64,000 nucleotides of DNA from Streptomyces sp. NRRL F-525 (lineage in GTDB: Bacteria > Actinomycetota > Actinomycetes > Streptomycetales > Streptomycetaceae), in contig NZ_JNXE01000014.1 in assembly GCF_000716605.1 (NCBI RefSeq), positions 1 through 64,000 of the forward strand. Reading direction: 5' to 3'. A program made the translations under genes and the position numbers. Of this stretch, positions 1 through 64,000 are shown in pieces. The notes beneath the pieces are model-generated. The model did not search any database. It saw only the letters and a program-made list of their open reading frames with translations, and was not told the DNA's origin. Within the stretch, counting starts at the first letter, position 1, and every line of letters begins with the position of its first letter.

Positions 1-2
1 TC

Positions 3-914
3 CCCCGCCCCACCCCCGACCCCGCCTTCTCCTGGAGCGAGCCCCTGCACCCCGGCGAAGGACGCCCGGTCGTGTCGTTCGGGGAACCCGAGGGGTACGA
101 CGAGCGGGCGCGGCCGCGGCCGTTGGGGGCGCGGATGCGGTCGCGTACCGCCGCTGTCGGTGTCTGTGTCGTGCTCGGTCTCGGGCTCATCGGCGGTGCG
201 GTGACCGGGAGTTGGCTGACCGGGGACGACGGAGCGGACAGCGGCGCCACTTCCTTCGCCGCCGCCGGGCAGCTGTGGCACAGCGTGCCCGTCGACCAGC
301 TGTTCCCGCCCACCGTGGAAGGGCAGGGGGCCGGCCCCGGCGGCGCCGACCGCACCTGGACGCGGATCGCCGTCGCCCCGGACACGGGGTGCGCCGGTGC
401 CTTCGACCCGCTGCTGAGCGACGTGCTCGCCCCCGTCGGCTGCCAGCGGCTCCTCCGCGCCACCTACACCGACGCCACCCAGAGCTACGTCACCACCGTC
501 GGCATCCTCTTCACCAAGGGCGACCTCGCCGCGATGACCGCCCTCTCCACCCGGTTCAAGAACGAGAACCTCGGCAACCGCACCGACCTCATGCCCCGCT
601 CGTACGCAGCCAAGGGCACCCTCGCCGCCGCCTTCGGCGACAAACAGCGGGCCTCGTGGACCGTGTCCGTCCTCACCGACGCCCCCGTCGTCGTCTACGC
701 CGTCTCCGGCTGGGCGGACGGCCGCAAGGTCGACGTACCCGAACCCGCCGACCAGGCCGTCACGTCCGGCGGCACCGAAGCCCCCGCCCAGGCCGGTCTC
801 GGCAACGAGGCGCAGGGGCTCGCCGACCGCGTCGAGCGGAGCCTGCGCAAGACCGTCGACTCGCCCTCGGGGGCCTCGACGACCTCTGAGAGCTCGGAGA
901 AAAAGACCTCATGA
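3..914 (+). CDS. Membrane-anchored protein upstream of mycosin, 5' end outside the window
   Basis: The reading frame is open to the window edge and its proline-rich upstream part looks coding, so the gene probably begins before base 1; GTG at 72 or ATG at 135 would be internal alternatives. The protein has one membrane segment just after a basic stretch (residues about 26-48 counted from GTG 72), then an extracytoplasmic domain of about 200 residues with two cysteines and a low-complexity Ser/Thr/Glu/Lys tail. No catalytic motif is recognised. It overlaps the next gene by ATGA (911-914), so the two are translationally coupled. Proteins of this layout next to mycosins are common in Streptomyces; an association with type VII secretion is inferred from context only. 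Confidence 0.7.
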   Translation, partial: PRPTPDPAFSWSEPLHPGEGRPVVSFGEPEGYDERARPRPLGARMRSRTAAVGVCVVLGLGLIGGAVTGSWLTGDDGADSGATSFAAAGQLWHSVPVDQLFPPTVEGQGAGPGGADRTWTRIAVAPDTGCAGAFDPLLSDVLAPVGCQRLLRATYTDATQSYVTTVGILFTKGDLAAMTALSTRFKNENLGNRTDLMPRSYAAKGTLAAAFGDKQRASWTVSVLTDAPVVVYAVSGWADGRKVDVPEPADQAVTSGGTEAPAQAGLGNEAQGLADRVERSLRKTVDSPSGASTTSESSEKKTS

Positions 915-2086
915 GCGTCATCGTCCGCCGGGCCGGTCTGCTGAGCGGTCTCCTCGCCGCCTCCCTCGCCCTGGTCCCGTCCACCGTCGCGCACGCCGAC
1001 GGCATACGCGCCCAGGAGTGGGCCCTGGACGCCATGCACACCCAGGAGGCCTGGCAGACCACCAAGGGCAAGGGCATCACCGTCGCCGTCCTGGACACCG
1101 GCGTCGAGGCCGACCACCCCGACCTCACCGGCAACGTCCTCGCAGGCAAGGACATGGTCGGCTTCGGGGCCAAGCCGGGCGACCGCGCCTGGGCCCGGCA
1201 CGGCACCGCCATGGCCGGGATCATCGCCGGCCACGGACACGGCCCCGGCGACACCGACGGAGTCATCGGCATCGCCCCCGAGGCCAAGATCCTCCCCGTC
1301 CGCGTGATCCTCGAAGACGGCGACTCCGCCCGCGGCAAGGCCCGCACCACCCGGGGCAACGCCCTTGCGGACGGCATCCGTTGGGCCGCCGACCACGGCG
1401 CCGACGTCATCAACCTCTCCCTCGGCGACGACTCCGCCTCCGCCCACCCCGAGCCCGCCGAGGACGAGGCCGTGCAGTACGCCCTGAAGAAGGGCGTCGC
1501 CGTCGTCGCCTCGGCCGGCAACGGCGGCGAGAAGGGCGACCACGTCTCCTACCCGGCCGCCTACCCGGGCGTGATCGCCGCGACCGCCGTGGACCGCTTC
1601 GGCACCCGCGCCTCCTTCTCCACCCGCCGCTGGTACGCCACGGTCAGCGCCCCCGGCGTGAACGTCGTCATCGCCGACCCCGACCACAAGTACTACGAGG
1701 GATGGGGGACCAGCGCCGCGTCCGCCTTCGTCTCGGGCGCCGTCGCGCTCATCAAGGCGGCCCACCCTGGACTGACCCCGGCCCAGATCAAGAAGCTCCT
1801 CGAGGACACCGCGCGCAACCCCCCGGCCGGCGGCCGCGACGACTCCCGCGGCTACGGCTTCATCGACCCCGCCGCCGCCATCAAGGCCGCCGCCGCCCTC
1901 AAGCCCACCGGCCTGCGCTCCGCCGCCTACGGCAAGAAGTACTTCGGCTCAGGACCGGACGTCGCCAAGACCGACAGCAGTACGTCCGACTGGGCGGCCC
2001 CCCTCGCGGGCAGCGTCGGCGGAGTCCTCCTCGTCGCCGCGGTCGTCCTGTGGCGCGGACGGCGCCGACGCCCCGCGGCCTTCTGA
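911..2086 (+). CDS. Mycosin-like subtilisin protease (S8), membrane-anchored
   Basis: Secreted serine protease of the S8 family, 391 residues. The N-terminus is a signal peptide ending near AHA/DG (about residue 29). The catalytic triad is visible: Asp62 in VAVLDTGVEADHPDLTG, His97 in ARHGTAMAGIIAG and Ser268 in WGTSAASAF. A single transmembrane helix near residues 363-383 followed by a basic tail anchors the domain outside the membrane. This signal peptide-S8-C-terminal helix layout is that of mycosins (MycP), proteases of ESX/type VII secretion. No EccB/C/D/E or WXG100 genes are visible, so the secretion role is inferred from architecture. ATG 911 overlaps the upstream stop. A type VII locus may lie left of the window. 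Confidence 0.88.
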   Translation: MSVIVRRAGLLSGLLAASLALVPSTVAHADGIRAQEWALDAMHTQEAWQTTKGKGITVAVLDTGVEADHPDLTGNVLAGKDMVGFGAKPGDRAWARHGTAMAGIIAGHGHGPGDTDGVIGIAPEAKILPVRVILEDGDSARGKARTTRGNALADGIRWAADHGADVINLSLGDDSASAHPEPAEDEAVQYALKKGVAVVASAGNGGEKGDHVSYPAAYPGVIAATAVDRFGTRASFSTRRWYATVSAPGVNVVIADPDHKYYEGWGTSAASAFVSGAVALIKAAHPGLTPAQIKKLLEDTARNPPAGGRDDSRGYGFIDPAAAIKAAAALKPTGLRSAAYGKKYFGSGPDVAKTDSSTSDWAAPLAGSVGGVLLVAAVVLWRGRRRRPAAF

Positions 2087-2133
2087 ACACAGGGGTGAGC
2101 AGCGGGAGTTGGCCGCGGACGTCAGACGGCCAC

Positions 2134-3129
2134 TCAGTCGGTCGCCGACGCCGAAGCCGCCGTAGACGAACCGCTGTCCTCGCCGAACGCCGCGACCCCC
2201 GCCTTCGCCGCCGCCTCGATCAGCGTGATGCCCTTGGTCTGTGTCGTGCTGCCCTTCGACAACACGGCGACCAGGTACGTGTCGCCGTCCGTGCCGGTCA
2301 CCCGGCCGATGCTGTTGACGTCCCACAGTCCGGTCGTGCTGCGCGCCAACCACCCGTTCTTCAACGCCCACTTGGAGCCGTCGGCCGCGGCCGACACCCC
2401 CCACTGCTGGTCGGCCTCTATCTCCTTCATCAGACCCTGGATGTACGACTGCGACGCCGAGCTCAGCTTCGAGTCGTCCCCGAACACCTGCTGGAGCAGG
2501 GTGAGTTGGTCGGCGGCCGTGGTCTGGGTCAGGCCCCAGAGCGGGCCCGCGCCACCCGTGGTGCCGGTCAGTCCGAACGTCTTGTTCGCCTTGCCGAGCC
2601 CGTCCGCCGTGCCGATGATGTTCCACAGCGCCGTGGCGGAGTCGTTGTCGCTGTTCTGGATCATCGTGGTGGCGTGCGACTTCTCCGTCGCCGTCAACTG
2701 CCGCCCCGCGTCCTGCGCTTGGAGCAGCAGTGTCGCGAGGATGTCGACCTTGACGATGCTCGCCGTGTCGAAGGCGGCACTGCCGTACGTGGCGCTCTCG
2801 CCGGAGGTCAGATCGAGCACCGCCACCGACACCTTCTGGTCGCCGGTCGGAGTCACCGAACCCATCGCCTTGGCCAGCAGCGCGTCGTAGTCGACCGTCG
2901 GCTGCGTCACAGGTTCCACCGTCGCCTCCTGGCTGCCCGACGCCGACGCCGAGGCCGACGGTGCCGCCGACGAGGATACGGCGCCGGAGTGAGCGTGTGC
3001 CTTCACATACACCGTGCCCGCCGCCGTAGCACCCACGACGGCCACGGTGGCGAGGGCGATGTAGGGGAGCGGGCGGCGCCGGGAGGGACGCGCGCGGTGG
3101 TTTCGGCGGGCGGCTCTGGAAGACTCCAT
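2134..3129 (-). CDS. Class A beta-lactamase-fold serine hydrolase, exported
   Basis: 331 residues. A strongly basic N-terminus (about residues 1-20) precedes one hydrophobic segment (about 21-42), so the protein is exported or membrane-anchored. A Ser/Ala-rich linker follows, then a class A beta-lactamase/DD-peptidase-like domain. The active-site elements are SIVK (Ser124, Lys127, the SxxK motif), SDN (160-162) and KNG in place of the usual KTG near the C-terminus. The KTG change, and no obvious Glu166-type motif, suggest a penicillin-binding hydrolase or cell-wall enzyme rather than an efficient beta-lactamase. It is convergent with the mycosin gene (gap 47 bp), and its divergent neighbour is the SseB gene. 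Confidence 0.8.
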   Translation of the reverse strand: MESSRAARRNHRARPSRRRPLPYIALATVAVVGATAAGTVYVKAHAHSGAVSSSAAPSASASASGSQEATVEPVTQPTVDYDALLAKAMGSVTPTGDQKVSVAVLDLTSGESATYGSAAFDTASIVKVDILATLLLQAQDAGRQLTATEKSHATTMIQNSDNDSATALWNIIGTADGLGKANKTFGLTGTTGGAGPLWGLTQTTAADQLTLLQQVFGDDSKLSSASQSYIQGLMKEIEADQQWGVSAAADGSKWALKNGWLARSTTGLWDVNSIGRVTGTDGDTYLVAVLSKGSTTQTKGITLIEAAAKAGVAAFGEDSGSSTAASASATD

Positions 3130-3279
3130 GCCCGCGATCGTGGTGGCGGCGACTGTGCGACACGTGAGATGAAAGTTAGATGTCTGTCAACTGTGTCTGA
3201 GAAACGTGTGAAAGCTGTGTCCTCCGCGTTTCAGGACCCGCACAAGCCCTGCAGCATCCCCCCGATAGGGTCGGTCACC

Positions 3280-4014
3280 GTGGCGAACAAGAACATTCCC
3301 GACTCCGGCTACTCCGACGACGACGGCACGGCCGACCCCGCACTGAGCGCGGCGCTCGCCGCCTGGGCCGAGGACCGCACTGCCGTAGGGCCCGTCCTGG
3401 CGGCCCTCAAGGGCGCCCGGCTGCTCGTGCCCGTGGTGGCCGTCCTCGGTGAGGTCGAGGAGGACGAGAACGGGCTGCGCCGCGAGAAGACCAGCGACAT
3501 GGCCGTGCCGACGCTGAAGGCCGGCGGCCGTACCGCGCTGCCCGCCTTCACGTCCACCGAATCGCTGGCCCGCTGGGATCCGGCGGCCCGGCCCGTGGCC
3601 GTACCGCTGCACCAGGCCCTCCAGGCCGCCGTGCACGAGAAGGCGGACACGATCGTGCTGGACCTCGCCGGGCCCGTGCCGTACGAACTGAGCGGGTCCG
3701 CGCTGCTCGCGGTGGCGGAGGGGCGCACGACCGCCGATCCGCTCACCGATCCGGCGGTGGTGGAGGCGGTACGGACCGCGGTCGCCGCCGAGCCCGCCGT
3801 GCTGCGCGCCCACCTCGGTCCCGGCCAGGCCGACGGCACCCTCGCCCTCGTGCTCGACCCGGCCGCGCCCGCCGCCGAGGCCGCCCGCGCGGTGGCCCGG
3901 CGGCTCGCCGACGACGAGACGCTGAGGGCCCGCCTGGTGCGCGGCCTCGACCTGGCACTGCTGCCGGCCGGGGCGACGCCTCCGGGCGAGCCCTTGTACG
4001 TACGTATGGGGTGA
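3280..4014 (+). CDS. SseB-domain protein
   Basis: 244 residues from GTG 3280. The frame runs much further upstream, but that part is out-of-frame shadow of the two preceding genes. The central part matches the SseB N-terminal-domain family seen next to infC in streptomycetes (motifs LLVPVVAVLGE, then TLKAGGRTALPAFTSTESL). No signal peptide or transmembrane segment is visible, so it is probably cytoplasmic. In enterobacteria SseB is linked to serine-sensitivity and regulation; the function in actinobacteria is unknown. Its stop lies 5 bp from the stop of the convergent DUF1844 gene. Confidence 0.8.
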   Translation: MANKNIPDSGYSDDDGTADPALSAALAAWAEDRTAVGPVLAALKGARLLVPVVAVLGEVEEDENGLRREKTSDMAVPTLKAGGRTALPAFTSTESLARWDPAARPVAVPLHQALQAAVHEKADTIVLDLAGPVPYELSGSALLAVAEGRTTADPLTDPAVVEAVRTAVAAEPAVLRAHLGPGQADGTLALVLDPAAPAAEAARAVARRLADDETLRARLVRGLDLALLPAGATPPGEPLYVRMG

Positions 4015-4018
4015 GCTG

Positions 4019-4390
4019 CTAGCCGTAGATCGGGCCCGTGTACTTCTCGCCCGGGCCCTGGCCCGGCTCGTCGCGGACGAGGGACGCCTCGCGGAAGGCC
4101 AGCTGGAGGGACTTCAGGCCGTCGCGCAGCGGGGCCGCGTGGAACGAGCTGATCTCGGTGGCGCTGGCGTCGAGGAGGCCGGCCAGGGCGGTGACCAGCT
4201 TGCGGGCCTCGTCCAGGTCCTTGTACTTGTCGCCCTCCTCGGTCAGCCCCAGCTTCACGGCGGCGGCGCTCATCAGGTTCACGGCGACCGTCACGATCAC
4301 CTCGACCGCCGGGACCTCCGCGATGTCGCGGGCCATGGCGTCGAAGTCGGGGGCGTCAACATTCGGGGACTCGGGAGGCGTGTCACTCAT
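4019..4390 (-). CDS. DUF1844 family protein
   Basis: 123 residues from the ATG giving MSDTPPES; an in-frame ATG nine bases upstream would add three residues. The fold is predicted to be helical, with the family pattern around VIVTVAVNLMSAAAVKLGL and DLDEARKLVTALAGLLD. These proteins are widespread in bacteria and of unknown function. No signal peptide is visible, although one hydrophobic helix is present. Its start faces the infC promoter region, making it divergent from the infC operon. Conservation of this neighbourhood in streptomycetes is the main extra support. Confidence 0.82.
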   Translation of the reverse strand: MSDTPPESPNVDAPDFDAMARDIAEVPAVEVIVTVAVNLMSAAAVKLGLTEEGDKYKDLDEARKLVTALAGLLDASATEISSFHAAPLRDGLKSLQLAFREASLVRDEPGQGPGEKYTGPIYG

Positions 4391-4421
4391 GCCCCACACG
4401 ATAGGGCCCGGTGTACGGCGG

Positions 4422-4451
4422 TTCGCACCACCCCCGGGGAGCTGCTAACCT
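4422..4451 (+). promoter_or_regulatory. Probable sigma-70 type promoter of the infC leader
   Basis: TTCGCA at 4422-4427 and TAACCT at 4446-4451 are separated by 18 bp. Transcription would start about 7 nt past the -10 box, at or next to the ATG of the leader peptide (4458), so the leader mRNA would be leaderless. This is inferred from pattern only. Confidence 0.5.
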
Positions 4452-4457
4452 TGTGTG

Positions 4458-4517
4458 ATGACCGGCCAGGCACTGTGGTGCCCGGCCAACAAGTGGAGGC
4501 TCCGATCTCCCACCTGA
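4458..4517 (+). CDS. Leader peptide of the infC operon (19 aa)
   Basis: A short ORF, ATG 4458 to TGA 4515-4517, encodes [19 protein letters not shown]. It has no Shine-Dalgarno sequence and lies right at the predicted transcription start, which fits leaderless translation. It sits 120 nt before a Rho-independent attenuator in the 300-nt infC leader, so its translation could set the fold of the leader RNA. The two Trp codons and one Cys codon in 19 residues are notable, but which signal it reads, if any, cannot be told from one sequence. Confidence 0.45.
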
Positions 4518-4612
4518 CTGTCCTCACGGACGGCGGGTCACCCCGGTCAGGCGGTCACCATCGTTCCGTACGGACGATGGAGTCGCCCGAAAGCGCGCCC
4601 CGCGATCATCGC

Positions 4613-4669
4613 GGCGGTGCTCCGGCAGTGTTTTGGAGCCCCGTCTTGTGATCGTCCGGGGCATTTTTT
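4613..4669 (+). terminator. Attenuator-type terminator with competing hairpin in the infC leader
   Basis: GCCCCG (4638-4643) pairs with CGGGGC (4657-4662), followed at once by A and six T residues. This is a textbook Rho-independent terminator and is rare in such GC-rich DNA. It lies inside the leader about 90 nt before infC. A competing hairpin pairs GCTCC (about 4619-4623) with GGAGC (4635-4639), sharing bases with the terminator arm and so acting as a candidate antiterminator. Another perfect 7-bp hairpin (CCATCGT/ACGATGG, around 4558-4580) lies upstream. Confidence 0.7.
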
Positions 4670-4755
4670 GTGTTCCGGCGCGGTTAGGTCTGTCTACCGA
4701 AGACAAACGCGGCCGTCCGCCAGATGGCCGTGTTGGTGCTAACCGAGGAGGATCC

Positions 4756-5451
4756 ATCAGCACCGAGCCCCGTATCAACGACCGGATTCGCGTTCCCGAA
4801 GTGCGACTTGTCGGTCCGAGCGGCGAGCAGGTCGGAATTGTTCCGCTTGCCAAGGCCCTTGAGCTTGCGCAGGAGTACGACCTGGACCTGGTCGAGGTTG
4901 CGGCGAGTGCACGTCCGCCGGTCTGCAAGCTCATGGACTACGGGAAGTTCAAGTACGAGTCGGCCATGAAGGCCCGTGAGGCGCGCAAGAACCAGGCGCA
5001 CACGGTCATCAAGGAGATGAAGCTCCGGCCGAAGATCGACCCGCACGACTATGACACCAAGAAGGGTCACGTCGTCCGGTTCCTCAAGCAGGGCGACAAG
5101 GTCAAGATCACGATCATGTTCCGTGGTCGCGAGCAGTCCCGGCCGGAGCTCGGCTACCGACTGCTGCAGCGTCTCGCGGAGGACGTGGCCGACCTCGGGT
5201 TCGTCGAGTCGAACCCGAAGCAGGACGGCCGAAACATGATCATGGTGCTCGGCCCGCACAAGAAGAAGACCGAGGCGATGGCCGAGGCCCGTGAGGCCCA
5301 GGCCGCCCGCAAGGCGGAAGCGAAGGCCAATCCGGGCAAGTCGCAGAACGCCGCGGAGTCCGAGTTCGACGACGAGAACCTCGTGGACGAGGACACCGTC
5401 GACGAGGTCGAGACCGTCGAGGCCCCGGCCGAGGCTCGCGCCGACGCCTGA
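4756..5451 (+). CDS. infC: Translation initiation factor IF-3
   Basis: IF-3 binds the 30S subunit and controls start-codon choice. The mature family begins with the sequence [15 protein letters not shown], followed by the N domain ([13 protein letters not shown]), the linker and the C domain ([26 protein letters not shown]). An acidic tail of about 50 residues is typical of actinobacteria. No ATG, GTG or TTG is suitably placed. The only start with a good ribosome-binding site (AGGAGG at 4747-4752) is ATC at 4756, giving 231 residues. An upstream in-frame start at 4633 would translate through the attenuator hairpin, so I reject it. Non-AUG starts such as AUU underlie IF-3 autoregulation in E. 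coli. It is first in the operon with rpmI and rplT. Confidence 0.93.
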
Positions 5452-5493
5452 TCCCCGGACGCCAGTCCAGGGAAGTAACCGATACAAGAGCGA

Positions 5494-5534
5494 CGCTCCA
5501 CCTGTGCCCGGTTTCACGACCGGGCACCGGAGCG
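5494..5534 (+). promoter_or_regulatory. Intra-operon hairpin between infC and rpmI
   Basis: GTGCCCGGT (5504-5512) pairs with ACCGGGCAC (5519-5527), enclosed by an outer stem CGCTCC/GGAGCG (5494-5499/5529-5534). There is no T-run, so it is more likely a processing or attenuation element, or a protein-binding leader, than a simple terminator. In Bacillus and E. coli this operon is autoregulated by L20; a similar role here is inference. Confidence 0.5.
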
Positions 5535-5558
5535 CCACCGACGAGGAGATACGGCGCT

Positions 5559-5753
5559 ATGCCGAAGAACAAGTCGCACAGCGGTGCCAGCAAGCGCTTC
5601 AAGATCACCGGCTCCGGCAAGGTGCTCCGCGAGCGTGCCGGCAAGCGCCACCTGCTCGAGCACAAGTCGTCCCGTGTGACGCGTCGCCTCACCGGCAACG
5701 CCGAGATGGCCCCGGGCGACGCCAAGAAGATCAAGAAGCTTCTCGGCAAGTGA
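5559..5753 (+). CDS. rpmI: 50S ribosomal protein L35
   Basis: 64 residues, the usual length for bL35, and very basic. The family pattern [18 protein letters not shown] starts the protein and [16 protein letters not shown] is central. The ribosome-binding site GAGGAG lies 9-14 nt upstream. It stands between infC and rplT, the standard bacterial order, and is followed by a hairpin-rich 100-nt spacer. Confidence 0.96.
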
Positions 5754-5785
5754 CGTACGCGGCGCTCCCGTCGAGCGCCGTACGT
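5753..5785 (+). promoter_or_regulatory. Hairpin between rpmI and rplT
   Basis: ACGTAC-gc-GGCGCT (5753-5766) pairs with AGCGCCGTACGT (5774-5785), with a two-base bulge. It overlaps the end of the rpmI stop codon. The lack of a T-run argues against a strong terminator; RNA stabilisation, processing or an L20-binding site is possible. Confidence 0.45.
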
Positions 5786-5855
5786 CTGGACCGGGACCCC
5801 ATCGATTCCGGGCCGTGTGAGTCCAACCACGGCCCCGCTACAAGGAGTTAAACAA

Positions 5856-6239
5856 GTGGCACGCGTCAAGCGGGCAGTCAACGCCCACAAGAAGCGCCGG
5901 GCGATCCTCGAAGCGGCCTCCGGCTACCGCGGTCAGCGTTCGCGCCTGTACCGCAAGGCCAAGGAGCAGGTCACCCACTCGCTGGTCTACAACTACAACG
6001 ACCGCAAGAAGCGCAAGGGCGACTTCCGTCGGCTGTGGATCCAGCGCATCAACGCCGCTGCCCGCGCCAACGGCATCACGTACAACCGCTTCATCCAGGG
6101 TCTGAACGCGGCGAACATCGAGGTCGACCGCAAGATCCTCGCCGAGCTGGCTGTCAACGACGCCGGTGCGTTCGCCGCGCTGGTCGAGGTTGCGCAGAAG
6201 GCTCTGCCGAGCGACGTCAACGCGCCCAAGGCCGCGTGA
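5856..6239 (+). CDS. rplT: 50S ribosomal protein L20
   Basis: 127 residues from GTG 5856, which has the ribosome-binding site AAGGAG at 5842-5847. Starting there gives the canonical N-terminus [15 protein letters not shown]; an upstream in-frame start would add 13 non-family residues. bL20 is an assembly protein of the 50S subunit that binds 23S rRNA. Conserved blocks include [31 protein letters not shown] and RKILAELAV. In other bacteria L20 represses its own operon by binding leader RNA. It is last in the infC-rpmI-rplT operon and is followed by a strong terminator. Confidence 0.97.
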
Positions 6240-6266
6240 CGCTGCGCTGGTTTGAGCGGTGACTTG

Positions 6267-6299
6267 AAGGACCCGCAGGTTTTTGCCTGCGGGTCCTTT
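6267..6299 (+). terminator. Terminator of the infC-rpmI-rplT operon
   Basis: A 13-bp perfect stem (AAGGACCCGCAGG at 6267-6279, complement ending at 6298) has a short T-rich loop and its 3' arm ends in TTT. It lies 27 nt after the rplT stop. Confidence 0.85.
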
Positions 6300-6330
6300 G
6301 TTGCTGGGGCGGCCCGGTTCGTTGTCGGGT

Positions 6331-6377
6331 GCGGGTGCGTTGTGGCTGGTCGCGCAGTTCCCCGCGCCCCTAAAAAA
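6331..6377 (-). repeat. Dispersed intergenic repeat, copy A
   Basis: Minus-strand copy of the repeat whose 20-nt core is GGGGCGCGGGGAACTGCGCG (here complementary to 6351-6370). The core is followed by ACCAGCCACAACGCACCCGC and, on the other side, by a run of seven T residues read on the minus strand. It lies between the rplT terminator and the SpoU gene. Seven copies occur in this window. Confidence 0.85.
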
Positions 6378-6412
6378 ACACGGTCGGCCTGAGATTGAAG
6401 GTGAAGCGGAGT

Positions 6413-7261
6413 ATGTCCCCGAACGGTCCCGAGCTTATTTCTCCCCGTTCCGCTCGTGTTGCCGCTGCTCGGCGGCTCGGCAAGCGGAACTTTCGGAGCA
6501 AGGAGCGGCTGTTTCTTGCCGAGGGGCCGCAGGCTGTGCGGGAGGCTGCCGGGTACAAGGACACGCTCGTTGAGTTGTTCGCGACCGTTGAGGCTGCCGA
6601 GCGGTATGCCGACATCGTCGGTGAAGCCCGTGAGGCCGGTGCCCGGGTGCATCTTGCGGACGAGCAGGTCATCGCCGATATCTCTACGACGGTCACTCCG
6701 CAGGGGCTCGTCGGGGTCTGTCGGTTTCTCGACACTTCCTTCGAGGAGATTCTCAAGGCGCGGCCCAAGCTCGTTGCCGTGCTTGCCAATGTGCGCGACC
6801 CCGGGAACGCCGGCACCGTTCTGCGGTGTGCTGATGCGGCCGGGGCCGAGGCCGTCGTACTGACTGACGCTTCTGTCGATCTCTACAACCCGAAGGCTGT
6901 ACGGGCGTCCGTGGGCTCCCTGTTCCACCTTCCCGTCGCTGTCGGGGTGCCCGTTGAGCAGGCCGTGGCCGGGCTCAAGGGGATCGGGGTGCGGATTCTT
7001 GCCGCTGATGGGGCCGGGGACGATGACCTCGATGACGAGTTGGATCAGGGGACCATGGGTGGGCCCACCGCCTGGGTGTTCGGGAACGAGGCGTGGGGGC
7101 TTCCGCAGGAGACTCGGGGGCTCGCGGACGCCGTTGTGCGGGTTCCGATCCACGGGAAGGCCGAGAGCCTGAACCTCGCCACCGCCGCCGCCGTATGTCT
7201 CTATGCGTCGGCGCGTGCACAGCGCGCCTCCGGAGGGTGCCGCTCTGTCACCGGCAGCTAG
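6413..7261 (+). CDS. SpoU-family (TrmH-like) RNA 2'-O-methyltransferase
   Basis: 282 residues from ATG 6413; GTG 6401 and TTG 6395 are in-frame alternatives, with GAAGG at 6396-6400 placed best for the ATG. An N-terminal substrate-binding domain (RNFRSKERLFLAEGPQAVRE) precedes a C-terminal SPOUT domain with the knotted SAM-binding motifs: VRDPGNAGTVLRCADAAGA, WVFGNEAWGLP and IPIHG-type VRVPIHGKAESLNLATAAAV. The enzyme probably methylates 23S rRNA ribose. Adjacency to rplT and pheST is a conserved actinobacterial arrangement. The first 40 codons use more T-ending codons than the neighbours. Confidence 0.9.
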   Translation: MSPNGPELISPRSARVAAARRLGKRNFRSKERLFLAEGPQAVREAAGYKDTLVELFATVEAAERYADIVGEAREAGARVHLADEQVIADISTTVTPQGLVGVCRFLDTSFEEILKARPKLVAVLANVRDPGNAGTVLRCADAAGAEAVVLTDASVDLYNPKAVRASVGSLFHLPVAVGVPVEQAVAGLKGIGVRILAADGAGDDDLDDELDQGTMGGPTAWVFGNEAWGLPQETRGLADAVVRVPIHGKAESLNLATAAAVCLYASARAQRASGGCRSVTGS

Positions 7262-7317
7262 TAGGGTGACCAGCTCGGGGGCCACCTGCGCCGTATGAGA
7301 AGAGGTGGGGTACGGGG

Positions 7318-8445
7318 ATGACTGTCGGCACGAGCAGCGCGCCGGGAGCACGGGGTGTGCCCCGGCCGTCCGAGGCCCGGCACGACGACCTCGGCATCGA
7401 TCCCGACGAGCTGGCCGACGGTCTCGTGATCGCCGATGAGCACGGGCATGTCGTCTGCTTCAACGCCGCCGCCGAGCGCATCACCTCCCTCGCCGCCTCC
7501 GACGCCCTTGGGCAGCGGTTGGAGAAGGCCCTTCCGTTAGAGGACCTGGAGGGTCGCCGGTGGTGGCAACTGACCGATCCGTATGGCGGGTTGGCCATCC
7601 GGGTGCGGCAGCCCGAGCGGAACTTGCTGTTGCCGGGCGGGCATGAGGTTCTTGTCACCGCGCGTTACGTCCGTACCGAGCCTCTCGGGCCTGTTCGGCG
7701 GGTTGTCGTCTCCCTTCGTGACACCGAGGCCCGGCGTCGTACCGAGCGCAGTCACGCCGAGCTGATCGCCACCGTCGCGCACGAGCTGCGTTCTCCGCTC
7801 ACCTCCGTCAAGGGGTTCACCGCGACCCTGCTCGCCAAGTGGGAACGTTTCACCGACGACCAGAAGCGGCTGATGCTGGAGACCGTCGACGCCGACGCCA
7901 ACCGCGTCACCCGGCTCATCGCCGAGCTGCTCGACATCTCCCGCATCGACTCGGGGCGGCTGGAGCTGCGCCGCCAGCCCGTCGACATGGGGGCGGCCGT
8001 CGGCCGTCACATCCAGGCGTACGTCGCCGCGGGGCAGACCGCCGACCGGTTCCTGCTCCGGGTGGAACAGCCGCTGCCCGATCTGTGGGCCGACCCCGAC
8101 AAGGTCGACCAGGTGCTGAGCAACCTGCTGGAAAATGCGGTGCGCCACGGCGAGGGAACCGTCACCATCGACGTCACGGCCTCCGCGTCCCCGCGCGAGG
8201 GCGAGGAGACCGGCACCTCGGTGACGGTGAGCGACGAAGGCCCAGGCATCCCGGAGGAGTCCATGAACCGCGTGTTCACCCGCTTCTGGCGGGGCAGCAA
8301 GCGCGGCGGCACCGGCCTCGGGCTGTACATCGTCAAGGGCATCGTCGAAGCCCACGGCGGCACCATCACGGTCGGCCGCGCCCCGGGTGGCGGCGCCGAG
8401 TTCCGATTTACGTTGCCCGTGGGCACCCCGGCGTATCTGCAGTAG
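7318..8445 (+). CDS. Orphan PAS-domain histidine kinase, soluble
   Basis: 375 residues with no transmembrane segment, so a cytoplasmic sensor. A PAS domain lies at about residues 30-135 (ADGLVIADEHGHVVCFNAAAE). A HisKA domain follows with the phosphoacceptor His155 in VAHELRSPLTSVKGF, then an HATPase domain with the N box NLLENAVRHG, G1 DEGPGIP and G2 GTGLGLYIVKGIVEAHGG. No response regulator gene lies nearby, so the partner is encoded elsewhere. It lies between the SpoU gene and pheS, all in one direction. The ligand is unknown; the PAS domain points to a small-molecule or redox signal. Confidence 0.92.
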   Translation: MTVGTSSAPGARGVPRPSEARHDDLGIDPDELADGLVIADEHGHVVCFNAAAERITSLAASDALGQRLEKALPLEDLEGRRWWQLTDPYGGLAIRVRQPERNLLLPGGHEVLVTARYVRTEPLGPVRRVVVSLRDTEARRRTERSHAELIATVAHELRSPLTSVKGFTATLLAKWERFTDDQKRLMLETVDADANRVTRLIAELLDISRIDSGRLELRRQPVDMGAAVGRHIQAYVAAGQTADRFLLRVEQPLPDLWADPDKVDQVLSNLLENAVRHGEGTVTIDVTASASPREGEETGTSVTVSDEGPGIPEESMNRVFTRFWRGSKRGGTGLGLYIVKGIVEAHGGTITVGRAPGGGAEFRFTLPVGTPAYLQ

Positions 8446-8501
8446 CCCTGCAGCAGTCGCCGACGAGGGCCCACGGGCGAGGTCACCTGCCTCACCCCCG
8501 T

Positions 8502-8579
8502 TAGACTCGGCCTTTGGCACCTTTGCGTCCCCGTTTCAGGGACGACGACGCGTCCCCCGAGTCGAGTCGGGACGGGGAC
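8502..8579 (+). promoter_or_regulatory. pheST leader with alternating complementary segments
   Basis: A TAGACT -10-like box is at 8502-8507. Downstream come four alternating segments: CGTCCC (8526-8531), GGGACG (8539-8544), CGTCCC (8551-8556) and GGGACG (8569-8574). They permit 1:2 plus 3:4 pairing or the exclusive 2:3 pairing, the classic layout of an attenuator. Three TTT Phe codons (rare in this genome) occur at 8514-8536 in the pheS frame. I see no leader start codon in that frame and no T-run, so ribosome-mediated control is only a hypothesis. Confidence 0.35.
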
Positions 8580-8611
8580 CATCCGCCAGCCAACCGGAAG
8601 CACGGGAAGAG

Positions 8612-9739
8612 ATGTCGGCACCGAATAAGTCGTACGACCCTGTAGAGGTCGAGGCCTTGAAACCGGAAGAGATCGAGCGCATGCGGGACGAGGCGCTCGC
8701 CGCCTTCGCCGCCGCCGGTGACCTCGACGCGCTCCAGGAGGCCAAGGTCGCCCACACCGGCGGCACCTCGCCCCTCGCCCTCGCCAACCGCGAGATCGGC
8801 GCGCTGCCCCCGCAGGCCAAGGCCGCGGCCGGCAAGCTCGTCGGCCAGGCCCGGGGCGCGGTGAACAAGGCCCTCGCCGCCCGCCAGGCCGAGCTGGAGG
8901 CCGACCGCGACGCCCGCGTCCTGGTCGAAGAGGCGGTGGACGTCACGCTGCCGTACGACCGCGTCCCGGCCGGCGCCCGGCACCCGCTCACCACGTTCAT
9001 GGAGCGCGTCGCCGACGTCTTCGTGTCCATGGGGTACGAGATCGCCGAGGGCCCCGAGGTCGAGGCGGAGTGGTTCAACTTCGACGCGCTCAACTTCACC
9101 CCGGACCACCCGGCCCGGCAGATGCAGGACACCTTCTTCGTCCAGGGCCCCGAGGGGACCGAGGGCGACGAGTCCGGTGTCGTGCTGCGGACGCACACCT
9201 CGCCGGTGCAGGCCCGCGCCATGCTGGACCGTGAGCCGCCGGTCTACATCGTGTGCCCCGGCCGCGTGTACCGCACGGACGAGCTGGACGCCACGCACAC
9301 CCCGGTCTTCCACCAGATCGAGCTCCTCGCCATCGACGAGGGCCTGACCATGGCCGACCTCAAGGGCACCCTCGACCACATGGTCCAGTCGCTCTTCGGC
9401 GCGGAGATGAAGACCCGGCTGCGGCCGAACTACTTCCCCTTCACCGAGCCGTCCGCCGAGATGGACATGCTCTGCTACGTCTGCAAGGGCGAGTCCGTCG
9501 GCAACCCCGACCGCCCCTGCCGTACCTGCTCCTCCGAGGGCTGGATCGAGCTGGGCGGCTGCGGCATGGTCAACCCGCGCGTGCTCGTCGCCTGTGGTGT
9601 GGACCCGGAGAAGTACAGCGGATTCGCGTTCGGGTTCGGCATCGAGCGGATGCTGATGTTCCGCCACAACGTCGAAGACATGCGAGACATCGTCGAGGGC
9701 GACGTCCGGTTCACCCGGCCGTTCGGGATGGAGATCTGA
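8612..9739 (+). CDS. pheS: Phenylalanyl-tRNA synthetase alpha subunit
   Basis: 375 residues from ATG 8612 ([17 protein letters not shown]), the usual length for PheS. The N-terminal coiled coil (about 15-95) binds tRNA. The class II core carries motif 2 around [19 protein letters not shown] and motif 3 in [20 protein letters not shown]. Phe-recognition elements are also present, such as [10 protein letters not shown] small zinc-ribbon-like CYVCKGE...CRTC segment is present, as in other actinobacterial PheS. It forms an alpha2beta2 enzyme with PheT, whose ATG overlaps this stop. The long upstream reading frame is discarded because it overlaps the kinase gene. Confidence 0.97.
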
Positions 9740-12243
9740 TGCGCGTCCCGCTTTCTTGGCTGCGGGAGTACGTCGACCTGCCGGCGACGGAGACCGGCCG
9801 AGACGTCCAGGCCAAGCTCATTTCCGTAGGCCTTGAGGTAGAGACTGTCGAGCAGTTGGGCGACGGCCTCAAGGGCCCGCTCGTCGTCGGCAAGGTCCTC
9901 ACCATCGAGGAGCTGGAGGGCTTCAAGAAGCCCATCCGCTTCTGCACGGTCGACGTCGGTCAGGCCAACGGCACCGGTGAGCCCCAGGAGATCGTCTGCG
10001 GCGCCCGCAACTTCGCCGTCGGCGACAAGGTCGTCGTGGTCCTCCCCGGCGCGGTCCTGCCGGGCGACTTCGCGATCGCCGCGCGCAAGACGTACGGCAA
10101 GACCTCACACGGCATGATCTGCTCCGGCGACGAGCTGGGCATGGGCGACGACGGCTCGCACGGCATCATCGTGCTGCCGCCCGAGCACGAGGTCGGCACC
10201 GACGCGATCGAGCTGCTCCAGCTCGTCGACGAGGTCCTCGACATCGCCGTCACGCCCGACCGCGGCTACGCCCTGTCGATCCGCGGCGTCGCCCGCGAGA
10301 CCGCCACCGCGTACGGCCTCCCGCTGCGCGACCCGGCGCTCCTGGACGTCCCGCAGCCGAACGCCTTCGGCTACCCGGTCCAGGTCTCCGACCCGATGGG
10401 CTGCGACCGCTTCACCGCCCGCACGGTCACCGGCCTCGACCCCGACGCCCGCTCCCCGCTCTGGCTCACGCGCCGCCTCCAGAAGGCGGGCATGCGCCCG
10501 ATCTCGCTCGCCGTCGACATCACCAACTACGTGATGCTGGAGCTGGGCCAGCCCCTGCACGCCTACGACCGTTCCCGCGTCCAGGGTCCGATCGGCGTGC
10601 GCCGGGCCACGCAGGGCGAGAAGCTCACCACCCTCGACGGCGCCAAGCGCACGCTGGACGCCGAGGACCTGGTGATCACCGACGACCGGGGCCCCATCGG
10701 CCTCGCGGGCGTCATGGGCGGTGCCAACACGGAGATCGACGACACCGAGGGCACCACCACCGAGGTCGTCGTCGAGGCCGCGCACTTCGACGCGCTCTCC
10801 ATCTCGCGTACGGCCCGCCGCCACAAGCTGGCCTCCGAGGCGTCCAAGCGCTTCGAGCGCGGAGTCGACCCGCAGGCCGCGTCGGCCGCCGCCCAGCGCA
10901 CGGTGGACCTCCTGGTCCTCCTCGCGGGCGGCACGGCGGACGCGGGCGTCACCGAGGTCATCGCGCCCTCGGCCCCGCACACCATCACCATCCCGGCGGA
11001 CCACCCGGACAAGGTCGCGGGTGTCGAGTACGGCCGCGAGACCGTCGTACGGCGTCTCCAGGAGGTCGGCTGCGACGTGTACGGGCAGGACGAGCTGATC
11101 GTCACCGTCCCGTCCTGGCGCCCCGACCTCACCGACCCGAACGACCTGGCCGAAGAGGTCATCCGCCTGGAGGGCTACGAGAACCTGCCCTCCACGCTCC
11201 CCAAGCCCCCCGCGGGCCGGGGCCTAACCGACCGCCAGCGCCTCCACCGCCGGATCGGCCGCGCGCTGGCCGGTGCCGGTTACGTCGAGGCGCCGAACTA
11301 CCCCTTCATCGGCGAGCACGTCTTCGACCAGTTCGGCCTGACCGCCGACGACCCGAACCGCAAGGTCGTCAAGCTGGTCAACCCGCTCTCGGACGAGGAG
11401 CCGGCGCTTCGTACGACGCTGCTGCCGGGGCTGCTGGGTGCCTTGCGGCGCAATGACGGTCGGGGCTCGCATGATCTCGCGCTGTTCGAGACCGGGCTGG
11501 TCTTCCACCCGCGTGAAGAGCTGAAGATCGCGGTACGGCTGCCTGTCGACCGGCGTCCCACCGACGAGGAGATCGCTTCTCTCACCGAGGCGCTGCCCGT
11601 TCAGCCTCGGCATGCCGCCGTCGTCCTCGCGGGCGCGCGTGAGCAGGCCGGGTGGTGGGGCAAGGGGCGGCCGTCCGACTGGGCCGACGCGGTCGAGGCG
11701 GCGCGGGTGCTGGCGCGTGAGGCCGGGACCGAACTCCTTGTGCGGGGTGGGCAGTACGGGCCCTGGCATCCGGGGCGGTGTGCGGAACTCGCCGTTGTCG
11801 TCGAGGGTGTTGAGCAAGTCATCGGGTACGCGGGGGAGTTGCACCCGGGTGTGCTGAAGACGCTGGGGTTGCCTGCGCGTACCAGTGCGATGGAACTCGA
11901 CCTGGATGTCCTTGAGTTGGCGTCTTCGGGGGTTCCCAAGGGGCCGAAGATCTCTACGTTCCCTGTTGCTACGCAGGATGTCGCGCTCGTTGTTGATGTG
12001 GCTGTGCCGCATGCGGGGGTTGAGGCTGCGTTGCGTGAAGGGGCGGGTGAGCTGCTGGAGTCGATCCGGTTGTTCGACGTCTATGAGAATGCTGCGCAGT
12101 TGGGCGAGGGCAAGAAGTCGCTGGCGTATGCGTTGCGGTTCCGGGCGGCTGATCGGACGTTGACTGTCGATGAGGCGTCGGCGGCTCGGGATGCGGCGGT
12201 CGCGTTGGCTGGAGAGCGGGTCGGGGCCGTGCTTCGCGGCTAA
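9739..12243 (+). CDS. pheT: Phenylalanyl-tRNA synthetase beta subunit
   Basis: 834 residues, starting at the ATG that overlaps the pheS stop (9737-9741). Domains in order are: N-terminal region [17 protein letters not shown], tRNA-binding/OB fold (about 40-155, [24 protein letters not shown]), B3/B4 editing domain, B5 DNA-binding-like domain, the catalytic-like core, and the C-terminal anticodon-binding FDX-ACB domain ([16 protein letters not shown]). The editing domain hydrolyses Tyr-tRNA(Phe). Codon use shifts in the last 300 codons toward T- and G-ending codons, a drift visible by eye. Confidence 0.97.
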
Positions 12244-12271
12244 GGGGTGGGGAGCTGTTGTTGTTTGCCGG

Positions 12272-12317
12272 CTGCGGGCTCGTTGTGGCTGGTCGCGCAG
12301 TTCCCCGCGCCCCTTAA
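12272..12317 (-). repeat. Dispersed intergenic repeat, copy B
   Basis: Minus-strand copy with the perfect core complementary to 12294-12313 and the conserved flank ACCAGCCACAACGAGCCCGC. It lies 50 nt after the pheT stop. Confidence 0.85.
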
Positions 12318-12504
12318 CGGCACCCCCGTCGGCCTGTGTTTGAGGTCCCACCTGCATAAATGCGGGTGTCTCAGGTCGGCTCACTCGTTCGGGTGAGAAG
12401 TCTGGGTGATGTGGCCCGATCGGGGCATGTGGTCGACAGAATCGGACCGGCCTTTCGGGGTCGGTCCGATTGCGCTGTCGGGGCCTATTTGGGGGGCCAC
12501 AGGC

Positions 12505-13635
12505 ATGATCCGCATCAAGGCTGGGGTGCCCCGCAGGACGCGCCCGAGGACGCGTGCTCGCCGTCCGCTGCGCAGGGCGCTCGCCCTGGGGCTGCCCACG
12601 GTCTGGGGCGCCATAGCGATCACCTACAAACTCACCTGCCCGCTCGCCCAGCAGAACAGCCTGGGCGCACGCATCGTCACCAGCGCGGTGTTCTTCGCGG
12701 TCGGCACCGGACTCATCGTCCAGGTCCGCCGTTCCCTGCTCCGCGAACTCCGGCAGATCCGCCAGATCGCCGGTGCCGCGCAGAACGCCCTGCTGCGGCC
12801 ACTCCCACCCCGCCTCGACGGGCTGAACATCGCCGCCGCCCAACTGTCCGCGGAGCGCGGTGCGGTGGTCGGCGGTGACCTGTACGAGGTGATCGCCACC
12901 GAGCACGGCGTCCGGGTCGTGATGGGCGACGTCCGCGGCCACGGCATCTCCGCGATCGGCACGGTCGCCGCCGTCCTCGGCAGTTTCCGCGAGGCCGCCC
13001 ACGACGAACCCGATCTCGAAGGTGTCCTACGACGACTGGAGCGGGCCCTCGCCCGCCACCTCCGCGAACGCGCCCGCGCGGAACACCCCGCCTCGGGCGG
13101 CCTCGACCCCGACAGCCCGGTCGCCGAGGAGTTCGTCACCGTACTGCTGCTGGAGATTGGGAGGGACGGGGAGGTGCGGGGGCTGAACTGCGGTCATCCG
13201 TGGCCGTATTTGTTGAGTGGGGCGAATGTCGAACCACTTGCCCGCGCCGATCCCCTTCCGCCCCTCGGCCCGTTCCCGCTGCCGACCGAGCTGCCGTTCG
13301 TCTGCTGTGGCCAACTCCTTCCGGGTGAGGCCCTGTTCCTCTACACGGACGGAGCGGAGGACGCCCGTGACACGAGGGGCCGCTTCTTCCCGCTGAGGGA
13401 TGCGTTGACCGCCGCTGTGGCCCAACATCCGCTCCCCGTACCCCAGTCGGTTCTGGGTTCGGTCTTCACGGCGTTGCTCCGCCACGCGGGCGGCACCCCG
13501 ACAGATGACGTGGCGATACTCATCCTGCGCAACGATCGCAGGCCCACTCCCACCCCCTCAGGGGCGCGGGGAACTGCGCGACAAGCCACGACGGCGCAGC
13601 ACCCGACCAACTACCCACAACACAACGGCGTTTAG
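12505..13635 (+). CDS. SpoIIE-type PP2C protein phosphatase, membrane-bound
   Basis: 376 residues from ATG 12505; an in-frame ATG at 12406 would add 33 residues. Two membrane segments (about residues 25-45 and 53-72) precede a cytoplasmic PP2C/SpoIIE domain with metal-binding aspartates in AVVGGDLYEV, VVMGDVRGHG and TDDVAILILRND. Such phosphatases act on anti-sigma-factor antagonists or other regulators in Streptomyces. Two features are odd. The catalytic domain ends near residue 346, and the final 30 residues (GARGTARQATTAQHP and on) are encoded by a copy of the dispersed repeat, so the original stop seems lost. An adjacent anti-sigma or kinase gene is not visible. Confidence 0.85.
   Translation: MIRIKAGVPRRTRPRTRARRPLRRALALGLPTVWGAIAITYKLTCPLAQQNSLGARIVTSAVFFAVGTGLIVQVRRSLLRELRQIRQIAGAAQNALLRPLPPRLDGLNIAAAQLSAERGAVVGGDLYEVIATEHGVRVVMGDVRGHGISAIGTVAAVLGSFREAAHDEPDLEGVLRRLERALARHLRERARAEHPASGGLDPDSPVAEEFVTVLLLEIGRDGEVRGLNCGHPWPYLLSGANVEPLARADPLPPLGPFPLPTELPFVCCGQLLPGEALFLYTDGAEDARDTRGRFFPLRDALTAAVAQHPLPVPQSVLGSVFTALLRHAGGTPTDDVAILILRNDRRPTPTPSGARGTARQATTAQHPTNYPQHNGV
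13556..13603 (+). repeat. Dispersed intergenic repeat, copy C (inside a coding tail)
   Basis: Plus-strand copy with its core at 13561-13580, followed by ACAAGCCACGACGGCGCAGC. Unlike the other copies it lies before the stop codon of the upstream gene and is translated as part of the phosphatase C-terminus. Confidence 0.85.
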
Positions 13636-13783
13636 TCGCACTGTTCCGAACCCCACCGCAAAGCCAGGCCGCCGCACTTACGAGGGGGAGCCGGCGGCCC
13701 GGCCGGCCTCTTGCGAGGCAATCCAGTCAACCGGTTCGGAACTCTCCGCAACAGCGCGCACACACCACGGATTCGCGCACTCC

Positions 13784-13818
13784 GTTCACACCCGGTGTGA
13801 ACCGAACCGCACTACTCT
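13784..13818 (+). promoter_or_regulatory. Perfect palindromic operator overlapping the -35 region of the NsdA-like gene
   Basis: GTTCACACC-C-GGTGTGAAC (13784-13802) is a 9-bp perfect inverted repeat around one base. A TACTCT -10-like box follows at 13813-13818, so the palindrome covers the -35 region, a repressor geometry. It lies 46 nt before the ATG of the regulator gene at 13848, so autoregulation is a natural hypothesis. Confidence 0.55.
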
Positions 13819-13847
13819 GTCCGCACCGAGTCACCGGGGGGCCTCCC

Positions 13848-15188
13848 ATGCAGCCCAACACACTCCTCGACGCGATCCTGGACGAGGCGGGAATCTCGCA
13901 CGCGGGACTCGCCGCCCACGTGAACCAGGCCGGACGGGCCCGAGGGCTCGCGCTACGGTACGAACACACCGCCGTGGCAAGGTGGTTGAAGGGTCAGCGG
14001 CCACGGGGGCAGGTCCCGGACCTGATCTGTGAGGTGCTCGCGACCCGCCTCCACAGACCCGTGACCCTCGACGACATCGGCCTCGGCGTACCGGGCGAAC
14101 CGTCCACCCCGCACGGCACCTCCCTCTCCGGCTTCGTCGAACGGGCCACCGCCCTGTGGCGCTCCGACGAACAGCAGCGCCCGCACATCCTCGGCGCCCC
14201 CGCGGTCACCGGCACCCCCGCCGTGATGCCCGTATGGGAGTGGGAGAACCCGCCCGACGACGTCGACGTCTCGCGCGGCGGCCGGCACCGGGTGAGCATG
14301 GCCGACATCGAGATGCTGCGCGCGGCCCGAGCCCACTACGAGCAGATGTACCGCAAGGCCGGCGGCGTCGCGACCCGCACCCGCATCGTCGGCTTCCTCA
14401 ACTCCGAGACCGCACCCCTGCTGCGCGGCAGCTACACCGACGCCACCGGCCGCCAACTGCACCGCGCCACCGGCGGGTTGGTGGCCATCGCGGGCATCTG
14501 CGCCTACGACTCCGACGCGCACGGACTCGCTCAGCGTTATTTCCATCAGGCGCTGCGGCTCGCAAAAGCCAGCAATGACCGGGGACTTGGTGCCTACGTC
14601 ATCGCGCTGCTGGTCAACCAGTCTTTGTTCATGCGGGAGTTCCGCCAGGCCGTCGCCTTCGCGGAGGCCGCGCTGCGGGCGGCGGGACGGCAGATCACCC
14701 CGGCGCTCGCCTCCGACCTGTACGCGATGCAGGCGAAGGCGTACGCGCACCTCGGCGACGGCACGAGCGCCCTGTCCTGCATCCGGCGTGCCGAGCAGGC
14801 CGCCGAACGCATCCGGCGCGGATACGAACCCGACGAGACCGGCTATGTCCAGCCGGGCCTGGTCAACGTCCAGGTGGCGGAGGCGCTGCTCAGCCTCGGC
14901 GATCTGACGGCGGCCGGGGAACACGCCCACGCGGCCGTGGACACTCCGGCGCACGACCGGGGCCGGGTGCACCGGCTGGCCATGCTCAGCCAGATCGAAC
15001 TGCGCCAGGGAAACGCCGACAAAGCGGTGGCCACGGCGGTGCAGATGGCCGAGCAGGCACGGGGGATGGAGTCCCAGCGGCTGCGCGACAGACTCCGCGC
15101 GGTCCGCGAGTACCTGGTGCGCAGCGACTGCGCGGGTACCACCGAGGCGGCCGAACTCATCGACGGGGCACTGCGCGTACCGCTGTAG
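13848..15188 (+). CDS. NsdA-like regulatory protein (HTH-like plus TPR-like repeats)
   Basis: 446 residues from ATG 13848. The N-terminal segment (about 1-60, LLDAILDEAGISHAGLAAHVN ... AVARWLKGQRPRG) looks like a helix-turn-helix of the XRE/NsdA type. The rest is helical with tetratricopeptide-like repeats (about 190-430). NsdA family members in Streptomyces are negative regulators of development and antibiotic production; this is a paralogue-level assignment by pattern. A perfect palindrome overlaps its probable promoter. The short spacing to the NUDIX gene downstream (82 bp) could allow cotranscription. Confidence 0.72.
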   Translation: MQPNTLLDAILDEAGISHAGLAAHVNQAGRARGLALRYEHTAVARWLKGQRPRGQVPDLICEVLATRLHRPVTLDDIGLGVPGEPSTPHGTSLSGFVERATALWRSDEQQRPHILGAPAVTGTPAVMPVWEWENPPDDVDVSRGGRHRVSMADIEMLRAARAHYEQMYRKAGGVATRTRIVGFLNSETAPLLRGSYTDATGRQLHRATGGLVAIAGICAYDSDAHGLAQRYFHQALRLAKASNDRGLGAYVIALLVNQSLFMREFRQAVAFAEAALRAAGRQITPALASDLYAMQAKAYAHLGDGTSALSCIRRAEQAAERIRRGYEPDETGYVQPGLVNVQVAEALLSLGDLTAAGEHAHAAVDTPAHDRGRVHRLAMLSQIELRQGNADKAVATAVQMAEQARGMESQRLRDRLRAVREYLVRSDCAGTTEAAELIDGALRVPL

Positions 15189-15270
15189 AGAGCGCCCGGG
15201 AGAGCGCCGTAGACCACACCACAGTCCCTGCTGCGATATTGCCACTTACTCGACGGAAGGTGGCAGAACC

Positions 15271-15804
15271 GTGCAGTGGACGAAACAGAACGAACAAACT
15301 GTGTACTCAAACCGCTGGTTCAGCGTCAATCTCGCGGATGTCGAACTACCCGACGGCCGACACCTCGACCACTTCCTCATACGGCTGCGCCCGGTGGCCG
15401 TGGCGACGGTGGTCAACGAGGCGAACGAAGTTCTCCTGCTCTGGCGGCACCGTTTCATCACCGACAGCTGGGGGTGGGAGCTCGCGGCCGGCGTCGTCGA
15501 GGACGGCGAGGACATCGCGCGGGCGGCCGCCAGGGAACTGGAGGAAGAGACCGGCTGGCGGCCGGGGCCCCTGCACCACCTGATGAGCGTGGAGCCGTCC
15601 AACGGGCTCACGGACGCCCGGCACCACATCTACTGGGCCGACGAGGGCGAGTACACCGGACACCCCGTGGACGACTTCGAGTCGGACCGCCGGGAATGGG
15701 TACCACTCAAACTCGTACCCGACATGGTCGCCCGCGGGGAGGTCCCGGCCGCCAATATGGCGGCCGCGTTAATGCTGTTGCACCACCTGAGGGGCGCCCC
15801 GTAG
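15271..15804 (+). CDS. NUDIX hydrolase
   Basis: 177 residues from GTG 15271, with GGAAGG 9 nt upstream. The complete Nudix box GX5EX7REUXEEXGU is visible (GVVEDGEDIARAAARELEEE then TGW), so metal-dependent hydrolysis of a nucleoside diphosphate-X substrate is expected. The general layout, with residues FLIRLRPVAVATVVNEANEVLLLWRHR before the box, is like ADP-sugar pyrophosphatases. The substrate cannot be called. The ribosome-binding site lies at the edge of a short inverted repeat (TGCCAC 15240-15245, GTGGCA 15259-15264), which could limit initiation. Its stop codon abuts repeat copy D. Confidence 0.9.
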   Translation: MQWTKQNEQTVYSNRWFSVNLADVELPDGRHLDHFLIRLRPVAVATVVNEANEVLLLWRHRFITDSWGWELAAGVVEDGEDIARAAARELEEETGWRPGPLHHLMSVEPSNGLTDARHHIYWADEGEYTGHPVDDFESDRREWVPLKLVPDMVARGEVPAANMAAALMLLHHLRGAP

Positions 15805-15852
15805 GGGCGCGGGGAACTGCGCGACCAGCCACGACGAACCCGCAGCCAACCG
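15803..15852 (+). repeat. Dispersed intergenic repeat, copy D
   Basis: The core at 15804-15823 begins on the last base of the NUDIX stop codon, followed by ACCAGCCACGACGAACCCGC. The 5' side adds GGGGCGCCCC-GTA-GGGGCGC, so this copy can form a longer hairpin. Confidence 0.85.
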
Positions 15853-15867
15853 ACCGCCCTTCGGGCT

Positions 15868-16125
15868 CTAGCGTCCCAAGGCCTGCCAGATAGTCACGAC
15901 AAGCGCACCCACGGCGGTCATGGCCGCAATAGCCGGCAGCGGCCACCGCGTGTGCTCCAGTGCAACGATTCGCGCGCTCAGATCGTCCAGTTCCTTGTCC
16001 GTCTCCTCGGTGCGATGACTGAGCAGGGCCAGCCCACCCTCGACACGCGCGTACGCGACGTCGAGGCGGCGGCGTAACTCTGCGAGTTCTCCATGGACCA
16101 CGGGATGCTCGGGGTCGGCGGTCAC
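15868..16125 (-). CDS. Small coiled-coil protein with C-terminal membrane anchor
   Basis: 85 residues from a GTG preceded by GAAAGGAGCGGACCC on the minus strand, a strong ribosome-binding site; longer in-frame starts lack one and run into low-complexity sequence. Residues 10-58 form charged heptads (ELAELRRRLDVAYARVEGGL, KELDDLSARIVALE), and residues 63-82 form a transmembrane helix at the extreme C-terminus. The layout is that of a tail-anchored or holin-like helper protein; I do not recognise a named family. It stands alone between the NUDIX gene and the terminator at 16255. Confidence 0.65.
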   Translation of the reverse strand: MTADPEHPVVHGELAELRRRLDVAYARVEGGLALLSHRTEETDKELDDLSARIVALEHTRWPLPAIAAMTAVGALVVTIWQALGR

Positions 16126-16254
16126 GGGTCCGCTCCTTTCCGTAGTCGGAACATCCCTTGCATGCGCATGAAGAGTCAACTCGCCTGGTGGACACCGGGG
16201 GAGAGTGTGCGAGCGGCATATGCGGGCCCGGCGCGCACACGGTGTGTGAATGGC

Positions 16255-16288
16255 GCGGGCCCGGCACTCCGAAGAGTGCCGGGCCCGC
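16255..16288 (-). terminator. Terminator after the 3-hydroxyacyl-CoA dehydrogenase gene
   Basis: A 15-bp perfect stem (GCGGGCCCGGCACTC and its complement) around a CGAA tetraloop. It lies 42 bp beyond the stop of the minus-strand gene at 16330, in front of the start of the small gene at 16125. It would work in both directions. Confidence 0.8.
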
Positions 16289-16329
16289 AACCGCCAAAGT
16301 ATTACGGTGAGTTGCCGCGAGGGAAGTGC

Positions 16330-17190
16330 TCAGGCGTAGGTGTAGAACCCCGAACCGGACTTACGGCCCAGCCGCCCCGCGTCGACCATGCGCTGGAGCA
16401 GCGGGGGAGCGGCGTAGAGCGGCTCCTTGTACTCCTCATACATCGAGAAGGCCACCGACGCGACCGTGTCCAGACCGATCAGGTCGGCCAGCTTCAGCGG
16501 GCCCATCGGGTGGGCGCAGCCGAGCTCCATGCCGTTGTCGATGTCCTCGCGGCTGGCGATGCCCGACTCGAACATCCGGATCGCGGAGAGGAGATAGGGG
16601 ATCAGCAGCGCGTTGACCACGAACCCGGAGCGGTCCTGCGCGCGGATCGCGTGCTTGCCGAGCGCCTTCTCGGCGAACAACTGCGCGCGGCTGAGCGTGC
16701 CCTCGGAGGTGGTGAGCGCCGGGATCAGCTCGACGAGCTTCTGCACCGGGGCCGGGTTGAAGAAGTGGATGCCGATGACCTGGTCGGGGCGCGAGGTGGC
16801 GACCGCGAGCCGGACCAGCGGGATCGAGGAGGTGTTGGAGGCGAGGATCGCGTCGGGGCGGGTCACGACCTGGTCGAGCACCTGGAAGATCTCGGTCTTC
16901 ACCTGCTCGTTCTCGACGACGGCCTCGATCACGAGGTCGCGGTCGGCGAACTCGCCGAGATCGGTGGTGAAGCTGAGCCGCGCCTGCGTCTCCGCCAGCT
17001 CCTCGGCCGTGATCTTGCCGCGCTCGGCCGCCTTGGTCAGAGAGTTGAACAGCCGGGTCCGGCCGATCTCCAGGGCCTCGCCGGTGGTCTCGGCGACCTT
17101 CACGTCCAGGCCGGAGCGGGCACACACTTCGGCGATACCGGCGCCCATCTGGCCGCAGCCGACCACTCCGACGCGCTCGATGTCGGTCAC
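16330..17190 (-). CDS. 3-hydroxybutyryl-CoA dehydrogenase
   Basis: 286 residues, the usual length of the single-domain enzyme. It oxidises or reduces 3-hydroxyacyl-CoA with NAD(P). The Rossmann motif VVGCGQMGAGIAEV is at residues 8-21, and the catalytic His lies in GIHFFNPAPVQKLVE with Glu in LVIEAVVEN. The C-terminal dimer domain contains ELGCAHPMGPLKLADLIGLD. In streptomycetes this type supplies or degrades four-carbon acyl-CoA units (butyryl-CoA/ethylmalonyl-CoA and PHB metabolism). It is monocistronic: a terminator follows and a divergent gene precedes. Confidence 0.93.
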   Translation of the reverse strand: MTDIERVGVVGCGQMGAGIAEVCARSGLDVKVAETTGEALEIGRTRLFNSLTKAAERGKITAEELAETQARLSFTTDLGEFADRDLVIEAVVENEQVKTEIFQVLDQVVTRPDAILASNTSSIPLVRLAVATSRPDQVIGIHFFNPAPVQKLVELIPALTTSEGTLSRAQLFAEKALGKHAIRAQDRSGFVVNALLIPYLLSAIRMFESGIASREDIDNGMELGCAHPMGPLKLADLIGLDTVASVAFSMYEEYKEPLYAAPPLLQRMVDAGRLGRKSGSGFYTYA

Positions 17191-17358
17191 ATCGTCCCCT
17201 TCGCAGATCTACGGCTGTCGCAGGACCCCGTTGTTCGGCGCCTGCTCCGATCGTGCACGTTACCCGCAAGTATCGATGATCGATCGCCGGGGTCGGGCAT
17301 TCTGGGGCGCGGAGACGATCCGTGACGGCACGGATCCACAGCGTATGGGGGTGTGCAG

Positions 17359-18603
17359 ATGGGGCGATTGTCACGTCGGGCGTTCGCGATGGCAGCGCTG
17401 TCGACGCTGGCCACGACGGGCAGCGCGGCGGCCGACACCGGGTACGCGCGGAGGCCGCCCGGGCGTCCGCGCGGGGTCACCGAGATGCGGGGCGTGTGGC
17501 TGGCGACGGTGGCCAACCGCGACTGGCCCTCCCGCCCGGGCCTCACCGCGGCGCAGCAGCGCACCGAACTGATCGCCCACCTCGACACGGCCGTCCGCGA
17601 CCGCCTCAACACGGTGATGTTCCAAGTACGGCCCACCGCCGACGCGTTGTGGCCCTCGCCGTACGAGCCCTGGTCGCAGTACCTGACCGGCACCCAGGGC
17701 CAGGACCCCGGCTGGGACCCGCTTGGGACGGCCGTAGAAGAGGCGCATGTACGAGGGTTGCAGCTGCACGCGTGGTTCAACCCGTACCGGATCGCCAACA
17801 ACACCGACCTGTCGAAGCTCGTCGCCTCGCACCCCGCGCGCAAGCACCCGGACTGGGTGGTGGCGTACGGCGGGAAGCTCTACTACAACCCCGGGTTGCC
17901 GCAGGTCCGCGCCTTCGTCGAGGACGCGATCCTCGACGCGGTGAAGAAGTACCCCGTGGACGGGGTGCACTTCGACGACTACTTCTATCCGTACCCGGTG
18001 GCCGGACAGACCTTCGACGACGACGCGGCCTACGACAAGTACGGGAGCGGATTCGCCGACCGGGCCGCCTGGCGCCGCGACAACATCGACAAGCTGATCC
18101 GCGAGACCGCGGCCCGCATCCAGCAGATCCGGCCGGGCACGCGCTTCGGGATCAGCCCCTTCGGCGTGTGGCGCAACGTCGCGACCGACCCGCGCGGCTC
18201 CGACACCCGGGCGGGGGTGCAGACGTACGACGACCTCTGCGCGGACACCCGCAAGTGGGTGCGCGAGAACTGGATCGACTACATCGTCCCGCAGCTGTAC
18301 TGGAACATCGGCTTCGCCGCCGCCGACTACGCGAAGCTGGTGCCCTGGTGGGCGGAGGTCGCGCGCGGCACGAAGACGCGGTTGTACGCGGGTGAGGCGC
18401 TGTACAAGGCGGGCGACCCGGCACAGCCCGCGGCCTGGCAGGACCCGGCCGAGCTGTCCCGGCACCTCACTCTCGCCGCGAAGTACCCCGAGGTCGGCGG
18501 GCATGTGTTCTTCGCGGCCCGGGATGTGGCCGTGGACTCGTTCGGGGCGATGGCTCGAGTGGTCGCCGATCACTACCAGGAGCCCGCGAAGGCTCCGCGC
18601 TGA
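17359..18603 (+). CDS. Tat-exported glycosyl hydrolase-like protein (GHL10 / DUF187 type)
   Basis: 414 residues from ATG 17359; GTG 17353 is two codons upstream. The N-terminus MGRLSRRAFAMAALSTLATT is a twin-arginine signal peptide. The mature part matches the family-10-like glycosylhydrolase group (MRGVWLATVANRDWPS, FQVRPTADALWPS, GVHFDDYFYPY, GISPFGVWRN, DYIVPQLYWN), a TIM-barrel domain found in cell-envelope proteins. The Asp pair in HFDDYFYP is the likely active-site region. The substrate is unknown; envelope polysaccharide is the usual suggestion. It is divergent from the dehydrogenase gene. Confidence 0.88.
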   Translation: MGRLSRRAFAMAALSTLATTGSAAADTGYARRPPGRPRGVTEMRGVWLATVANRDWPSRPGLTAAQQRTELIAHLDTAVRDRLNTVMFQVRPTADALWPSPYEPWSQYLTGTQGQDPGWDPLGTAVEEAHVRGLQLHAWFNPYRIANNTDLSKLVASHPARKHPDWVVAYGGKLYYNPGLPQVRAFVEDAILDAVKKYPVDGVHFDDYFYPYPVAGQTFDDDAAYDKYGSGFADRAAWRRDNIDKLIRETAARIQQIRPGTRFGISPFGVWRNVATDPRGSDTRAGVQTYDDLCADTRKWVRENWIDYIVPQLYWNIGFAAADYAKLVPWWAEVARGTKTRLYAGEALYKAGDPAQPAAWQDPAELSRHLTLAAKYPEVGGHVFFAARDVAVDSFGAMARVVADHYQEPAKAPR

Positions 18604-18634
18604 ACTCCCTTTCCGGAAACGGGATTTGTGCCTT

Positions 18635-19561
18635 TCAACTCCGGGCCCGTTGCGTGACGGCGATGCACACCAGCACCGCCGCAGCGGTCAACGGGGCCGC
18701 CACGGGCAGGTGTTCGCCGAGGAGCAGGACCGACCACACCAATGTGAGGAGCGGTTGGGCGAGTTGGAGCTGGCTCGCCTTCGGGACGCCGATCGCCGCC
18801 ATGCCCCGGTACCAGACGACCAGCCCGAGGAACTGCGAACCGGCGGCGACCCACAGCAGCCCGGCCACGCTGTGCGCGGTGAGGTGCGGGGTGTCGTACG
18901 ACAGGGCGAGCGCGGCGGCGGGCACGGTGAGCGGCAGGCAGAGGACCAGTGCCCAGGCGATGACCTGCCAGCCGGGCATGACCCGGGCCAGTCGGCCGCC
19001 CTCGGTGTAACCCGCCGCGCAGACCAGCAGCGCGGCGAGGAGATACAGGTCGGCGCTGGTCACGGCGCCGCCGCTCTGCTGGACCGTGAAGGCGAGCACC
19101 GCGCCGGCGCCCGCGAGCGCGGCCGTCCAGAAGGTGCGCGAGGGGCGGATGCCGGTGCGCAGCGCGGACAGGGCGGCGGTCGTCAGCGGCAGCAGACCGA
19201 CAACCACCGCCGCGTGGGCGGTGGTTGAGGTCTCCAGCGCGAGTGTGGTGAGCAGCGGGAAACCGACCACCACTCCGGCGGCTACGACGGCCAGCCCGGC
19301 CCAGTGCCGACGGCCGGGCACGCGGACGCGCAGCGCCAGCAGACAGCCGCCCGCGATGACCGCGGCGAGGACGCTGCGCACGGCCACCAGCGACCAGGCG
19401 CCGAAGCCTTCGAGCCCCCAGGCGGTGGCGGGGAAGGTGAGGGAGAAGGCGATCACACCGAGCGCGGCCTGGACCGTACCGGCGCGGACCGTCGCTGTCG
19501 TGCTGGGGGAGGTGCTGACCGCTATCGGGCTCGGGGCAGTAGCGCTATCGTGTGCTCTCAT
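18635..19561 (-). CDS. EamA/DMT-family transporter
   Basis: 308 residues with ten hydrophobic segments in two five-helix halves, as in the drug/metabolite transporter superfamily (LGVIAFSLTFPATAWGLEGF at the start; PLLTLVWSVLLLGEHLPVAA near the end). The second half has the usual conserved Glu of the GEH motif. It probably exports a small metabolite. The annotated ATG overlaps that of the divergent MocR gene by two bases (CATG at 19559-19562), so the pair is probably a regulator and its target. A start about 20-25 codons downstream would free the intergenic space. Confidence 0.85.
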   Translation of the reverse strand: MRAHDSATAPSPIAVSTSPSTTATVRAGTVQAALGVIAFSLTFPATAWGLEGFGAWSLVAVRSVLAAVIAGGCLLALRVRVPGRRHWAGLAVVAAGVVVGFPLLTTLALETSTTAHAAVVVGLLPLTTAALSALRTGIRPSRTFWTAALAGAGAVLAFTVQQSGGAVTSADLYLLAALLVCAAGYTEGGRLARVMPGWQVIAWALVLCLPLTVPAAALALSYDTPHLTAHSVAGLLWVAAGSQFLGLVVWYRGMAAIGVPKASQLQLAQPLLTLVWSVLLLGEHLPVAAPLTAAAVLVCIAVTQRARS

Positions 19562-20993
19562 GCAAGAGCGTAGCAGTGTCGGTGAACTGGCGAATCACCT
19601 GCGACAGGAACTCAACCGCTACTCTCCCGGTGGAAAGCTGCCGTCGAGCCGGGCGCTCGTCGAGCGGTTCCGGGTGAGCCCCGTGACCGTCTCGCGCGCC
19701 CTCGCGCAGCTGGCCGCCGAGGGGCTGGTGGTCACCCGGCCCGGCGCCGGCGCGTTCCGGGCGACGCCCCGCCCCGCGACCGCCGCCTCGGGGGACACCT
19801 CCTGGCAGGAGGTGGCGCTCAGCGCGGACGGCACCGCCGACTTCGTCCCGCGCACGGTGGACGCGTCCGCGGTCCTGGCCACGCTGGCCGTGCCGCCGCC
19901 GGGCGTGATCGAGTTCAACGGCGGCTATCTGCACCCCTCCCTGCAGCCCGAGCGTGCGATGGCCGCGGCCCTGTCCCGGGCAGGCCGTCGCCCCGGGGCT
20001 TGGGGCCGACCGCCGATGGAGGGCCTGCCGGAACTGCGCGAGTGGTTCGCGCGCAGCATCGGCGGAGCGGTGACGGCCGCCGACGTCCTGGTCAGCGCGG
20101 GCGGCCAGACCGCGCTCACCACCGCACTGCGCGCCCTCGCCCCGCCCGGCGCACCGGTCCTGGTCGAATCCCCCACCTACCCGGGCATGTTGGCGATCGC
20201 GCGGGCAGCCGGTCTGCGCCCGGTCCCGGTACCGGTGGACGCGGACGGCGTGAAACCAGCCCTGCTCGCCGACGCGTTCCGTGCCACCGGCGCCCGTGTC
20301 TTCGTCTGCCAGCCCCTGTTCCAGAACCCGACCGGCGCGGTCCTCGCCTCCGCCCGCCGCCCGGAGGTCCTGCGCATCGCCCGGGACGCGGGCGCGTTCG
20401 TCGTCGAGGACGACTTCGTACGACGGCTGGTGCACGAGGACGCGGGCCCCTTGCCGCGTCCGCTCGCCGCCGACGACCCCGACGGAGTCGTCGTCCACGT
20501 CGGCTCGCTCACCAAGGCGACCTCGCCCAGCTTCCGGGTCAGCGCCCTGGCCGCGCACGGCCCGGTACTGGAACGGCTGCGCGCCATCCAGGTCGTCGAC
20601 ACCTTCTTCGTCCCCCGCCCGCTCCAGGAAGCGGCCCTCGAACTCGTCGGCTCCCCGGCCTGGCCCCGCCATCTCCGCGCGATCTCAACGGAGTTGAAGA
20701 CCCGCCGCGACACGATGACGGCCGCCCTGCGCCTCGAACTCCCCGCCTTCTCCCTCCCGCACATTCCCTCCGGCGGCTACCACCTCTGGCTCCGCCTCCC
20801 TGACGGCATGGACGAGCAGTCCCTGGCGATCGCGGCCCTCCGCGCGGGCGTCTCCATCACTCCCGGCCGCCCCTACTTCAGTGCCGAACCCCCGGCCGCC
20901 CACGTCCGGTTGAGCTTCGCGGCGGTCGCCGGGACGGGGGAGATCGTGGAAGGGGTACGACGGCTTCGGGCAGCCTGCGAGGAGGTGCTCTAG
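19560..20993 (+). CDS. MocR/PdxR-type regulator (GntR HTH fused to aminotransferase)
   Basis: 477 residues from ATG 19560. The GntR-type winged helix is at about residues 5-75 (LPSSRALVERFRVSPVTVSRALAQLAAEGLVV), followed by a linker and a class I aminotransferase domain. PLP-site motifs include SAGGQTALTTALRAL, SPTYPGM, QPLFQNPTG, VVEDDFVRRL and the Schiff-base Lys in VGSLTKATSPSFRV. Such proteins use bound PLP/substrate as effector. The immediate divergent EamA gene is the probable target; similar regulator-exporter pairs are common. A long upstream frame is rejected because it lies antisense to the transporter. The stop overlaps the convergent DUF6461 gene by 4 bp. Confidence 0.92.
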   Translation: MQERSSVGELANHLRQELNRYSPGGKLPSSRALVERFRVSPVTVSRALAQLAAEGLVVTRPGAGAFRATPRPATAASGDTSWQEVALSADGTADFVPRTVDASAVLATLAVPPPGVIEFNGGYLHPSLQPERAMAAALSRAGRRPGAWGRPPMEGLPELREWFARSIGGAVTAADVLVSAGGQTALTTALRALAPPGAPVLVESPTYPGMLAIARAAGLRPVPVPVDADGVKPALLADAFRATGARVFVCQPLFQNPTGAVLASARRPEVLRIARDAGAFVVEDDFVRRLVHEDAGPLPRPLAADDPDGVVVHVGSLTKATSPSFRVSALAAHGPVLERLRAIQVVDTFFVPRPLQEAALELVGSPAWPRHLRAISTELKTRRDTMTAALRLELPAFSLPHIPSGGYHLWLRLPDGMDEQSLAIAALRAGVSITPGRPYFSAEPPAAHVRLSFAAVAGTGEIVEGVRRLRAACEEVL

Positions 20994-21619
20994 CGCTCAG
21001 GTACCGGCACCAGGGCGCCGGTGAACTCCAGGGACGCGAACAGCTCCGGCGTCAGGTGGACGCCCGTGAGGCGATGGGCGAGCGCGAAGGCGGCCTCGTT
21101 GCACAGGTCGTAGCTGCGCTCCTCGCCCTCCCTCAGATCGAAGCCCGACTCCCGCATCCCGGCGAGGAGTTCGGGGTCGTCCGCGTGACTGCCGTCCCGG
21201 GAGTAGGCGAAGAGCGGCTCGAAGCGCAGCCGTGTCTCCCCGTCCTCGAACCAGTAGAAGCGGTCCACCGCGTTCACGTTGCGGAAGTGGGAGACCACCG
21301 TGCGCCCGCGCGAGACCGGGAGCATGGCCGCGCTGGTGACGCCCAGATAGCCGTTGTGCTCGACCATCAGCGACCAGTCGCCGACCGCGGCGACACCGAC
21401 GAACAGCGGGTCCCCGTAATGCTCGCCCCAGGTGATGTACGACGGCTCGCGCAGGGGCTCGACACCCTTGACCCTTATCAACTCCGGCTCCGCGCCCAGC
21501 TCATGGAGCAGCCGGTCCGGTGTGATCTCCCGGACCAGCGTGACGCAGTAGGCGTGCATCAGCGGGGAATGCTCCGTCTGGAGCCAGGTGTAGTCGGCGG
21601 CGGTCGTCATCCGGGTCAT
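20990..21619 (-). CDS. DUF6461 family protein
   Basis: 209 residues from the ATG giving MTRMTTAADYTWL; a longer frame would overlap the divergent acetyltransferase gene. The sequence matches the actinobacterial DUF6461 pattern (ADYTWLQ, VAAVGDWSLMVEHNGYLG, RGRTVVSHFRNVNAVDRFYW). No catalytic motif or membrane segment is visible. The function is unknown. Confidence 0.78.
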   Translation of the reverse strand: MTRMTTAADYTWLQTEHSPLMHAYCVTLVREITPDRLLHELGAEPELIRVKGVEPLREPSYITWGEHYGDPLFVGVAAVGDWSLMVEHNGYLGVTSAAMLPVSRGRTVVSHFRNVNAVDRFYWFEDGETRLRFEPLFAYSRDGSHADDPELLAGMRESGFDLREGEERSYDLCNEAAFALAHRLTGVHLTPELFASLEFTGALVPVPER

Positions 21620-21710
21620 GTCTCGAAGCCTGCCACGCACCACTGACAACGCCCGTTCCACCGGTGAAAACCGCTCGACACCCCACCCTCCGACCTGTGA
21701 TTCTCCGGCC

Positions 21711-22148
21711 ATGAACGACATCCCGAGCCTTCCCGACGGCTATGAGTTCTCCGCCGACTCCGCCCGCGTCGACATCGACCGCACCCACCGCTGGCTGTCC
21801 ACCGACGCTTACTGGGCGAAGGACCGGCCCCGCGAGAAGCACGAGCGCGCGGTCGCGTCCTCGATGAACTTCGGGGTGTACGACACGGCTTCGGGGGAGC
21901 AGGTGGCGTACGCGCGCGTGGTCACCGACCACGCCGCGTTCGCGTGGCTGTGCGACGTGTACGTGGACCCGTCGGCGCGCGGCAAGGGCATCGGCACGGC
22001 CTTCGTCGGCGCCGTGTGCGAGGAGCTGCGGCCGTTCGGGCTGCGGCGGATCCTGCTCGCCACGCACGACGCCCACGGGGTGTACGAGAAGCTCGGGTTC
22101 AAGCCATTGGAGCGGCCCGACCGGTGGATGGCCCTCGGTTTGGAGTGA
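21711..22148 (+). CDS. GNAT-family N-acetyltransferase
   Basis: 145 residues from ATG 21711. The acetyl-CoA binding segment is VYVDPSARGKGIGTAFVGAV (motif A, Q/RxxGxG/A). The C-terminal part HDAHGVYEKLGFKPL carries the typical Tyr general-acid position. The substrate cannot be called from sequence; the family covers amines and antibiotics as well as protein N-termini. It is divergent from the DUF6461 gene with about 90 bp between starts. Confidence 0.9.
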   Translation: MNDIPSLPDGYEFSADSARVDIDRTHRWLSTDAYWAKDRPREKHERAVASSMNFGVYDTASGEQVAYARVVTDHAAFAWLCDVYVDPSARGKGIGTAFVGAVCEELRPFGLRRILLATHDAHGVYEKLGFKPLERPDRWMALGLE

Positions 22149-22253
22149 GTTGTCCGCCTGGTCCCGACCCTCGACGTGAGGTTTCGCCCACCCTGGGTAA
22201 CTCTCATCCGGCCCCCCTTGACCTGCGTACTTCGGCGGGATCACGATCGCGGC

Positions 22254-22847
22254 ATGCAACTTCGGGTCACGTTTGTCGCCGCCGCGCGCAGCTCCCCGTT
22301 GCTCGCGGAGCGCTTCGAGGACGACCGCCCGCTGGACCAGGCGGGCTGGGACGAGGTGCAGCGCGCTGCCCCGGTCCTGCTGCCGCTGGCGGCGGCGGAG
22401 CTGCGCTACTGCTCACCGACCCCGCGCAGCCGCACCACCGGCGACGGCCTCGGTTACACCCCGCTGGTGCAACTCGCCCTGCGGGACTGCGACATGGGCC
22501 GTTGGCGCGGCCTGACCCTCGGCGAGGCGATGGCCCGCGAACCGGCCCTGGTCGACGCCTGGCTCGCCGACCCGCGCTCCACCCCGCACGGCGGCGAGTC
22601 CCTGCTGGCCTTCATCGCCCGCGTCGGCGGCTGGCTGGACACGCGCCCGGACGACGACGGCGGCCGCATCGTCGCCGTAGCCGAACCCTCCGTCATCCGC
22701 GCCGCGTTGGTCTACGCCCTCAAGGCACCCCCGTCGACCTACTGGAACTTCGACGTACGCCCCCTGTCGACGACCACGGTCACGGGGCATGCGGGGCGGT
22801 GGAACCTGCGGTTCGACGGGGCGGGGGTTCAGTCGAGGCGGGTGTAG
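22254..22847 (+). CDS. Histidine-phosphatase-fold protein lacking the catalytic histidines
   Basis: 197 residues from ATG 22254. The overall pattern is that of the phosphoglycerate-mutase-like branch (AELRYCSPTPRSRTTGDGL, PHGGESLLAFIARVGGWLD, VIRAALVYAL). The first motif, usually RHG, reads VAAARSS, and the second His position (usually SHGG) reads AEPS. Both catalytic histidines therefore appear absent, and the protein is more likely a binding or regulatory homologue than a working phosphatase. It precedes a convergent DUF6314 gene by 16 bp. Confidence 0.75.
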   Translation: MQLRVTFVAAARSSPLLAERFEDDRPLDQAGWDEVQRAAPVLLPLAAAELRYCSPTPRSRTTGDGLGYTPLVQLALRDCDMGRWRGLTLGEAMAREPALVDAWLADPRSTPHGGESLLAFIARVGGWLDTRPDDDGGRIVAVAEPSVIRAALVYALKAPPSTYWNFDVRPLSTTTVTGHAGRWNLRFDGAGVQSRRV

Positions 22848-22863
22848 GGCGGGCCGCCACCGC

Positions 22864-23313
22864 TCAACTCCCGCGCGCATACTCCGTACTCAGCACCAGA
22901 TCCTTCGCCGGTCCGCCCACCCGCCACACCGTCCGCCAGTGGTCCGCGTCCAGAACCGTGAACTCGCCCCGGTACAGATCCGCCGAACAGGGATGGTCGG
23001 CGACGTGGTGCCCCGAGGTCAGATCCAGGTCGTGGAACGGCCGCCCGTCGCCGAAGCGGACGTCGGCCACCGCGGGGGCCCCGCCCGGCAGGAACCGTAG
23101 GGTCCGTTCGGCGGGGCGGGCCACGCCCTGCCAGGTGAAGGTGCCCAACTCCGTGTGCAGCAGGCCCCCTTCGGGCAGGGCGCTGAAGACGGTCGTACCC
23201 GTGAAGTCGCCCTCGTCCCCGCTCGACAGGTCCCGTACCGACCGCCGCACCCGCCAACTCCCGGACAGATACGCCAATACGTCGGGCACCGGCCAGAACT
23301 CGCCCATCGTCAT
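22864..23313 (-). CDS. DUF6314 family protein
   Basis: 149 residues. The pattern LAYLSGSWRVRRSVRDL, then EGDFTGTTVFSALPEGGLLHTELG and RVGGPAKDLVLSTEY is that of the actinobacterial DUF6314 family, a beta-rich domain resembling a lipocalin-like barrel. The role is unknown. Its ATG overlaps the stop of the small membrane protein gene upstream (ATGA at 23310-23313), so the two are coupled. Confidence 0.8.
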   Translation of the reverse strand: MTMGEFWPVPDVLAYLSGSWRVRRSVRDLSSGDEGDFTGTTVFSALPEGGLLHTELGTFTWQGVARPAERTLRFLPGGAPAVADVRFGDGRPFHDLDLTSGHHVADHPCSADLYRGEFTVLDADHWRTVWRVGGPAKDLVLSTEYARGS

Positions 23314-23567
23314 CCCTTCCCGCGCCGCCGCCGACGACGCAGGCCGTCCGGCGAGTCGGTGGGCGCCTTGCGTTCGCCCTGGGCCCGGATCTCGTAGTGC
23401 GACGCGTGGCTCGTGGCCCGGAAGGCCTCCTCGTACGCGGCCAGGGCGCCGCCCATGGCGCCCCCGGCGGTGCCGCGGCGGCGGATCCGCCGGGCCAGCC
23501 AGGTGAAGAAGCCCAGTACGGCGCCGAGGAAGCCGAGCAGGGCCAGGTACGGGAACAGCGCATGCAT
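23310..23567 (-). CDS. Small membrane protein coupled to DUF6314
   Basis: 85 residues from the ATG giving MHALFPYLALLGFLGAVLGF; the upstream frame would run into the arabinofuranosidase promoter. One transmembrane helix near residues 4-24 is followed by a basic, cytoplasmic-looking region with RRIRRRG and a highly basic end. No family is recognised. The overlapping stop makes it the first gene of a two-gene operon. Confidence 0.6.
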   Translation of the reverse strand: MHALFPYLALLGFLGAVLGFFTWLARRIRRRGTAGGAMGGALAAYEEAFRATSHASHYEIRAQGERKAPTDSPDGLRRRRRRGKG

Positions 23568-23602
23568 GCCTTCGACCCTACGTCCCTCCCGCGCCGATCC
23601 CA

Positions 23603-23670
23603 TTGACGTGCTCACGCCGCTTCCCTATCTTGCCGTTCGAAGTGCTGACCGACGTTTGGTATTTCGAACG
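23603..23670 (+). promoter_or_regulatory. Strong promoter with inverted-repeat operator for the arabinofuranosidase gene
   Basis: TTGACG (23603-23608) and TATCTT (23626-23631) are spaced by exactly 17 bp. Immediately downstream CGTTCGAA (23634-23641) and its exact inverse TTCGAACG (23663-23670) form an inverted repeat across the start site, centre to centre 29 bp. The TTCGAA core resembles sites of LacI- and ROK-type sugar repressors. A 5' leader of about 105 nt follows. Confidence 0.65.
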
Positions 23671-23743
23671 ACCTCGGGGCGCCCCCTCAGGGCGACTTTC
23701 CTCGGGGCAACTTCAGAGCACCTTCAAGAGCCGCGGAGTATCC

Positions 23744-26239
23744 ATGTCACGCACCAGCCGCACCCGCCTGAGACTTGCCTTAGGGGCAAGCGCTTTCCTG
23801 CTGGCGACGGCCGTCGTCCCCGCACCCGCCCACGCCGAGGACGTCACGGACGTCACCGACTACGCGATCACCGTCGATCCGTCGGCGCGGGGCGCCGCGA
23901 TCGACAAGACGATGTACGGCGTCTTCTTCGAGGACATCAACCGCGCGGCGGACGGCGGCCTGTACGCCGAGCTCGTGCAGAACCGGTCCTTCGAGTACTC
24001 CACCGACGACAACAAGTCGTACACCCCGCTGACCGCTTGGACGGTCGCCGGTACGGCCCAGGTGGTGAACGACGCCGGCCGCCTCAACGAGACCAACCGC
24101 AACTACCTCTCCCTGGCGGCGAGTTCGTCCGTCACGAACGCCGGTTACAACACCGGCATCGCTGTCGAGGACGGCAAGAAGTACGACTTCTCGGTCTGGG
24201 CCCGCGCCGACAGCGGTACCACCCTCACCGTGAGCCTCCAGGACACCGGCGGCACCCTGGCGACGGCACGTCAGGTGCGGGTGAAGAAGGACGGCTGGGC
24301 GCAGTACAGGGCGACCTTCACCGCGACCCGCACCAGCACCACTGGCCGCCTCACCGTCGGCACCTCCGACGCGTCCGCCCTCGACATGGTGTCCCTCTTC
24401 CCTCGCGACACCTACAAGCACGAGCCGAACGGCCTGCGCCAGGACCTCGCCGAGAAGATCGCCGCACTACACCCGGGCTTCGTGCGCTTCCCCGGCGGCT
24501 GCCTGGTCAACACCGGTTCCATGGACGACTACAGCGCCGCCTCCGGCTACCAGCGCAAGCGCTCGTACCAGTGGAAGGACACCGTAGGCCCGGTCGAGAC
24601 CCGTGCCGTGAACTCCAACTTCTGGGGATACAACCAGAGTTACGGCCTCGGCTACTACGAGTACTTCCGCTTCGCCGAGGACATCGGCGCGATGCCGCTG
24701 CCCGTCGTACCGGCCCTGGTGACCGGCTGCGGCCAGAACAAGGCCGTCGACGACCCGGCGCTGCTCCAGCGGCACATTCAAGACACCCTGGATCTCGTCG
24801 AGTTCGCCAACGGGCCGGTGACGTCGAAGTGGGGCGGGCTGCGCGCCGAGATGGGCCATCCCAAGCCCTTCCACCTCACCCACATCGAGGTCGGCAACGA
24901 GGAGACCCTCCCCGCCGAGTTCTTCGCCCGCTTCACCCAGTTCCGTACGGCGATCCAGGCCAAGTACCCGTACATGACCGTGATCTCCAACGCGGGCCCG
25001 GACGACAGCGGTTCGACCTTCGACACGGCCTGGCAGCTCAACAAGGACGCCAAGGTCGACATGGTCGACGAGCACTACTACAACAGCCCGCAGTGGTTCC
25101 TGCAGAACAACGACCGCTACGACTCCTACGACCGCACCGGCCCGAAGGTCTTCCTCGGCGAATACGCCTCCGGTGGCAACGCGTTCAAGAACGGCCTCGC
25201 CGAGGCTGCCTACATGACCGGCCTGGAACGCAACGCCGACGTCGTCAAACTCGCCTCCTACGCACCGCTGTTCGCCAACGAGGACTACGTCCAGTGGCGC
25301 CCGGACCTGGTGTGGTTCAACAACCACGCGTCCTGGGGCTCCGCCAACTACGAGGTCCAGAAGCTGTTCATGAACAACGTCGGCAGCCGGGTGGTGCCCT
25401 CAACTGCCACCGGCACACCGTCACTTGTCGCCCCGATCTCCGGCGCGGTCGGCCTGTCGACCTGGGCGACGAGCGCGGCGTACGACGATGTGCAGGTGAC
25501 GGCGGCGGACGGTTCGGCGCTGCTCTCCGACGACTTCTCCGGTGACGCGGCTCAGTGGACCCATACGGGAGGCGGGAGTTGGAGCCTCCAGGACGGGCAG
25601 TACGTCCAGACCGACACCGCCGCCGAGAACACCATGGTGTCGGCGGGCGACCCGGCCTGGCACGACTACGACCTGCACGTGAAGGCCACCAAGAAGGCAG
25701 GAAAAGAAGGCTTCCTGGTCGCGTTCGGGGTCAAGGACACCGGCAACTACTACTGGTGGAACCTGGGCGGCTGGAACAACACCCAGACCGCGGTCGAACA
25801 GGCGGTGGACGGCGGCAAGTCGACGCTGATCGCCAAGCCGGGGACCATCGAGACGGGCCGCGCCTACGACGTCGACATCAAGGTGAGGGGCCGTCAGGTC
25901 ACCCTGTACCTCGACGGCGAGGAGTGGGGCAGCTTCGCCGACGACAAGCCGGCCGAGCCGTTCCGTCAGGTCGTCACCAAGGACGCGAAGACCGGCGACC
26001 TGATCGTCAAGGTAGTCAACGACCAGTCTTCGGCGGCCCGTACGGCGATCGACCTGGGCCGCGCCAAGGTCGCGTCCAGGGCGAAGGTGACCACGCTCGC
26101 CGCCGCGCCCGACGCGGTGAACAGCGAGACGGCGACCGCGGTCGCGCCGGTCGTGTCCACCTTCAACGGGGTTGCGGACAGGTTCAGTTACACCTTCCCG
26201 GCGAACTCGGTCACGTTCCTCAGGATCAAGCAGAGGTAG
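23744..26239 (+). CDS. Secreted alpha-L-arabinofuranosidase (GH51) with extra beta-sandwich domains
   Basis: 831 residues from ATG 23744. The signal peptide ends near APAHA/ED (about residue 35). A GH51 TIM barrel follows: YGVFFEDINRAADGGLYAEL, a beta-sandwich insert (about 100-210), GFVRFPGGCLVNTGSM, the acid/base Glu in HIEVGNEETLP and the nucleophile Glu in VFLGEYAS. A C-terminal LamG/concanavalin-like domain covers about residues 580-720 (DDFSGDAAQWTHTGGGSW). It cleaves terminal arabinose from plant hemicellulose outside the cell. A strong promoter with an inverted-repeat operator suggests substrate-controlled expression. The gene overlaps the convergent CMD gene by 14 bp. Confidence 0.93.
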   Translation: MSRTSRTRLRLALGASAFLLATAVVPAPAHAEDVTDVTDYAITVDPSARGAAIDKTMYGVFFEDINRAADGGLYAELVQNRSFEYSTDDNKSYTPLTAWTVAGTAQVVNDAGRLNETNRNYLSLAASSSVTNAGYNTGIAVEDGKKYDFSVWARADSGTTLTVSLQDTGGTLATARQVRVKKDGWAQYRATFTATRTSTTGRLTVGTSDASALDMVSLFPRDTYKHEPNGLRQDLAEKIAALHPGFVRFPGGCLVNTGSMDDYSAASGYQRKRSYQWKDTVGPVETRAVNSNFWGYNQSYGLGYYEYFRFAEDIGAMPLPVVPALVTGCGQNKAVDDPALLQRHIQDTLDLVEFANGPVTSKWGGLRAEMGHPKPFHLTHIEVGNEETLPAEFFARFTQFRTAIQAKYPYMTVISNAGPDDSGSTFDTAWQLNKDAKVDMVDEHYYNSPQWFLQNNDRYDSYDRTGPKVFLGEYASGGNAFKNGLAEAAYMTGLERNADVVKLASYAPLFANEDYVQWRPDLVWFNNHASWGSANYEVQKLFMNNVGSRVVPSTATGTPSLVAPISGAVGLSTWATSAAYDDVQVTAADGSALLSDDFSGDAAQWTHTGGGSWSLQDGQYVQTDTAAENTMVSAGDPAWHDYDLHVKATKKAGKEGFLVAFGVKDTGNYYWWNLGGWNNTQTAVEQAVDGGKSTLIAKPGTIETGRAYDVDIKVRGRQVTLYLDGEEWGSFADDKPAEPFRQVVTKDAKTGDLIVKVVNDQSSAARTAIDLGRAKVASRAKVTTLAAAPDAVNSETATAVAPVVSTFNGVADRFSYTFPANSVTFLRIKQR

Positions 26240-26672
26240 CTTCCGCTTGAGCGTCCGGCGCGGGCTGCTGTCCCAGCGGCAGCAGTCCGCGCTCGGCGAA
26301 GACCTTCTTGGCGGCGAAGGTGGCGTTGAGCGCCTTGGGGATGCCGCAGTACACGGCGGAGTGCGTGAGGGCCTCGATGATCTCCTCGGGCGTGAGGCCC
26401 ACGTTCAGTGCCGCGTTCACGTGCACGTCGAGCTGCGCCTCGCAGCCGCCGAGCGCGGTGAGCATGCCCAGCGTCACCAACTGGCGGTCGCGCGGGGCGA
26501 GTCCGGGACGGTCGTAGATCTCGCCGAAGGCCCAGGCGACGACCTGGTGGCCCAGTTCGGGGTTGATGTCGGCGAGCGAGTCGACGACGCGCTGCCCGGC
26601 CTCGCCGTCGACCCGCTTCAGGACCTCCAGGCCGTGGGTGAAACGCTCTTCACGGGTGGTGCTCGCGCTCAT
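26226..26672 (-). CDS. Carboxymuconolactone decarboxylase/AhpD-like protein
   Basis: 148 residues, with the CMD fold pattern LGHQVVAWAFGEIYDRPGL, RDRQLVTLGMLTALGGCEAQL and VGLTPEEIIEALTHSAVYCG. A Cys is in ALGGCEAQL; the AhpD CxxC motif is not present, so peroxidase activity is uncertain and the protein may be a gamma-carboxymuconolactone decarboxylase relative. It is coupled to the MerR regulator upstream (ATGA overlap at 26669-26672). It is a likely member of the MerR-controlled operon. Confidence 0.85.
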   Translation of the reverse strand: MSASTTREERFTHGLEVLKRVDGEAGQRVVDSLADINPELGHQVVAWAFGEIYDRPGLAPRDRQLVTLGMLTALGGCEAQLDVHVNAALNVGLTPEEIIEALTHSAVYCGIPKALNATFAAKKVFAERGLLPLGQQPAPDAQAEATSA

Positions 26673-27115
26673 GTCGGTTCATCCGATCCCGGCCGCTCGT
26701 GCTCGACCTCGTCGAGGAGCAGCTGTTCGTAGTGGTCGATCTTGTCGTCCAGCGCGGACGCGTTGCGGCGCAACGCCCTGATCCGGTCGGCCAGTTCGGC
26801 ACGGTGCTCACGGAGCATCGCCAGCCGGTCGGCGACCGTGACATTCCCCGCCGCCCGCAGCCCCGCGAACCGCTGCATGTCGGCGATCGACATACCCGTC
26901 CCGCGCAGCCGCAGCAGAAACTCCAGCCAGGCCAAGTCCGCCGCCTGGTACCGCCGTTGGTTGCCGGTGGTCCGCCCGACCCGCTCGATGAGGCCGGCCT
27001 TCTCGTAGTAGCGCAGCGTGTCGTGCGAGAGACCGGTGCGCTCGGCGACCTGGGCGATGGTGAGGGTGGGTTCCCGGTCCCGGGGGAGGGGTTCCGGGGG
27101 CTGTCCGCTGCTCAT
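26669..27115 (-). CDS. MerR-family regulator
   Basis: 148 residues from the ATG giving MSSGQPPEPLPRDREPT. The MerR HTH (about residues 20-88) reads IAQVAERTGLSHDTLRYYEKAGLIERVGR then NQRRYQAADLAWLEFLLRLR, followed by a dimerisation coiled coil. There is no metal-binding Cys loop, so it belongs to the organic-ligand/other type. Its own promoter has a 20-bp perfect palindrome and a 19-bp spacer, and the predicted start of transcription is next to the ATG. It controls itself and the downstream CMD gene by inference. Confidence 0.92.
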   Translation of the reverse strand: MSSGQPPEPLPRDREPTLTIAQVAERTGLSHDTLRYYEKAGLIERVGRTTGNQRRYQAADLAWLEFLLRLRGTGMSIADMQRFAGLRAAGNVTVADRLAMLREHRAELADRIRALRRNASALDDKIDHYEQLLLDEVEHERPGSDEPT

Positions 27116-27122
27116 GGACACA

Positions 27123-27153
27123 ACCGTAGAACCTGGAGCGCGCTCCAGGTCAA
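27123..27153 (-). promoter_or_regulatory. MerR-type promoter with palindromic operator
   Basis: On the minus strand TTGACC and TACGGT are separated by 19 bp, the long spacer typical of MerR-controlled promoters. The 20-bp perfect palindrome ACCTGGAGCGCGCTCCAGGT (27131-27150) fills the spacer. Transcription would start within 1-2 nt of the ATG at 27115, so the merR mRNA is predicted to be leaderless. Confidence 0.85.
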
Positions 27154-27279
27154 GCGGACCGGGGGCCACTGCGGGCGCGGGACCCGGATCCGAACCGTAG
27201 AACGGCGCTTGACCTGGGGATTACCCGCCCCGCACACTTGTCCGGCTCCCGGGGAGGGAGTTGGCGAGGGGGATTCCAC

Positions 27280-28117
27280 ATGAGCGGGACGACCGCGGTC
27301 GACGTGTACCAGGACCGCTGCGAGCAGCTGTTCCTGGCCGGGGGGGAACGCGGCCGTCCGGCGTGCCGCGCAGGAGGGGCTGGACGAGCTGGGGCCGCAG
27401 CCCGATCTCTACTGCTGGCTGGCCCTCGGGCATGCCGTCGAGGACGACGACGACCACGACGACCGTGCGGAGGAGGCGTTCCGGGCGGGGCTCGGGCTCG
27501 ACGCCGACCATCTCGGGCTCCTCGCCGGTTACGCCGAACTGTGCCTGCGCGCCGACGCGTTCGAGTACCCCGGCCGTGCCGCGCGTGCCTCCGTTCTCTC
27601 CCGGCGCCTGAAGGAGCCGGCACCGGAGTCCGCCGAGGCCGAGCGGCCCGCCGCCGAGCGCTGGGCCCGGCGCGGTTACTGGGACGACATCAGGATGAGG
27701 GCGGTGGTCGGTGCGCTCCAGGGCCGTGACACCGAGGCCCAGGCCCGCGCCCTGGCCGAGGACCTCCGGCAGCGGGACGGCGACGGCGGCGACGGCGCGA
27801 TCACGCGGGGCGCCGGGAGCGTGGACCGGGCCGCCACCGTGCGTGCCACGACCCTGGAGGCGCTGTCCGGCCCGTGGAACGCGCCGGTGCGCCTCCTCGG
27901 CCGGTACCGGACGGCCGCGTGGGCGGTCAGCCTCATCCTGTGCTTCGCCACCAACACGGCGCTGCGGCGGACGGGAGTGGTGGACCACTTCAGCCTGTGG
28001 GGCTACCTCTGGCTGATTCCCCTGCTGATCGTCGACCGCCGTTTCGCCGCCGTCCGCAAAGAGGCCGAGGCCCGCCACGTCGCCCACCTCGAAGCCGTAC
28101 TCGCCGAGCGGTCCTGA
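27280..28117 (+). pseudogene. Frameshifted gene: repeat-rich protein with C-terminal membrane helices
   Basis: Translation begins at ATG 27280 (MSGTTAVDVYQDRCEQLFLAGG) and then leaves frame at a run of seven G residues (27340-27346). Reading six G residues instead gives one continuous frame to the stop at 28115-28117, with no stop between. The joined product is about 278 residues: a helical TPR-like part (LYCWLALGHAVEDDDD, EEAFRAGLGLDADHLGLLAG), then two transmembrane helices near the C-terminus (TAAWAVSLILCFATNTALRR, LWGYLWLIPLLIV). The family is not recognised. An indel in the G run, a sequencing error or a programmed slip are all possible. Confidence 0.7.
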
Positions 28118-28131
28118 CCGAGCGGGAGGTG

Positions 28132-28770
28132 TCAGTCCCGCGCGGGCCGGCGCCGGTAGTGGCCGAGGGCGTAGTGCGCGGGGACGAGCGCGATCCAGAA
28201 CCACATGGCGGCCTTCGTGTTGAGGAAGGCCAGGGGGATGGACAGGCCGAACACCAGGACGCTGGAGCCGAGTTGGGCGGTGAAGCGACGGCGGGCCCTG
28301 GCGGCGGGGGAGTCGGGTGAGGGGTGCACCTGGCGCTGCGTGAGCAGCAGGAGCGCCGCGTGCACCGCGTGGATCGCGGCCATGGCGCTCGCGTAGAGGG
28401 CCACGGCGTCGGGCTGTGAGGCGTACTCGGCCAGGAGCCCGGTGGGAAAGGGCAGGAGGGCGACCAGGCCGAGTCCGAGGAGGGTGAGGCGGGTGACCAC
28501 GCCCGTCTCGACGGGCACCGCGGTGAGGATGCGGCGGTGGTCACGCCAGAACCCGGCGATGAGGGTGAAGCTGAGCGCGAAGGCGCCGAGGCTGGGCAGG
28601 GCGTCGCTCAGGGCCTTGTGGAAGGCGGCGTCGCCCAGGTTCGAGGGGACCGCGACGTTGATGACGAGCAGCGTCATCGCGATGGCGTATATCCCGTCGG
28701 ACAGAGCGATCAGGCGTGCCGTGCCGGGGGAGTGCTCGGGTGTGCGCATCGCTGCGACGGGCTCCGTCAT
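28132..28770 (-). CDS. TMEM175-like potassium channel (DUF1211 family)
   Basis: 212 residues with six predicted membrane segments. The signature of the family is near the N-terminus: RLIALSDGIYAIAMTLLVI, with the first-helix FSD-type motif present as LSD. Prokaryotic TMEM175 proteins assemble as tetramers and conduct potassium. Length and topology fit the single-repeat bacterial type. It is convergent with the frameshifted gene (14-bp gap) and divergent from the gene at 28844. Confidence 0.82.
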   Translation of the reverse strand: MTEPVAAMRTPEHSPGTARLIALSDGIYAIAMTLLVINVAVPSNLGDAAFHKALSDALPSLGAFALSFTLIAGFWRDHRRILTAVPVETGVVTRLTLLGLGLVALLPFPTGLLAEYASQPDAVALYASAMAAIHAVHAALLLLTQRQVHPSPDSPAARARRRFTAQLGSSVLVFGLSIPLAFLNTKAAMWFWIALVPAHYALGHYRRRPARD

Positions 28771-28843
28771 GCCGACGACAGTAGGGCGTCGCGTCCTTGA
28801 GCGGTGGTGTCGAACCGTCGGGTCCGCTTACGGTCGGTCCGTG

Positions 28844-29707
28844 ATGATCAGATGTGACGAGCCGCGCGGACTCGGCGTCCCGGACGCCGAGGCGCGGTTG
28901 CGCTTCGAGGCGGAACCGCAGCGGAGCGGGGGTCGGACCGGGCGGAGACTGCTCGTGGTCGACGGGGAGCCCGCGTTCGAGCTCAGCTACTGGTGTGGGA
29001 CATGCCCGTTGCTGTTCCGCCGGTTGGTGACCGCGAATCAGAAGCTGTCGCTGGAGGACCTACGGGAGCAGCTCACCGGGACGCTGGCCGAGCCCGGTGA
29101 CGGCGGTGTGATCGACGCGTTCGGCGCGTTGCTGCCACAGGGCGAGTACCTTCCGGTGCTGCTGCGGGTGGAGCCCCGGCTGGTGATCCCGGGCCGCGAA
29201 GGCGACTACTTCAGCGGCGAGCAGGTGGACTCCTCGGGGATCGACCAGTTCTGGGGCCTCCCGGAGTACCCGCACACGCCGTACTACCGGACCTTCGAGA
29301 CCGCGGTCGACGCGTCCGCCCACCTGTACGAGTTCGTCGTGCCGATGGTTCCGCCGACGTGGAACGACCGGGAGCGCGTCGAGGAGTACGTCGAGCTCAT
29401 GGACCGGGGTGCGGTCCCGACGGCCGTGGCGGTCTCGACGCTGGACGTGTGCGAGCCCGCCATCGCCTTCGGGGACGACCAGTCCCAGCACTGGGGTCTG
29501 ACGCACTTCCTCCTCGACGGCCACCACAAACTGGAGGCCGCGGCCACCGCCGGCCGCCCGGTGCAACTCCTCTCGCTGCTGGCCCTGGGCGAGGGACTGG
29601 CGAGCGCTGACGACTGCGCCCGGCTGCCCGCCCTGCGTGCTCAGCCCCGCTCGGCCCGTACGCAGGGCCCGGCAGCACAGGGATCTTCCCCCGCGGATCC
29701 ACGGTGA
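28844..29707 (+). CDS. Uncharacterised protein with C-terminal ParB/sulfiredoxin-like motif
   Basis: 287 residues from ATG 28844 (MIRCDEPRGLGVPDAEARL). The N-terminal half contains WCGTCPLLFRRL, a Cys pair in CxxC spacing; no other cysteine-rich site is evident. Near the C-terminus FLLDGHHKLEAAATAGRPV matches the DGHHR motif of ParB-like/sulfiredoxin-fold nucleotide-binding domains. No membrane segment or signal peptide is visible. No family name is recognised; the function is unknown. Confidence 0.75.
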   Translation: MIRCDEPRGLGVPDAEARLRFEAEPQRSGGRTGRRLLVVDGEPAFELSYWCGTCPLLFRRLVTANQKLSLEDLREQLTGTLAEPGDGGVIDAFGALLPQGEYLPVLLRVEPRLVIPGREGDYFSGEQVDSSGIDQFWGLPEYPHTPYYRTFETAVDASAHLYEFVVPMVPPTWNDRERVEEYVELMDRGAVPTAVAVSTLDVCEPAIAFGDDQSQHWGLTHFLLDGHHKLEAAATAGRPVQLLSLLALGEGLASADDCARLPALRAQPRSARTQGPAAQGSSPADPR

Positions 29708-31114
29708 CGGTTTGCCCGGTTTTCAGCCCGTCCCGGGACACGTAGACCGTCCCTCTTGTTTCGAGGTCCGACGTGCCGGCCTGGTTCACACCTGCGGTGC
29801 ATGTCCAGGCCGGACGTCGCGTCTCCTTGCCGTCCGCCGTACCAGTCGGGCTCTTTTGGACCGGGCAACCTCTTTGATCCAGCCACCTGCAAGTCTGTAA
29901 GACCGGAAAGTTCTCAATGTCCGCAGACCGCCGTGCCAAGTTTGGACGAGGTGGTCTTTTCTGGCAGCTCGCGGCATGCGATCTTAGGGGTATGAGTGGA
30001 GGCAGAGGGCGAATGCTCACGGGGACGCTCAGGGTGCTGCTCATCCGTCGAGGAGTGTTGCGGGCCGGTCGGTCGGTGCCGCGCGAAGGCGGTGCGTCGA
30101 CACCCGGCGACCTGCGCCCCGGGCGGCCGCTCCATGAGCTGGCCGCGGGCGTGTTCCGCAGGGCCAGGGGCTTCGGATCCGGGCGACAGAGTCGACGCGG
30201 TGGAACGGCGCACGCGCATGCGGACGGATTCGATGCCGCGTACCCCTGGGAAATGCCGGGCGGTACCCAAGAGTTGATCAGCGGTTACGAGGTCTGTCCA
30301 GCCGATTGCGATTCGCTGGACGTTTCCATGCGGACATTGAGCGAACTCGAGGAACCCCGTGCCTGCCCAAAGAATTGCGGCAATAATCTAGAATGGGTGA
30401 CATTGAAGGTTTCTCGTATTGAACTGCCGTAAGCCCCTCGAAGGTGGCAACCCATGAACGACCATCGCGCAGAGAATATGCGGCCTCGGCGTCCGCAGCA
30501 GCGTGCGCCGGAGACAAGGTCCCGGATTCTCGACGCGGCTGGTCAGGTTTTTCTGGAAAAGGGTCTAATGAGCCTGCCCTGGTAGCGGCAACTGGCGGAA
30601 TTAAAAGAGCAGGGTGAGCTGAGGCCGCATATCGTCCTGGAGGATCACGCCGTCCAAATCGCTGGAACGTGGTCCGGTCGAAAAGCGCAGCAATGAGGCT
30701 GACACCGAGACGACATAGTTCCTCCAAGTCCCGTCAGGCCTCCCCCAGTTGACCAACGCTGTTCGTCCCGGCCGTCCGCTGGATGAGGTGGGCGGGCCAC
30801 GCCCCGCCTGACGTGCATTTACCTGCGGCCAGACACTTTGGCGGGGGCTGAATGCCCGCGACTTCCTGTGAAAGTCCACTGCGGTCTTGCCTGCGGCGCA
30901 CGTCCGTGCCTCGCGCGTCACCGGCAGTCGCTTCCCTGGAAATAGGGGCGCGCAGACGAACCGGGGGAGGTCGTTCTTGGCAGGTCAGATTCGATGATGA
31001 AAGCCTGAATCGGTCAAACGTGATCCGCACAACAGCAGCCACCGCGCATGAACGTTTAATCACAGGGGTATGCAGGCCTGCGGTTACGTCCTGGCTGCTA
31101 AAGGAAGAGTTGCT
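29708..31114. other. Gene-poor, lower-GC spacer with remnants
   Basis: About 1.4 kb without a convincing intact gene. GC content visibly drops and codon patterns lose strong third-position bias. It holds a TetR N-terminal fragment (30454-30585) and an open minus-strand stretch around 29640-29840 that reads protein-like (GTVYVSRDGLKTGQTVTV) but has no clear start or stop. An ORF at 29917-30432 (+) has weak coding character. I see no tRNA, IS end or terminal inverted repeat. The segment fits decay around an acquired P450 module. Confidence 0.5.
30454..30585 (+). pseudogene. Truncated TetR-family regulator (N-terminal fragment)
   Basis: A 43-residue ORF starting MNDHRAENMRPRRPQQR and continuing APETRSRILDAAGQVFLEKG is the beginning of a TetR DNA-binding domain, but TAG 30583-30585 ends it before the recognition helix. 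No in-frame or shifted continuation of the domain is visible downstream. The fragment stands 530 bp before the P450 gene, so it may be the relic of its regulator. Confidence 0.55.
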
Positions 31115-32386
31115 TTGGAATCCATAGTTGCTTCTAGCAACGTCGACCGACGCGCACTGGTTTCGCTTTTCGCTCGTCTTCGCAGGAGTGAAGGACAGTC
31201 CAATCCGCTACCCATCTACGATCAGCTCAGGTCGCTTGGCGAAGTGATCCCGGCGCCGTGGGGAGGGCATTTGATAACCTCCTATCGGCTGTGTCACAGC
31301 ATTCTACGAGATAAGTCGTGGAGGGTTCCCGATCGTCAATGGCGCGCCAGCCAGACGGGCTCGAATCGATGGAATTCAGCCGCATCGTTCCAGATGGCTT
31401 CCACCCTGCCGATGCTGAATCCTCCGCTCCACACGCAGACGAGGGAAATCCTTGGTCGCGTGTTTCACAAAGGCCTACTCCCGCAGTTGGGTTCTTCGAT
31501 ACAAAAGACGGTCGACCGTCTCCTCGACCAATTCTTCGAGGAGCTGAGTCAAGGGCCGGCGGATTTCGTGAAGAGCGTCGGTGAGGAACTTCCCGTAATC
31601 GCGATCGGTGAGTGGCTGGGCCTGCCTTCCTCCGACTACGGCCTCCTGCGCACCCTGACCCACGACCAGGTCTTCACCCAGGAGTTGTTTCCGTCCGCGA
31701 CCGAGCTGTCACTCTCGGATGCCGCGACCGCTCAACTCCGGTCCTACTTTTCCGCACTGATCAATGACCGCCGGGAGAATCCTGGCACCGATCCCATTTC
31801 GAACTGGCTCAGGATCTGGGATGAACGAGAGCGCGACCGGGCCACCGTCGACGAGGCCGTCCACTCCATAGCCCTGTTCATGATTCTCGCGGCCTTGGAG
31901 ACGACGAGCCACGTGCTGTCCGCGACGCTCCGCCTCGTGCTCAGCCACCGCGAGCAGGAGGACTGGCTGCGCCAGCTCCCTCACCTCGTACCGGACGCGG
32001 TGGAAGAGGCCCTGCGCTACGACCCACCGATTCACATGATCAGCCGCATCGCCGGCACCACCACCGACCTTGGCGGAATCCGTGTGCCCGCAGGCGGGAT
32101 GGTCCAACTCATGGTGGGAGCAGCGCATCACGACCCGGCCCAGTGGACGGATGCACACCACTTCGATGTCCGTCGTCGTCAGACGAAGACGGCGGGACCC
32201 CCGCACCTGAGCTTCGGCGCCGGAATCCACTACTGCCTTGGCAGCCAGCTCGCACGCCTGGAAGCGACAGTCCTTCTCGAATCCCTGCTCAAGCGCCCCG
32301 GGCGCCTTCGCATCAACGCACCTGTCCAGTGGGCATCGCGGATCGCCTTCCGGCGCACGACCTCGCTGGAACTCGTCCTCGAATGA
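31115..32386 (+). CDS. Cytochrome P450
   Basis: 423 residues from TTG 31115, chosen because AAGGAAG lies 7 nt before it, the same signal that precedes the next gene; ATG 31070 is a longer alternative with a poor ribosome-binding site. The heme-binding motif LSFGAGIHYCLGSQLAR with the axial Cys is complete, ExxR is EEALR, and the I-helix reads LFMILAALETTSHVL. It is a soluble bacterial class I type needing ferredoxin, none of which is encoded nearby. It is coupled to an enoyl-CoA hydratase gene. The first 150 codons have markedly lower GC at the third position than the neighbours, a sign of transfer. Confidence 0.93.
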   Translation: MESIVASSNVDRRALVSLFARLRRSEGQSNPLPIYDQLRSLGEVIPAPWGGHLITSYRLCHSILRDKSWRVPDRQWRASQTGSNRWNSAASFQMASTLPMLNPPLHTQTREILGRVFHKGLLPQLGSSIQKTVDRLLDQFFEELSQGPADFVKSVGEELPVIAIGEWLGLPSSDYGLLRTLTHDQVFTQELFPSATELSLSDAATAQLRSYFSALINDRRENPGTDPISNWLRIWDERERDRATVDEAVHSIALFMILAALETTSHVLSATLRLVLSHREQEDWLRQLPHLVPDAVEEALRYDPPIHMISRIAGTTTDLGGIRVPAGGMVQLMVGAAHHDPAQWTDAHHFDVRRRQTKTAGPPHLSFGAGIHYCLGSQLARLEATVLLESLLKRPGRLRINAPVQWASRIAFRRTTSLELVLE

Positions 32387-32412
32387 CCTCCACCCACTCC
32401 AAGGAAGCTGAC

Positions 32413-33204
32413 ATGCCGACCGACTTCAAGAGCCTGCGCGTGGTCGAAGAGGGCCCCATCCTCCAGGTGCAGCTCAACCGGCCCGAGAGCGGAAACGCCC
32501 TGTCCGGAGAGGTTCTCACCGACCTCCTGGAGGTGCTGAACAGGCTTCAGGAGGACACCACGATTCGCGTCATGGTGCTTTCCGGGGCAGGAGATGACTT
32601 CTGCCAGGGAGGCGACCGCAGCGAGTTTCCCGCCCTGCTGGCCGAAGACCCCTCCGGTGGCTCGCTTCGCGCGCTCGCCGCCAAGGCTGAGCGTGTGTGC
32701 GCCGCACTCTCCAGACTGGAGGTGGTCACCATCGCCCGGCTTCACGGAGACGTCATAGGGGCCGGCTTGGGACTCGCCATCTATTGCGATCTGCGCGTCG
32801 GTGCCGACACCTGCCGCTTCCGGATGCCAGAGCTAGGGCTCGGGCTCCCGCCCGCTTGGGGAGGAGTCCTGGACCGTCTCCCCACGGAGGTGGGGCAGTC
32901 CTGGGTCCGCTACCTCCTGCTGACCTCGGAGGCTTTCGGTGCGGACCGGGCCCGGGAACTCTCCGTCCTCCACAACGTCGTTCCACGTGACGGCCTGGAC
33001 GCGGCCGTCAGCCGTCTGGCCAAGACGATGGCACGCCGGGACCCCGCGGCCATCCGAATAACGAAGCGCATGCTGAGCGCACGCGCCAACGCCGCCCAGC
33101 TCTCCATCGGCGGCTACTTCGACGGAGAGCTGCTCACATCCGCGGTGACCCGGGCGGTCAATGCGCGTTCGTCGAGAGGACAGACGAGTTCCGACCCGAG
33201 CTGA
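32413..33204 (+). CDS. Enoyl-CoA hydratase/isomerase (crotonase family)
   Basis: 263 residues from ATG 32413 with AAGGAAG 5 nt upstream; ATG 32383, overlapping the P450 stop, is an alternative adding ten residues. The crotonase pattern is visible: oxyanion-hole elements GAGDDFCQGGDRSEF and LHGDVIGAGLGLAIYCDLRV, and the acidic residue in MPELGLGLPPAWGG. The usual second catalytic Glu cannot be assigned with certainty. Tight linkage with a P450 suggests a small tailoring or degradative pathway acting on an acyl-CoA or aryl-CoA. The last residues are Ser-rich and probably disordered. Confidence 0.9.
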   Translation: MPTDFKSLRVVEEGPILQVQLNRPESGNALSGEVLTDLLEVLNRLQEDTTIRVMVLSGAGDDFCQGGDRSEFPALLAEDPSGGSLRALAAKAERVCAALSRLEVVTIARLHGDVIGAGLGLAIYCDLRVGADTCRFRMPELGLGLPPAWGGVLDRLPTEVGQSWVRYLLLTSEAFGADRARELSVLHNVVPRDGLDAAVSRLAKTMARRDPAAIRITKRMLSARANAAQLSIGGYFDGELLTSAVTRAVNARSSRGQTSSDPS

Positions 33205-33253
33205 CGGCTCCCCCCCCGGCCGGTCCAGCGAAACCAGCCCCCGCGCCGGGCGG

Positions 33254-35855
<2,602 letters not shown>

Positions 35856-35859
<4 letters not shown>

Positions 35860-36815
35860 GCACTACCCGCAAGCACACCGCGCTGCCCAAGGCGCAGATC
35901 CTCATCGAGGCGCTGCCCTGGCTGACCCGGCACAACGGCAAGACCGTCGTCATCAAGTTCGGCGGCAACGCCATGATCGACGAGGACCTGAAGGCCGCCT
36001 TCGCCCAGGACGTCGTGTTCCTGCACCACGCCGGGCTCAAGCCCGTCGTCGTGCACGGCGGCGGCCCGCAGATCAGCGCCGCCCTCGACCGGCACGGCAT
36101 CGTCAGCGAGTTCAAGGCCGGCCTGCGTGTCACCACCGAGGACGCCATGGACGTCGTACGGATGGTCCTCGCGGGGCAGGTGCAGCGCGAGTTGGTCGGG
36201 CTGCTCAACCAACACGGGCCGCTCGCCGTCGGGTTGACCGGCGAGGACGCGCACACCATCACCGCCACCAAGCATCTGCCCGAGATCGACGGGGAGTTGG
36301 TCGACATCGGGCGGGTGGGCGAGATCACCGCGATCGACACCGGCGCGATCGAGGCACTGCTCGCGGACGGCCGTATCCCGGTCGTCTCGTCGATCGCCAG
36401 GAGCGAGGACGACGGACATGTCTACAACGTCAATGCTGACACGGCTGCTGCGGCTCTCGCTGCTGCGCTGGGGGCCGAGACTCTCATGGTCCTCACGGAC
36501 GTCGAGGGTCTCTACGAGGACTGGCCCAACAGCGACGAGGTGATCAGCCGCCTCACCGCCACCCAACTGGAGAAGCTGCTCCCGGAGTTGAGCTCCGGGA
36601 TGGTGCCGAAGATGGAGGGCTGTCTGCACGCCGTGCGCAACGGCGTGACCACCGCGCGCGTCATCGACGGCCGGGTCCAGCACTCGATCCTGCTGGAGAT
36701 CTTCACCGACGAGGGCATCGGCACGATGGTCGTGCCGGACGAGCTGCCCGACGCGAAGCCCGCAAAGAAGAAGAACGCCAAGAAGGCCGGCAAGAAGCAG
36801 GGGGATGCCGTATGA
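35856..36815 (+). CDS. argB: Acetylglutamate kinase
   Basis: 319 residues from ATG 35856. An amino acid kinase fold with the phosphate-binding [11 protein letters not shown] (Lys and Gly-rich loop), [11 protein letters not shown], the [20 protein letters not shown] block and the ATP-site Lys in GMVPKMEG. Kinases of the feedback-inhibited hexameric kind have an N-terminal helix, present here ([15 protein letters not shown]). A Lys-rich tail ([12 protein letters not shown]) extends past the usual end and is probably disordered. It overlaps argD by ATGA. Confidence 0.97.
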
Positions 36816-37999
36816 CCGCCAATGAGGAGCTGACCCAGCGCTGGCAGGGGTCGCTCATGAACAACTACGGCACCCCGAAGCTCCCCCTCGTCCGCGGCGC
36901 CGGTGCCAAGCTGTGGGACGCCGACGGCAACGAGTACGTCGACTTCGTCGGCGGGATCGCGGTCAACGCCCTCGGGCACGCCCACCCGGCGATCGTCGAG
37001 GCCGTCAGCACGCAGATCGCCCAACTCGGCCATGTCTCCAACCTGTTCATCGCCGAACCGCCCGTCACCCTCGCCGAACGGCTGCTTGAGCGGTTCGGCC
37101 GGGACGGCAAGGTGTTCTTCTGCAACTCCGGCGCCGAGGCCAACGAAGGCGCCTTCAAGATCGGCCGGTTGACGGGCCGTCAGCACATGGTCGCCACCCA
37201 AGGCGCCTTCCACGGACGGACGATGGGCTCCCTCGCCCTCACCGGCCAGCCCGCCAAGCAGGAGCCGTTCCTGCCGCTGCCCGGCGATGTCACACACGTG
37301 CCCTACGGCGACGCGCAGGCGCTGGCCGCCGCCGTCACCGAGGACACCGCGCTCGTCATCATCGAGCCGATCCAGGGCGAGAACGGCGTCGTCGTACCGC
37401 CCGCCGGCTACCTGAAGGCGGCCCGCGCCATCACCGCCGCGCACGGCGCGCTGCTGGTCCTGGACGAGGTGCAGACCGGGGTCGGCCGTACCGGGCACTG
37501 GTTCGAGTACCAGGCCCACGAAGGCGTGCTGCCCGATGTCGTGACCCTCGCGAAGGGACTCGGCGGCGGGCTGCCGCTCGGCGCCACCGTCGCCTTCGGT
37601 CGTGCGGCCGAGCTGCTCCAGCCGGGCCAGCACGGCACGACGTTCGGCGGCAACCCGGTCGCCTGCGCCGCCGGACTCGCCGTACTCGACACCATCGCGA
37701 ACGAGGGGTTGCTGGAGAACGTCAAGCGGCAGAGCGAGAAGCTGCGGGACGGAATCGAGTCGCTGGGCCACCCGTTGATCGATTATGTCCGGGGTGCGGG
37801 TCTCCTCCTGGGTATCGTGCTCACCGAGCCGCTCGCGCCCCAGGCGCAACAGGCGGCTCAGGACGCCGGCTTCCTGGTCAACGCGCCCGCCCCCGATGTC
37901 GTACGGCTGATGCCACCGCTGAACCTCGGCGACGACGAGGCGGACGCGTTCCTCCGGGCGCTGCCCGGTGTTCTGGACGTGGCCAAGGGGGACGGATGA
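36812..37999 (+). CDS. argD: Acetylornithine aminotransferase
   Basis: 395 residues from ATG 36812. A class III PLP aminotransferase: [31 protein letters not shown], the Asp-Glu region [15 protein letters not shown] and the PLP Lys in [15 protein letters not shown]. It converts N-acetylglutamate semialdehyde to N-acetylornithine and may also act in lysine metabolism. It overlaps argB by ATGA and precedes argR by a 19-bp gap. Confidence 0.97.
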
Positions 38000-38018
38000 T
38001 CCGGAGAATGAGTCGACG

Positions 38019-38558
38019 ATGAGCCAGGCGCAGGAGCACGAGCACACCGCGGGGCCCGCCGTGCCGCAGACCCGCACCGCCCGCCACCGCCGGATCGTGG
38101 ACATCCTCAACCGGCAACCGGTGCGTTCCCAGAGCCAGTTGGCGAAGCTGCTGTCCGACGACGGGCTGAGTGTCACGCAGGCGACGCTCTCCCGGGACCT
38201 GGACGAGCTGAACGCGGTGAAGATCCGCAACAACGACGGCGACCTCATCTACGCGGTCCCGAGCGAGGGCGGTTTCCGCACCCCGCGCGTGCCGCTGGGG
38301 GAGTCGGCGAAGGAGGAGCGGATGCGGCGGCTCTCCTCCGAGCTGCTGATCTCCGCGGAGGCCTCCGCCAACCTCGTGGTCCTGCGCACCCCGCCGGGCG
38401 CCGCCCAGTTCCTCGCCTCGGCGATCGACCAGGCCGAACTCCAGGACATCCTCGGCACCATCGCCGGCGACGACACGCTCCTGCTGATCAGCCGGGACCC
38501 GCTCGGCGGCCAGGCCCTCGCGGACCATCTGCTGCGGCTGGCGCAGAACGACCACTGA
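38019..38558 (+). CDS. argR: Arginine repressor
   Basis: 179 residues from ATG 38019. Winged-helix N-terminal domain ([39 protein letters not shown]) and C-terminal oligomerisation/arginine-binding domain with the GDDT-type motif [15 protein letters not shown]. It forms a hexamer and represses arg genes with arginine. ARG-box-like sites stand before argC and argH. Last gene of argCJBDR, closed by a strong terminator. Confidence 0.96.
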
Positions 38559-38575
38559 CGTAGCCGTACGGCCAA

Positions 38576-38619
38576 CGAGTCGGGGGTGCACCGGAGTTGT
38601 CCGGTGCACCCCCGACTCG
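38576..38619. terminator. Bidirectional terminator between argR and apbE
   Basis: A 20-bp perfect stem (38576-38595 with 38600-38619) with loop GTTG. It separates the arg operon from the convergent flavin-transfer operon and would end both. Confidence 0.9.
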
Positions 38620-38628
38620 CATGGGGCT

Positions 38629-39432
38629 TCAGCCGAGTCTGGCCGCCAGGCCGCCGGTGCAGCGCACCTCGTCGCCCGCCGTGATGAGCAGGGCTTCTAC
38701 GTCCGGCAGCGACTCCAGCCAGGCAAGGCCCTCCCGCGAGCCCATCGCGAACGCGGCCGTGGCCCAGCAGTCGGCCCAGGTCAGACGCGGTGCCACGACG
38801 GTGACCGCGACCAGGTCGGTCACCGCGGACTTGCCGGTGCTCGGGTCCACGATGTGCGCCCCGCGCTCCGCCGTACCGGAGGTCGCCACGGCCAACTCAT
38901 CAGCGCCCGCAGCGGAGATGACGGCCGCGAGACCGCCCGGGCGGAGCGGGTCGGAGACGCCGACGCGCCAGGGCCGGTGCGGTCCCGGGGTGCCGAACAT
39001 CTGGACGTCGCCGCCGCCGTTCACGCTGACCCCGCTCACCCCGGCCGCCGCCGCGATCAGCTCGGCCGCGCGCTCGGCGGCCCAGCCCTTCACGACGCCG
39101 GTGGGGTCGAGGGGTCCCTCGTACTTGGTGCTGAACCAGCCGGCGCTCACCCGCTCCGCCTCGGCGCCCAGCTCCAGCACCTCGGCGACCTCGGCGTCGC
39201 ACTCGGCCAGGGTCAGCTCGCCGCGGGCCAGCCGGGAGACCTGGCTGTCGTCGCGGTAGGTGCTGAACACCTCGTTCACGCGGTGCAGTTGGGCGATCGC
39301 CTGCTCCAGCGCGGTGCGGACGGCCTCGGGCTCCCCGCCGCGGATGTCGAAGGAGAACACCGTCCCCATGACCTCCTCGGCGTGCCGCAGTTCGGCGGGT
39401 GCCGCCGCGGGATCGGTCACCGTGTCAGCCAC
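38629..39432 (-). CDS. FAD:protein FMN transferase (ApbE)
   Basis: 267 residues, a flavin transferase that splits FAD and attaches FMN to a Ser/Thr of exported targets. Diagnostic motifs: MGTVFSFDI near the start, LDPTGVVKGWAAERAAELI, VSVNGGGDVQMFG, and the magnesium/FAD element HIVDPSTGKS. No signal peptide is visible, so action may be in the cytoplasm before export or the anchor is missing. It overlaps the upstream FMN-binding protein gene by 8 bp, so it belongs to the redox operon. It has two FMN-binding proteins as obvious substrates. Confidence 0.92.
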   Translation of the reverse strand: MADTVTDPAAAPAELRHAEEVMGTVFSFDIRGGEPEAVRTALEQAIAQLHRVNEVFSTYRDDSQVSRLARGELTLAECDAEVAEVLELGAEAERVSAGWFSTKYEGPLDPTGVVKGWAAERAAELIAAAAGVSGVSVNGGGDVQMFGTPGPHRPWRVGVSDPLRPGGLAAVISAAGADELAVATSGTAERGAHIVDPSTGKSAVTDLVAVTVVAPRLTWADCWATAAFAMGSREGLAWLESLPDVEALLITAGDEVRCTGGLAARLG

Positions 39433-40213
39433 CGGCCTTGTCCAGCGCCGACTGCAGGGACTTCTTGTAGCCGCCGCTCGTGTACGAAGCGCCCGACACG
39501 GAGTCGATGTTCGCGTTCCCGGCGGCCACGGCCTCCTGGTTGAGCTTGGGGACCGCCAGCGCCGTCTTCTGGTCGCTGGTGCCGCCGCTCGGGGCCTGCA
39601 CCGCGTCGGCCTTGGTGATCTTGCCGCCCGCGACCGTGATCCTGACCTGGACGGGCCCGTACTCGGTCGTCACGACATCACCGGTGACGGTCTTGGCCTG
39701 GGCGGCCTGACCCGACCCGGCGGCCGAACTCTGGGACGGGGCGGCCGTGTTGGTGCCGGCGGCCTTCATCTTGTCGATGGCCGACTGCAGCGACTGCTTG
39801 TAGCCGGCGCTGGTGTAGCTCGCCCCGGACACGGACGTGATGTCCGCGCTCTGGGTGGCCACGACCTCCTGGTTGAGCTTGGGCACGGACAGCGCGGTCT
39901 TCTGGTCGCTGGTGCCGCCCTTGGGCGCCTGGACCGCCTCGGCCTTGGTGATCTTGCCGTTGGCGACCGTCAGGCGCACCTGGACGACCCCGTACTGGGT
40001 CTGGGCGACGGCGCCCGTGACCGTCGAGGTCCCGGCCGCCGCGGCACCGCCCTGGGGCGACTCCTGTGCGGCGGCGGTCTCCTGGGCCGCCGCACCCTGC
40101 GCGGACGCCGACGAGGAGTCGGTCGCCGGCTTCAGGGAGAGCAGCAGCACGATCCCGGACACGGTGGCGGCGCTCGCAAGCAGAACACGCCGGATGGGGT
40201 GGCTCTTCTTCAT
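39425..40213 (-). CDS. Exported FMN-binding protein with two tandem domains
   Basis: 262 residues. The N-terminus MKKSHPIRRVLLASAATVSG is a signal peptide or anchor, followed by a low-complexity Ala/Gln linker. Two FMN-binding domains (about 60-145 and 173-262) are nearly identical in pattern; each ends in SVSGASYTS, whose Thr/Ser is the expected site of covalent FMN attachment by ApbE. The protein therefore can carry two flavins outside the membrane as a relay. It lies directly downstream of a ferric-reductase-like gene (19 bp) and upstream of apbE. Confidence 0.9.
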   Translation of the reverse strand: MKKSHPIRRVLLASAATVSGIVLLLSLKPATDSSSASAQGAAAQETAAAQESPQGGAAAAGTSTVTGAVAQTQYGVVQVRLTVANGKITKAEAVQAPKGGTSDQKTALSVPKLNQEVVATQSADITSVSGASYTSAGYKQSLQSAIDKMKAAGTNTAAPSQSSAAGSGQAAQAKTVTGDVVTTEYGPVQVRITVAGGKITKADAVQAPSGGTSDQKTALAVPKLNQEAVAAGNANIDSVSGASYTSGGYKKSLQSALDKAGG

Positions 40214-40232
40214 CGCTCCTGACTCCCGTCGC

Positions 40233-41615
40233 TCACATCTCGAACGACTCGTGATGGATACGGCGGGCGGGAACCCCGGCGCCGCGCAGTGCTTCGTAGA
40301 CCGACTGCGCGAAGCCGGGCGGCCCGCACATGAAGACGTCGTGGTTGTCGATGTCCGGCAGCTTCCGGCGCAGGGAGTCCGCCGAGATGTCGGGGCGCTC
40401 CCCGCCGGGGCTGTTGACCGCGTACATCAGGCGGGCGCCGCGCTCGTCGGCGATCTTCGCCAGCTCGTCCCACAGCGCCAGGTCCTGGGTGGTGTTGGCG
40501 CGGTAGAGCAGCGTGATGTCACCGGCGCCCCCGGGCAGCGTCTCGAACAGGGCCCGCATCGGCGTGATGCCGACGCCGCCCGCGACCAGCAGCACCTTGC
40601 CGCGGGTGCGCCGCTGCGAGGTCATCGCGCCGTACGGGCCCTCGGCCCACACCTTGGTGCCGGGGCGCAGCTCGCGCAGCCGGGCGCTGTGGTCGCCGAT
40701 CGCCTTGACCGTGATCCGCAGCATGTTCGGGCGGGGTGCCGCCGACAGCGAGTACGGGTGCGAGCTGAACCGCATGCCCGGCGCCAGGAACCGCCACCGG
40801 AAGAACTGCCCGGCCTCCGCGCCGATCCGGTGCAGCTTGCGCCCGCTGATCAGCACGGACACGATGCCGGGCGTCTCCTCGATGACCGCCTCGACCCGCA
40901 TCCGGTGCCGCATGTTGAGGCGGATCGGGGTGAGGATCCGGTACCAGACGACCAGCGCGGTGACCGTGCCGTAGAGCCCGTACCAGACGGTCTTGGCGAT
41001 CGGCGTCAGCGCGAAGTCGTTGCCGGTGCTGATCTGGTGCCAGAAGGTGAAGAACACCGCCGCGTACGTCAGCAGATGCACGTGGTACCACAGGTCGTAC
41101 GGCAGCCTGCGGCGGACGGCGCCGATCGACGAGAGGCCGATGAGCAGGAACAGGCCGGTGCCGATCGCGGCCTTGCCCATGTCGGGCAGCTGGTTCACCG
41201 AGTCGATGGTCTGCTGGACGATGTCGCTCAGCGTCTTGCCCGCCTGGAGGGCGTAACCCCACATGATGAGGAAGACGTGCGCGAAGACCAGGCAGAGCGT
41301 GTAGCGGCCGCTCATCGCGTGCCAGCGGGCGACCCGGTCGGAGCCGACCCGGCGTTCCAGGGCGGGCACGCGGGCCATCTGGAGCACGACGAGTGCCATC
41401 AGATAACCGGCCAACAGGCCGGTGATACGGCCCGCGTTGAGGATCTTGCCGTTCTGGTCGGCGATGGACGGCGTGTTGTGCCACCACAGCCACAGCACCC
41501 CGACCGCGCCCGCCCAGACGGCGAGCAGCAGCAGGGTCGCTGGGGAGCGGCGCGGGCGGATGCGGCGCATCGTCTGTCGGCGGGCGGCACGTCCGCCTGC
41601 GAGCGTGGTGGTCAC
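40233..41615 (-). CDS. Ferric-reductase-like transmembrane oxidoreductase 1
   Basis: 460 residues. About six membrane helices (residues 20-235) form a ferric reductase-like heme domain; likely heme ligands are His in RWHAMSGRYTLCLVFAHVFL and in YHVHLLTYAAVFFTFWHQ. A cytoplasmic ferredoxin-reductase module follows: FAD site HPYSLSAAP, NAD(P) site GGVGITPMRALFETLP and CGPPGFAQSVYEAL. It moves electrons from NAD(P)H via FAD and heme to the outer face. The linked flavinylated proteins are the natural acceptors. The signature ends FAQ...HHESFEM, the same as in its paralogue at 42169. Confidence 0.92.
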   Translation of the reverse strand: MTTTLAGGRAARRQTMRRIRPRRSPATLLLLAVWAGAVGVLWLWWHNTPSIADQNGKILNAGRITGLLAGYLMALVVLQMARVPALERRVGSDRVARWHAMSGRYTLCLVFAHVFLIMWGYALQAGKTLSDIVQQTIDSVNQLPDMGKAAIGTGLFLLIGLSSIGAVRRRLPYDLWYHVHLLTYAAVFFTFWHQISTGNDFALTPIAKTVWYGLYGTVTALVVWYRILTPIRLNMRHRMRVEAVIEETPGIVSVLISGRKLHRIGAEAGQFFRWRFLAPGMRFSSHPYSLSAAPRPNMLRITVKAIGDHSARLRELRPGTKVWAEGPYGAMTSQRRTRGKVLLVAGGVGITPMRALFETLPGGAGDITLLYRANTTQDLALWDELAKIADERGARLMYAVNSPGGERPDISADSLRRKLPDIDNHDVFMCGPPGFAQSVYEALRGAGVPARRIHHESFEM

Positions 41616-41690
41616 GGTTCCTCCGTGGACGGGGCAAGGGGGGTGGGCTGGTCCCTTGGCCCTGAAGTACGTGCCGTTGCGCCTGTGCGT

Positions 41691-42161
41691 TCAGAGTCCC
41701 GCGGAGTCCAGTGCGGACTGGAGTGACTGGCGGTAACCGTCACTTGTGTAGGTGGCGCCCGACACCGTGTCGATGCTCGCGCTCTGCGCGGACAGCACCT
41801 CGCGCCTCAGCTCCGGCAGGGCATAGGAGTTGATCTCCTGGTCGCGCGGATTGTCCGACGGCGACTGGACCGCGGTGGCATCGGTGATCCTGCCGTTCTT
41901 GACGGTGATCTTCACCTGCACGGGACCCCAACGGGTCTGCGCGGTCTCGCCGGTGACGGTCTTGGTGCCGGTGGCGCTCGAACCGCCGGACCCCGTACCG
42001 GTACCGGCACTGGAGCTGCTCGACGGCGCGGTCGCGGGGGACGCCGCTATCGCGGGCGCCGTGTGCGGCTTCAGCGCCAGCAGCATCACCAGACCGGACG
42101 CGGTGACCGCGCTCGCCAGCACGATCCGGCGCAGCGGCCGGCTCTTCTTCAACGGATGCAC
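41691..42161 (-). CDS. Exported FMN-binding protein, single domain
   Basis: 156 residues from GTG 42161, seven bases after the stop of the upstream reductase gene; the longer frame would overlap that gene. A signal anchor (LKKSRPLRRIVLASAVTASG) and Ser/Gly-rich linker precede one FMN-binding domain (about 70-156) ending in TVSGATYTSDGYRQSLQSAL, with the flavin-attachment motif SGATYT. The domain differs from those at 39425 in carrying NPRDQEINSYALPEL in place of GGTSDQKTALSVPKL. Partner: the reductase at 42169; modifying enzyme: ApbE at 38629. Confidence 0.88.
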   Translation of the reverse strand: MHPLKKSRPLRRIVLASAVTASGLVMLLALKPHTAPAIAASPATAPSSSSSAGTGTGSGGSSATGTKTVTGETAQTRWGPVQVKITVKNGRITDATAVQSPSDNPRDQEINSYALPELRREVLSAQSASIDTVSGATYTSDGYRQSLQSALDSAGL

Positions 42162-42168
42162 GACGGCC

Positions 42169-43521
42169 TCACAGCTCGAACGACTCGTGGTGGATACGGC
42201 GGTCCGGCACACCGGCGGCGCGCAGTGCCCCGTACAGCTCCTGGGCGAACGCGTGCGGGCCGCAGATGTACACGTCGTGCCCGGCCAGATCGGGCACGGC
42301 CTCGCGCAGCGCCGCCGCGCCGAGCGAAGGGCGTTGCCCCTGCGGCCCGTTGAGCGCGTACAGCACCTTCGCCCCGCGCCACTGCGCGATGGCCTCCAAC
42401 TCGGCGCCCAGCGCCAGGTCTTGGGCGGTCCGCGCCCGGTACAGCAAGGTCACCTCACCCGGCAGCGTCTCGAACAGCGCCCGCAGCGGGGTGATCCCGA
42501 CCCCGGCCGCGATCAGCAACGACCGCTGCGCGGTGCGCCGTTCGGCGGTCAGCGAGCCGTACGGCCCCTCCGCCCACACCCGCGCCCCCGGCCGCAGCAA
42601 GGGCACGGCCGCGCTGTGGTCGCCGAGCGCCTTGACCGTGATCCGCAGCAGGTCCCGCCGGGGCGGCGCCGACAGGGAGTACGGCGTCGACGTCCACCCC
42701 ATCCCCTCCCCGAAGAACCGCCAGCGGAAGAACTGCCCTGCCTGCGCGCCGAGTTCGTCGACATGCCGGCCGCGTACGACGACGGAGTACACGCCCGGCG
42801 CCTCCCGGTGCACGGACTCGACCCGAAGCCGGTGCCGCAGGTTGAGCCGCACCGGGGCGAGGATCCGGTACCAGAGGACGAGGGCCGCGACACCGAGGTA
42901 CAGGCCGTACCAGGCGGCCGTGGCTCCGGCGTGGCCGTTGAACTCGTTGCCCAGGCTCAGTTGGTGGAAGAAGGTGAGGAACACGGCGACGTACGTGAGG
43001 AGATGGACGTAGTACCAGAACTCGTAGCTGACTCTGCGCCGCGCGGCCCGGGCCGAGGTGATGCCGACCGCGAACAGGATCACCGCGCCGAAGGTTGCCT
43101 TCAGCATGTCCGGATAGTCGAGTACGACAGTCACCGTCTCGTGCACGATCGAGGCGCGGTCCTGGGCGGCGTAGCCGAGCAGGATGAACACGACGTGCAC
43201 GACCAGCAGGCAGACCGTGTACCGCCCGGCCATCGCGTGCCAGCGGGCCACCCGGTCCGAGCCGACCCGGCGCTCCAGCAGCGGGACCCGCGCCATCAGA
43301 CCTACGAGAACCGCGCAGGCGTAGCCGCACAGCAGCCCGGCGATCCGCCCGATCCCGGTCAGCCAGCCCGCCGCCCCGACCACCGACCCGGTGTCCGCCC
43401 ACCAGAGGGCGACCGAGGCAGCCGCTCCGGCCCAGATCAGCCCGAGCACCGCGCCCGCCGGTGAACGCCGGGGAGCCGGCGCCACGGGCGGTGCCGTCCG
43501 TCGTTCGTACACGGTGGTCAT
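42169..43521 (-). CDS. Ferric-reductase-like transmembrane oxidoreductase 2
   Basis: 450 residues and a clear paralogue of the gene at 40233 (same order of domains, identical blocks such as ERRVGSDRVARWHAM and WAEGPYG). Six membrane helices with likely heme His in RWHAMAGRYTVCLLVVHVVF and YYVHLLTYVAVFLTFFHQ. FAD motif TPYSLSAPP, NAD(P) motif AGVGITPLRALFETLPGE and CGPHAFAQELYGAL complete the reductase. It is the first gene of the operon, so the order is reductase 2 - FMN carrier - reductase 1 - double FMN carrier - apbE. It is divergent from the two-component genes. Confidence 0.92.
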   Translation of the reverse strand: MTTVYERRTAPPVAPAPRRSPAGAVLGLIWAGAAASVALWWADTGSVVGAAGWLTGIGRIAGLLCGYACAVLVGLMARVPLLERRVGSDRVARWHAMAGRYTVCLLVVHVVFILLGYAAQDRASIVHETVTVVLDYPDMLKATFGAVILFAVGITSARAARRRVSYEFWYYVHLLTYVAVFLTFFHQLSLGNEFNGHAGATAAWYGLYLGVAALVLWYRILAPVRLNLRHRLRVESVHREAPGVYSVVVRGRHVDELGAQAGQFFRWRFFGEGMGWTSTPYSLSAPPRRDLLRITVKALGDHSAAVPLLRPGARVWAEGPYGSLTAERRTAQRSLLIAAGVGITPLRALFETLPGEVTLLYRARTAQDLALGAELEAIAQWRGAKVLYALNGPQGQRPSLGAAALREAVPDLAGHDVYICGPHAFAQELYGALRAAGVPDRRIHHESFEL

Positions 43522-43566
43522 GTGTGTGTCCTCTCACCCGTCCTGCACACAACTGTGGGGGCCGAA

Positions 43567-43622
43567 CTTCTGAGGGATCTCTGAGCGGACGGCTTTCTCA
43601 GCTTTCTCAGAGGAAACTCAGA
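43567..43622 (+). promoter_or_regulatory. Direct-repeat operator region between the redox operon and its two-component system
   Basis: Two head-to-tail copies of CTTTCTCAG (43593-43610) are flanked by CTGAG in inverse orientation (TTCTGAGGGATCTCTGAG, 43568-43585) and by ACTCAGAG (43616-43623). Tandem 9-bp repeats are the usual target pattern of OmpR/PhoB-type regulators. The position, upstream of both the reductase operon and the regulator gene, suggests control of both. Confidence 0.55.
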
Positions 43623-43672
43623 GCGGTCCACGGCGGCCGACGGCGCCGCCAGGGGGGATGCTGGTAAACGCC

Positions 43673-44410
43673 ATGAACACGACCCGCTCCGGCCGACCGG
43701 CCCTCACCCGCCCCGACGGCACCCCCGTGCGCGTCCTCGTCGTCGACGACGACCCCGACCTCGCCGAGGTGCTGTCCGGCGCCCTGCGCTACGAGGGCTG
43801 GGAGGTCCGCGCGGCCGGCGACGGCGCCGCCGCGCTCGCCGGGGCGCGCGAGCTGCGGCCCGACGCCGTCGTCCTCGACGTGATGCTCCCGGACACCGAC
43901 GGCTTCGCCGTGCTGCGCTCCCTGCACGAGGTCAAGCCCGACGTCTGCGTGCTCTTCCTCACCGCCCGGGACACCGTCGAGGACCGCATCGCCGGCATCA
44001 CCGCGGGCGGCGACGACTACGTCACCAAGCCCTTCAGCCTGGAGGAGGTCGTGGCCCGGCTGCGCGGACTCCTCCGCCGTGCGGGCATGGCCCGCCAGCA
44101 GGAGGAGGGCCCCCGGATGACCGTCGGGGACCTGGTCATGGACGAGGAGGCCCGCGAGGTCACCCGCGCGGGCGACCTCGTCGAGCTGTCGCCGACCGAG
44201 TTCGAACTCCTCCGCTTCCTCATGCGCAACCCGCGCCGCGTCCTCAGCAAGGCCCAGATCCTCGACCGCGTCTGGTCCTACGACTTCGGCGGCCAGGCCC
44301 ATGTCGTCGAGCTGTACATCTCGTACCTGCGCAAGAAGGTGGACGCGGGCCGCGCCCCCATGATCCACACCGTGCGCGGGGCCGGGTACGTGCTCAAGCC
44401 GGTGCCCTGA
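43673..44410 (+). CDS. OmpR/PhoB-type response regulator
   Basis: 245 residues from ATG 43673; ATG 43658 lies five codons upstream but has no room for a ribosome-binding site. The receiver domain (about 20-130) has the acidic pocket VVDDDPD, phospho-acceptor Asp in AVVLDVMLPDTDG and Lys in DDYVTKPFSLEEV. A winged helix (about 155-240) ends with VWSYDFGGQAHVVELYISYL and TVRGAGYVL. It is cotranscribed with the kinase gene, whose ATG overlaps its stop. Divergence from the flavinylation operon makes that operon the likely target. Confidence 0.93.
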   Translation: MNTTRSGRPALTRPDGTPVRVLVVDDDPDLAEVLSGALRYEGWEVRAAGDGAAALAGARELRPDAVVLDVMLPDTDGFAVLRSLHEVKPDVCVLFLTARDTVEDRIAGITAGGDDYVTKPFSLEEVVARLRGLLRRAGMARQQEEGPRMTVGDLVMDEEAREVTRAGDLVELSPTEFELLRFLMRNPRRVLSKAQILDRVWSYDFGGQAHVVELYISYLRKKVDAGRAPMIHTVRGAGYVLKPVP

Positions 44411-45876
44411 TGCGGGGACCGCGCTGGCCGCACACCCTGCGGGCACGGCTGACGGCGGGCCTGGTCGTACTCCTCGCGGTCAGCTGCGCCGCCGTCGGGG
44501 TGGCCGCGGTGATCGAGCTGGACGGGTTCCTCACCGGCCGCCTCGACCAGCAGCTGACCGAGGTCGGCACCCAGTTCCCGGCCAGCCTGGAGCACAAGGG
44601 CCAGACACTGACCGACCACGACGCCGACGACCGGGAACGCGGCGACACCCGCCGCCAGGCACCGGGCACGTTCGGCGCCCGCCTGGTCGACGGCACCGTC
44701 ACCAACGCGGCGGTCGTGCCCGCCGACAAGGACGACACCACGACCGACCTGAAGGTCACCCTGACCGCGCGGGACCGGAGGGAACTCGCCGCCGTACCGG
44801 CCGACGGCAGGGCCCGCACCCTCCGCCTCTCCTCCCTCGACAGATACCGCGTCCTCGCCGCCCAGGGCCGGGACGGCGACGTACTGATCACCGGCCTGCC
44901 GCTGGAGTCGGTGGAGGCCACCGTCCACCGGCTGGAGACGGTCGAGGCGATCGTCTTCGGCGCCGCCCTCCTGATCACCGGCTTCGCGGGCGCGCTCTGG
45001 GTCCGCTGGTCGCTACGACCCCTCAGCCGCGTCGCCGCCACGGCCACCCGGGTCAGTGAACTCCCGCTGGCCAGCGGTGAGGTGACCCTGCCGCCCCGGG
45101 CACCCGAGTCCGACCCTCGCAGCGAGGTGGGCCGCCTCGCCGGTGCCTTCAACCGCATGCTCGGCCATGTCGAGGACGCGCTCACCCACCGGCACGCCAG
45201 CGAGGAACGCCTCCGCAGCTTCGCGGCCGACGCGAGCCACGAACTGCGCACCCCGGTGGCGTCGATCCGGGGCCACGCCGAACTCGCCCTGCTGCACCCG
45301 GACCCCGTCCCGCCCAAGGTCACCCGCGCGCTGGAACGCATCGCCGCCGAGTCCACCCGTATGGGCGTCATGGTCGACGAGATGCTCCTCCTCGCCCGCC
45401 TCGACGCCGGCCGCCCCCTGGAACGCAGCCCGGTCGACCTCACCCACCTCGTCCTCGACGCGATCTCCGACGCCCGAGCCGCCGGCCCCGACCACCGCTG
45501 GACCCTCCAACTCCCCGAGGAACCCGTCACGGTCACAGGCGACGCCCACCGCCTCCAACAACTCCTGGCCAACCTGCTGGCCAACGCCCGTCTGCACACA
45601 CCGGCCGGCACAAAGGTGACGGTGACCGTGGAGACGGGCGACGGCGTGACCTACTTGGTGGTCCACGACGACGGCCCGGGAGTCCCGCCCGAGATCCAAC
45701 CAGGAGTCTTCGAACGCTTCACCCGAGCGGACCGCCGCCGAGCGGACAGCGGGGGAGGAGGAGCGGGCCTGGGCCTGTCGATCGTGTCGGCGGTGGCGGA
45801 GGCACACGGGGGAAGCGTGACCCTGGAGAGCCGCCCGGGCTCAACAACGTTCACGGTCCAACTCCCGCCGGCCTGA
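44410..45876 (+). CDS. Sensor histidine kinase
   Basis: 488 residues. Two membrane helices (about 12-34 and 175-197) flank an extracytoplasmic sensor domain of about 140 residues. A HAMP segment follows (RWSLRPLSRVAATATRVSEL), then HisKA with phospho-acceptor His in FAADASHELRTPVASIRGH. The HATPase domain shows LLANLLANARLHTP, VHDDGPGVPPE and GAGLGLSIVSAVAEAHGG. The sensor domain has no recognised ligand; redox, metal or envelope state would be plausible given the adjoining operon. Its stop is followed by repeat copy E. Confidence 0.93.
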   Translation: MRGPRWPHTLRARLTAGLVVLLAVSCAAVGVAAVIELDGFLTGRLDQQLTEVGTQFPASLEHKGQTLTDHDADDRERGDTRRQAPGTFGARLVDGTVTNAAVVPADKDDTTTDLKVTLTARDRRELAAVPADGRARTLRLSSLDRYRVLAAQGRDGDVLITGLPLESVEATVHRLETVEAIVFGAALLITGFAGALWVRWSLRPLSRVAATATRVSELPLASGEVTLPPRAPESDPRSEVGRLAGAFNRMLGHVEDALTHRHASEERLRSFAADASHELRTPVASIRGHAELALLHPDPVPPKVTRALERIAAESTRMGVMVDEMLLLARLDAGRPLERSPVDLTHLVLDAISDARAAGPDHRWTLQLPEEPVTVTGDAHRLQQLLANLLANARLHTPAGTKVTVTVETGDGVTYLVVHDDGPGVPPEIQPGVFERFTRADRRRADSGGGGAGLGLSIVSAVAEAHGGSVTLESRPGSTTFTVQLPPA

Positions 45877-45930
45877 CCCCCTCAGGGGCGCGGGGAACTG
45901 CGCGCCCAGCCACAACGGGCCCGCACCCGC
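45877..45930 (+). repeat. Dispersed intergenic repeat, copy E
   Basis: Core at 45885-45904, followed by CCCAGCCACAACGGGCCCGC. It begins directly after the stop of the histidine kinase gene. Confidence 0.85.
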
Positions 45931-45964
45931 CGTACAACCGACACCTGAACGACGCGATCGCGCA

Positions 45965-46669
45965 TCAGTACCGAGCAATAGCCGTAGCCCCACTCACAGT
46001 GCCGATAGCAATATGCGGCCCCCGCCCAGGAACAACCCACGCAAGAAGCCGACGCATCACATCCCCCGCCACAGACACACAACCGGCGGTAGCCCCACGC
46101 CCGTTGACATGCAAAAAGATCCCGGCCCCCCGCCCCTTCACAGGCTTGGCGTAGTTGAACCCAACGACAAACCCGTACGCATACTGGGTCGGATACGAGA
46201 TCAACCGCTCGGACTCGGACGCCCTGCAATCACTCGCCAGGGGCTCACTCCACCGGTTGTAGACCCGAGACCGAGTGTCCTCACACCACCACGAACTCCC
46301 GCCCACCCGCCGGTACTTGACGCGGGTCCCACCCGGAGCCGCCTTGATCCCGAAGGCATACGGCAGGTCGTACAACCCCGTGGGAGTCGTGTAGGACCCC
46401 TGCTTACGGGACCCACCCTCAACGAGCCCCTTCGCCCCGAACCGAGCAGCGGCAGAACCGGCCTCGACCCACACCCCACCCCGCCGCTCCCACCAACTCA
46501 CCGTCCCGGCAGTGGAGTTGGCACGCGGCGCCTCCGCCAGGATCAGCTGACTCCCACCCCCGGTGTCCGCGAGCGACGAGGGCGACGGAGGCTCCACCGC
46601 ATGCGCGGGCACCGCACCGAGCAGCAGAAGAAGGGACGCGGACGCAAGGGCGAGAACACCGGGACGCAT
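45965..46669 (-). CDS. Exported L,D-transpeptidase-like protein (YkuD family)
   Basis: 234 residues. Signal peptide at 1-24 (LALASASLLLLLGAVPAHA). The catalytic region is near the C-terminus: IFLHVNGRGATAGCVSVAG contains the His and Cys of the HxNG...GC pattern of L,D-transpeptidases. An earlier TPTGLYDLPYAFG is also characteristic. It would cross-link peptidoglycan or a related polymer outside the membrane, or be a relative acting on other peptides. It is convergent with the histidine kinase gene and behind repeat copy E. Confidence 0.85.
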   Translation of the reverse strand: MRPGVLALASASLLLLLGAVPAHAVEPPSPSSLADTGGGSQLILAEAPRANSTAGTVSWWERRGGVWVEAGSAAARFGAKGLVEGGSRKQGSYTTPTGLYDLPYAFGIKAAPGGTRVKYRRVGGSSWWCEDTRSRVYNRWSEPLASDCRASESERLISYPTQYAYGFVVGFNYAKPVKGRGAGIFLHVNGRGATAGCVSVAGDVMRRLLAWVVPGRGPHIAIGTVSGATAIARY

Positions 46670-46749
46670 GGTTCAGACGGTAGAGCGCGGACGGGGTGAC
46701 GGCAGCTCAGTTGGGCCGAACAGGGAAGACACATCCGGTCCAGGCATGA

Positions 46750-46789
46750 CCGTGGCCGCCCCGGCCGGCGTTCATCGGGGCGGCCACGG
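46750..46789 (-). terminator. Terminator of the duplicated-domain secreted protein gene
   Basis: A 14-bp perfect stem (CCGTGGCCGCCCCG with its complement) around a 12-nt loop, 13-52 bp after the stop of the minus-strand gene at 46802. It also lies in the promoter region of the L,D-transpeptidase gene. Confidence 0.75.
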
Positions 46790-46801
46790 CTGCCTGTCAC
46801 G

Positions 46802-47653
46802 TCACTTGGTGAGCGTGCAGGCGGCCAGGGAGTCGAGACCGGAGGGCTTGGTGCCCTGACGCCCGATGGCGATGGCGATCCGGTCAATGGTGGACACGCG
46901 CTTGTCCTTCAGCGGACCGAGGATCGCGTTCTGGACGAAGTTGGGGCCACCCTGTCCGACGGTGTCGACGAGCCGCTTGTTGGCCTCGGCGATCTGGGTG
47001 TCGAGAAGGGTGAGGTTGCGGTCGACCTCGGCCTGCGCGGAAGCCGGAACCGCGGGCAGCTGCGACTTCACGTCGGGGCACGAGATGGTCCCGGCCGCCG
47101 TGGTGGTGTCCGTCCCGCCGGCCGCGTCGGTGGCGGACGCCGTGGCACTCGGAGTCGCGGTGTCGGTCGCACCGGTATCCGTACCGGTGTTGGTCCCGGT
47201 CCCGCCGGTGTTGAGGGCGCAGGTGGCCAGCGAGTCGAGCCCGGTCGGCTTGGTGCCCTGACGCCCGATGGCGATGGCGATCCGGTCAATGGTGGACACG
47301 CGCTTGTCCTTCAGCGGACCGAGGATCGCGTTCTGGACGAAGTTCGCCCCACCCTGCCCGACCGTGTCGACGAGTCGCTTGTTGGCCTCGGCGATCTGGG
47401 TGTCGAGGAGGGTGAGGTTGCGGTCGACCTCGGCCTGCGCGGAAGCCGGGACGGCAGGCAGCTGCGACTTCACGTCGGGGCAGGAGATCGTCCCCGGGTC
47501 GGACAACGTCCGGGCGCTCTGCGCGGTGCTGCTCTTGTCCGGCGTCCCGGCGAGAGCGGACCCGGCGATGACCGCGCCGGACAGCACCACGGCGGCGGCA
47601 CCGCCGATGAACACGACGCGACGCTTGTTGTACTTGGGGAGAGCCCTGGACAT
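46802..47653 (-). CDS. Exported protein with two almost identical tandem domains
   Basis: 283 residues. Basic N-terminus and signal peptide (RRVVFIGGAAAVVLSGAVIA, cleavage near SALA). Two domains of about 95 residues (54-148 and 188-282) are virtually identical; each starts TISCPDVKSQLPAVPASAQA and includes NKRLVDTVGQGG and VSTIDRIAIAIGRQGTKP, with a Cys near each end. A Thr/Gly/Ala-rich linker of 35-40 residues separates them. Each domain looks helical with one possible disulfide. I do not recognise a function. It is monocistronic and closed by a terminator. Confidence 0.8.
   Translation of the reverse strand: MSRALPKYNKRRVVFIGGAAAVVLSGAVIAGSALAGTPDKSSTAQSARTLSDPGTISCPDVKSQLPAVPASAQAEVDRNLTLLDTQIAEANKRLVDTVGQGGANFVQNAILGPLKDKRVSTIDRIAIAIGRQGTKPTGLDSLATCALNTGGTGTNTGTDTGATDTATPSATASATDAAGGTDTTTAAGTISCPDVKSQLPAVPASAQAEVDRNLTLLDTQIAEANKRLVDTVGQGGPNFVQNAILGPLKDKRVSTIDRIAIAIGRQGTKPSGLDSLAACTLTK
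46806..47491. repeat. Direct duplication of about 284 bp inside a gene
   Basis: Bases 46806-47089 and 47208-47491 are near-identical with an offset of 402 bp. Long stretches match exactly at the nucleotide level, including synonymous positions, so the duplication is recent or kept uniform by gene conversion. Confidence 0.85.
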
Positions 47654-47769
47654 GCGAATGCCTCACTCGGGTCAGGGGTGAACAGGGGGTGACTCGTGGG
47701 GGAAACGCGGCGCCTGCGTTCGGCGAGAGGTACGGGAAAGCGGTTGCTGGCGTTCAAGGGCTCTTAAAA

Positions 47770-47817
47770 TTGACGAAACATGCATGCCTCTGCATAATCA
47801 TGCATGCCGGATAATGC
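47770..47817 (+). promoter_or_regulatory. argH promoter with ArgR-type operators
   Basis: TTGACG (47770-47775) and CATAAT (47793-47798) lie 17 bp apart. Two perfect CATGCATG palindromes (47779-47786 and 47799-47806) flank TGCATAAT (47791-47798), the ARG-box pattern of Streptomyces. The operators cover the spacer and -10, which fits repression by ArgR. Confidence 0.78.
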
Positions 47818-47822
47818 GGTGA

Positions 47823-49292
<1,470 letters not shown>

Positions 49293-49300
49293 GGGCGAGT

Positions 49301-49350
49301 CTTTTAGGGGCGCGGGGAACTGCGCGACAAGCCACGACGCACCCGCACTC
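49301..49350 (+). repeat. Dispersed intergenic repeat, copy F
   Basis: Core at 49307-49326, preceded by CTTTTA and followed by ACAAGCCACGACGCACCCGC. It starts 9 nt after the argH stop. Confidence 0.85.
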
Positions 49351-49443
49351 GCCAGACCACCGCACAAACCGAGCTCTGGGGCGAAGGTCATCCCGGGTTA
49401 CGTTGGTCGCAGCCGCACCACAGCCGACCAACCGGAGCCCGCG

Positions 49444-50415
49444 ATGCCCTTCGCCCGACTGGCCACAGCAACAACCCCCACCAGCCACATCGGACTAGGC
49501 CTCGCCGCAGTAGGTCGCCCCGGCTACATCAACCTGGGCCGAGAAAAAGACCTCGGAGAGCACCGCACGGTAGAAGCCCTCCGCACCCGAACCCACGAAC
49601 TCCTGGACGCCGCCTACGCCCAAGGCGTCCGCTACTTCGACGCAGCCCGCTCCTGCGGCCGCTCCGAGGAGTTCCTGGCCGACTGGCTGAATTCCCACCC
49701 CGACCTGGACGACATCGTGGTCGGCAGCAAGTGGGGCTACACCTACACCGCGGACTGGTCGGCGGACGCCGAGACGCACGAGGTCAAGGATCACAGCGTC
49801 CAGACCTACGACCGCCAGCGCGCCGAGACCGCGAACCTCCTCGGCGACCGCCTCGACCTCTACCAGATCCACTCGGTGACCCCGGACAGCCCGGCCCTCA
49901 CCGACAAGGAACTCCACGCGAAACTGGCCGAGTTGGCGGCGACGGGCGTGACCATCGGCTTCTCGACCAGCGGCCCCGCCCAGGCAGACGCCATCCGAGC
50001 CGCCCTCGCCGTGACGGTCGACGGCGAGCCCCTCTTCCGTATCGTCCAGTCGACGTACAACGCCCTGGAGACCTCGGCGGGCCCGGCCCTGGCGGAGGCC
50101 CACGACGCCGGCCTCGCGGTGATCGTCAAGGAGGGCATGGCCAACGGCAGGCTCGCGGAGCCGTACGCCCCGGACGCCCTGAAGGCCGTAGCCGAAGAGA
50201 CCTCACTCGGCACGGACGCGATCGCCCTGGCCCTGATCCTGCGCGAGCCGTGGGCGGGCGTGGCCCTCTCGGGCGCGGCGACGGCAGGCCAACTGGCCTC
50301 CAACCTGCACGCGGCGGTCGTGGACCTGGACGACGACCAGCTGGCCCGCCTCGGCGCACTGGCCGAGGACCCGCACGCGTACTGGGAGAAGCGCGGACAG
50401 CTGCCCTGGCACTGA
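49444..50415 (+). CDS. Aldo/keto reductase family protein
   Basis: 323 residues. TIM-barrel AKR pattern: GLGLAAVGRPGYINLG, YFDAARSCGRSEEFLADWL, the Lys in VVGSKWGYTYT and the His in DLYQIHSVTPD. The catalytic Tyr that normally occurs in the DxAxxYGxSE segment is replaced by Cys (ARSCGRSEE). Nucleotide binding (VALSGAATAGQL) is kept. The enzyme could use another residue or have a non-standard role. It starts 150 bp after argH and ends 82 bp before the TetR gene. Confidence 0.88.
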   Translation: MPFARLATATTPTSHIGLGLAAVGRPGYINLGREKDLGEHRTVEALRTRTHELLDAAYAQGVRYFDAARSCGRSEEFLADWLNSHPDLDDIVVGSKWGYTYTADWSADAETHEVKDHSVQTYDRQRAETANLLGDRLDLYQIHSVTPDSPALTDKELHAKLAELAATGVTIGFSTSGPAQADAIRAALAVTVDGEPLFRIVQSTYNALETSAGPALAEAHDAGLAVIVKEGMANGRLAEPYAPDALKAVAEETSLGTDAIALALILREPWAGVALSGAATAGQLASNLHAAVVDLDDDQLARLGALAEDPHAYWEKRGQLPWH

Positions 50416-50439
50416 GCCTCTTGGCGGCCGCCCTCGCCA

Positions 50440-50497
50440 TGAGACAGCTGCGCCCACGGTGAGACGCGAGTGTCTCATGTGGGTTATGGTTGTCTCA
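50440..50497 (+). promoter_or_regulatory. Four-half-site symmetric operator of the TetR/MFS operon
   Basis: TGAGAC at 50440 and 50460 and its inverse GTCTCA at 50472 and 50492 form a symmetric array with equal 20-bp steps and a 12-bp centre step. The last half-site overlaps the start codon. TATGGT (50485-50490) is a fitting -10 box, giving a start at or next to the ATG at 50497, so the mRNA would be leaderless. Confidence 0.75.
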
Positions 50498-51075
50498 TGG
50501 CTCTCGACCGTGACCACGTACTCCGCGCCGCCGCGGCACTGCTGACCCGTAAATCCACCGCGACCATGGACGAGGTCGCCAAGGCGGCCGGGATCAGCCG
50601 GGCCACGCTGCACCGCCAGTTCGCGGGCCGCGACGCGCTCGTACGGGCCCTGGAGGCGCTCGGCATCGCGGAGTGCGAGGCCGCGCTGGAGGCGGCCAGG
50701 CTGGACGAGGGCCACGCGGAGGACGCCGTACGACGGCTCGTCCGCGAGGTAGAACCGGCCGCAGGCCTGCTCGCCTTCCTCTATACCGAGAACCAGCTGT
50801 TCGAGGGCGAGGAACAGCACGAGGGCTGGGCCCGGATCGACGACCGCATCACCGCCGTGTTCCGGCGCGGCCAGCAGCACGGCGAGTTCCGCATCGACCT
50901 GACGCCCGCCTGGCTCACCGAGGCGCTGTTCGGCCTGCTGGCCTCCGGTGCCTGGATGGTGCAGAGCGGCAAGGGCGCCCCCAAGGACTTCACGCGCATG
51001 ATCGCCGAGCTGCTGCTCGGTGGCGCACTACGACGAGACGAAACGCAAGACGCACCACAGAGAGAGGAATCATGA
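50497..51075 (+). CDS. TetR-family repressor
   Basis: 192 residues from ATG 50497; an earlier in-frame start would lie inside the operator. The N-terminal HTH (about 1-47) reads ALDRDHVLRAAAALLTRKST then MDEVAKAAGISRATLHRQFAG. The C-terminal ligand domain is variable and Ala-rich. Its stop overlaps the ATG of the MFS exporter gene, a standard drug-responsive repressor/exporter operon. The symmetric operator around the start codon supports autorepression. Confidence 0.93.
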   Translation: MALDRDHVLRAAAALLTRKSTATMDEVAKAAGISRATLHRQFAGRDALVRALEALGIAECEAALEAARLDEGHAEDAVRRLVREVEPAAGLLAFLYTENQLFEGEEQHEGWARIDDRITAVFRRGQQHGEFRIDLTPAWLTEALFGLLASGAWMVQSGKGAPKDFTRMIAELLLGGALRRDETQDAPQREES

Positions 51076-52595
51076 CCAGCACCCTGCGGCCGGCGATCGC
51101 GACGGAGACGGAGAAGCGCCCGGGCCGTTGGCTCGCGCTCTCCGTCCTCGTGCTCGCCGTGCTGCTGGTGGCCGTGGACGCGACCGTCCTCGGCCTCGCA
51201 ACCCCGTACATCAGCGAGGACTTGAAGCCCTCCGGCACCCAACTCCTCTGGATCGGCGACGTCTACTCCTTCGTCATCGCGGGCCTGCTCGTGTCGATGG
51301 GCAGCCTCGGCGACCGCATCGGCCGCAAGAAGATCCTGCTGATCGGAGCGACGGCGTTCGGCGCGATCTCGATCCTCAACGCCTACGCCACGACACCGGA
51401 GTTGATGATCCTGGCCCGGGCGCTGCTCGGCGTCGCGGGCGCGACCCTGATGCCCGCCACCCTCGCCCTGATCCGCAACCTCTTCCACGACCCGCGCGAA
51501 CGCAGCCTCGCCGTAGGCATCTGGGGCGCAACAGCCTCCGCGGGTACGGCAGTTGGCCCGGTGGCGGGCGGCTTCCTCCTCGAACACTTCTGGTGGGGCT
51601 CGGTCTTCCTCATCAACCTGCCCGTGATGGCGGTCCTGGTCCTGGTAGGCATCAAAACCCTCCCCGAGTCCAAGAACCCCAACCCGGGCCCGTGGGACCT
51701 GATCAGCGTGGTCCTGTCCCTGATCGGCGTGATCGGAGTGGTCTACGCGGTGAAGGAGGCCGCGACCCACGGCTTCGAGCTGCCCTCACTCGCGGTAGGC
51801 GCACTGGGCGCGGCGGCCCTGTACTGGTTCGTACGCCGCCAACTGACCCTCCCCGCCCCCCTGTTGGACATGCGCCTGTTCCGCAACCGAGGCTTCAGCG
51901 CGGCGGTCCTCGCCGACCTCCTGACCATCCTCGGCCTGTCCGGCCTGGTCTTCTTCCTCTCCCAGTACCTTCAACTGGTCCAGGGCAGGGGCCCGTTCGA
52001 GGCAGGCCTGGCCGAAATCCCCGCCGCCGTAGGCGCGGTGGCGGCCGGTTTGATCGCGGGAAGGGTGGCCCGCCGCTACTCGGTCCGAGCGGTGGTCGCC
52101 GGCGGCCTGGCAGCGGTGGGCCTGTCCCTGGCCGTACTGACAACCCTCAACCAGTCGACCGGCTACCCACTCCTGGGCGCCGCCCTCCTGGTGGTCGGCG
52201 TAGGCGCCGGCTTCTCCTTCACGGTGACGGCGGACGTCATCCTGTCCTCCGTACCGAAGGAACAGGCGGGCGCGGCCTCGGCGGTCTCGGAAACGGCCTA
52301 CGAGTTGGGCGCGGCCCTGGGAATCGCCGTACTCGGCTCGATCGTGACAGGCGTGTACAGGGGTTTCGCGGCTCCGGCGGGAACACCGAGCGGTGCGCAC
52401 GAGTCACTGGGCGGCGCGGTGGAAGCGGCAGCGGGAATGCCGTCTCACGCGTCCCAGGAAATGCTGACCTCGGCGAGAGATGCCTTCGTCGGCGGCCTCA
52501 GCGTGGCATCGGCGGTAGGCGCAACAGTCCTACTGGCAACGGCAGTTGCAGCATGGTTCATGCTCAAGGGACAGAACCTGGAAAACGCCGCCTAA
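51072..52595 (+). CDS. MFS drug exporter, DHA2 (14-helix) type
   Basis: 507 residues from ATG 51072 with AGAGAGGA upstream. Fourteen membrane segments are predicted. The DHA2 motifs are present: VAVDATVLGLATPYISED, GDRIGRKKILLIGA (motif A), RALLGVAGATLMPATLALIR and GPVAGGFLLEHFWWGSVFLI. It would export cationic or lipophilic drugs with protons, like QacA/EmrB relatives. It is controlled by the coupled TetR gene. Repeat copy G follows its stop. Confidence 0.93.
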   Translation: MTSTLRPAIATETEKRPGRWLALSVLVLAVLLVAVDATVLGLATPYISEDLKPSGTQLLWIGDVYSFVIAGLLVSMGSLGDRIGRKKILLIGATAFGAISILNAYATTPELMILARALLGVAGATLMPATLALIRNLFHDPRERSLAVGIWGATASAGTAVGPVAGGFLLEHFWWGSVFLINLPVMAVLVLVGIKTLPESKNPNPGPWDLISVVLSLIGVIGVVYAVKEAATHGFELPSLAVGALGAAALYWFVRRQLTLPAPLLDMRLFRNRGFSAAVLADLLTILGLSGLVFFLSQYLQLVQGRGPFEAGLAEIPAAVGAVAAGLIAGRVARRYSVRAVVAGGLAAVGLSLAVLTTLNQSTGYPLLGAALLVVGVGAGFSFTVTADVILSSVPKEQAGAASAVSETAYELGAALGIAVLGSIVTGVYRGFAAPAGTPSGAHESLGGAVEAAAGMPSHASQEMLTSARDAFVGGLSVASAVGATVLLATAVAAWFMLKGQNLENAA

Positions 52596-52601
52596 AGGGA
52601 T

Positions 52602-52653
52602 GCCTTTAGGGGCGCGGGGAACTGCGCGACCAGCCCCCACGTACCCGCACCCG
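52602..52653 (+). repeat. Dispersed intergenic repeat, copy G
   Basis: Core at 52609-52628, preceded by CCTTTA and followed by ACCAGCCCCCACGTACCCGC, the most diverged flank of the seven. It lies between the MFS stop and the convergent acyltransferase gene. Confidence 0.85.
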
Positions 52654-52663
52654 AAAAACAGCG

Positions 52664-53335
52664 TTACGCAGCCTTGGCTTTAGTGGCGTACATGTCCACG
52701 TACTCCTGCCCCGACAACCGCATGACCTCAGTCATCACAGAGTCGGTCACAGCCCGCAACACATACCGGTCCCGATCCATCCCCTCATACCGAGAGAACT
52801 CCATCGCCTCACCGAACCGAACAGTCACCTTCCCCGGCCGAGGAAACCCCGCCCCACCCGGCTGCAACTTGTCCGTACCGATCATCGCGAAGGGCACGAC
52901 CGGCGCCCCCGTCATCATCGTGAGCCGAGCAATCCCGGTCCGCCCCCGGTACAGACGCCCGTCGGGCGACCGCGTCCCCTCGGGATAGATCCCGAAGACC
53001 TTGCCCTCCTCCAGGATGCGCCGGCCGGTCATCAGGGCCGCGACCCCGCCGTTCGCGCCGTCGCGGTCCACCGGGATCATCCCGACCCCCGTGAAGAACC
53101 AGGCCATGAGACGGCCCTTGAACCCCTCACCGGTGACGTACTCGTCCTTGCCGATGAACAGCACCTGCCGGTCGCAGACCAGCGGAAGGATCATCGAGTC
53201 GATGAACGTGAGGTGGTTGCCGGCCAGGATCACCGGCCCGTCTCCCGGGATGTGCTCGATTCCCTCCACCTGGGGGCGGAACATCAGGCGCATGATCGGT
53301 CCGAGCACTGCCTTGATGAGCGCGAAGCGGGACAA
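52664..53335 (-). CDS. 1-acyl-sn-glycerol-3-phosphate acyltransferase (PlsC family)
   Basis: 223 residues from TTG 53335, preceded by GGAGGG at a 4-nt gap on the minus strand; the frame runs 75 codons upstream but without a ribosome-binding site and into the PHO-box region. The acyltransferase motifs are NHLTFID (HX4D) and YPEGTRSPDGRLYRG, with GMIPVDRDG between. It is expected to add the second acyl chain in phosphatidic-acid synthesis at the membrane. A TATATC -10-like box lies 25-30 bp upstream. It is divergent from the esterase gene at 53657. Confidence 0.88.
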   Translation of the reverse strand: MSRFALIKAVLGPIMRLMFRPQVEGIEHIPGDGPVILAGNHLTFIDSMILPLVCDRQVLFIGKDEYVTGEGFKGRLMAWFFTGVGMIPVDRDGANGGVAALMTGRRILEEGKVFGIYPEGTRSPDGRLYRGRTGIARLTMMTGAPVVPFAMIGTDKLQPGGAGFPRPGKVTVRFGEAMEFSRYEGMDRDRYVLRAVTDSVMTEVMRLSGQEYVDMYATKAKAA

Positions 53336-53419
53336 CGGGCCCTCCGGTGTCAAGGGGGTTCGATATAAATCTGTGCAGGTGAGGACGATACTCGCGGCCC
53401 CCGGGGTAATGCACATCGG

Positions 53420-53463
53420 GTTCACCGAGGTCTTACGCAGTGTTGACGCACGTTTACCTGCGG
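53420..53463 (+). promoter_or_regulatory. PHO box (PhoP operator) before the esterase gene
   Basis: Four consecutive 11-nt direct units start GTTCACC, TCTTACG, GTTGACG and TTTACCT (53420, 53431, 53442, 53453). The 11-nt spacing and GTTCACC core are those of Streptomyces PhoP operators. It lies between the acyltransferase and glycerophosphodiesterase genes, oriented toward the latter. Confidence 0.78.
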
Positions 53464-53656
53464 TGCCGCGCCAGGACCGTCCCGTAACCGGGCCGCCATG
53501 TTGTGACGCATCTCGCGTTCCTTGGTGACGGCGGGTCAAACCTGCCAGCCGGTACGACATCCAGCGTCACCGCCGTGTTCCGGCCGAGGTCTCCCGCCCG
53601 TCATCTACGCGCACCTACGATCGGCGCGCAGCGACGGGGCGACGCCAGGAGGTTTC

Positions 53657-54838
53657 ATGGACACGCAGGGAACGCAGGGGCCGAACGAGCGAGCCAACGG
53701 CACCGGACGACGGGCGCTGCTCGGCGCCGCCGTACTCGGCGCGGGAGTGGCCGCACTCGGACCGGCGGGTACGGCGAGAGCCGCCGAGGCCACGTCGGCC
53801 CGTCACGGCGGCGGCCTCAAGGACCTGCCCAAGCCGACGATCGTCGGTCACCGCGGCACCAGCGGCTACCGCCCGGAGCACACCTTCGGCTCGTACAACC
53901 TGGCCCTCGACCTGGGCGCGGACATCGTCGAGGCCGGTGACCTGGTCCCCACCAAGGACGGCCACCTGGTGTGCCGGCACGAGCCGGAGATCGGCGGCAC
54001 GACGAACGTCGCGGACCACCCCGAGTTCGCGAGCCGCAAGACCACCAAGCTGCTGGACGGCGTCTCCACGACCGGCTGGTTCACCGAGGACTTCACGCTC
54101 GCCGAGCTGAAGACCCTGCGCGCGATCGAACGCATCCCGGTCAACCGCCCGCACAACATGCTCTACAACGGCCGCTGGGAGATCCCCACCTTCGAAGAGG
54201 TCCTCAAGTGGCAGGACGAGCAGACCCGTAAGCGCGGCAAGCAGGTCTGGATCTACCCCGAGATGAAGCACCCCACCTACTTCCGCAAGCGCGGGTTCGA
54301 GATGGAGAAGCTGCTCTCGACGATCCTGCGCAAGCACGGCAAGGACCGTAAGAACTCGCCGGTTCTGATCCAGTCCTTCGAGCCGACCAGCATCGCGAAG
54401 ATCAACAAGCTCGTCGGCAACCCGCTGGTCGTGCTGCTGTCCGGCACCGGCACGCAGCCCTTCGACTTCATCGACCAGGGCGACCCGCGCACGGTCGACG
54501 ACCTGGTCACCCCGAAGGGCCTCGCCGAGATCGCGAAGTACGCGGACGGCCTCGGCCCGACGCTCGACCTGATCATCACGAAGAACGCGGACGGCAGCCT
54601 GAACAAGGAGACCACCCTGGTCGCCGACGCGCACAAGGCGGGCCTCATCCTGCACCCCTACACCATGCGCAACGAGAACCCCTTCCTGCCGCTGGAGTAC
54701 CGCAAGGGCACGGCCGCGGACGCCTACGGCGACGCGTTCGGCGCCTTCAAGCGCTACTTCGCCACCGGCATCGACGGCGTCTTCACCGACAACGCCGACA
54801 CCGGTCTGCTCGCCCGCGCGGACTTCGTCAACGGCTGA
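53657..54838 (+). CDS. Exported glycerophosphodiester phosphodiesterase
   Basis: 393 residues from ATG 53657 with AGGAGG upstream. The N-terminus carries a twin-arginine signal (GTGRRALLGAAVLGAGVAAL, cleavage near ARA/AE). GDPD active-site elements are VGHRGTSGYRPEHT with two catalytic residues and VCRHEPEIGGTTN. The enzyme releases glycerol-3-phosphate and an alcohol from deacylated phospholipid or teichoic-acid fragments outside the cell, a phosphate-scavenging role. The PHO box upstream agrees with PhoP control, as established for the GlpQ1-type enzyme of S. coelicolor. A terminator follows. Confidence 0.93.
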   Translation: MDTQGTQGPNERANGTGRRALLGAAVLGAGVAALGPAGTARAAEATSARHGGGLKDLPKPTIVGHRGTSGYRPEHTFGSYNLALDLGADIVEAGDLVPTKDGHLVCRHEPEIGGTTNVADHPEFASRKTTKLLDGVSTTGWFTEDFTLAELKTLRAIERIPVNRPHNMLYNGRWEIPTFEEVLKWQDEQTRKRGKQVWIYPEMKHPTYFRKRGFEMEKLLSTILRKHGKDRKNSPVLIQSFEPTSIAKINKLVGNPLVVLLSGTGTQPFDFIDQGDPRTVDDLVTPKGLAEIAKYADGLGPTLDLIITKNADGSLNKETTLVADAHKAGLILHPYTMRNENPFLPLEYRKGTAADAYGDAFGAFKRYFATGIDGVFTDNADTGLLARADFVNG

Positions 54839-54864
54839 GCCCCGCGCCCCGTTGGAGTGACAGA

Positions 54865-54898
54865 CGGCCGCCCCGGCAACCTCGTGCCGGGGCGGCCG
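54865..54898 (+). terminator. Terminator of the glycerophosphodiesterase gene
   Basis: A 14-bp perfect stem (CGGCCGCCCCGGCA and complement) with a 6-nt loop, 27 bp after the stop. It ends 13 bp before the sigma factor start codon. Confidence 0.8.
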
Positions 54899-54911
54899 CG
54901 TCGTGCCGCAT

Positions 54912-55418
54912 ATGACGCACCAACTTGTCGCCACCTTGCGCCCCTTGCTCGCCGCCGAGGCCTCGGCCGAGGCATATGCCTCCGGAACCGAGCCCGGCGA
55001 CCTCGAACAGGCCGTCTGGCTCCGCCTCCTGGAGCTCCTCGACGCCTCCGGCCCCCCGGTCGACCCCCAGCGCTGGCTCCGCCGCGCGGTCCGCTCGGAG
55101 GCCCGCCGCACCCGCCGTACCGCCCGCATCGAGCAGTCGTACGGCGACGAGCCCGTCGACGACAGCGACCGCGGCCCCGAGCAGACCGCGATCACGGCCG
55201 CGAGGCATCGCGCGCTGCACGACGCGGTGCGCCGATTGCCGGGTCGTTGCCCGCGGCTGATGGAGGCGCTGCTGTCGCCCAAGGACCTCACCTACCGCGA
55301 GATCGCGGGGGAGTTGGGTATCTCACAGGGCAGTCTCGGCCCGGAACGTTCCAGATGTCTGGGATGTCTTAGGCGATTGCTGACGCCGGAGGTTGCGGCC
55401 CACGAAGCACGGGGATAG
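54912..55418 (+). CDS. Sigma-70 family (ECF-like) sigma factor
   Basis: 168 residues from ATG 54912; GTG 54903 lies three codons upstream. Region 2 is reduced (DLEQAVWLRLLELLDASGP, WLRRAVRSEARR), and region 4 is present (RLPGRCPRLMEALLSPKDL, YREIAGELGISQGSLGPERS, CLRRLL). No anti-sigma gene lies next to it. Because the promoter is squeezed between a terminator and the start, the gene may be transcribed by read-through or a very short leader. The regulon is unknown. Confidence 0.82.
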   Translation: MTHQLVATLRPLLAAEASAEAYASGTEPGDLEQAVWLRLLELLDASGPPVDPQRWLRRAVRSEARRTRRTARIEQSYGDEPVDDSDRGPEQTAITAARHRALHDAVRRLPGRCPRLMEALLSPKDLTYREIAGELGISQGSLGPERSRCLGCLRRLLTPEVAAHEARG

Positions 55419-55464
55419 GAGTGAGGAATCAAGTGGCGATCAGGTGAGCGGGAGGCGTGCGCAC

Positions 55465-55962
55465 ATGGGCATGAGCGTGACCATCTCGGTGGCGACCGAG
55501 CAGGACTCAGAGCAGATCTTCAGGCTGCAGTACCTGTGCTTCCAGAGCGAGGCGGCGCTGTACGGCAACTACCGCATCGACCCGCTCGTCCAGAGCCTCG
55601 ACTCGGTCCGGAGCGAGGTCGGCTCCGACTGCGTCTTCGTCGCCCGGCTGGGCGAGGAGGTGGTCGGATCGGTCCGCGGCACGGTGACCGAGGACGGCGC
55701 GGCCGCCATCGGCAAACTCTGCGTCCACCCGCGCCTCCAAGGGCACGGCATCGGCGCCCGCCTCCTCCGCGCGGCGGAGTCGGCCCTCGCCGGGGAGCGC
55801 GGCGCCAAGAAGTTCCGCCTGCACACCGGTCACCGCAGCGAGGGCAACCTCCGCCTGTACCGCCGCGTCGGCTACGAGACCGTAGGCACCTCCCAGGGCG
55901 ACGACGGCGTACCGATGATCGTCCTGGAGAAGCCGGTCGAGGCGTACGTCGCTACGGCGTGA
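55465..55962 (+). CDS. GNAT-family N-acetyltransferase
   Basis: 165 residues from ATG 55465, GGGAGG at a 9-nt gap; ATG 55471 is the other candidate. Motif A is visible in LCVHPRLQGHGIGARLLRAA, and the C-terminal YRRVGYETVG element is typical. The substrate is unknown. It overlaps by 11 bp the end of the convergent membrane-protein gene. Confidence 0.9.
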   Translation: MGMSVTISVATEQDSEQIFRLQYLCFQSEAALYGNYRIDPLVQSLDSVRSEVGSDCVFVARLGEEVVGSVRGTVTEDGAAAIGKLCVHPRLQGHGIGARLLRAAESALAGERGAKKFRLHTGHRSEGNLRLYRRVGYETVGTSQGDDGVPMIVLEKPVEAYVATA

Positions 55963-56401
55963 CGGTGTCGGCGCTGTCGGCCGTGCGGTTCTTCCGCAGC
56001 CAGTACAGCGCGGACAGCGGCAGCAGCACGGGGATGAAGATGTACCCCGCGCCGTAGTACGACCAGACCGTCGCGTCCGGGAACGCCGAGCTGTCGATGA
56101 CGGTCAACGTTCCGACGACGAGGACACCCGCGAGTTCGGCGGCGCAGCACACCTGTGCCGCCCTGCGGGCCGTCTCGCCGCCGCGGATCAGGGAGTACGT
56201 GATGAATCCGTACACCACGCCCGCCACGGCCGACAGGGAGTAGGCGAGCGGGGCCCGGTCGAACTCGGTGGCGATCTGGTAGACGGAGCGGGAGACCGCG
56301 CCGACGACCATCACGCCGTAGAACCAGACGAGCAGCATGCCGGGCCCGCTGATGAGCCGCTTCGGCTTCTCTTCCACGGTGTTCTCTTCCACGGTGGTCA
56401 T
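55952..56401 (-). CDS. Four-helix integral membrane protein (second of pair)
   Basis: 149 residues from the ATG giving MTTVEENTVEEKPKR. An acidic N-terminus is followed by four hydrophobic segments (about 20-42, 52-74, 86-106, 115-137). The sequence includes MLLVWFYGVMVVGAVSRSVY and YIFIPVLLPLSALYWLR. No catalytic motif. It starts one base after the stop of the next upstream gene, so it is coupled to it. No family name is recognised. Confidence 0.78.
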   Translation of the reverse strand: MTTVEENTVEEKPKRLISGPGMLLVWFYGVMVVGAVSRSVYQIATEFDRAPLAYSLSAVAGVVYGFITYSLIRGGETARRAAQVCCAAELAGVLVVGTLTVIDSSAFPDATVWSYYGAGYIFIPVLLPLSALYWLRKNRTADSADTVTP

Positions 56402-56402
56402 C

Positions 56403-56762
56403 TCAGCTTCCCCAGATGTCGTAGAGCCGCACTTCGAGGACGGCGAGGACCACACCGCCGGCCGCGGCCGTGATCGAACCCCAGCGGGTGCGCTCGGTCA
56501 GGGACATGAAACCCGCCGCCGGGACGGACGCGAACGCGCCCAGCAGATACGCCACGAAGATCACGGTGCCCTGCTCCGCCTTCTCGCCGCGCGCCAACTG
56601 CACGATGCCGACGACCAGTTGGACCGTGGCCAGCAACGTGACGACGGCCATGCCGATGAAGTGCCAGTCCTTGGTCGGCTGATCACGGTAGGCCGCCCAC
56701 CCGCACCAGGCGGCGAGCAGCAGCGCGGCGACACCGGTCGCCAGCGTCAGGGCATCAAGCAT
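56403..56762 (-). CDS. Four-helix integral membrane protein (first of pair)
   Basis: 119 residues with four membrane segments: LDALTLATGVAALLLAAWCG, HFIGMAVVTLLATVQLVVGI, GTVIFVAYLLGAFASVPAAG and SITAAAGGVVLAVLEVRLYD. A similar small protein followed by a second one is a recurrent actinobacterial pair; no function is known. It is divergent from the HAD phosphatase gene, whose start lies 50 bp away. Confidence 0.8.
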   Translation of the reverse strand: MLDALTLATGVAALLLAAWCGWAAYRDQPTKDWHFIGMAVVTLLATVQLVVGIVQLARGEKAEQGTVIFVAYLLGAFASVPAAGFMSLTERTRWGSITAAAGGVVLAVLEVRLYDIWGS

Positions 56763-56812
56763 GGAGTGACCCTATTACGGGCCAAACGGCAGGTGACCGT
56801 AGGGTCGGGAAC

Positions 56813-57463
56813 ATGAAGATCCACGCTGAGGCCCTCCTGTTCGACAACGACGGCACGCTCGTCTCCTCCCTCGAATCCGTACGCCGGTGCTGGACCCGGT
56901 GGGCACAGGAGTTCGGGATCACGGCCGAGGACTTCGCGCGGACCGAACTGCACGGGCGGACCGCCGTGGCGATAGCCGCCGACCTGCTGCCCGCCGACGT
57001 CGTCCCGGCCGCGGTCGCGCGGATCGAGGCGCTGGAGGTGGAGGACGTGCCCAACGGCGGCGCGACCCTGCTGCCCGGCACCCGGGACTTCCTCGACTCG
57101 CTGCCCGCCGACCGCTGGGCCGTCGTCACCTCCGCCACCCGGCGCCTGGCCGAGGCCCGGCTCGCTTACGCCGGCATCCTCCCCAAGACCCTCGTGGTCG
57201 CCGAGGACGTCACCCGCGGCAAGCCCGACCCCGAGCCCTACCTGCTCGCAGCGCGCCAGTTGGGCGTCGACCCGGCCCGCTGTGTCGTCTTCGAGGACGC
57301 CCCGGCCGGACTCCAGGCGGGCCGCGCGGCCGGAATGATCACCGTGGCATTGGCCACAACGCACGAGGCCCACGAGCTCGACGCCGACCTTGTTGTGAGT
57401 GACCTGTCAGCCTTGTCCGCGCTGGTCAGCGACGGGGGAGTGGAGATCTCGGTGCGCGGCTGA
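56813..57463 (+). CDS. HAD-superfamily phosphatase (subfamily IA)
   Basis: 216 residues. Catalytic Asp11 and Asp13 in LLFDNDGTLVSSLE, motif II in AVVTSATRRLAEARL, Lys in VTRGKPDPEPYLLAA and acidic motif III VVFEDAPAGLQAGRAAGM. The cap domain lies between motifs I and II. Members hydrolyse sugar phosphates or phosphoglycolate; the substrate cannot be called. The Asn between the two Asp residues is unremarkable. Confidence 0.93.
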   Translation: MKIHAEALLFDNDGTLVSSLESVRRCWTRWAQEFGITAEDFARTELHGRTAVAIAADLLPADVVPAAVARIEALEVEDVPNGGATLLPGTRDFLDSLPADRWAVVTSATRRLAEARLAYAGILPKTLVVAEDVTRGKPDPEPYLLAARQLGVDPARCVVFEDAPAGLQAGRAAGMITVALATTHEAHELDADLVVSDLSALSALVSDGGVEISVRG

Positions 57464-57502
57464 CGGGCGTCCGCCGCTGTCCGGGATGCGGACAGCGGCC
57501 CT

Positions 57503-57622
57503 TTGTCAGGACCGTACGTCTGCTTTACTGATTCCATGACCACGACGAGCTACCGCACCCTTGCGACCGAGGCGACCCTGACGCCCGGTGCTCGTTGTAT
57601 GTGTCGAATGTGCGCCTTCTAG
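57503..57622 (+). promoter_or_regulatory. Leader region with Cys/Met-rich leader peptide before metN
   Basis: TTGTCA (57503-57508) and a TACTGA -10-like box (57526-57531) are 17 bp apart; transcription would begin at or next to ATG 57536. The short ORF at 57536-57622 encodes 28 residues ending ARCMCRMCAF, three Cys and two internal Met codons in eight positions. This is the pattern of ribosome-sensed leader peptides. A small hairpin follows at about 57651-57669. Control by Cys or Met supply is inferred. Confidence 0.5.
57536..57622 (+). CDS. Leader peptide of the methionine transporter operon (28 aa)
   Basis: ATG 57536 to TAG 57620-57622 encodes MTTTSYRTLATEATLTPGAR followed by CMCRMCAF. No ribosome-binding site precedes it, which fits leaderless translation from the predicted start site. 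The cluster of Cys and Met codons at the end is the probable sensor. It ends 165 nt before metN. Confidence 0.45.
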   Translation: MTTTSYRTLATEATLTPGARCMCRMCAF

Positions 57623-57787
57623 AGGGCCCCCGCACCACCTCCGAGCCTCGCGCCCCGAAGCGAGTCGCCGTGGCATGCGCATGTCCGTGCGTCGCATTTC
57701 GTACGTGACTGACGCCGCCCCGCGCACATTTCCCCCCTCGTACCAGGGCACACCCACGCCCGCGTACCCGACAGTCATGGAACCCCA

Positions 57788-58822
57788 GTGATCACCACAT
57801 CGGGCCTGACCAAGGTCTACCGCTCACGCGGCCGGGAGGTCACCGCCCTCGACGGCGTCGATCTCCACGTCCGCGAAGGCGAGGTCTACGGCGTCATCGG
57901 CCAGTCCGGCGCCGGCAAGTCCTCGCTCATCCGCTGCGTCAACCTGCTGGAGAAGCCCACCGTCGGCACGGTCACCGTCGCCGGGCAGGACCTCACCGCC
58001 CTCGCCGGGCGCGGACCGCGCGCCGGAAGGGAACTCCGGCAGGCGCGCAGCCGTATCGGCATGGTCTTCCAGCACTTCAACCTGCTCTCCTCGCGGACCG
58101 TGCAGGACAACATCGAGCTGCCCCTCGAAATCCTCGGCAAGTCCGGGAAGGACCGGTCCGCCAAGGCACTCGAACTCCTCGACCTCGTCGGGCTCGCCGA
58201 CAAGGCGAAGTCCTACCCGGCGCAGCTCTCCGGCGGCCAGAAGCAGCGCGTCGGCATTGCCCGCGCGCTGGCCGGCGACCCCAAGGTGCTGCTCTCCGAC
58301 GAGGCCACCAGCGCGCTCGACCCGGAGACCACCCGCTCGATCCTCCAGCTGCTGCGCGACCTGAACCGGCAGCTGGGCCTGACCGTCCTGCTCATCACCC
58401 ATGAGATGGACGTCGTCAAGAACGTGTGCGACTCGGCCGCGCTCATGGAGAACGGCCGCATCGTCGAGTCCGGCACGGTGAGCGAACTGCTCGCGACCCC
58501 GGGCTCCCAGCTGGCCTCCGCGCTCTTCCCGGTCAGCGGCGAGGCGCACGGCACCGACCGCACGGTCGTCGACGTCACCTTCCACGGCGAGGCCGCGACC
58601 CAGCCCGTCATCTCCCAGCTCTCGCGCACCTACAACATCGACATCTCGATCCTCGGCGCCGCCATCGACACCGTCGGCGGACTCCAGGTCGGCCGCATGC
58701 GCATCGAACTGCCCGGCCGCTACGAGGACAACGTCGTGCCGATCGGCTTCCTGCGCGAACAGGGCCTGCAGATCGACGTGTTGGGCCAGGAGCCCGTACT
58801 GCTGAAGGAAGGTGCCAAGTGA
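57788..58822 (+). CDS. metN: Methionine ABC transporter, ATP-binding protein
   Basis: 344 residues from GTG 57788. The ABC domain has Walker A GQSGAGKSS, Q-loop GMVFQHFNLLSSRTV, signature LSGGQKQR, Walker B VLLSDEATSALD and switch His in LLITHEMDVV. The C-terminal NIL domain (about 265-340, AATQPVISQLSRTYNIDISI) senses methionine and inhibits uptake, as in MetN of E. coli. It works with MetI and two MetQ lipoproteins. It overlaps metI by GTGA. Confidence 0.95.
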   Translation: MITTSGLTKVYRSRGREVTALDGVDLHVREGEVYGVIGQSGAGKSSLIRCVNLLEKPTVGTVTVAGQDLTALAGRGPRAGRELRQARSRIGMVFQHFNLLSSRTVQDNIELPLEILGKSGKDRSAKALELLDLVGLADKAKSYPAQLSGGQKQRVGIARALAGDPKVLLSDEATSALDPETTRSILQLLRDLNRQLGLTVLLITHEMDVVKNVCDSAALMENGRIVESGTVSELLATPGSQLASALFPVSGEAHGTDRTVVDVTFHGEAATQPVISQLSRTYNIDISILGAAIDTVGGLQVGRMRIELPGRYEDNVVPIGFLREQGLQIDVLGQEPVLLKEGAK

Positions 58823-59544
58823 CCTGGTCGGAGATGCAGCCCCTGCTGTCCCAGGCGTGTTGGGACACGCTGTACATGGTCGGCTGGTCCACGGTCATCG
58901 CCGTCGTCGGCGGACTCCCGCTCGGCATCCTGCTGGTCCTGACCGACCGTGGCGGACTGCTCCAGAACGTCGCCGCGAACAAGGTCATCGGGCAGATCGT
59001 GAACGTCGCTCGCTCGCTGCCGTTCATCATCCTCATGGTCGCGCTGATGGGCTTCACCCGGACCATCACCGGCACGACCATCGGCCGCGAGGCCGCCATC
59101 GTGCCGCTCGCGATCGGGGCAATCCCCTTCTTCGCGCGCCTTGTTGAGACGGCTGTCCGCGAAGTGGACGGCGGGCTCGTCGAGGCCGTGCAGTCGATGG
59201 GCGGCAACACCTGGACCGTCGTGCGCAAGGTCCTCGTGCCGGAGTCCCTGCCCTCGCTGATCTCCAGCACCACGACCACGATCGTCGCGCTCATCGGCTA
59301 CTCCGCGATGGCCGGCACGGTCGGCGCCGGCGGCCTCGGCGACATCGCCATCCGCTACGGCTACCAGCGCTTCGAGACCCAGCTGATGTGGATCACCGTC
59401 GCGATCCTCGCGGTCGTCATCTCCCTCATCCAGTTCGCCGGCGACTACGCGGCCCGCTCGCTGCACCGGCGCGGCGGACAGTCCGGTCCCGGGCCGAGGC
59501 TCCGGCTGCTCAAGGCGTCCACCGCGACGAGCAAGACCGTCTGA
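58819..59544 (+). CDS. metI: Methionine ABC transporter, permease
   Basis: 241 residues from GTG 58819, which overlaps the metN stop. Five membrane helices are predicted. The ABC-permease coupling loop (EAA) reads EAVQSMGGNTWTVVRKVLVP. The MetI pattern WDTLYMVGWSTVIAVVGGLP and AGTVGAGGLGDIAIRYGYQR is complete. It forms the channel for MetN2MetI2. The next gene follows after 78 bp. Confidence 0.95.
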   Translation: MTWSEMQPLLSQACWDTLYMVGWSTVIAVVGGLPLGILLVLTDRGGLLQNVAANKVIGQIVNVARSLPFIILMVALMGFTRTITGTTIGREAAIVPLAIGAIPFFARLVETAVREVDGGLVEAVQSMGGNTWTVVRKVLVPESLPSLISSTTTTIVALIGYSAMAGTVGAGGLGDIAIRYGYQRFETQLMWITVAILAVVISLIQFAGDYAARSLHRRGGQSGPGPRLRLLKASTATSKTV

Positions 59545-59622
59545 GCCACCCCCTCAAGAACCTCCCCGCACCACCCAACGCGGGGTCGTACCACGCGACA
59601 CCCTTCAGGAAAGGCACTTTTC

Positions 59623-60459
59623 GTGCGTAACACCACAAAGCTCACCACCGCCGTCCTCGCTGCCGGAGCCCTCACCTTCGGGCTCTCCGCCTGCGGCTCG
59701 GGCAGCGGTTCCTCCTCGGCCTCCTCCGACTACAGCGGACCGCTGGTCGTCGCCGCGAGCCCCACCCCGCACGCCGAGATCCTGGACTTCGTCAAGAAGA
59801 ACCTGGCGAAGAAGGCCGGACTCGACCTGGAGGTCAAGGAGTTCACCGACTACGTCACGCCGAACACGGCGACGGAGGACGGCTCGGTGGGCGCCAACTA
59901 CTTCCAGAACCAGCCGTACCTCGACGACTTCAACAAGAAGAACGGCACCCACATCGTGCCCGTCGTCACGGTCCACCTGGAGCCGCTCGGCCTCTACTCC
60001 CACAAGGTCAAGAGCGCCGACGCCCTCAAGAGCGGCGCGACCGTCGCCGTCCCGAACGACAGCGTCAACGAGGCCCGCGCCCTCAAGCTGCTCGCGGCGA
60101 ACGGCCTGATCACCCTCAAGTCCGGTGTGGGCAACGAGGCGACCCCCGCGGACATCACCAAGAACCCGAAGAAGCTCAAGTTCAAGGAGCTGGAGGCGGC
60201 CCAGACCCCGCGCTCCCTGGACGACGTCGACGCGGCCGTCATCAACGGCAACTACGCCATCTCCTCGGGCCTGAAGCCCGCCAAGGACGCCCTCGTCCTG
60301 GAGTCCGCGACGAACAACCCGTACGGCAACTTCCTCGCCGTGAAGAAGGGCAACGAGAAGGACCCGCGCGTCAAGAAGCTCGCGAAGCTGCTGACTTCGC
60401 CCGAGGTGAAGAAGTTCATCGAGGACAAGTACGCCGGTTCCGTCATCCCGTCCTTCTGA
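59623..60459 (+). CDS. metQ: Methionine-binding lipoprotein (MetQ/NlpA family), first copy
   Basis: 278 residues from GTG 59623. Lipoprotein signal with lipobox LSAC (Cys after about 23 residues). The mature part has the NlpA/MetQ pattern: VVAASPTPHAEILDFVK, EFTDYVTPNTATEDGSVGAN, QNQPYLDDFN, VAVPNDSVNEARALKLLAAN and AAVINGNYA. It delivers methionine (or D-methionine) to MetNI at the outer face. A second copy follows at once, so the transporter has two binding proteins. Confidence 0.94.
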   Translation: MRNTTKLTTAVLAAGALTFGLSACGSGSGSSSASSDYSGPLVVAASPTPHAEILDFVKKNLAKKAGLDLEVKEFTDYVTPNTATEDGSVGANYFQNQPYLDDFNKKNGTHIVPVVTVHLEPLGLYSHKVKSADALKSGATVAVPNDSVNEARALKLLAANGLITLKSGVGNEATPADITKNPKKLKFKELEAAQTPRSLDDVDAAVINGNYAISSGLKPAKDALVLESATNNPYGNFLAVKKGNEKDPRVKKLAKLLTSPEVKKFIEDKYAGSVIPSF

Positions 60460-60491
60460 CCGTCCTTCTGAACAGAGCCGGGGGAATCACC

Positions 60492-61325
60492 ATGCGCAAG
60501 AGCATCGCCGTCACGGCGGCCGGACTGGCCGTGACCTTCTTCGGCCTCACGGCCTGCGGTTCGGGCTCCGGCTCCGGCAAGAGCGGTGGCAAGGACGGCA
60601 CTCTCGTCGTCGGCGCCACCGCCGTACCGGCCGGCGAGGTCCTGTCCTACATCAAGGACAACCTGGCCGAGAAGGCCGGACTGAAGCTGGAGATAAGGGA
60701 GTTCACGGACTACGTCCTCCCGAACACCGCGCTCCAGGAGGGCTCGCTGGACGCGAACCTCTACCAGAACCAGCCCTTCCTGGACGAGTTCAACAAGTCC
60801 AAGGGCACCGACCTCGTCTCGGTCGTCAAGGCGTATCTGCCGCCGATGGGCGTGTACTCCAAGAAGGTCCAGGACATCGGGAAGCTCGCCGACGGAGCCA
60901 CCGTCGCCGTGCCGAACGAGACCACCAACGAGGGACGCGCCCTCAAACTCCTCGCCGCCAAGGGGCTGATCACCCTCAAGGCGGGGGCGGGCACGGACGC
61001 GTCCCCGGCGGACATCACGGCCAACCCCAAGCACCTGAAGTTCAAGGAGCTGGACCCGGCCCAACTGCCGCGCTCGCTCGACGACTTGGACGTGGCCGTC
61101 ATCAACAACAACTACGCCCAGGACGCGGGCCTCAGCCCCGCCAAGGACGCGATCCTCCTGGAGTCGGCGAAGGACAACCCCTACGCCAACCTCCTGGCCG
61201 TCAAACGCGGCAACGAGGACGACCCCCGCGTCGAGAAGCTCGCGAAGCTTCTCGTCTCCTCCGACGTGAAGAAGTTCATAGCGGAGAAGTACAAGGGCTC
61301 TGTCCTGCCGGTCACTTCCGGCTGA
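60492..61325 (+). CDS. metQ: Methionine-binding lipoprotein (MetQ/NlpA family), second copy
   Basis: 277 residues from ATG 60492. Lipobox LTAC. The sequence follows the first copy closely (EFTDYVLPNTALQEGSLDAN, QNQPFLDEFN, VAVPNETTNEGRALKLLAAK), so it is a tandem duplicate that has diverged to moderate identity. The two proteins may differ in affinity or in stereo-preference. A hairpin terminator ends the operon 28 bp downstream. Confidence 0.93.
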   Translation: MRKSIAVTAAGLAVTFFGLTACGSGSGSGKSGGKDGTLVVGATAVPAGEVLSYIKDNLAEKAGLKLEIREFTDYVLPNTALQEGSLDANLYQNQPFLDEFNKSKGTDLVSVVKAYLPPMGVYSKKVQDIGKLADGATVAVPNETTNEGRALKLLAAKGLITLKAGAGTDASPADITANPKHLKFKELDPAQLPRSLDDLDVAVINNNYAQDAGLSPAKDAILLESAKDNPYANLLAVKRGNEDDPRVEKLAKLLVSSDVKKFIAEKYKGSVLPVTSG

Positions 61326-61352
61326 CGGGGGCGTATACGGCGTATCACCACG

Positions 61353-61389
61353 CACGGGGTCCACGCCCTCACGATGTGTGGACCCCGTG
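61353..61389 (+). terminator. Terminator of the met transporter operon
   Basis: A 12-bp perfect stem CACGGGGTCCAC / GTGGACCCCGTG with a 13-nt loop, 28 bp after the second metQ stop. Confidence 0.8.
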
Positions 61390-61469
61390 GTGCGGTTCCC
61401 CGCTTTCATGCTGCATGCTGGGCAGTTCAGGTAGGCCCTGAACATTTTCCGAAGGTTACGGAGCGGCGC

Positions 61470-62108
61470 ATGACGAGCACCTTCCCCAACATCTCCATCA
61501 GCACGGAGCGGTTGGTGCTCCGGCCCCTCGACGAGGACGACATTCCCGCGCTGACCGAGATGATGAACGACGAACAGGTCGCGGCCTGGACCGACGTCCC
61601 CCAGCCGTTCACCGAGGCGGGCGCCCGCCGGTGGATCACCGACTACGCACCCGCCGAACGTACCTCGGGCCGCGGCCTCGACCTCGCCGTCACCGAGTTC
61701 CTCACCCAACGGCTCGTCGGCATCGTCCAGTTGACCAAGACCAACTGGCATGTCCGGTCCACCGAGCTGTCGTACATCATCGCGCCCTGGGCCCGCGGCG
61801 AGGGCTACGCCTCCGAGGCGGCGCTCGCCACCGCCCAATGGCTGTTCGGGGACCAGAAGTTCGAGCGCATCGAGCTGCGCACCGCCGCCGACAACACGGC
61901 GTCCCAGCAGGTGGCCCAGAAGATCGGCTGCATCAGCGAGGGCGTTCTGCGCAACGCGTGCATAGTGCATGTCCACGCCGACGACGGCACCTGGAGCGAC
62001 GTCCGCACCGACTTCATCGTGTGGAGCCTCCTCCCGGAGGACCTGGAGGGCACGGCCGAACAGCTCGAGGACGTCGACGGTTTCACGTCACTCGCCGACT
62101 GGAACTGA
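61470..62108 (+). CDS. GNAT-family N-acetyltransferase (RimJ/RimL-like)
   Basis: 212 residues from ATG 61470 with GAAGG and GGAG upstream. The pattern STERLVLRPLDEDDIPALTEM, then LSYIIAPWARGEGYASEAAL and RIELRTAADNTASQQVAQKI is that of the RimJ/RimL/Acetyltransf_3 group, which acts on ribosomal protein N-termini or amino compounds. The last 35 residues are acidic. It is preceded by the met operon terminator and followed by cobL after 115 bp. Confidence 0.9.
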   Translation: MTSTFPNISISTERLVLRPLDEDDIPALTEMMNDEQVAAWTDVPQPFTEAGARRWITDYAPAERTSGRGLDLAVTEFLTQRLVGIVQLTKTNWHVRSTELSYIIAPWARGEGYASEAALATAQWLFGDQKFERIELRTAADNTASQQVAQKIGCISEGVLRNACIVHVHADDGTWSDVRTDFIVWSLLPEDLEGTAEQLEDVDGFTSLADWN

Positions 62109-62223
62109 ATCCGGCGGGTACGACCACGGGAGCACCGCCCAGCCGCACCAGGTACCCTCACGGTGCCCGCGTACGGGCCGCTTTCCCCGACGACCCGCGA
62201 ATCACCCCTGGAGACTGACGACG

Positions 62224-63447
62224 ATGGCCGACCGCGTCACGGTGATCGGCTGGGACGGCTCTCCGCTGACCGCCGCGGCACGCTCCGCCCTCGCAGCCGC
62301 CACCCTGGTGGCCGGCGCCCCCCACCATCTCGCGCTCCCCGAGGTGTCGCAGCGCGCCGAGCGCATCCGCCTCGGCAGCGTGGCCCTCGCCGCCCGCCGG
62401 ATCGCCGGGCACCGCGGGACCGCGGTCGTGTTCGCCGACGGCGACCCCGGCTTCTTCGGAGTCGTACGGACCCTGCGCGACCCGGAGTTCGGCCTGGAGG
62501 TCGAGGTCGTCCCCGCGGTCTCCTCCGTGGCCGCCGCCTTCGCTCGGGCCGGGATGCCCTGGGACGACGCACAGGTGGTGGTCGCACACAGGCGCACCCT
62601 GCGACGCGCGGTGAACGTGTGCCGGGCCCACACAAAAGTCGCCGTCCTCACCTCACCGGGCGCCGGACCCGCCGAACTCGGCCTCCTCATGGAGGGCGTC
62701 CACCGCACCTTCGTCATCTGCGAGGAACTGGGCACCGAGCGCGAGCAGGTCACCGTCCTCACCTCCGACAAGGCCGCCGACCGCACCTGGCGCGACCCCA
62801 ACGTCGTCATCGTCATGGGCGGCCCGGTCGGCCCGACCGTCACGGGCACCACCGCCGAGGGCTGGATCGCCGGCCGCGACCCGTCCGCGGTCGCCCGCGG
62901 CTGGACCCTCCCCGCCGAGGCCTACGGCGGACAACTGGGCGAAGGGGAAACGGACTTGCTCCGCGCCGCCCAGCTCGCCCGCCTCGGCCCCCGCGTCGGA
63001 GACCTCGTGTGGGACATCGGCTGCGGCAGCGGCGCCTTCGCCATCGAGGCGGCCCGCGCCGGAGCCGCCGTCATCGCCGTCGACCGCGACACCCAGGCCT
63101 GCACCCGCACCGACTCCGCCGCACGCAGCTTCGGCGTGCACCTCCAGATCGTCCAGGGCGACGCCCCGCACATCCTGGAGAACCTCCCCGAACCTGACGT
63201 AGTACGGGTCGGCGGCGGGGGAGTGGCCGTCGTCTCCGCGGTCGCCGACCGGCGCCCGCAGCGCATCGTGGCGCACGCCTCCACCCGAGACGAGGCCGAA
63301 CTCGTCGGCCGCGACCTCACGGAGCACGGCTACCACGTGGAGTGCGCCCTCCTCCAGTCCGTCGAACTCGACACCAGGGCCTGGACGGAGACGGAACGGA
63401 GCGTCGCGTTCCTGCTCAGCGGCCTCCTTCCGGAGCGCGTTTCGTGA
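62224..63447 (+). CDS. cobL: Precorrin-6Y C5,15-methyltransferase (decarboxylating)
   Basis: 407 residues from ATG 62224 with CTGGAG upstream. The N-terminal half is a CobL/CbiE-type tetrapyrrole methylase (VTVIGWDGSPLTAAAR, AGAPHHLALPE, GDPGFFGVVRTL, VVPAVSSVAAAFARAG), and the C-terminal half is a CbiT-type SAM methyltransferase (VWDIGCGSGAFAIEAARAG). The bifunctional protein methylates C5 and C15 of precorrin-6Y and decarboxylates the acetate chain in the aerobic cobalamin pathway. It stands apart from other cob genes in view; the next gene downstream is unidentified. Confidence 0.95.
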   Translation: MADRVTVIGWDGSPLTAAARSALAAATLVAGAPHHLALPEVSQRAERIRLGSVALAARRIAGHRGTAVVFADGDPGFFGVVRTLRDPEFGLEVEVVPAVSSVAAAFARAGMPWDDAQVVVAHRRTLRRAVNVCRAHTKVAVLTSPGAGPAELGLLMEGVHRTFVICEELGTEREQVTVLTSDKAADRTWRDPNVVIVMGGPVGPTVTGTTAEGWIAGRDPSAVARGWTLPAEAYGGQLGEGETDLLRAAQLARLGPRVGDLVWDIGCGSGAFAIEAARAGAAVIAVDRDTQACTRTDSAARSFGVHLQIVQGDAPHILENLPEPDVVRVGGGGVAVVSAVADRRPQRIVAHASTRDEAELVGRDLTEHGYHVECALLQSVELDTRAWTETERSVAFLLSGLLPERVS

Positions 63448-63831
63448 CCCCTCGTACCGTCCCCGTGATCCTGTTGTCGTACTGCGCGCGGTAGGCTGGC
63501 GGACTGTTGTACCGCATCGGGTGACCCGGCACTTCGTTCGTCAATGTCCGGAAAACCCGCCCGTTTTGGGGTGAGTGTGGTACGGCGGAACCGGAGGACG
63601 CGCAACGTGGCGCAGTCCACAGCGGGCCGTCGCGGGTCAACCTGTCGCGACGGCCGAACGGCCGCGACAATGCCAGTCAATGGCTTTGTCGTCTAAATGG
63701 CTTTGTCGCCTTTTGACGTCGGGTCGTTCGTGCCGCTGGACAGGCACGCTCGTTCTCCACTGCGGGGCGGTCGGTGCGCCGTTCCCGGTGAGCGGGTCGT
63801 AGAAGCACTAACCGATGGGCGAGGGGTACGC
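63448..63831. other. Intergenic region after cobL with hairpin and direct repeat
   Basis: A bulged hairpin at 63643-63669 (TGTCGCGA...CGCGACA) may end cobL transcription. Two direct copies of AATGGCTTTGTCG (63679-63691 and 63696-63708, 17-bp step) follow. I looked for the B12-box of a cobalamin riboswitch and see none. A short ORF ATG 63815 overlaps the next start (MGEGYA, TGA) and is not supported. Confidence 0.4.
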
Positions 63832-64000
63832 ATGACCGACACCGGCCAGATCCCGGCCGAGGGGCTGCCGGAGAACGCAGGCATGGTGGAACAGCCAGGC
63901 GTTCCCGCGCACGGCGCGTACACCTACCTCTCCGAGACCACCGCCGAGGACGAAGACCTCCTGCTGCTCCCGGGCGCCCAGGGCGCTTGGGGCAACGAGG
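63832..64000 (+). CDS. Start of an unidentified gene, cut by the window end
   Basis: ATG 63832 with GAGGGG 7 nt upstream. The first 56 residues (MTDTGQIPAEGLPENAGMVE, then an acidic region with LLLLPGAQGAWGNE) are polar and disordered-looking, with strong codon bias. I cannot name it from this part. In Streptomyces a long disordered N-terminal extension on a cobalamin-pathway enzyme such as CobT would fit next to cobL, but that is a guess. Confidence 0.6.
   Translation, partial: MTDTGQIPAEGLPENAGMVEQPGVPAHGAYTYLSETTAEDEDLLLLPGAQGAWGNE

Follow-up and report, generated by a model that had tools for sequence, protein, structure and literature searches.

A probable tandem-duplicated, NAD(P)H-driven flavin electron-export system in Streptomyces with half of its genes under a putative private switch

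In the soil bacterium Streptomyces sp. NRRL F-525 a seven-gene cluster in the argR-argH interval quite probably encodes a tandem-duplicated actinobacterial system for NAD(P)H-driven electron export via flavins, half of which would be under a private switch. The proposal is based on gene content, heme ligands, FMN motifs, an ApbE without leader, a rare operator, all-or-none inheritance and deletion stubs, all read from the DNA and its translations. The window, i.e., the whole stretch of DNA that was analysed, is 64,000 nucleotides long.

Organization of the gene cluster

A sequence-only reading of the window had described an operon divergent from a response regulator/histidine kinase pair, and all seven genes proved to lie where it had placed them. 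The minus-strand order from 5′ to 3′ is reductase 2, carrier 1, reductase 1, carrier 2 and apbE, the GTG start codon of apbE overlapping the end of the carrier 2 gene; the GTG start of carrier 1 was picked by conservation among orthologue N-termini. Reductase 1, carrier 2 and apbE are referred to below as module 1, reductase 2 and carrier 1 as module 2; loci with both modules are called doubled, those with module 1 alone single. The features are:

38575 to 38620, no strand assigned: strong hairpin between the convergent genes apbE and argR (MFE −56.7 kcal/mol for an 81-nt stretch, z −7.67), probably a two-way terminator
38629 to 39432, minus strand: apbE, FAD:protein FMN transferase (PF02424, E 2.1e-44), GTG start at 39432
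39425 to 40213, minus strand: carrier 2, hydrophobic N-terminal anchor and two FMN-binding domains (PF04205 in two stretches)
40233 to 41615, minus strand: reductase 1, six-TM two-heme ferric-reductase-like protein with FAD/NAD(P)H domains (PF01794, FAD_binding_8, PF00175)
41653 to 41675, minus strand: conserved element 5′ of reductase 1, GGNACGTATNTGNGGGCCAAGGG
41691 to 42161, minus strand: carrier 1, N-terminal anchor and one FMN-binding domain (PF04205, E 2.9e-11)
42169 to 43521, minus strand: reductase 2, paralogue of reductase 1 (PF01794 and PF00175)
43568 to 43585, plus strand: operator B, TTCTGAGGGATCTCTGAG, the 11-bp direct repeat nearer to reductase 2 (TTCTGAG-GGAT-CTCTGAG)
43606 to 43623, plus strand: operator A, CTCAGAGGAAACTCAGAG, 11-bp direct repeat (CTCAGAG-GAAA-CTCAGAG)
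43658 to 44410, plus strand: response regulator of the OmpR/PhoB family (PF00072 and PF00486)
44410 to 45876, plus strand: histidine kinase, a membrane sensor with two TM segments, a small extracytosolic domain, HAMP, HisKA and HATPase

Reductases and flavin carriers

Reductases 1 and 2 are 59% identical. The presumed heme-ligating histidines are kept throughout, His99, 113, 180 and 193 of reductase 1 in 98/98 sequences and His95, 109, 173 and 186 of reductase 2 in 60/60 (window and duplicate loci counted), and they are also invariant in an alignment of 27 sequences that includes distant relatives. The predicted model of reductase 2 comprises six long helices, and the His pairs sit on helices 88–121 and 166–190. 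The best fold match of this model is the NADPH oxidase of Streptococcus pneumoniae, SpNOX (8qt6; E 1.8e-19, TM 0.77 by target), with NOX5, DUOX1 and phagocyte NOX likewise among the high-ranking matches. The features of the NOX fold, two His pairs on TM3 and TM5 and an FAD/NADPH domain, are present. Each reductase is of the NAD(P)H type, with six helices and two predicted hemes, and resembles a bacterial NADPH oxidase. They share with SpNOX (8qt6, 8qq7) the fold of the transmembrane two-heme and FAD/NADPH domains but differ from it in sequence (19% identity) and in being tied to FMN carriers and ApbE.

Each carrier has one N-terminal hydrophobic segment (residues 12–30 and 10–28 by hydropathy), and both look exported and anchored in the membrane. 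A twin arginine (RR), the diagnostic mark of Tat-exported proteins, precedes the hydrophobic region in 60/60 sequences of carrier 1 and 94/94 of carrier 2 (duplicates counted), but an unrelated neighbouring protein, taken as control, has RR too (68/68), and in some distant carriers KR, RK or RIR stands in its place. The three FMN sites that had been claimed are there as SGA[ST]xT motifs, SGASYT twice and SGATYT once, which were examined in carrier orthologues as well; on these motifs, FMN is likely to be covalently bound. Profile searches found matching domains in reductases and carriers, which bears out the claim that the parts for electron transfer from NAD(P)H to extracellular FMN are present. 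By its domains carrier 2 is of the multi-flavinylated type, as it combines two FMN-binding domains in a single protein that is predicted to be exported. It matches PDB 8p2a, which we take to be the SaFMN3 domain of Streptomyces azureus, over 88 residues (E 2.3e-37); its second domain is about 80% identical to this structure (70/88, counted by hand from the alignment).

Relation to known flavinylation systems

The electron-transfer parts described in the sequence-only reading hold up, with the qualification that the class is already published as that of the MsrQ-like flavinylation systems, with 1797 clusters found broadly in Actinobacteria according to the text cited (Meheust et al., 2021, eLife, PMC8238504). 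The rule given there asks for a PF01794 gene in a cluster that also has apbE (PF02424), FMN-binding genes (PF04205) or both, and this locus has all three. At least one target is expected to bear a signal peptide or to be lipidated, for which the carriers qualify by hydropathy, and the six TM helices, two heme sites and the often present C-terminal PF00175 are found in the reductases. The NAD-binding C-terminus of the PF01794 protein, the FMN carrier and the clustered apbE are common to both. The doubling of the reductase/carrier module, the divergent two-component genes with their conserved operators, and a leaderless ApbE set the locus apart from the systems as described in the cited part of that paper. 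An exported ApbE is assumed in published models though it is outside the MsrQ-like rule; the ApbE here lacks an export signal. What is new relative to the published class is the old duplication, the all-or-none module 2 with its switch, the dedicated-looking operator and the leaderless ApbE.

In the description cited, SaFMN3 of S. azureus (PMC10339131) belongs to the same FMN-domain family and is likewise a multi-domain carrier with a predicted membrane anchor, but it has three domains and carrier 2 has two. The flavin-based extracellular electron transfer of Listeria (FmnB, PplA, EetB) likewise relies, in the account cited, on a carrier that binds FMN covalently on the outer side of the membrane, as predicted here. 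In Listeria, FAD is exported and used by an ApbE-like enzyme in the extracytosolic space (PMC9973259), whereas the present locus has a leaderless ApbE and a membrane enzyme of PF01794 type. Among the papers listed by literature searches, none was recognised by title and abstract opening as treating these loci of Streptomyces, the two-component genes in them, or a leaderless ApbE with exported substrates.

Proposed mechanism and electron acceptor

We propose that NAD(P)H would reduce the FAD of either reductase at the cytosolic face of the membrane, that the two hemes held by the His pairs on TM3 and TM5 would carry the electrons across the membrane, and that covalent FMN on the anchored carriers would receive them outside. 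From there they may pass to a small acceptor, a ferric chelate or O2 being judged likeliest. It speaks against the proposal that neither an acceptor enzyme nor an iron transporter was recognised in the locus. ApbE would load the carriers with FMN, probably inside the cytosol and either ahead of export or in its course. The stable core would be module 1, which has a conserved upstream element of its own, and module 2 together with the two-component pair would be an inducible add-on, the kinase sensing a condition of the envelope and the regulator controlling the divergent locus by binding to both 11-bp direct repeats.

That the system is instead an assimilatory ferric reductase for iron uptake is somewhat unlikely. 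The reductases belong to the PF01794 family, and elsewhere 153 MsrQ-like clusters contain a VIT1-type iron transporter, as stated in the text cited (PMC8238504). However, the ten proteins scanned (locus and neighbours) include no iron transporter, and the match of the kinase to a heavy-metal sensor model stays below the cut-off of that model and therefore is no evidence for metal sensing.

Somewhat less probable still is a generator of oxidants resembling NADPH oxidase, in which O2 would receive the electrons either directly or by way of the carriers and extracellular superoxide or H2O2 would serve as signal or weapon. SpNOX being the closest solved fold and the high rank of NOX5, DUOX1 and phagocyte NOX speak for it, as do related Streptomyces reductases with neither carrier nor ApbE detected (L141, L142, L144–L147) and the transfer of electrons to O2 by reduced SaFMN3, a related Streptomyces carrier, given in the section cited (PMC10339131). 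Yet reactivity with O2 in vitro does not establish the physiological acceptor, and in the best 80 of 347 loci carrier 2 adjoins reductase 1 in 79/79 whose record extends there; a pure NOX needs no carrier.

Site of flavin attachment

ApbE had been said to flavinylate exported domains. Transferase and motifs are indeed present, with the qualification that this ApbE has no export signal: no in-frame ATG, GTG or TTG lies upstream of its start at 39432, hydropathy detects no hydrophobic segment in it, and the N-termini of orthologues bear this out. Judged from hydropathy and start codons, an export signal is absent from 30/30 Streptomyces ApbE loci (29 among the matches listed and one of this genome), and none of the three ApbE genes in this genome encodes a hydrophobic N-terminus. 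A leaderless ApbE together with exported-looking carriers points to flavin attachment in the cytosol. We give about an even chance to the proposal that leaderless ApbE attaches FMN in the cytosol and the carriers are exported loaded, not only in Streptomyces but probably also in the majority of Actinomycetes that have clusters of this kind. The survey of distant ApbE/carrier regions comprised 80 hand-picked from the matches and 23 from relatives; 12 of its 22 adjacent clusters came from the relatives' regions, found via reductase similarity, and its counts exclude 58 ApbE regions in which the narrow carrier model recognised no carrier.

ApbE could be exported without a signal, by an unconventional route or piggy-back, and act outside as in Listeria. 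In the published models, as cited, ApbE is drawn outside the membrane for exported carriers (PMC10339131, PMC9973259), and a Salmonella test mentioned in a review found that a cytosolic ApbE could not stand in for an exported one (PMC12052999). We consider such export improbable, the hydrophobic N-terminus being missing in all the Streptomyces loci just counted. Cytosolic ApbE enzymes without signal peptide exist in Klebsiella and others, although, according to the same part of the review, they act on soluble fumarate reductase (PMC12052999) and the substrates here look exported. If cytosolic loading is true, it is the reverse of the FAD-export route of Listeria, and an FAD exporter is unnecessary.

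Joint presence and loss of module 2 and its switch

The main sample is the best 80 of 347 confirmed stretches matching reductase 1 of a doubled locus, and doubled loci are over-represented because the sample was chosen by this match. In it the two-component pair is present in 49/50 doubled and 0/30 single loci; the record of the fiftieth doubled locus (L047) stops about 190 bp short of reductase 2. Thirteen further non-duplicate loci agree, 4 doubled with the pair and 9 single without. Excluding duplicates (L116–L119 duplicate L086, L090, L089 and L104, two doubled and two single), reductase 2, carrier 1, regulator and kinase occur together in 53/53 testable doubled loci and are jointly missing in 39/39 single loci. 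The test set beforehand, whether the two-component genes are conserved along with the redox genes, has a split outcome: joint conservation is strict for reductase 2 and carrier 1 but absent for reductase 1, carrier 2 and apbE, which persist alone in 39/93 loci.

Stubs of carrier 1 with at least 40 nt of coding sequence, which mark deletion, remain in 13/39 single loci (14/41 with duplicates); as they are seen in just one third, loss elsewhere is deduced from the tree, where a quick method forces at least 11 state changes on 87 loci. By this tree, module 2 and its switch were lost together many times among related species.

The element GGNACGTATNTGNGGGCCAAGGG lies 5′ of reductase 1, at ≤3 mismatches, in 35/41 single and 52/56 doubled loci (4 duplicate loci counted) and is possibly reductase 1's own promoter or regulatory region. 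Some single loci have a carrier with three FMN domains. The third domain occurs in 16/36 single versus 3/49 doubled loci (Fisher p 4e-5; 12/97 unclassified loci dropped, duplicates counted), but independent pairs on the tree were not significant, and compensation for the lost module was rejected.

The two-component switch

Regulator (receiver and winged helix) and kinase (HAMP/HisKA/HATPase) have the make-up of an OmpR/PhoB two-component system, which confirms the membrane sensor pair described earlier, the kinase having its two TM segments. The model of the sensor domain is PAS-like (pLDDT 83.4); its single fold match with E <0.001 is weak (TM 0.37). The tandem operators claimed between the divergent genes are present as 11-bp direct repeats and conserved beyond chance: CTCAGAGNAAACTCAGAG occurs at ≤2 mismatches in 57/58 matching intergenic regions (2 duplicate and 3 stand-alone loci included), 37 of them exact, and shuffled versions of the 58 have nearly always 6–10 mismatches. 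In the 200 bp preceding reductase 1, none of the 41 single loci (duplicates counted) has operator A, the nearest sequences having ≥6 mismatches. The regulator presumably binds these predicted operators.

Operator A has a single exact copy in this genome. At ≤1 mismatch it is found genome-wide in 6/6 doubled and 0/8 kinase-less genomes; in the 18 genomes searched it occurs once or twice (two copies in G003), solely where the kinase is present (9/10 kinase genomes). In the exception, G011, the kinase is 56% identical and the operator was not found at ≤1 mismatch. Being rare and confined to kinase genomes, it makes the switch look dedicated to this locus, and the regulon of the pair is apparently one locus. 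The sole additional site in this genome, with 2 mismatches near a secreted esterase-like gene, is probably chance, and a wider regulon was rejected.

Origin of the doubling

In the reductase tree (89 rows, a sample of the loci), reductases 1 and 2 form sister clades (100/99), and the stand-alone type branches outside them; the outer split is weaker (94/83, not starred), and the bootstrap is not fully settled. Judged from this topology, the doubling is an old tandem duplication. A merger of a two-component-linked with an argR-linked locus is very improbable because the tree joins the two reductases, even though stand-alone loci with two-component system, reductase, carrier and apbE exist elsewhere in some Streptomyces genomes (L133–L135, L143). 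The suggestion that the two modules serve two different acceptors or potentials found no support, since they are sister duplicates and the related three-FMN Streptomyces protein SaFMN3 has a single potential of −184 mV in the text cited (PMC10339131).

Significance

The recurrent all-or-none losses are natural knock-outs for comparison across species, and the leaderless ApbE lets the site of protein flavinylation be tested directly. The two-component pair offers a concrete way into the regulation of an actinobacterial flavinylation system, no earlier one having been found in the literature searches. With a regulon of apparently one locus, the signal of the kinase would reveal when the cell needs electron export.

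The locus and its neighbours

The genome carrying the window measures 10.9 Mb, and the closest named relatives at the locus belong to Streptomyces. The seven genes claimed by the sequence-only reading are there, at exactly the coordinates it gave. They lie between argR and argH, and a strong hairpin common to both genes separates the convergent argR and apbE.

Features of the locus (window coordinates)
about 37983-38558, argR, one flank
38575-38620, hairpin with a long, perfect stem (z -7.67 against shuffles)
38629-39432 (-), apbE
39425-40213 (-), carrier 2
40233-41615 (-), reductase 1
41691-42161 (-), carrier 1
42169-43521 (-), reductase 2
43658-44410 (+), regulator
44410-45876 (+), kinase
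46805-47653, secreted repeat protein with two near-identical repeats of ~90 residues
47859-49292, argH, other flank

The kinase gene is followed 3' by an L,D-transpeptidase-like gene and then by that of the secreted repeat protein, which gave no family match above the cut-off. The latter was present with its N-terminus in 68 of 100 loci examined, each time with RR within the first 20 residues.

Reductases and carriers

Both reductases contain PF01794 and PF00175, reductase 1 additionally FAD_binding_8. Two His pairs are invariant in reductase 1 (98/98) and reductase 2 (60/60; window and duplicate loci counted in), and the same four histidines are invariant in a 27-sequence alignment extending to distant relatives. 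A structure model of reductase 2 (27 sequences; pLDDT 84.7, pTM 0.77) predicts six long helices with the His pairs on the third and fifth helix, one each; its top match among solved structures is the NADPH oxidase of S. pneumoniae. FMN-binding domains with SGA[ST]YT motifs number one in carrier 1 and two in carrier 2, and the second domain of carrier 2 is identical at 70 of 88 residues (counted by hand) to 8p2a, a structure which we take to be from the SaFMN3 work on S. azureus. As far as the published account was consulted, SaFMN3 is a three-domain Streptomyces relative of the carriers that holds FMN covalently, shows one potential only (-184 mV) and can use O2 as acceptor (PMC10339131). The electron-transfer chemistry proposed earlier for the locus is plausible.

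The kind of system is already known. In the parts consulted, the eLife 2021 survey defines MsrQ-like systems as PF01794 within a flavinylation cluster, a definition that covers the window locus, and counts 1797 such clusters, broadly in Actinobacteria, 1437 of them with PF00175 (PMC8238504). Several FMN proteins per cluster are not new either, since 157 surveyed clusters combine a multi-flavinylated protein with additional FMN-binding proteins. In the survey's text, "two-component" occurs once, inside a reference title.

All-or-none inheritance of module 2 and the two-component pair

One collection was scanned with reductase 1, and the best 80 loci, a choice in which doubled loci are over-represented, were annotated together with further loci. 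After 4 duplicates had been dropped, 93 loci lay in the argR-argH interval: 54 doubled, and 39 single, with module 1 (reductase 1, carrier 2, apbE) and without module 2 (reductase 2, carrier 1). Regulator and kinase were found in 53 of the 54 doubled loci, the remaining record stopping short of where the pair would show, and neither gene in any of the 39 single ones. The pair never occurred in these loci unless reductase 2 was there too, and wherever the records allowed a test, reductase 2 never occurred without the pair.

A tree built by a quick method on argD, reductase 1 and apbE of 87 loci, with SH-aLRT as its only support measure, requires 13 changes between the doubled and the single state; well-supported branches make 11 of these unavoidable. 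A 3' remnant of carrier 1 of at least 40 nt lies beside reductase 1 in 14 of 41 single loci (13/39 without duplicates), exceeding 110 nt in locus L091; a stricter pattern finds it in 6/41 against none in shuffles. Judged from these sequences, at least the remnant-bearing single loci are deletions, in which all four genes (carrier 1, reductase 2, regulator, kinase) went at once; for single loci lacking a remnant, it is the tree that points to loss. If the two reductases had merely recombined by unequal crossing-over, the pair would have stayed in place; hence we infer that it serves little purpose once module 2 is gone.

Loss of module 2 often goes with three FMN domains in carrier 2 (single loci L069, L085, L091, L100, L113 and others); the association is not significant after accounting for relatedness.

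The reductase tree places reductase 1 and reductase 2 in sister clades (100/99, the bootstrap not being fully settled) nested inside relatives linked to two-component systems. Stand-alone Streptomyces loci likewise have regulator, kinase, reductase and carrier, as do four loci of the same order. A single system linked to a two-component pair, tandemly duplicated and then repeatedly trimmed, fits best.

An apparently dedicated switch

Between reductase 2 and the regulator lie two putative operators, 11-bp direct repeats of the type typical of OmpR-family regulators. Operator A recurs at up to 2 mismatches in 57 of 58 corresponding intergenic regions; the window's whole genome holds one exact copy. 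Searched genome-wide at up to 1 mismatch in 17 further genomes, it was found in 6/6 doubled genomes (two copies in genome G003), in 2/3 single-module genomes holding a stand-alone kinase copy elsewhere and in 0/8 without a kinase, presence meaning the kinase sensor part at at least 56% identity. The reversed pattern, a control, gave no matches. In single loci, the 200 bp preceding reductase 1 contain no operator A; a different conserved element there is common to single and doubled loci, so a separate promoter may drive module 1. The two-component pair thus looks like a switch dedicated to this locus.

The window's genome contains a second complete system (L136; G000:C10:44000-62000, about 5650-10455), whose kinase and regulator genes point away from those for a reductase, a one-domain FMN carrier (motif GATIT; KR instead of RR ahead of the hydrophobic region) and a leaderless ApbE. 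A third divergent kinase/regulator pair lies with a ferric-reductase-like gene (L138; G000:C11:1-18000, about 5021-9198), where the models used recognised neither FMN carrier nor ApbE. Related two-heme-type reductases of Streptomyces (loci L141, L142, L144-L147) form their own clade; no FMN carrier or ApbE was recognised nearby, and a linked two-component pair is absent (L146 has two weak regulator matches).

A leaderless ApbE

The apbE frame has no start codon upstream of 39432 and no hydrophobic segment, and the N-termini of its orthologues resemble it. ApbE was matched in 32 of 61 genomes of a genus sample; by hydropathy, a leader was absent from all 30 Streptomyces loci read among the matches listed, and all three ApbE genes of the window's genome lack one. 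A survey of 103 regions from phylum and relatives samples, not counting 58 ApbE regions in which no carrier was recognised, contained 22 ApbE genes touching an FMN-carrier gene, none with a leader; at a carrier distance of 1.2-2.7 kb, a leader was present in 12 of 13, the 13th being cut by a contig end.

The carriers have a positive N-terminus followed by one hydrophobic segment; by the positive-inside rule, their FMN domains should therefore face outward. The simplest reading is that the flavin would be attached in the cytosol. Cytosolic ApbE enzymes exist, yet those described in the parts consulted have a soluble substrate (PMC12052999), unlike the carriers here with their predicted outward FMN domains.

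What the locus adds to the known class is its apparently dedicated switch, with a four-gene unit of inheritance, and the probable location of ApbE.
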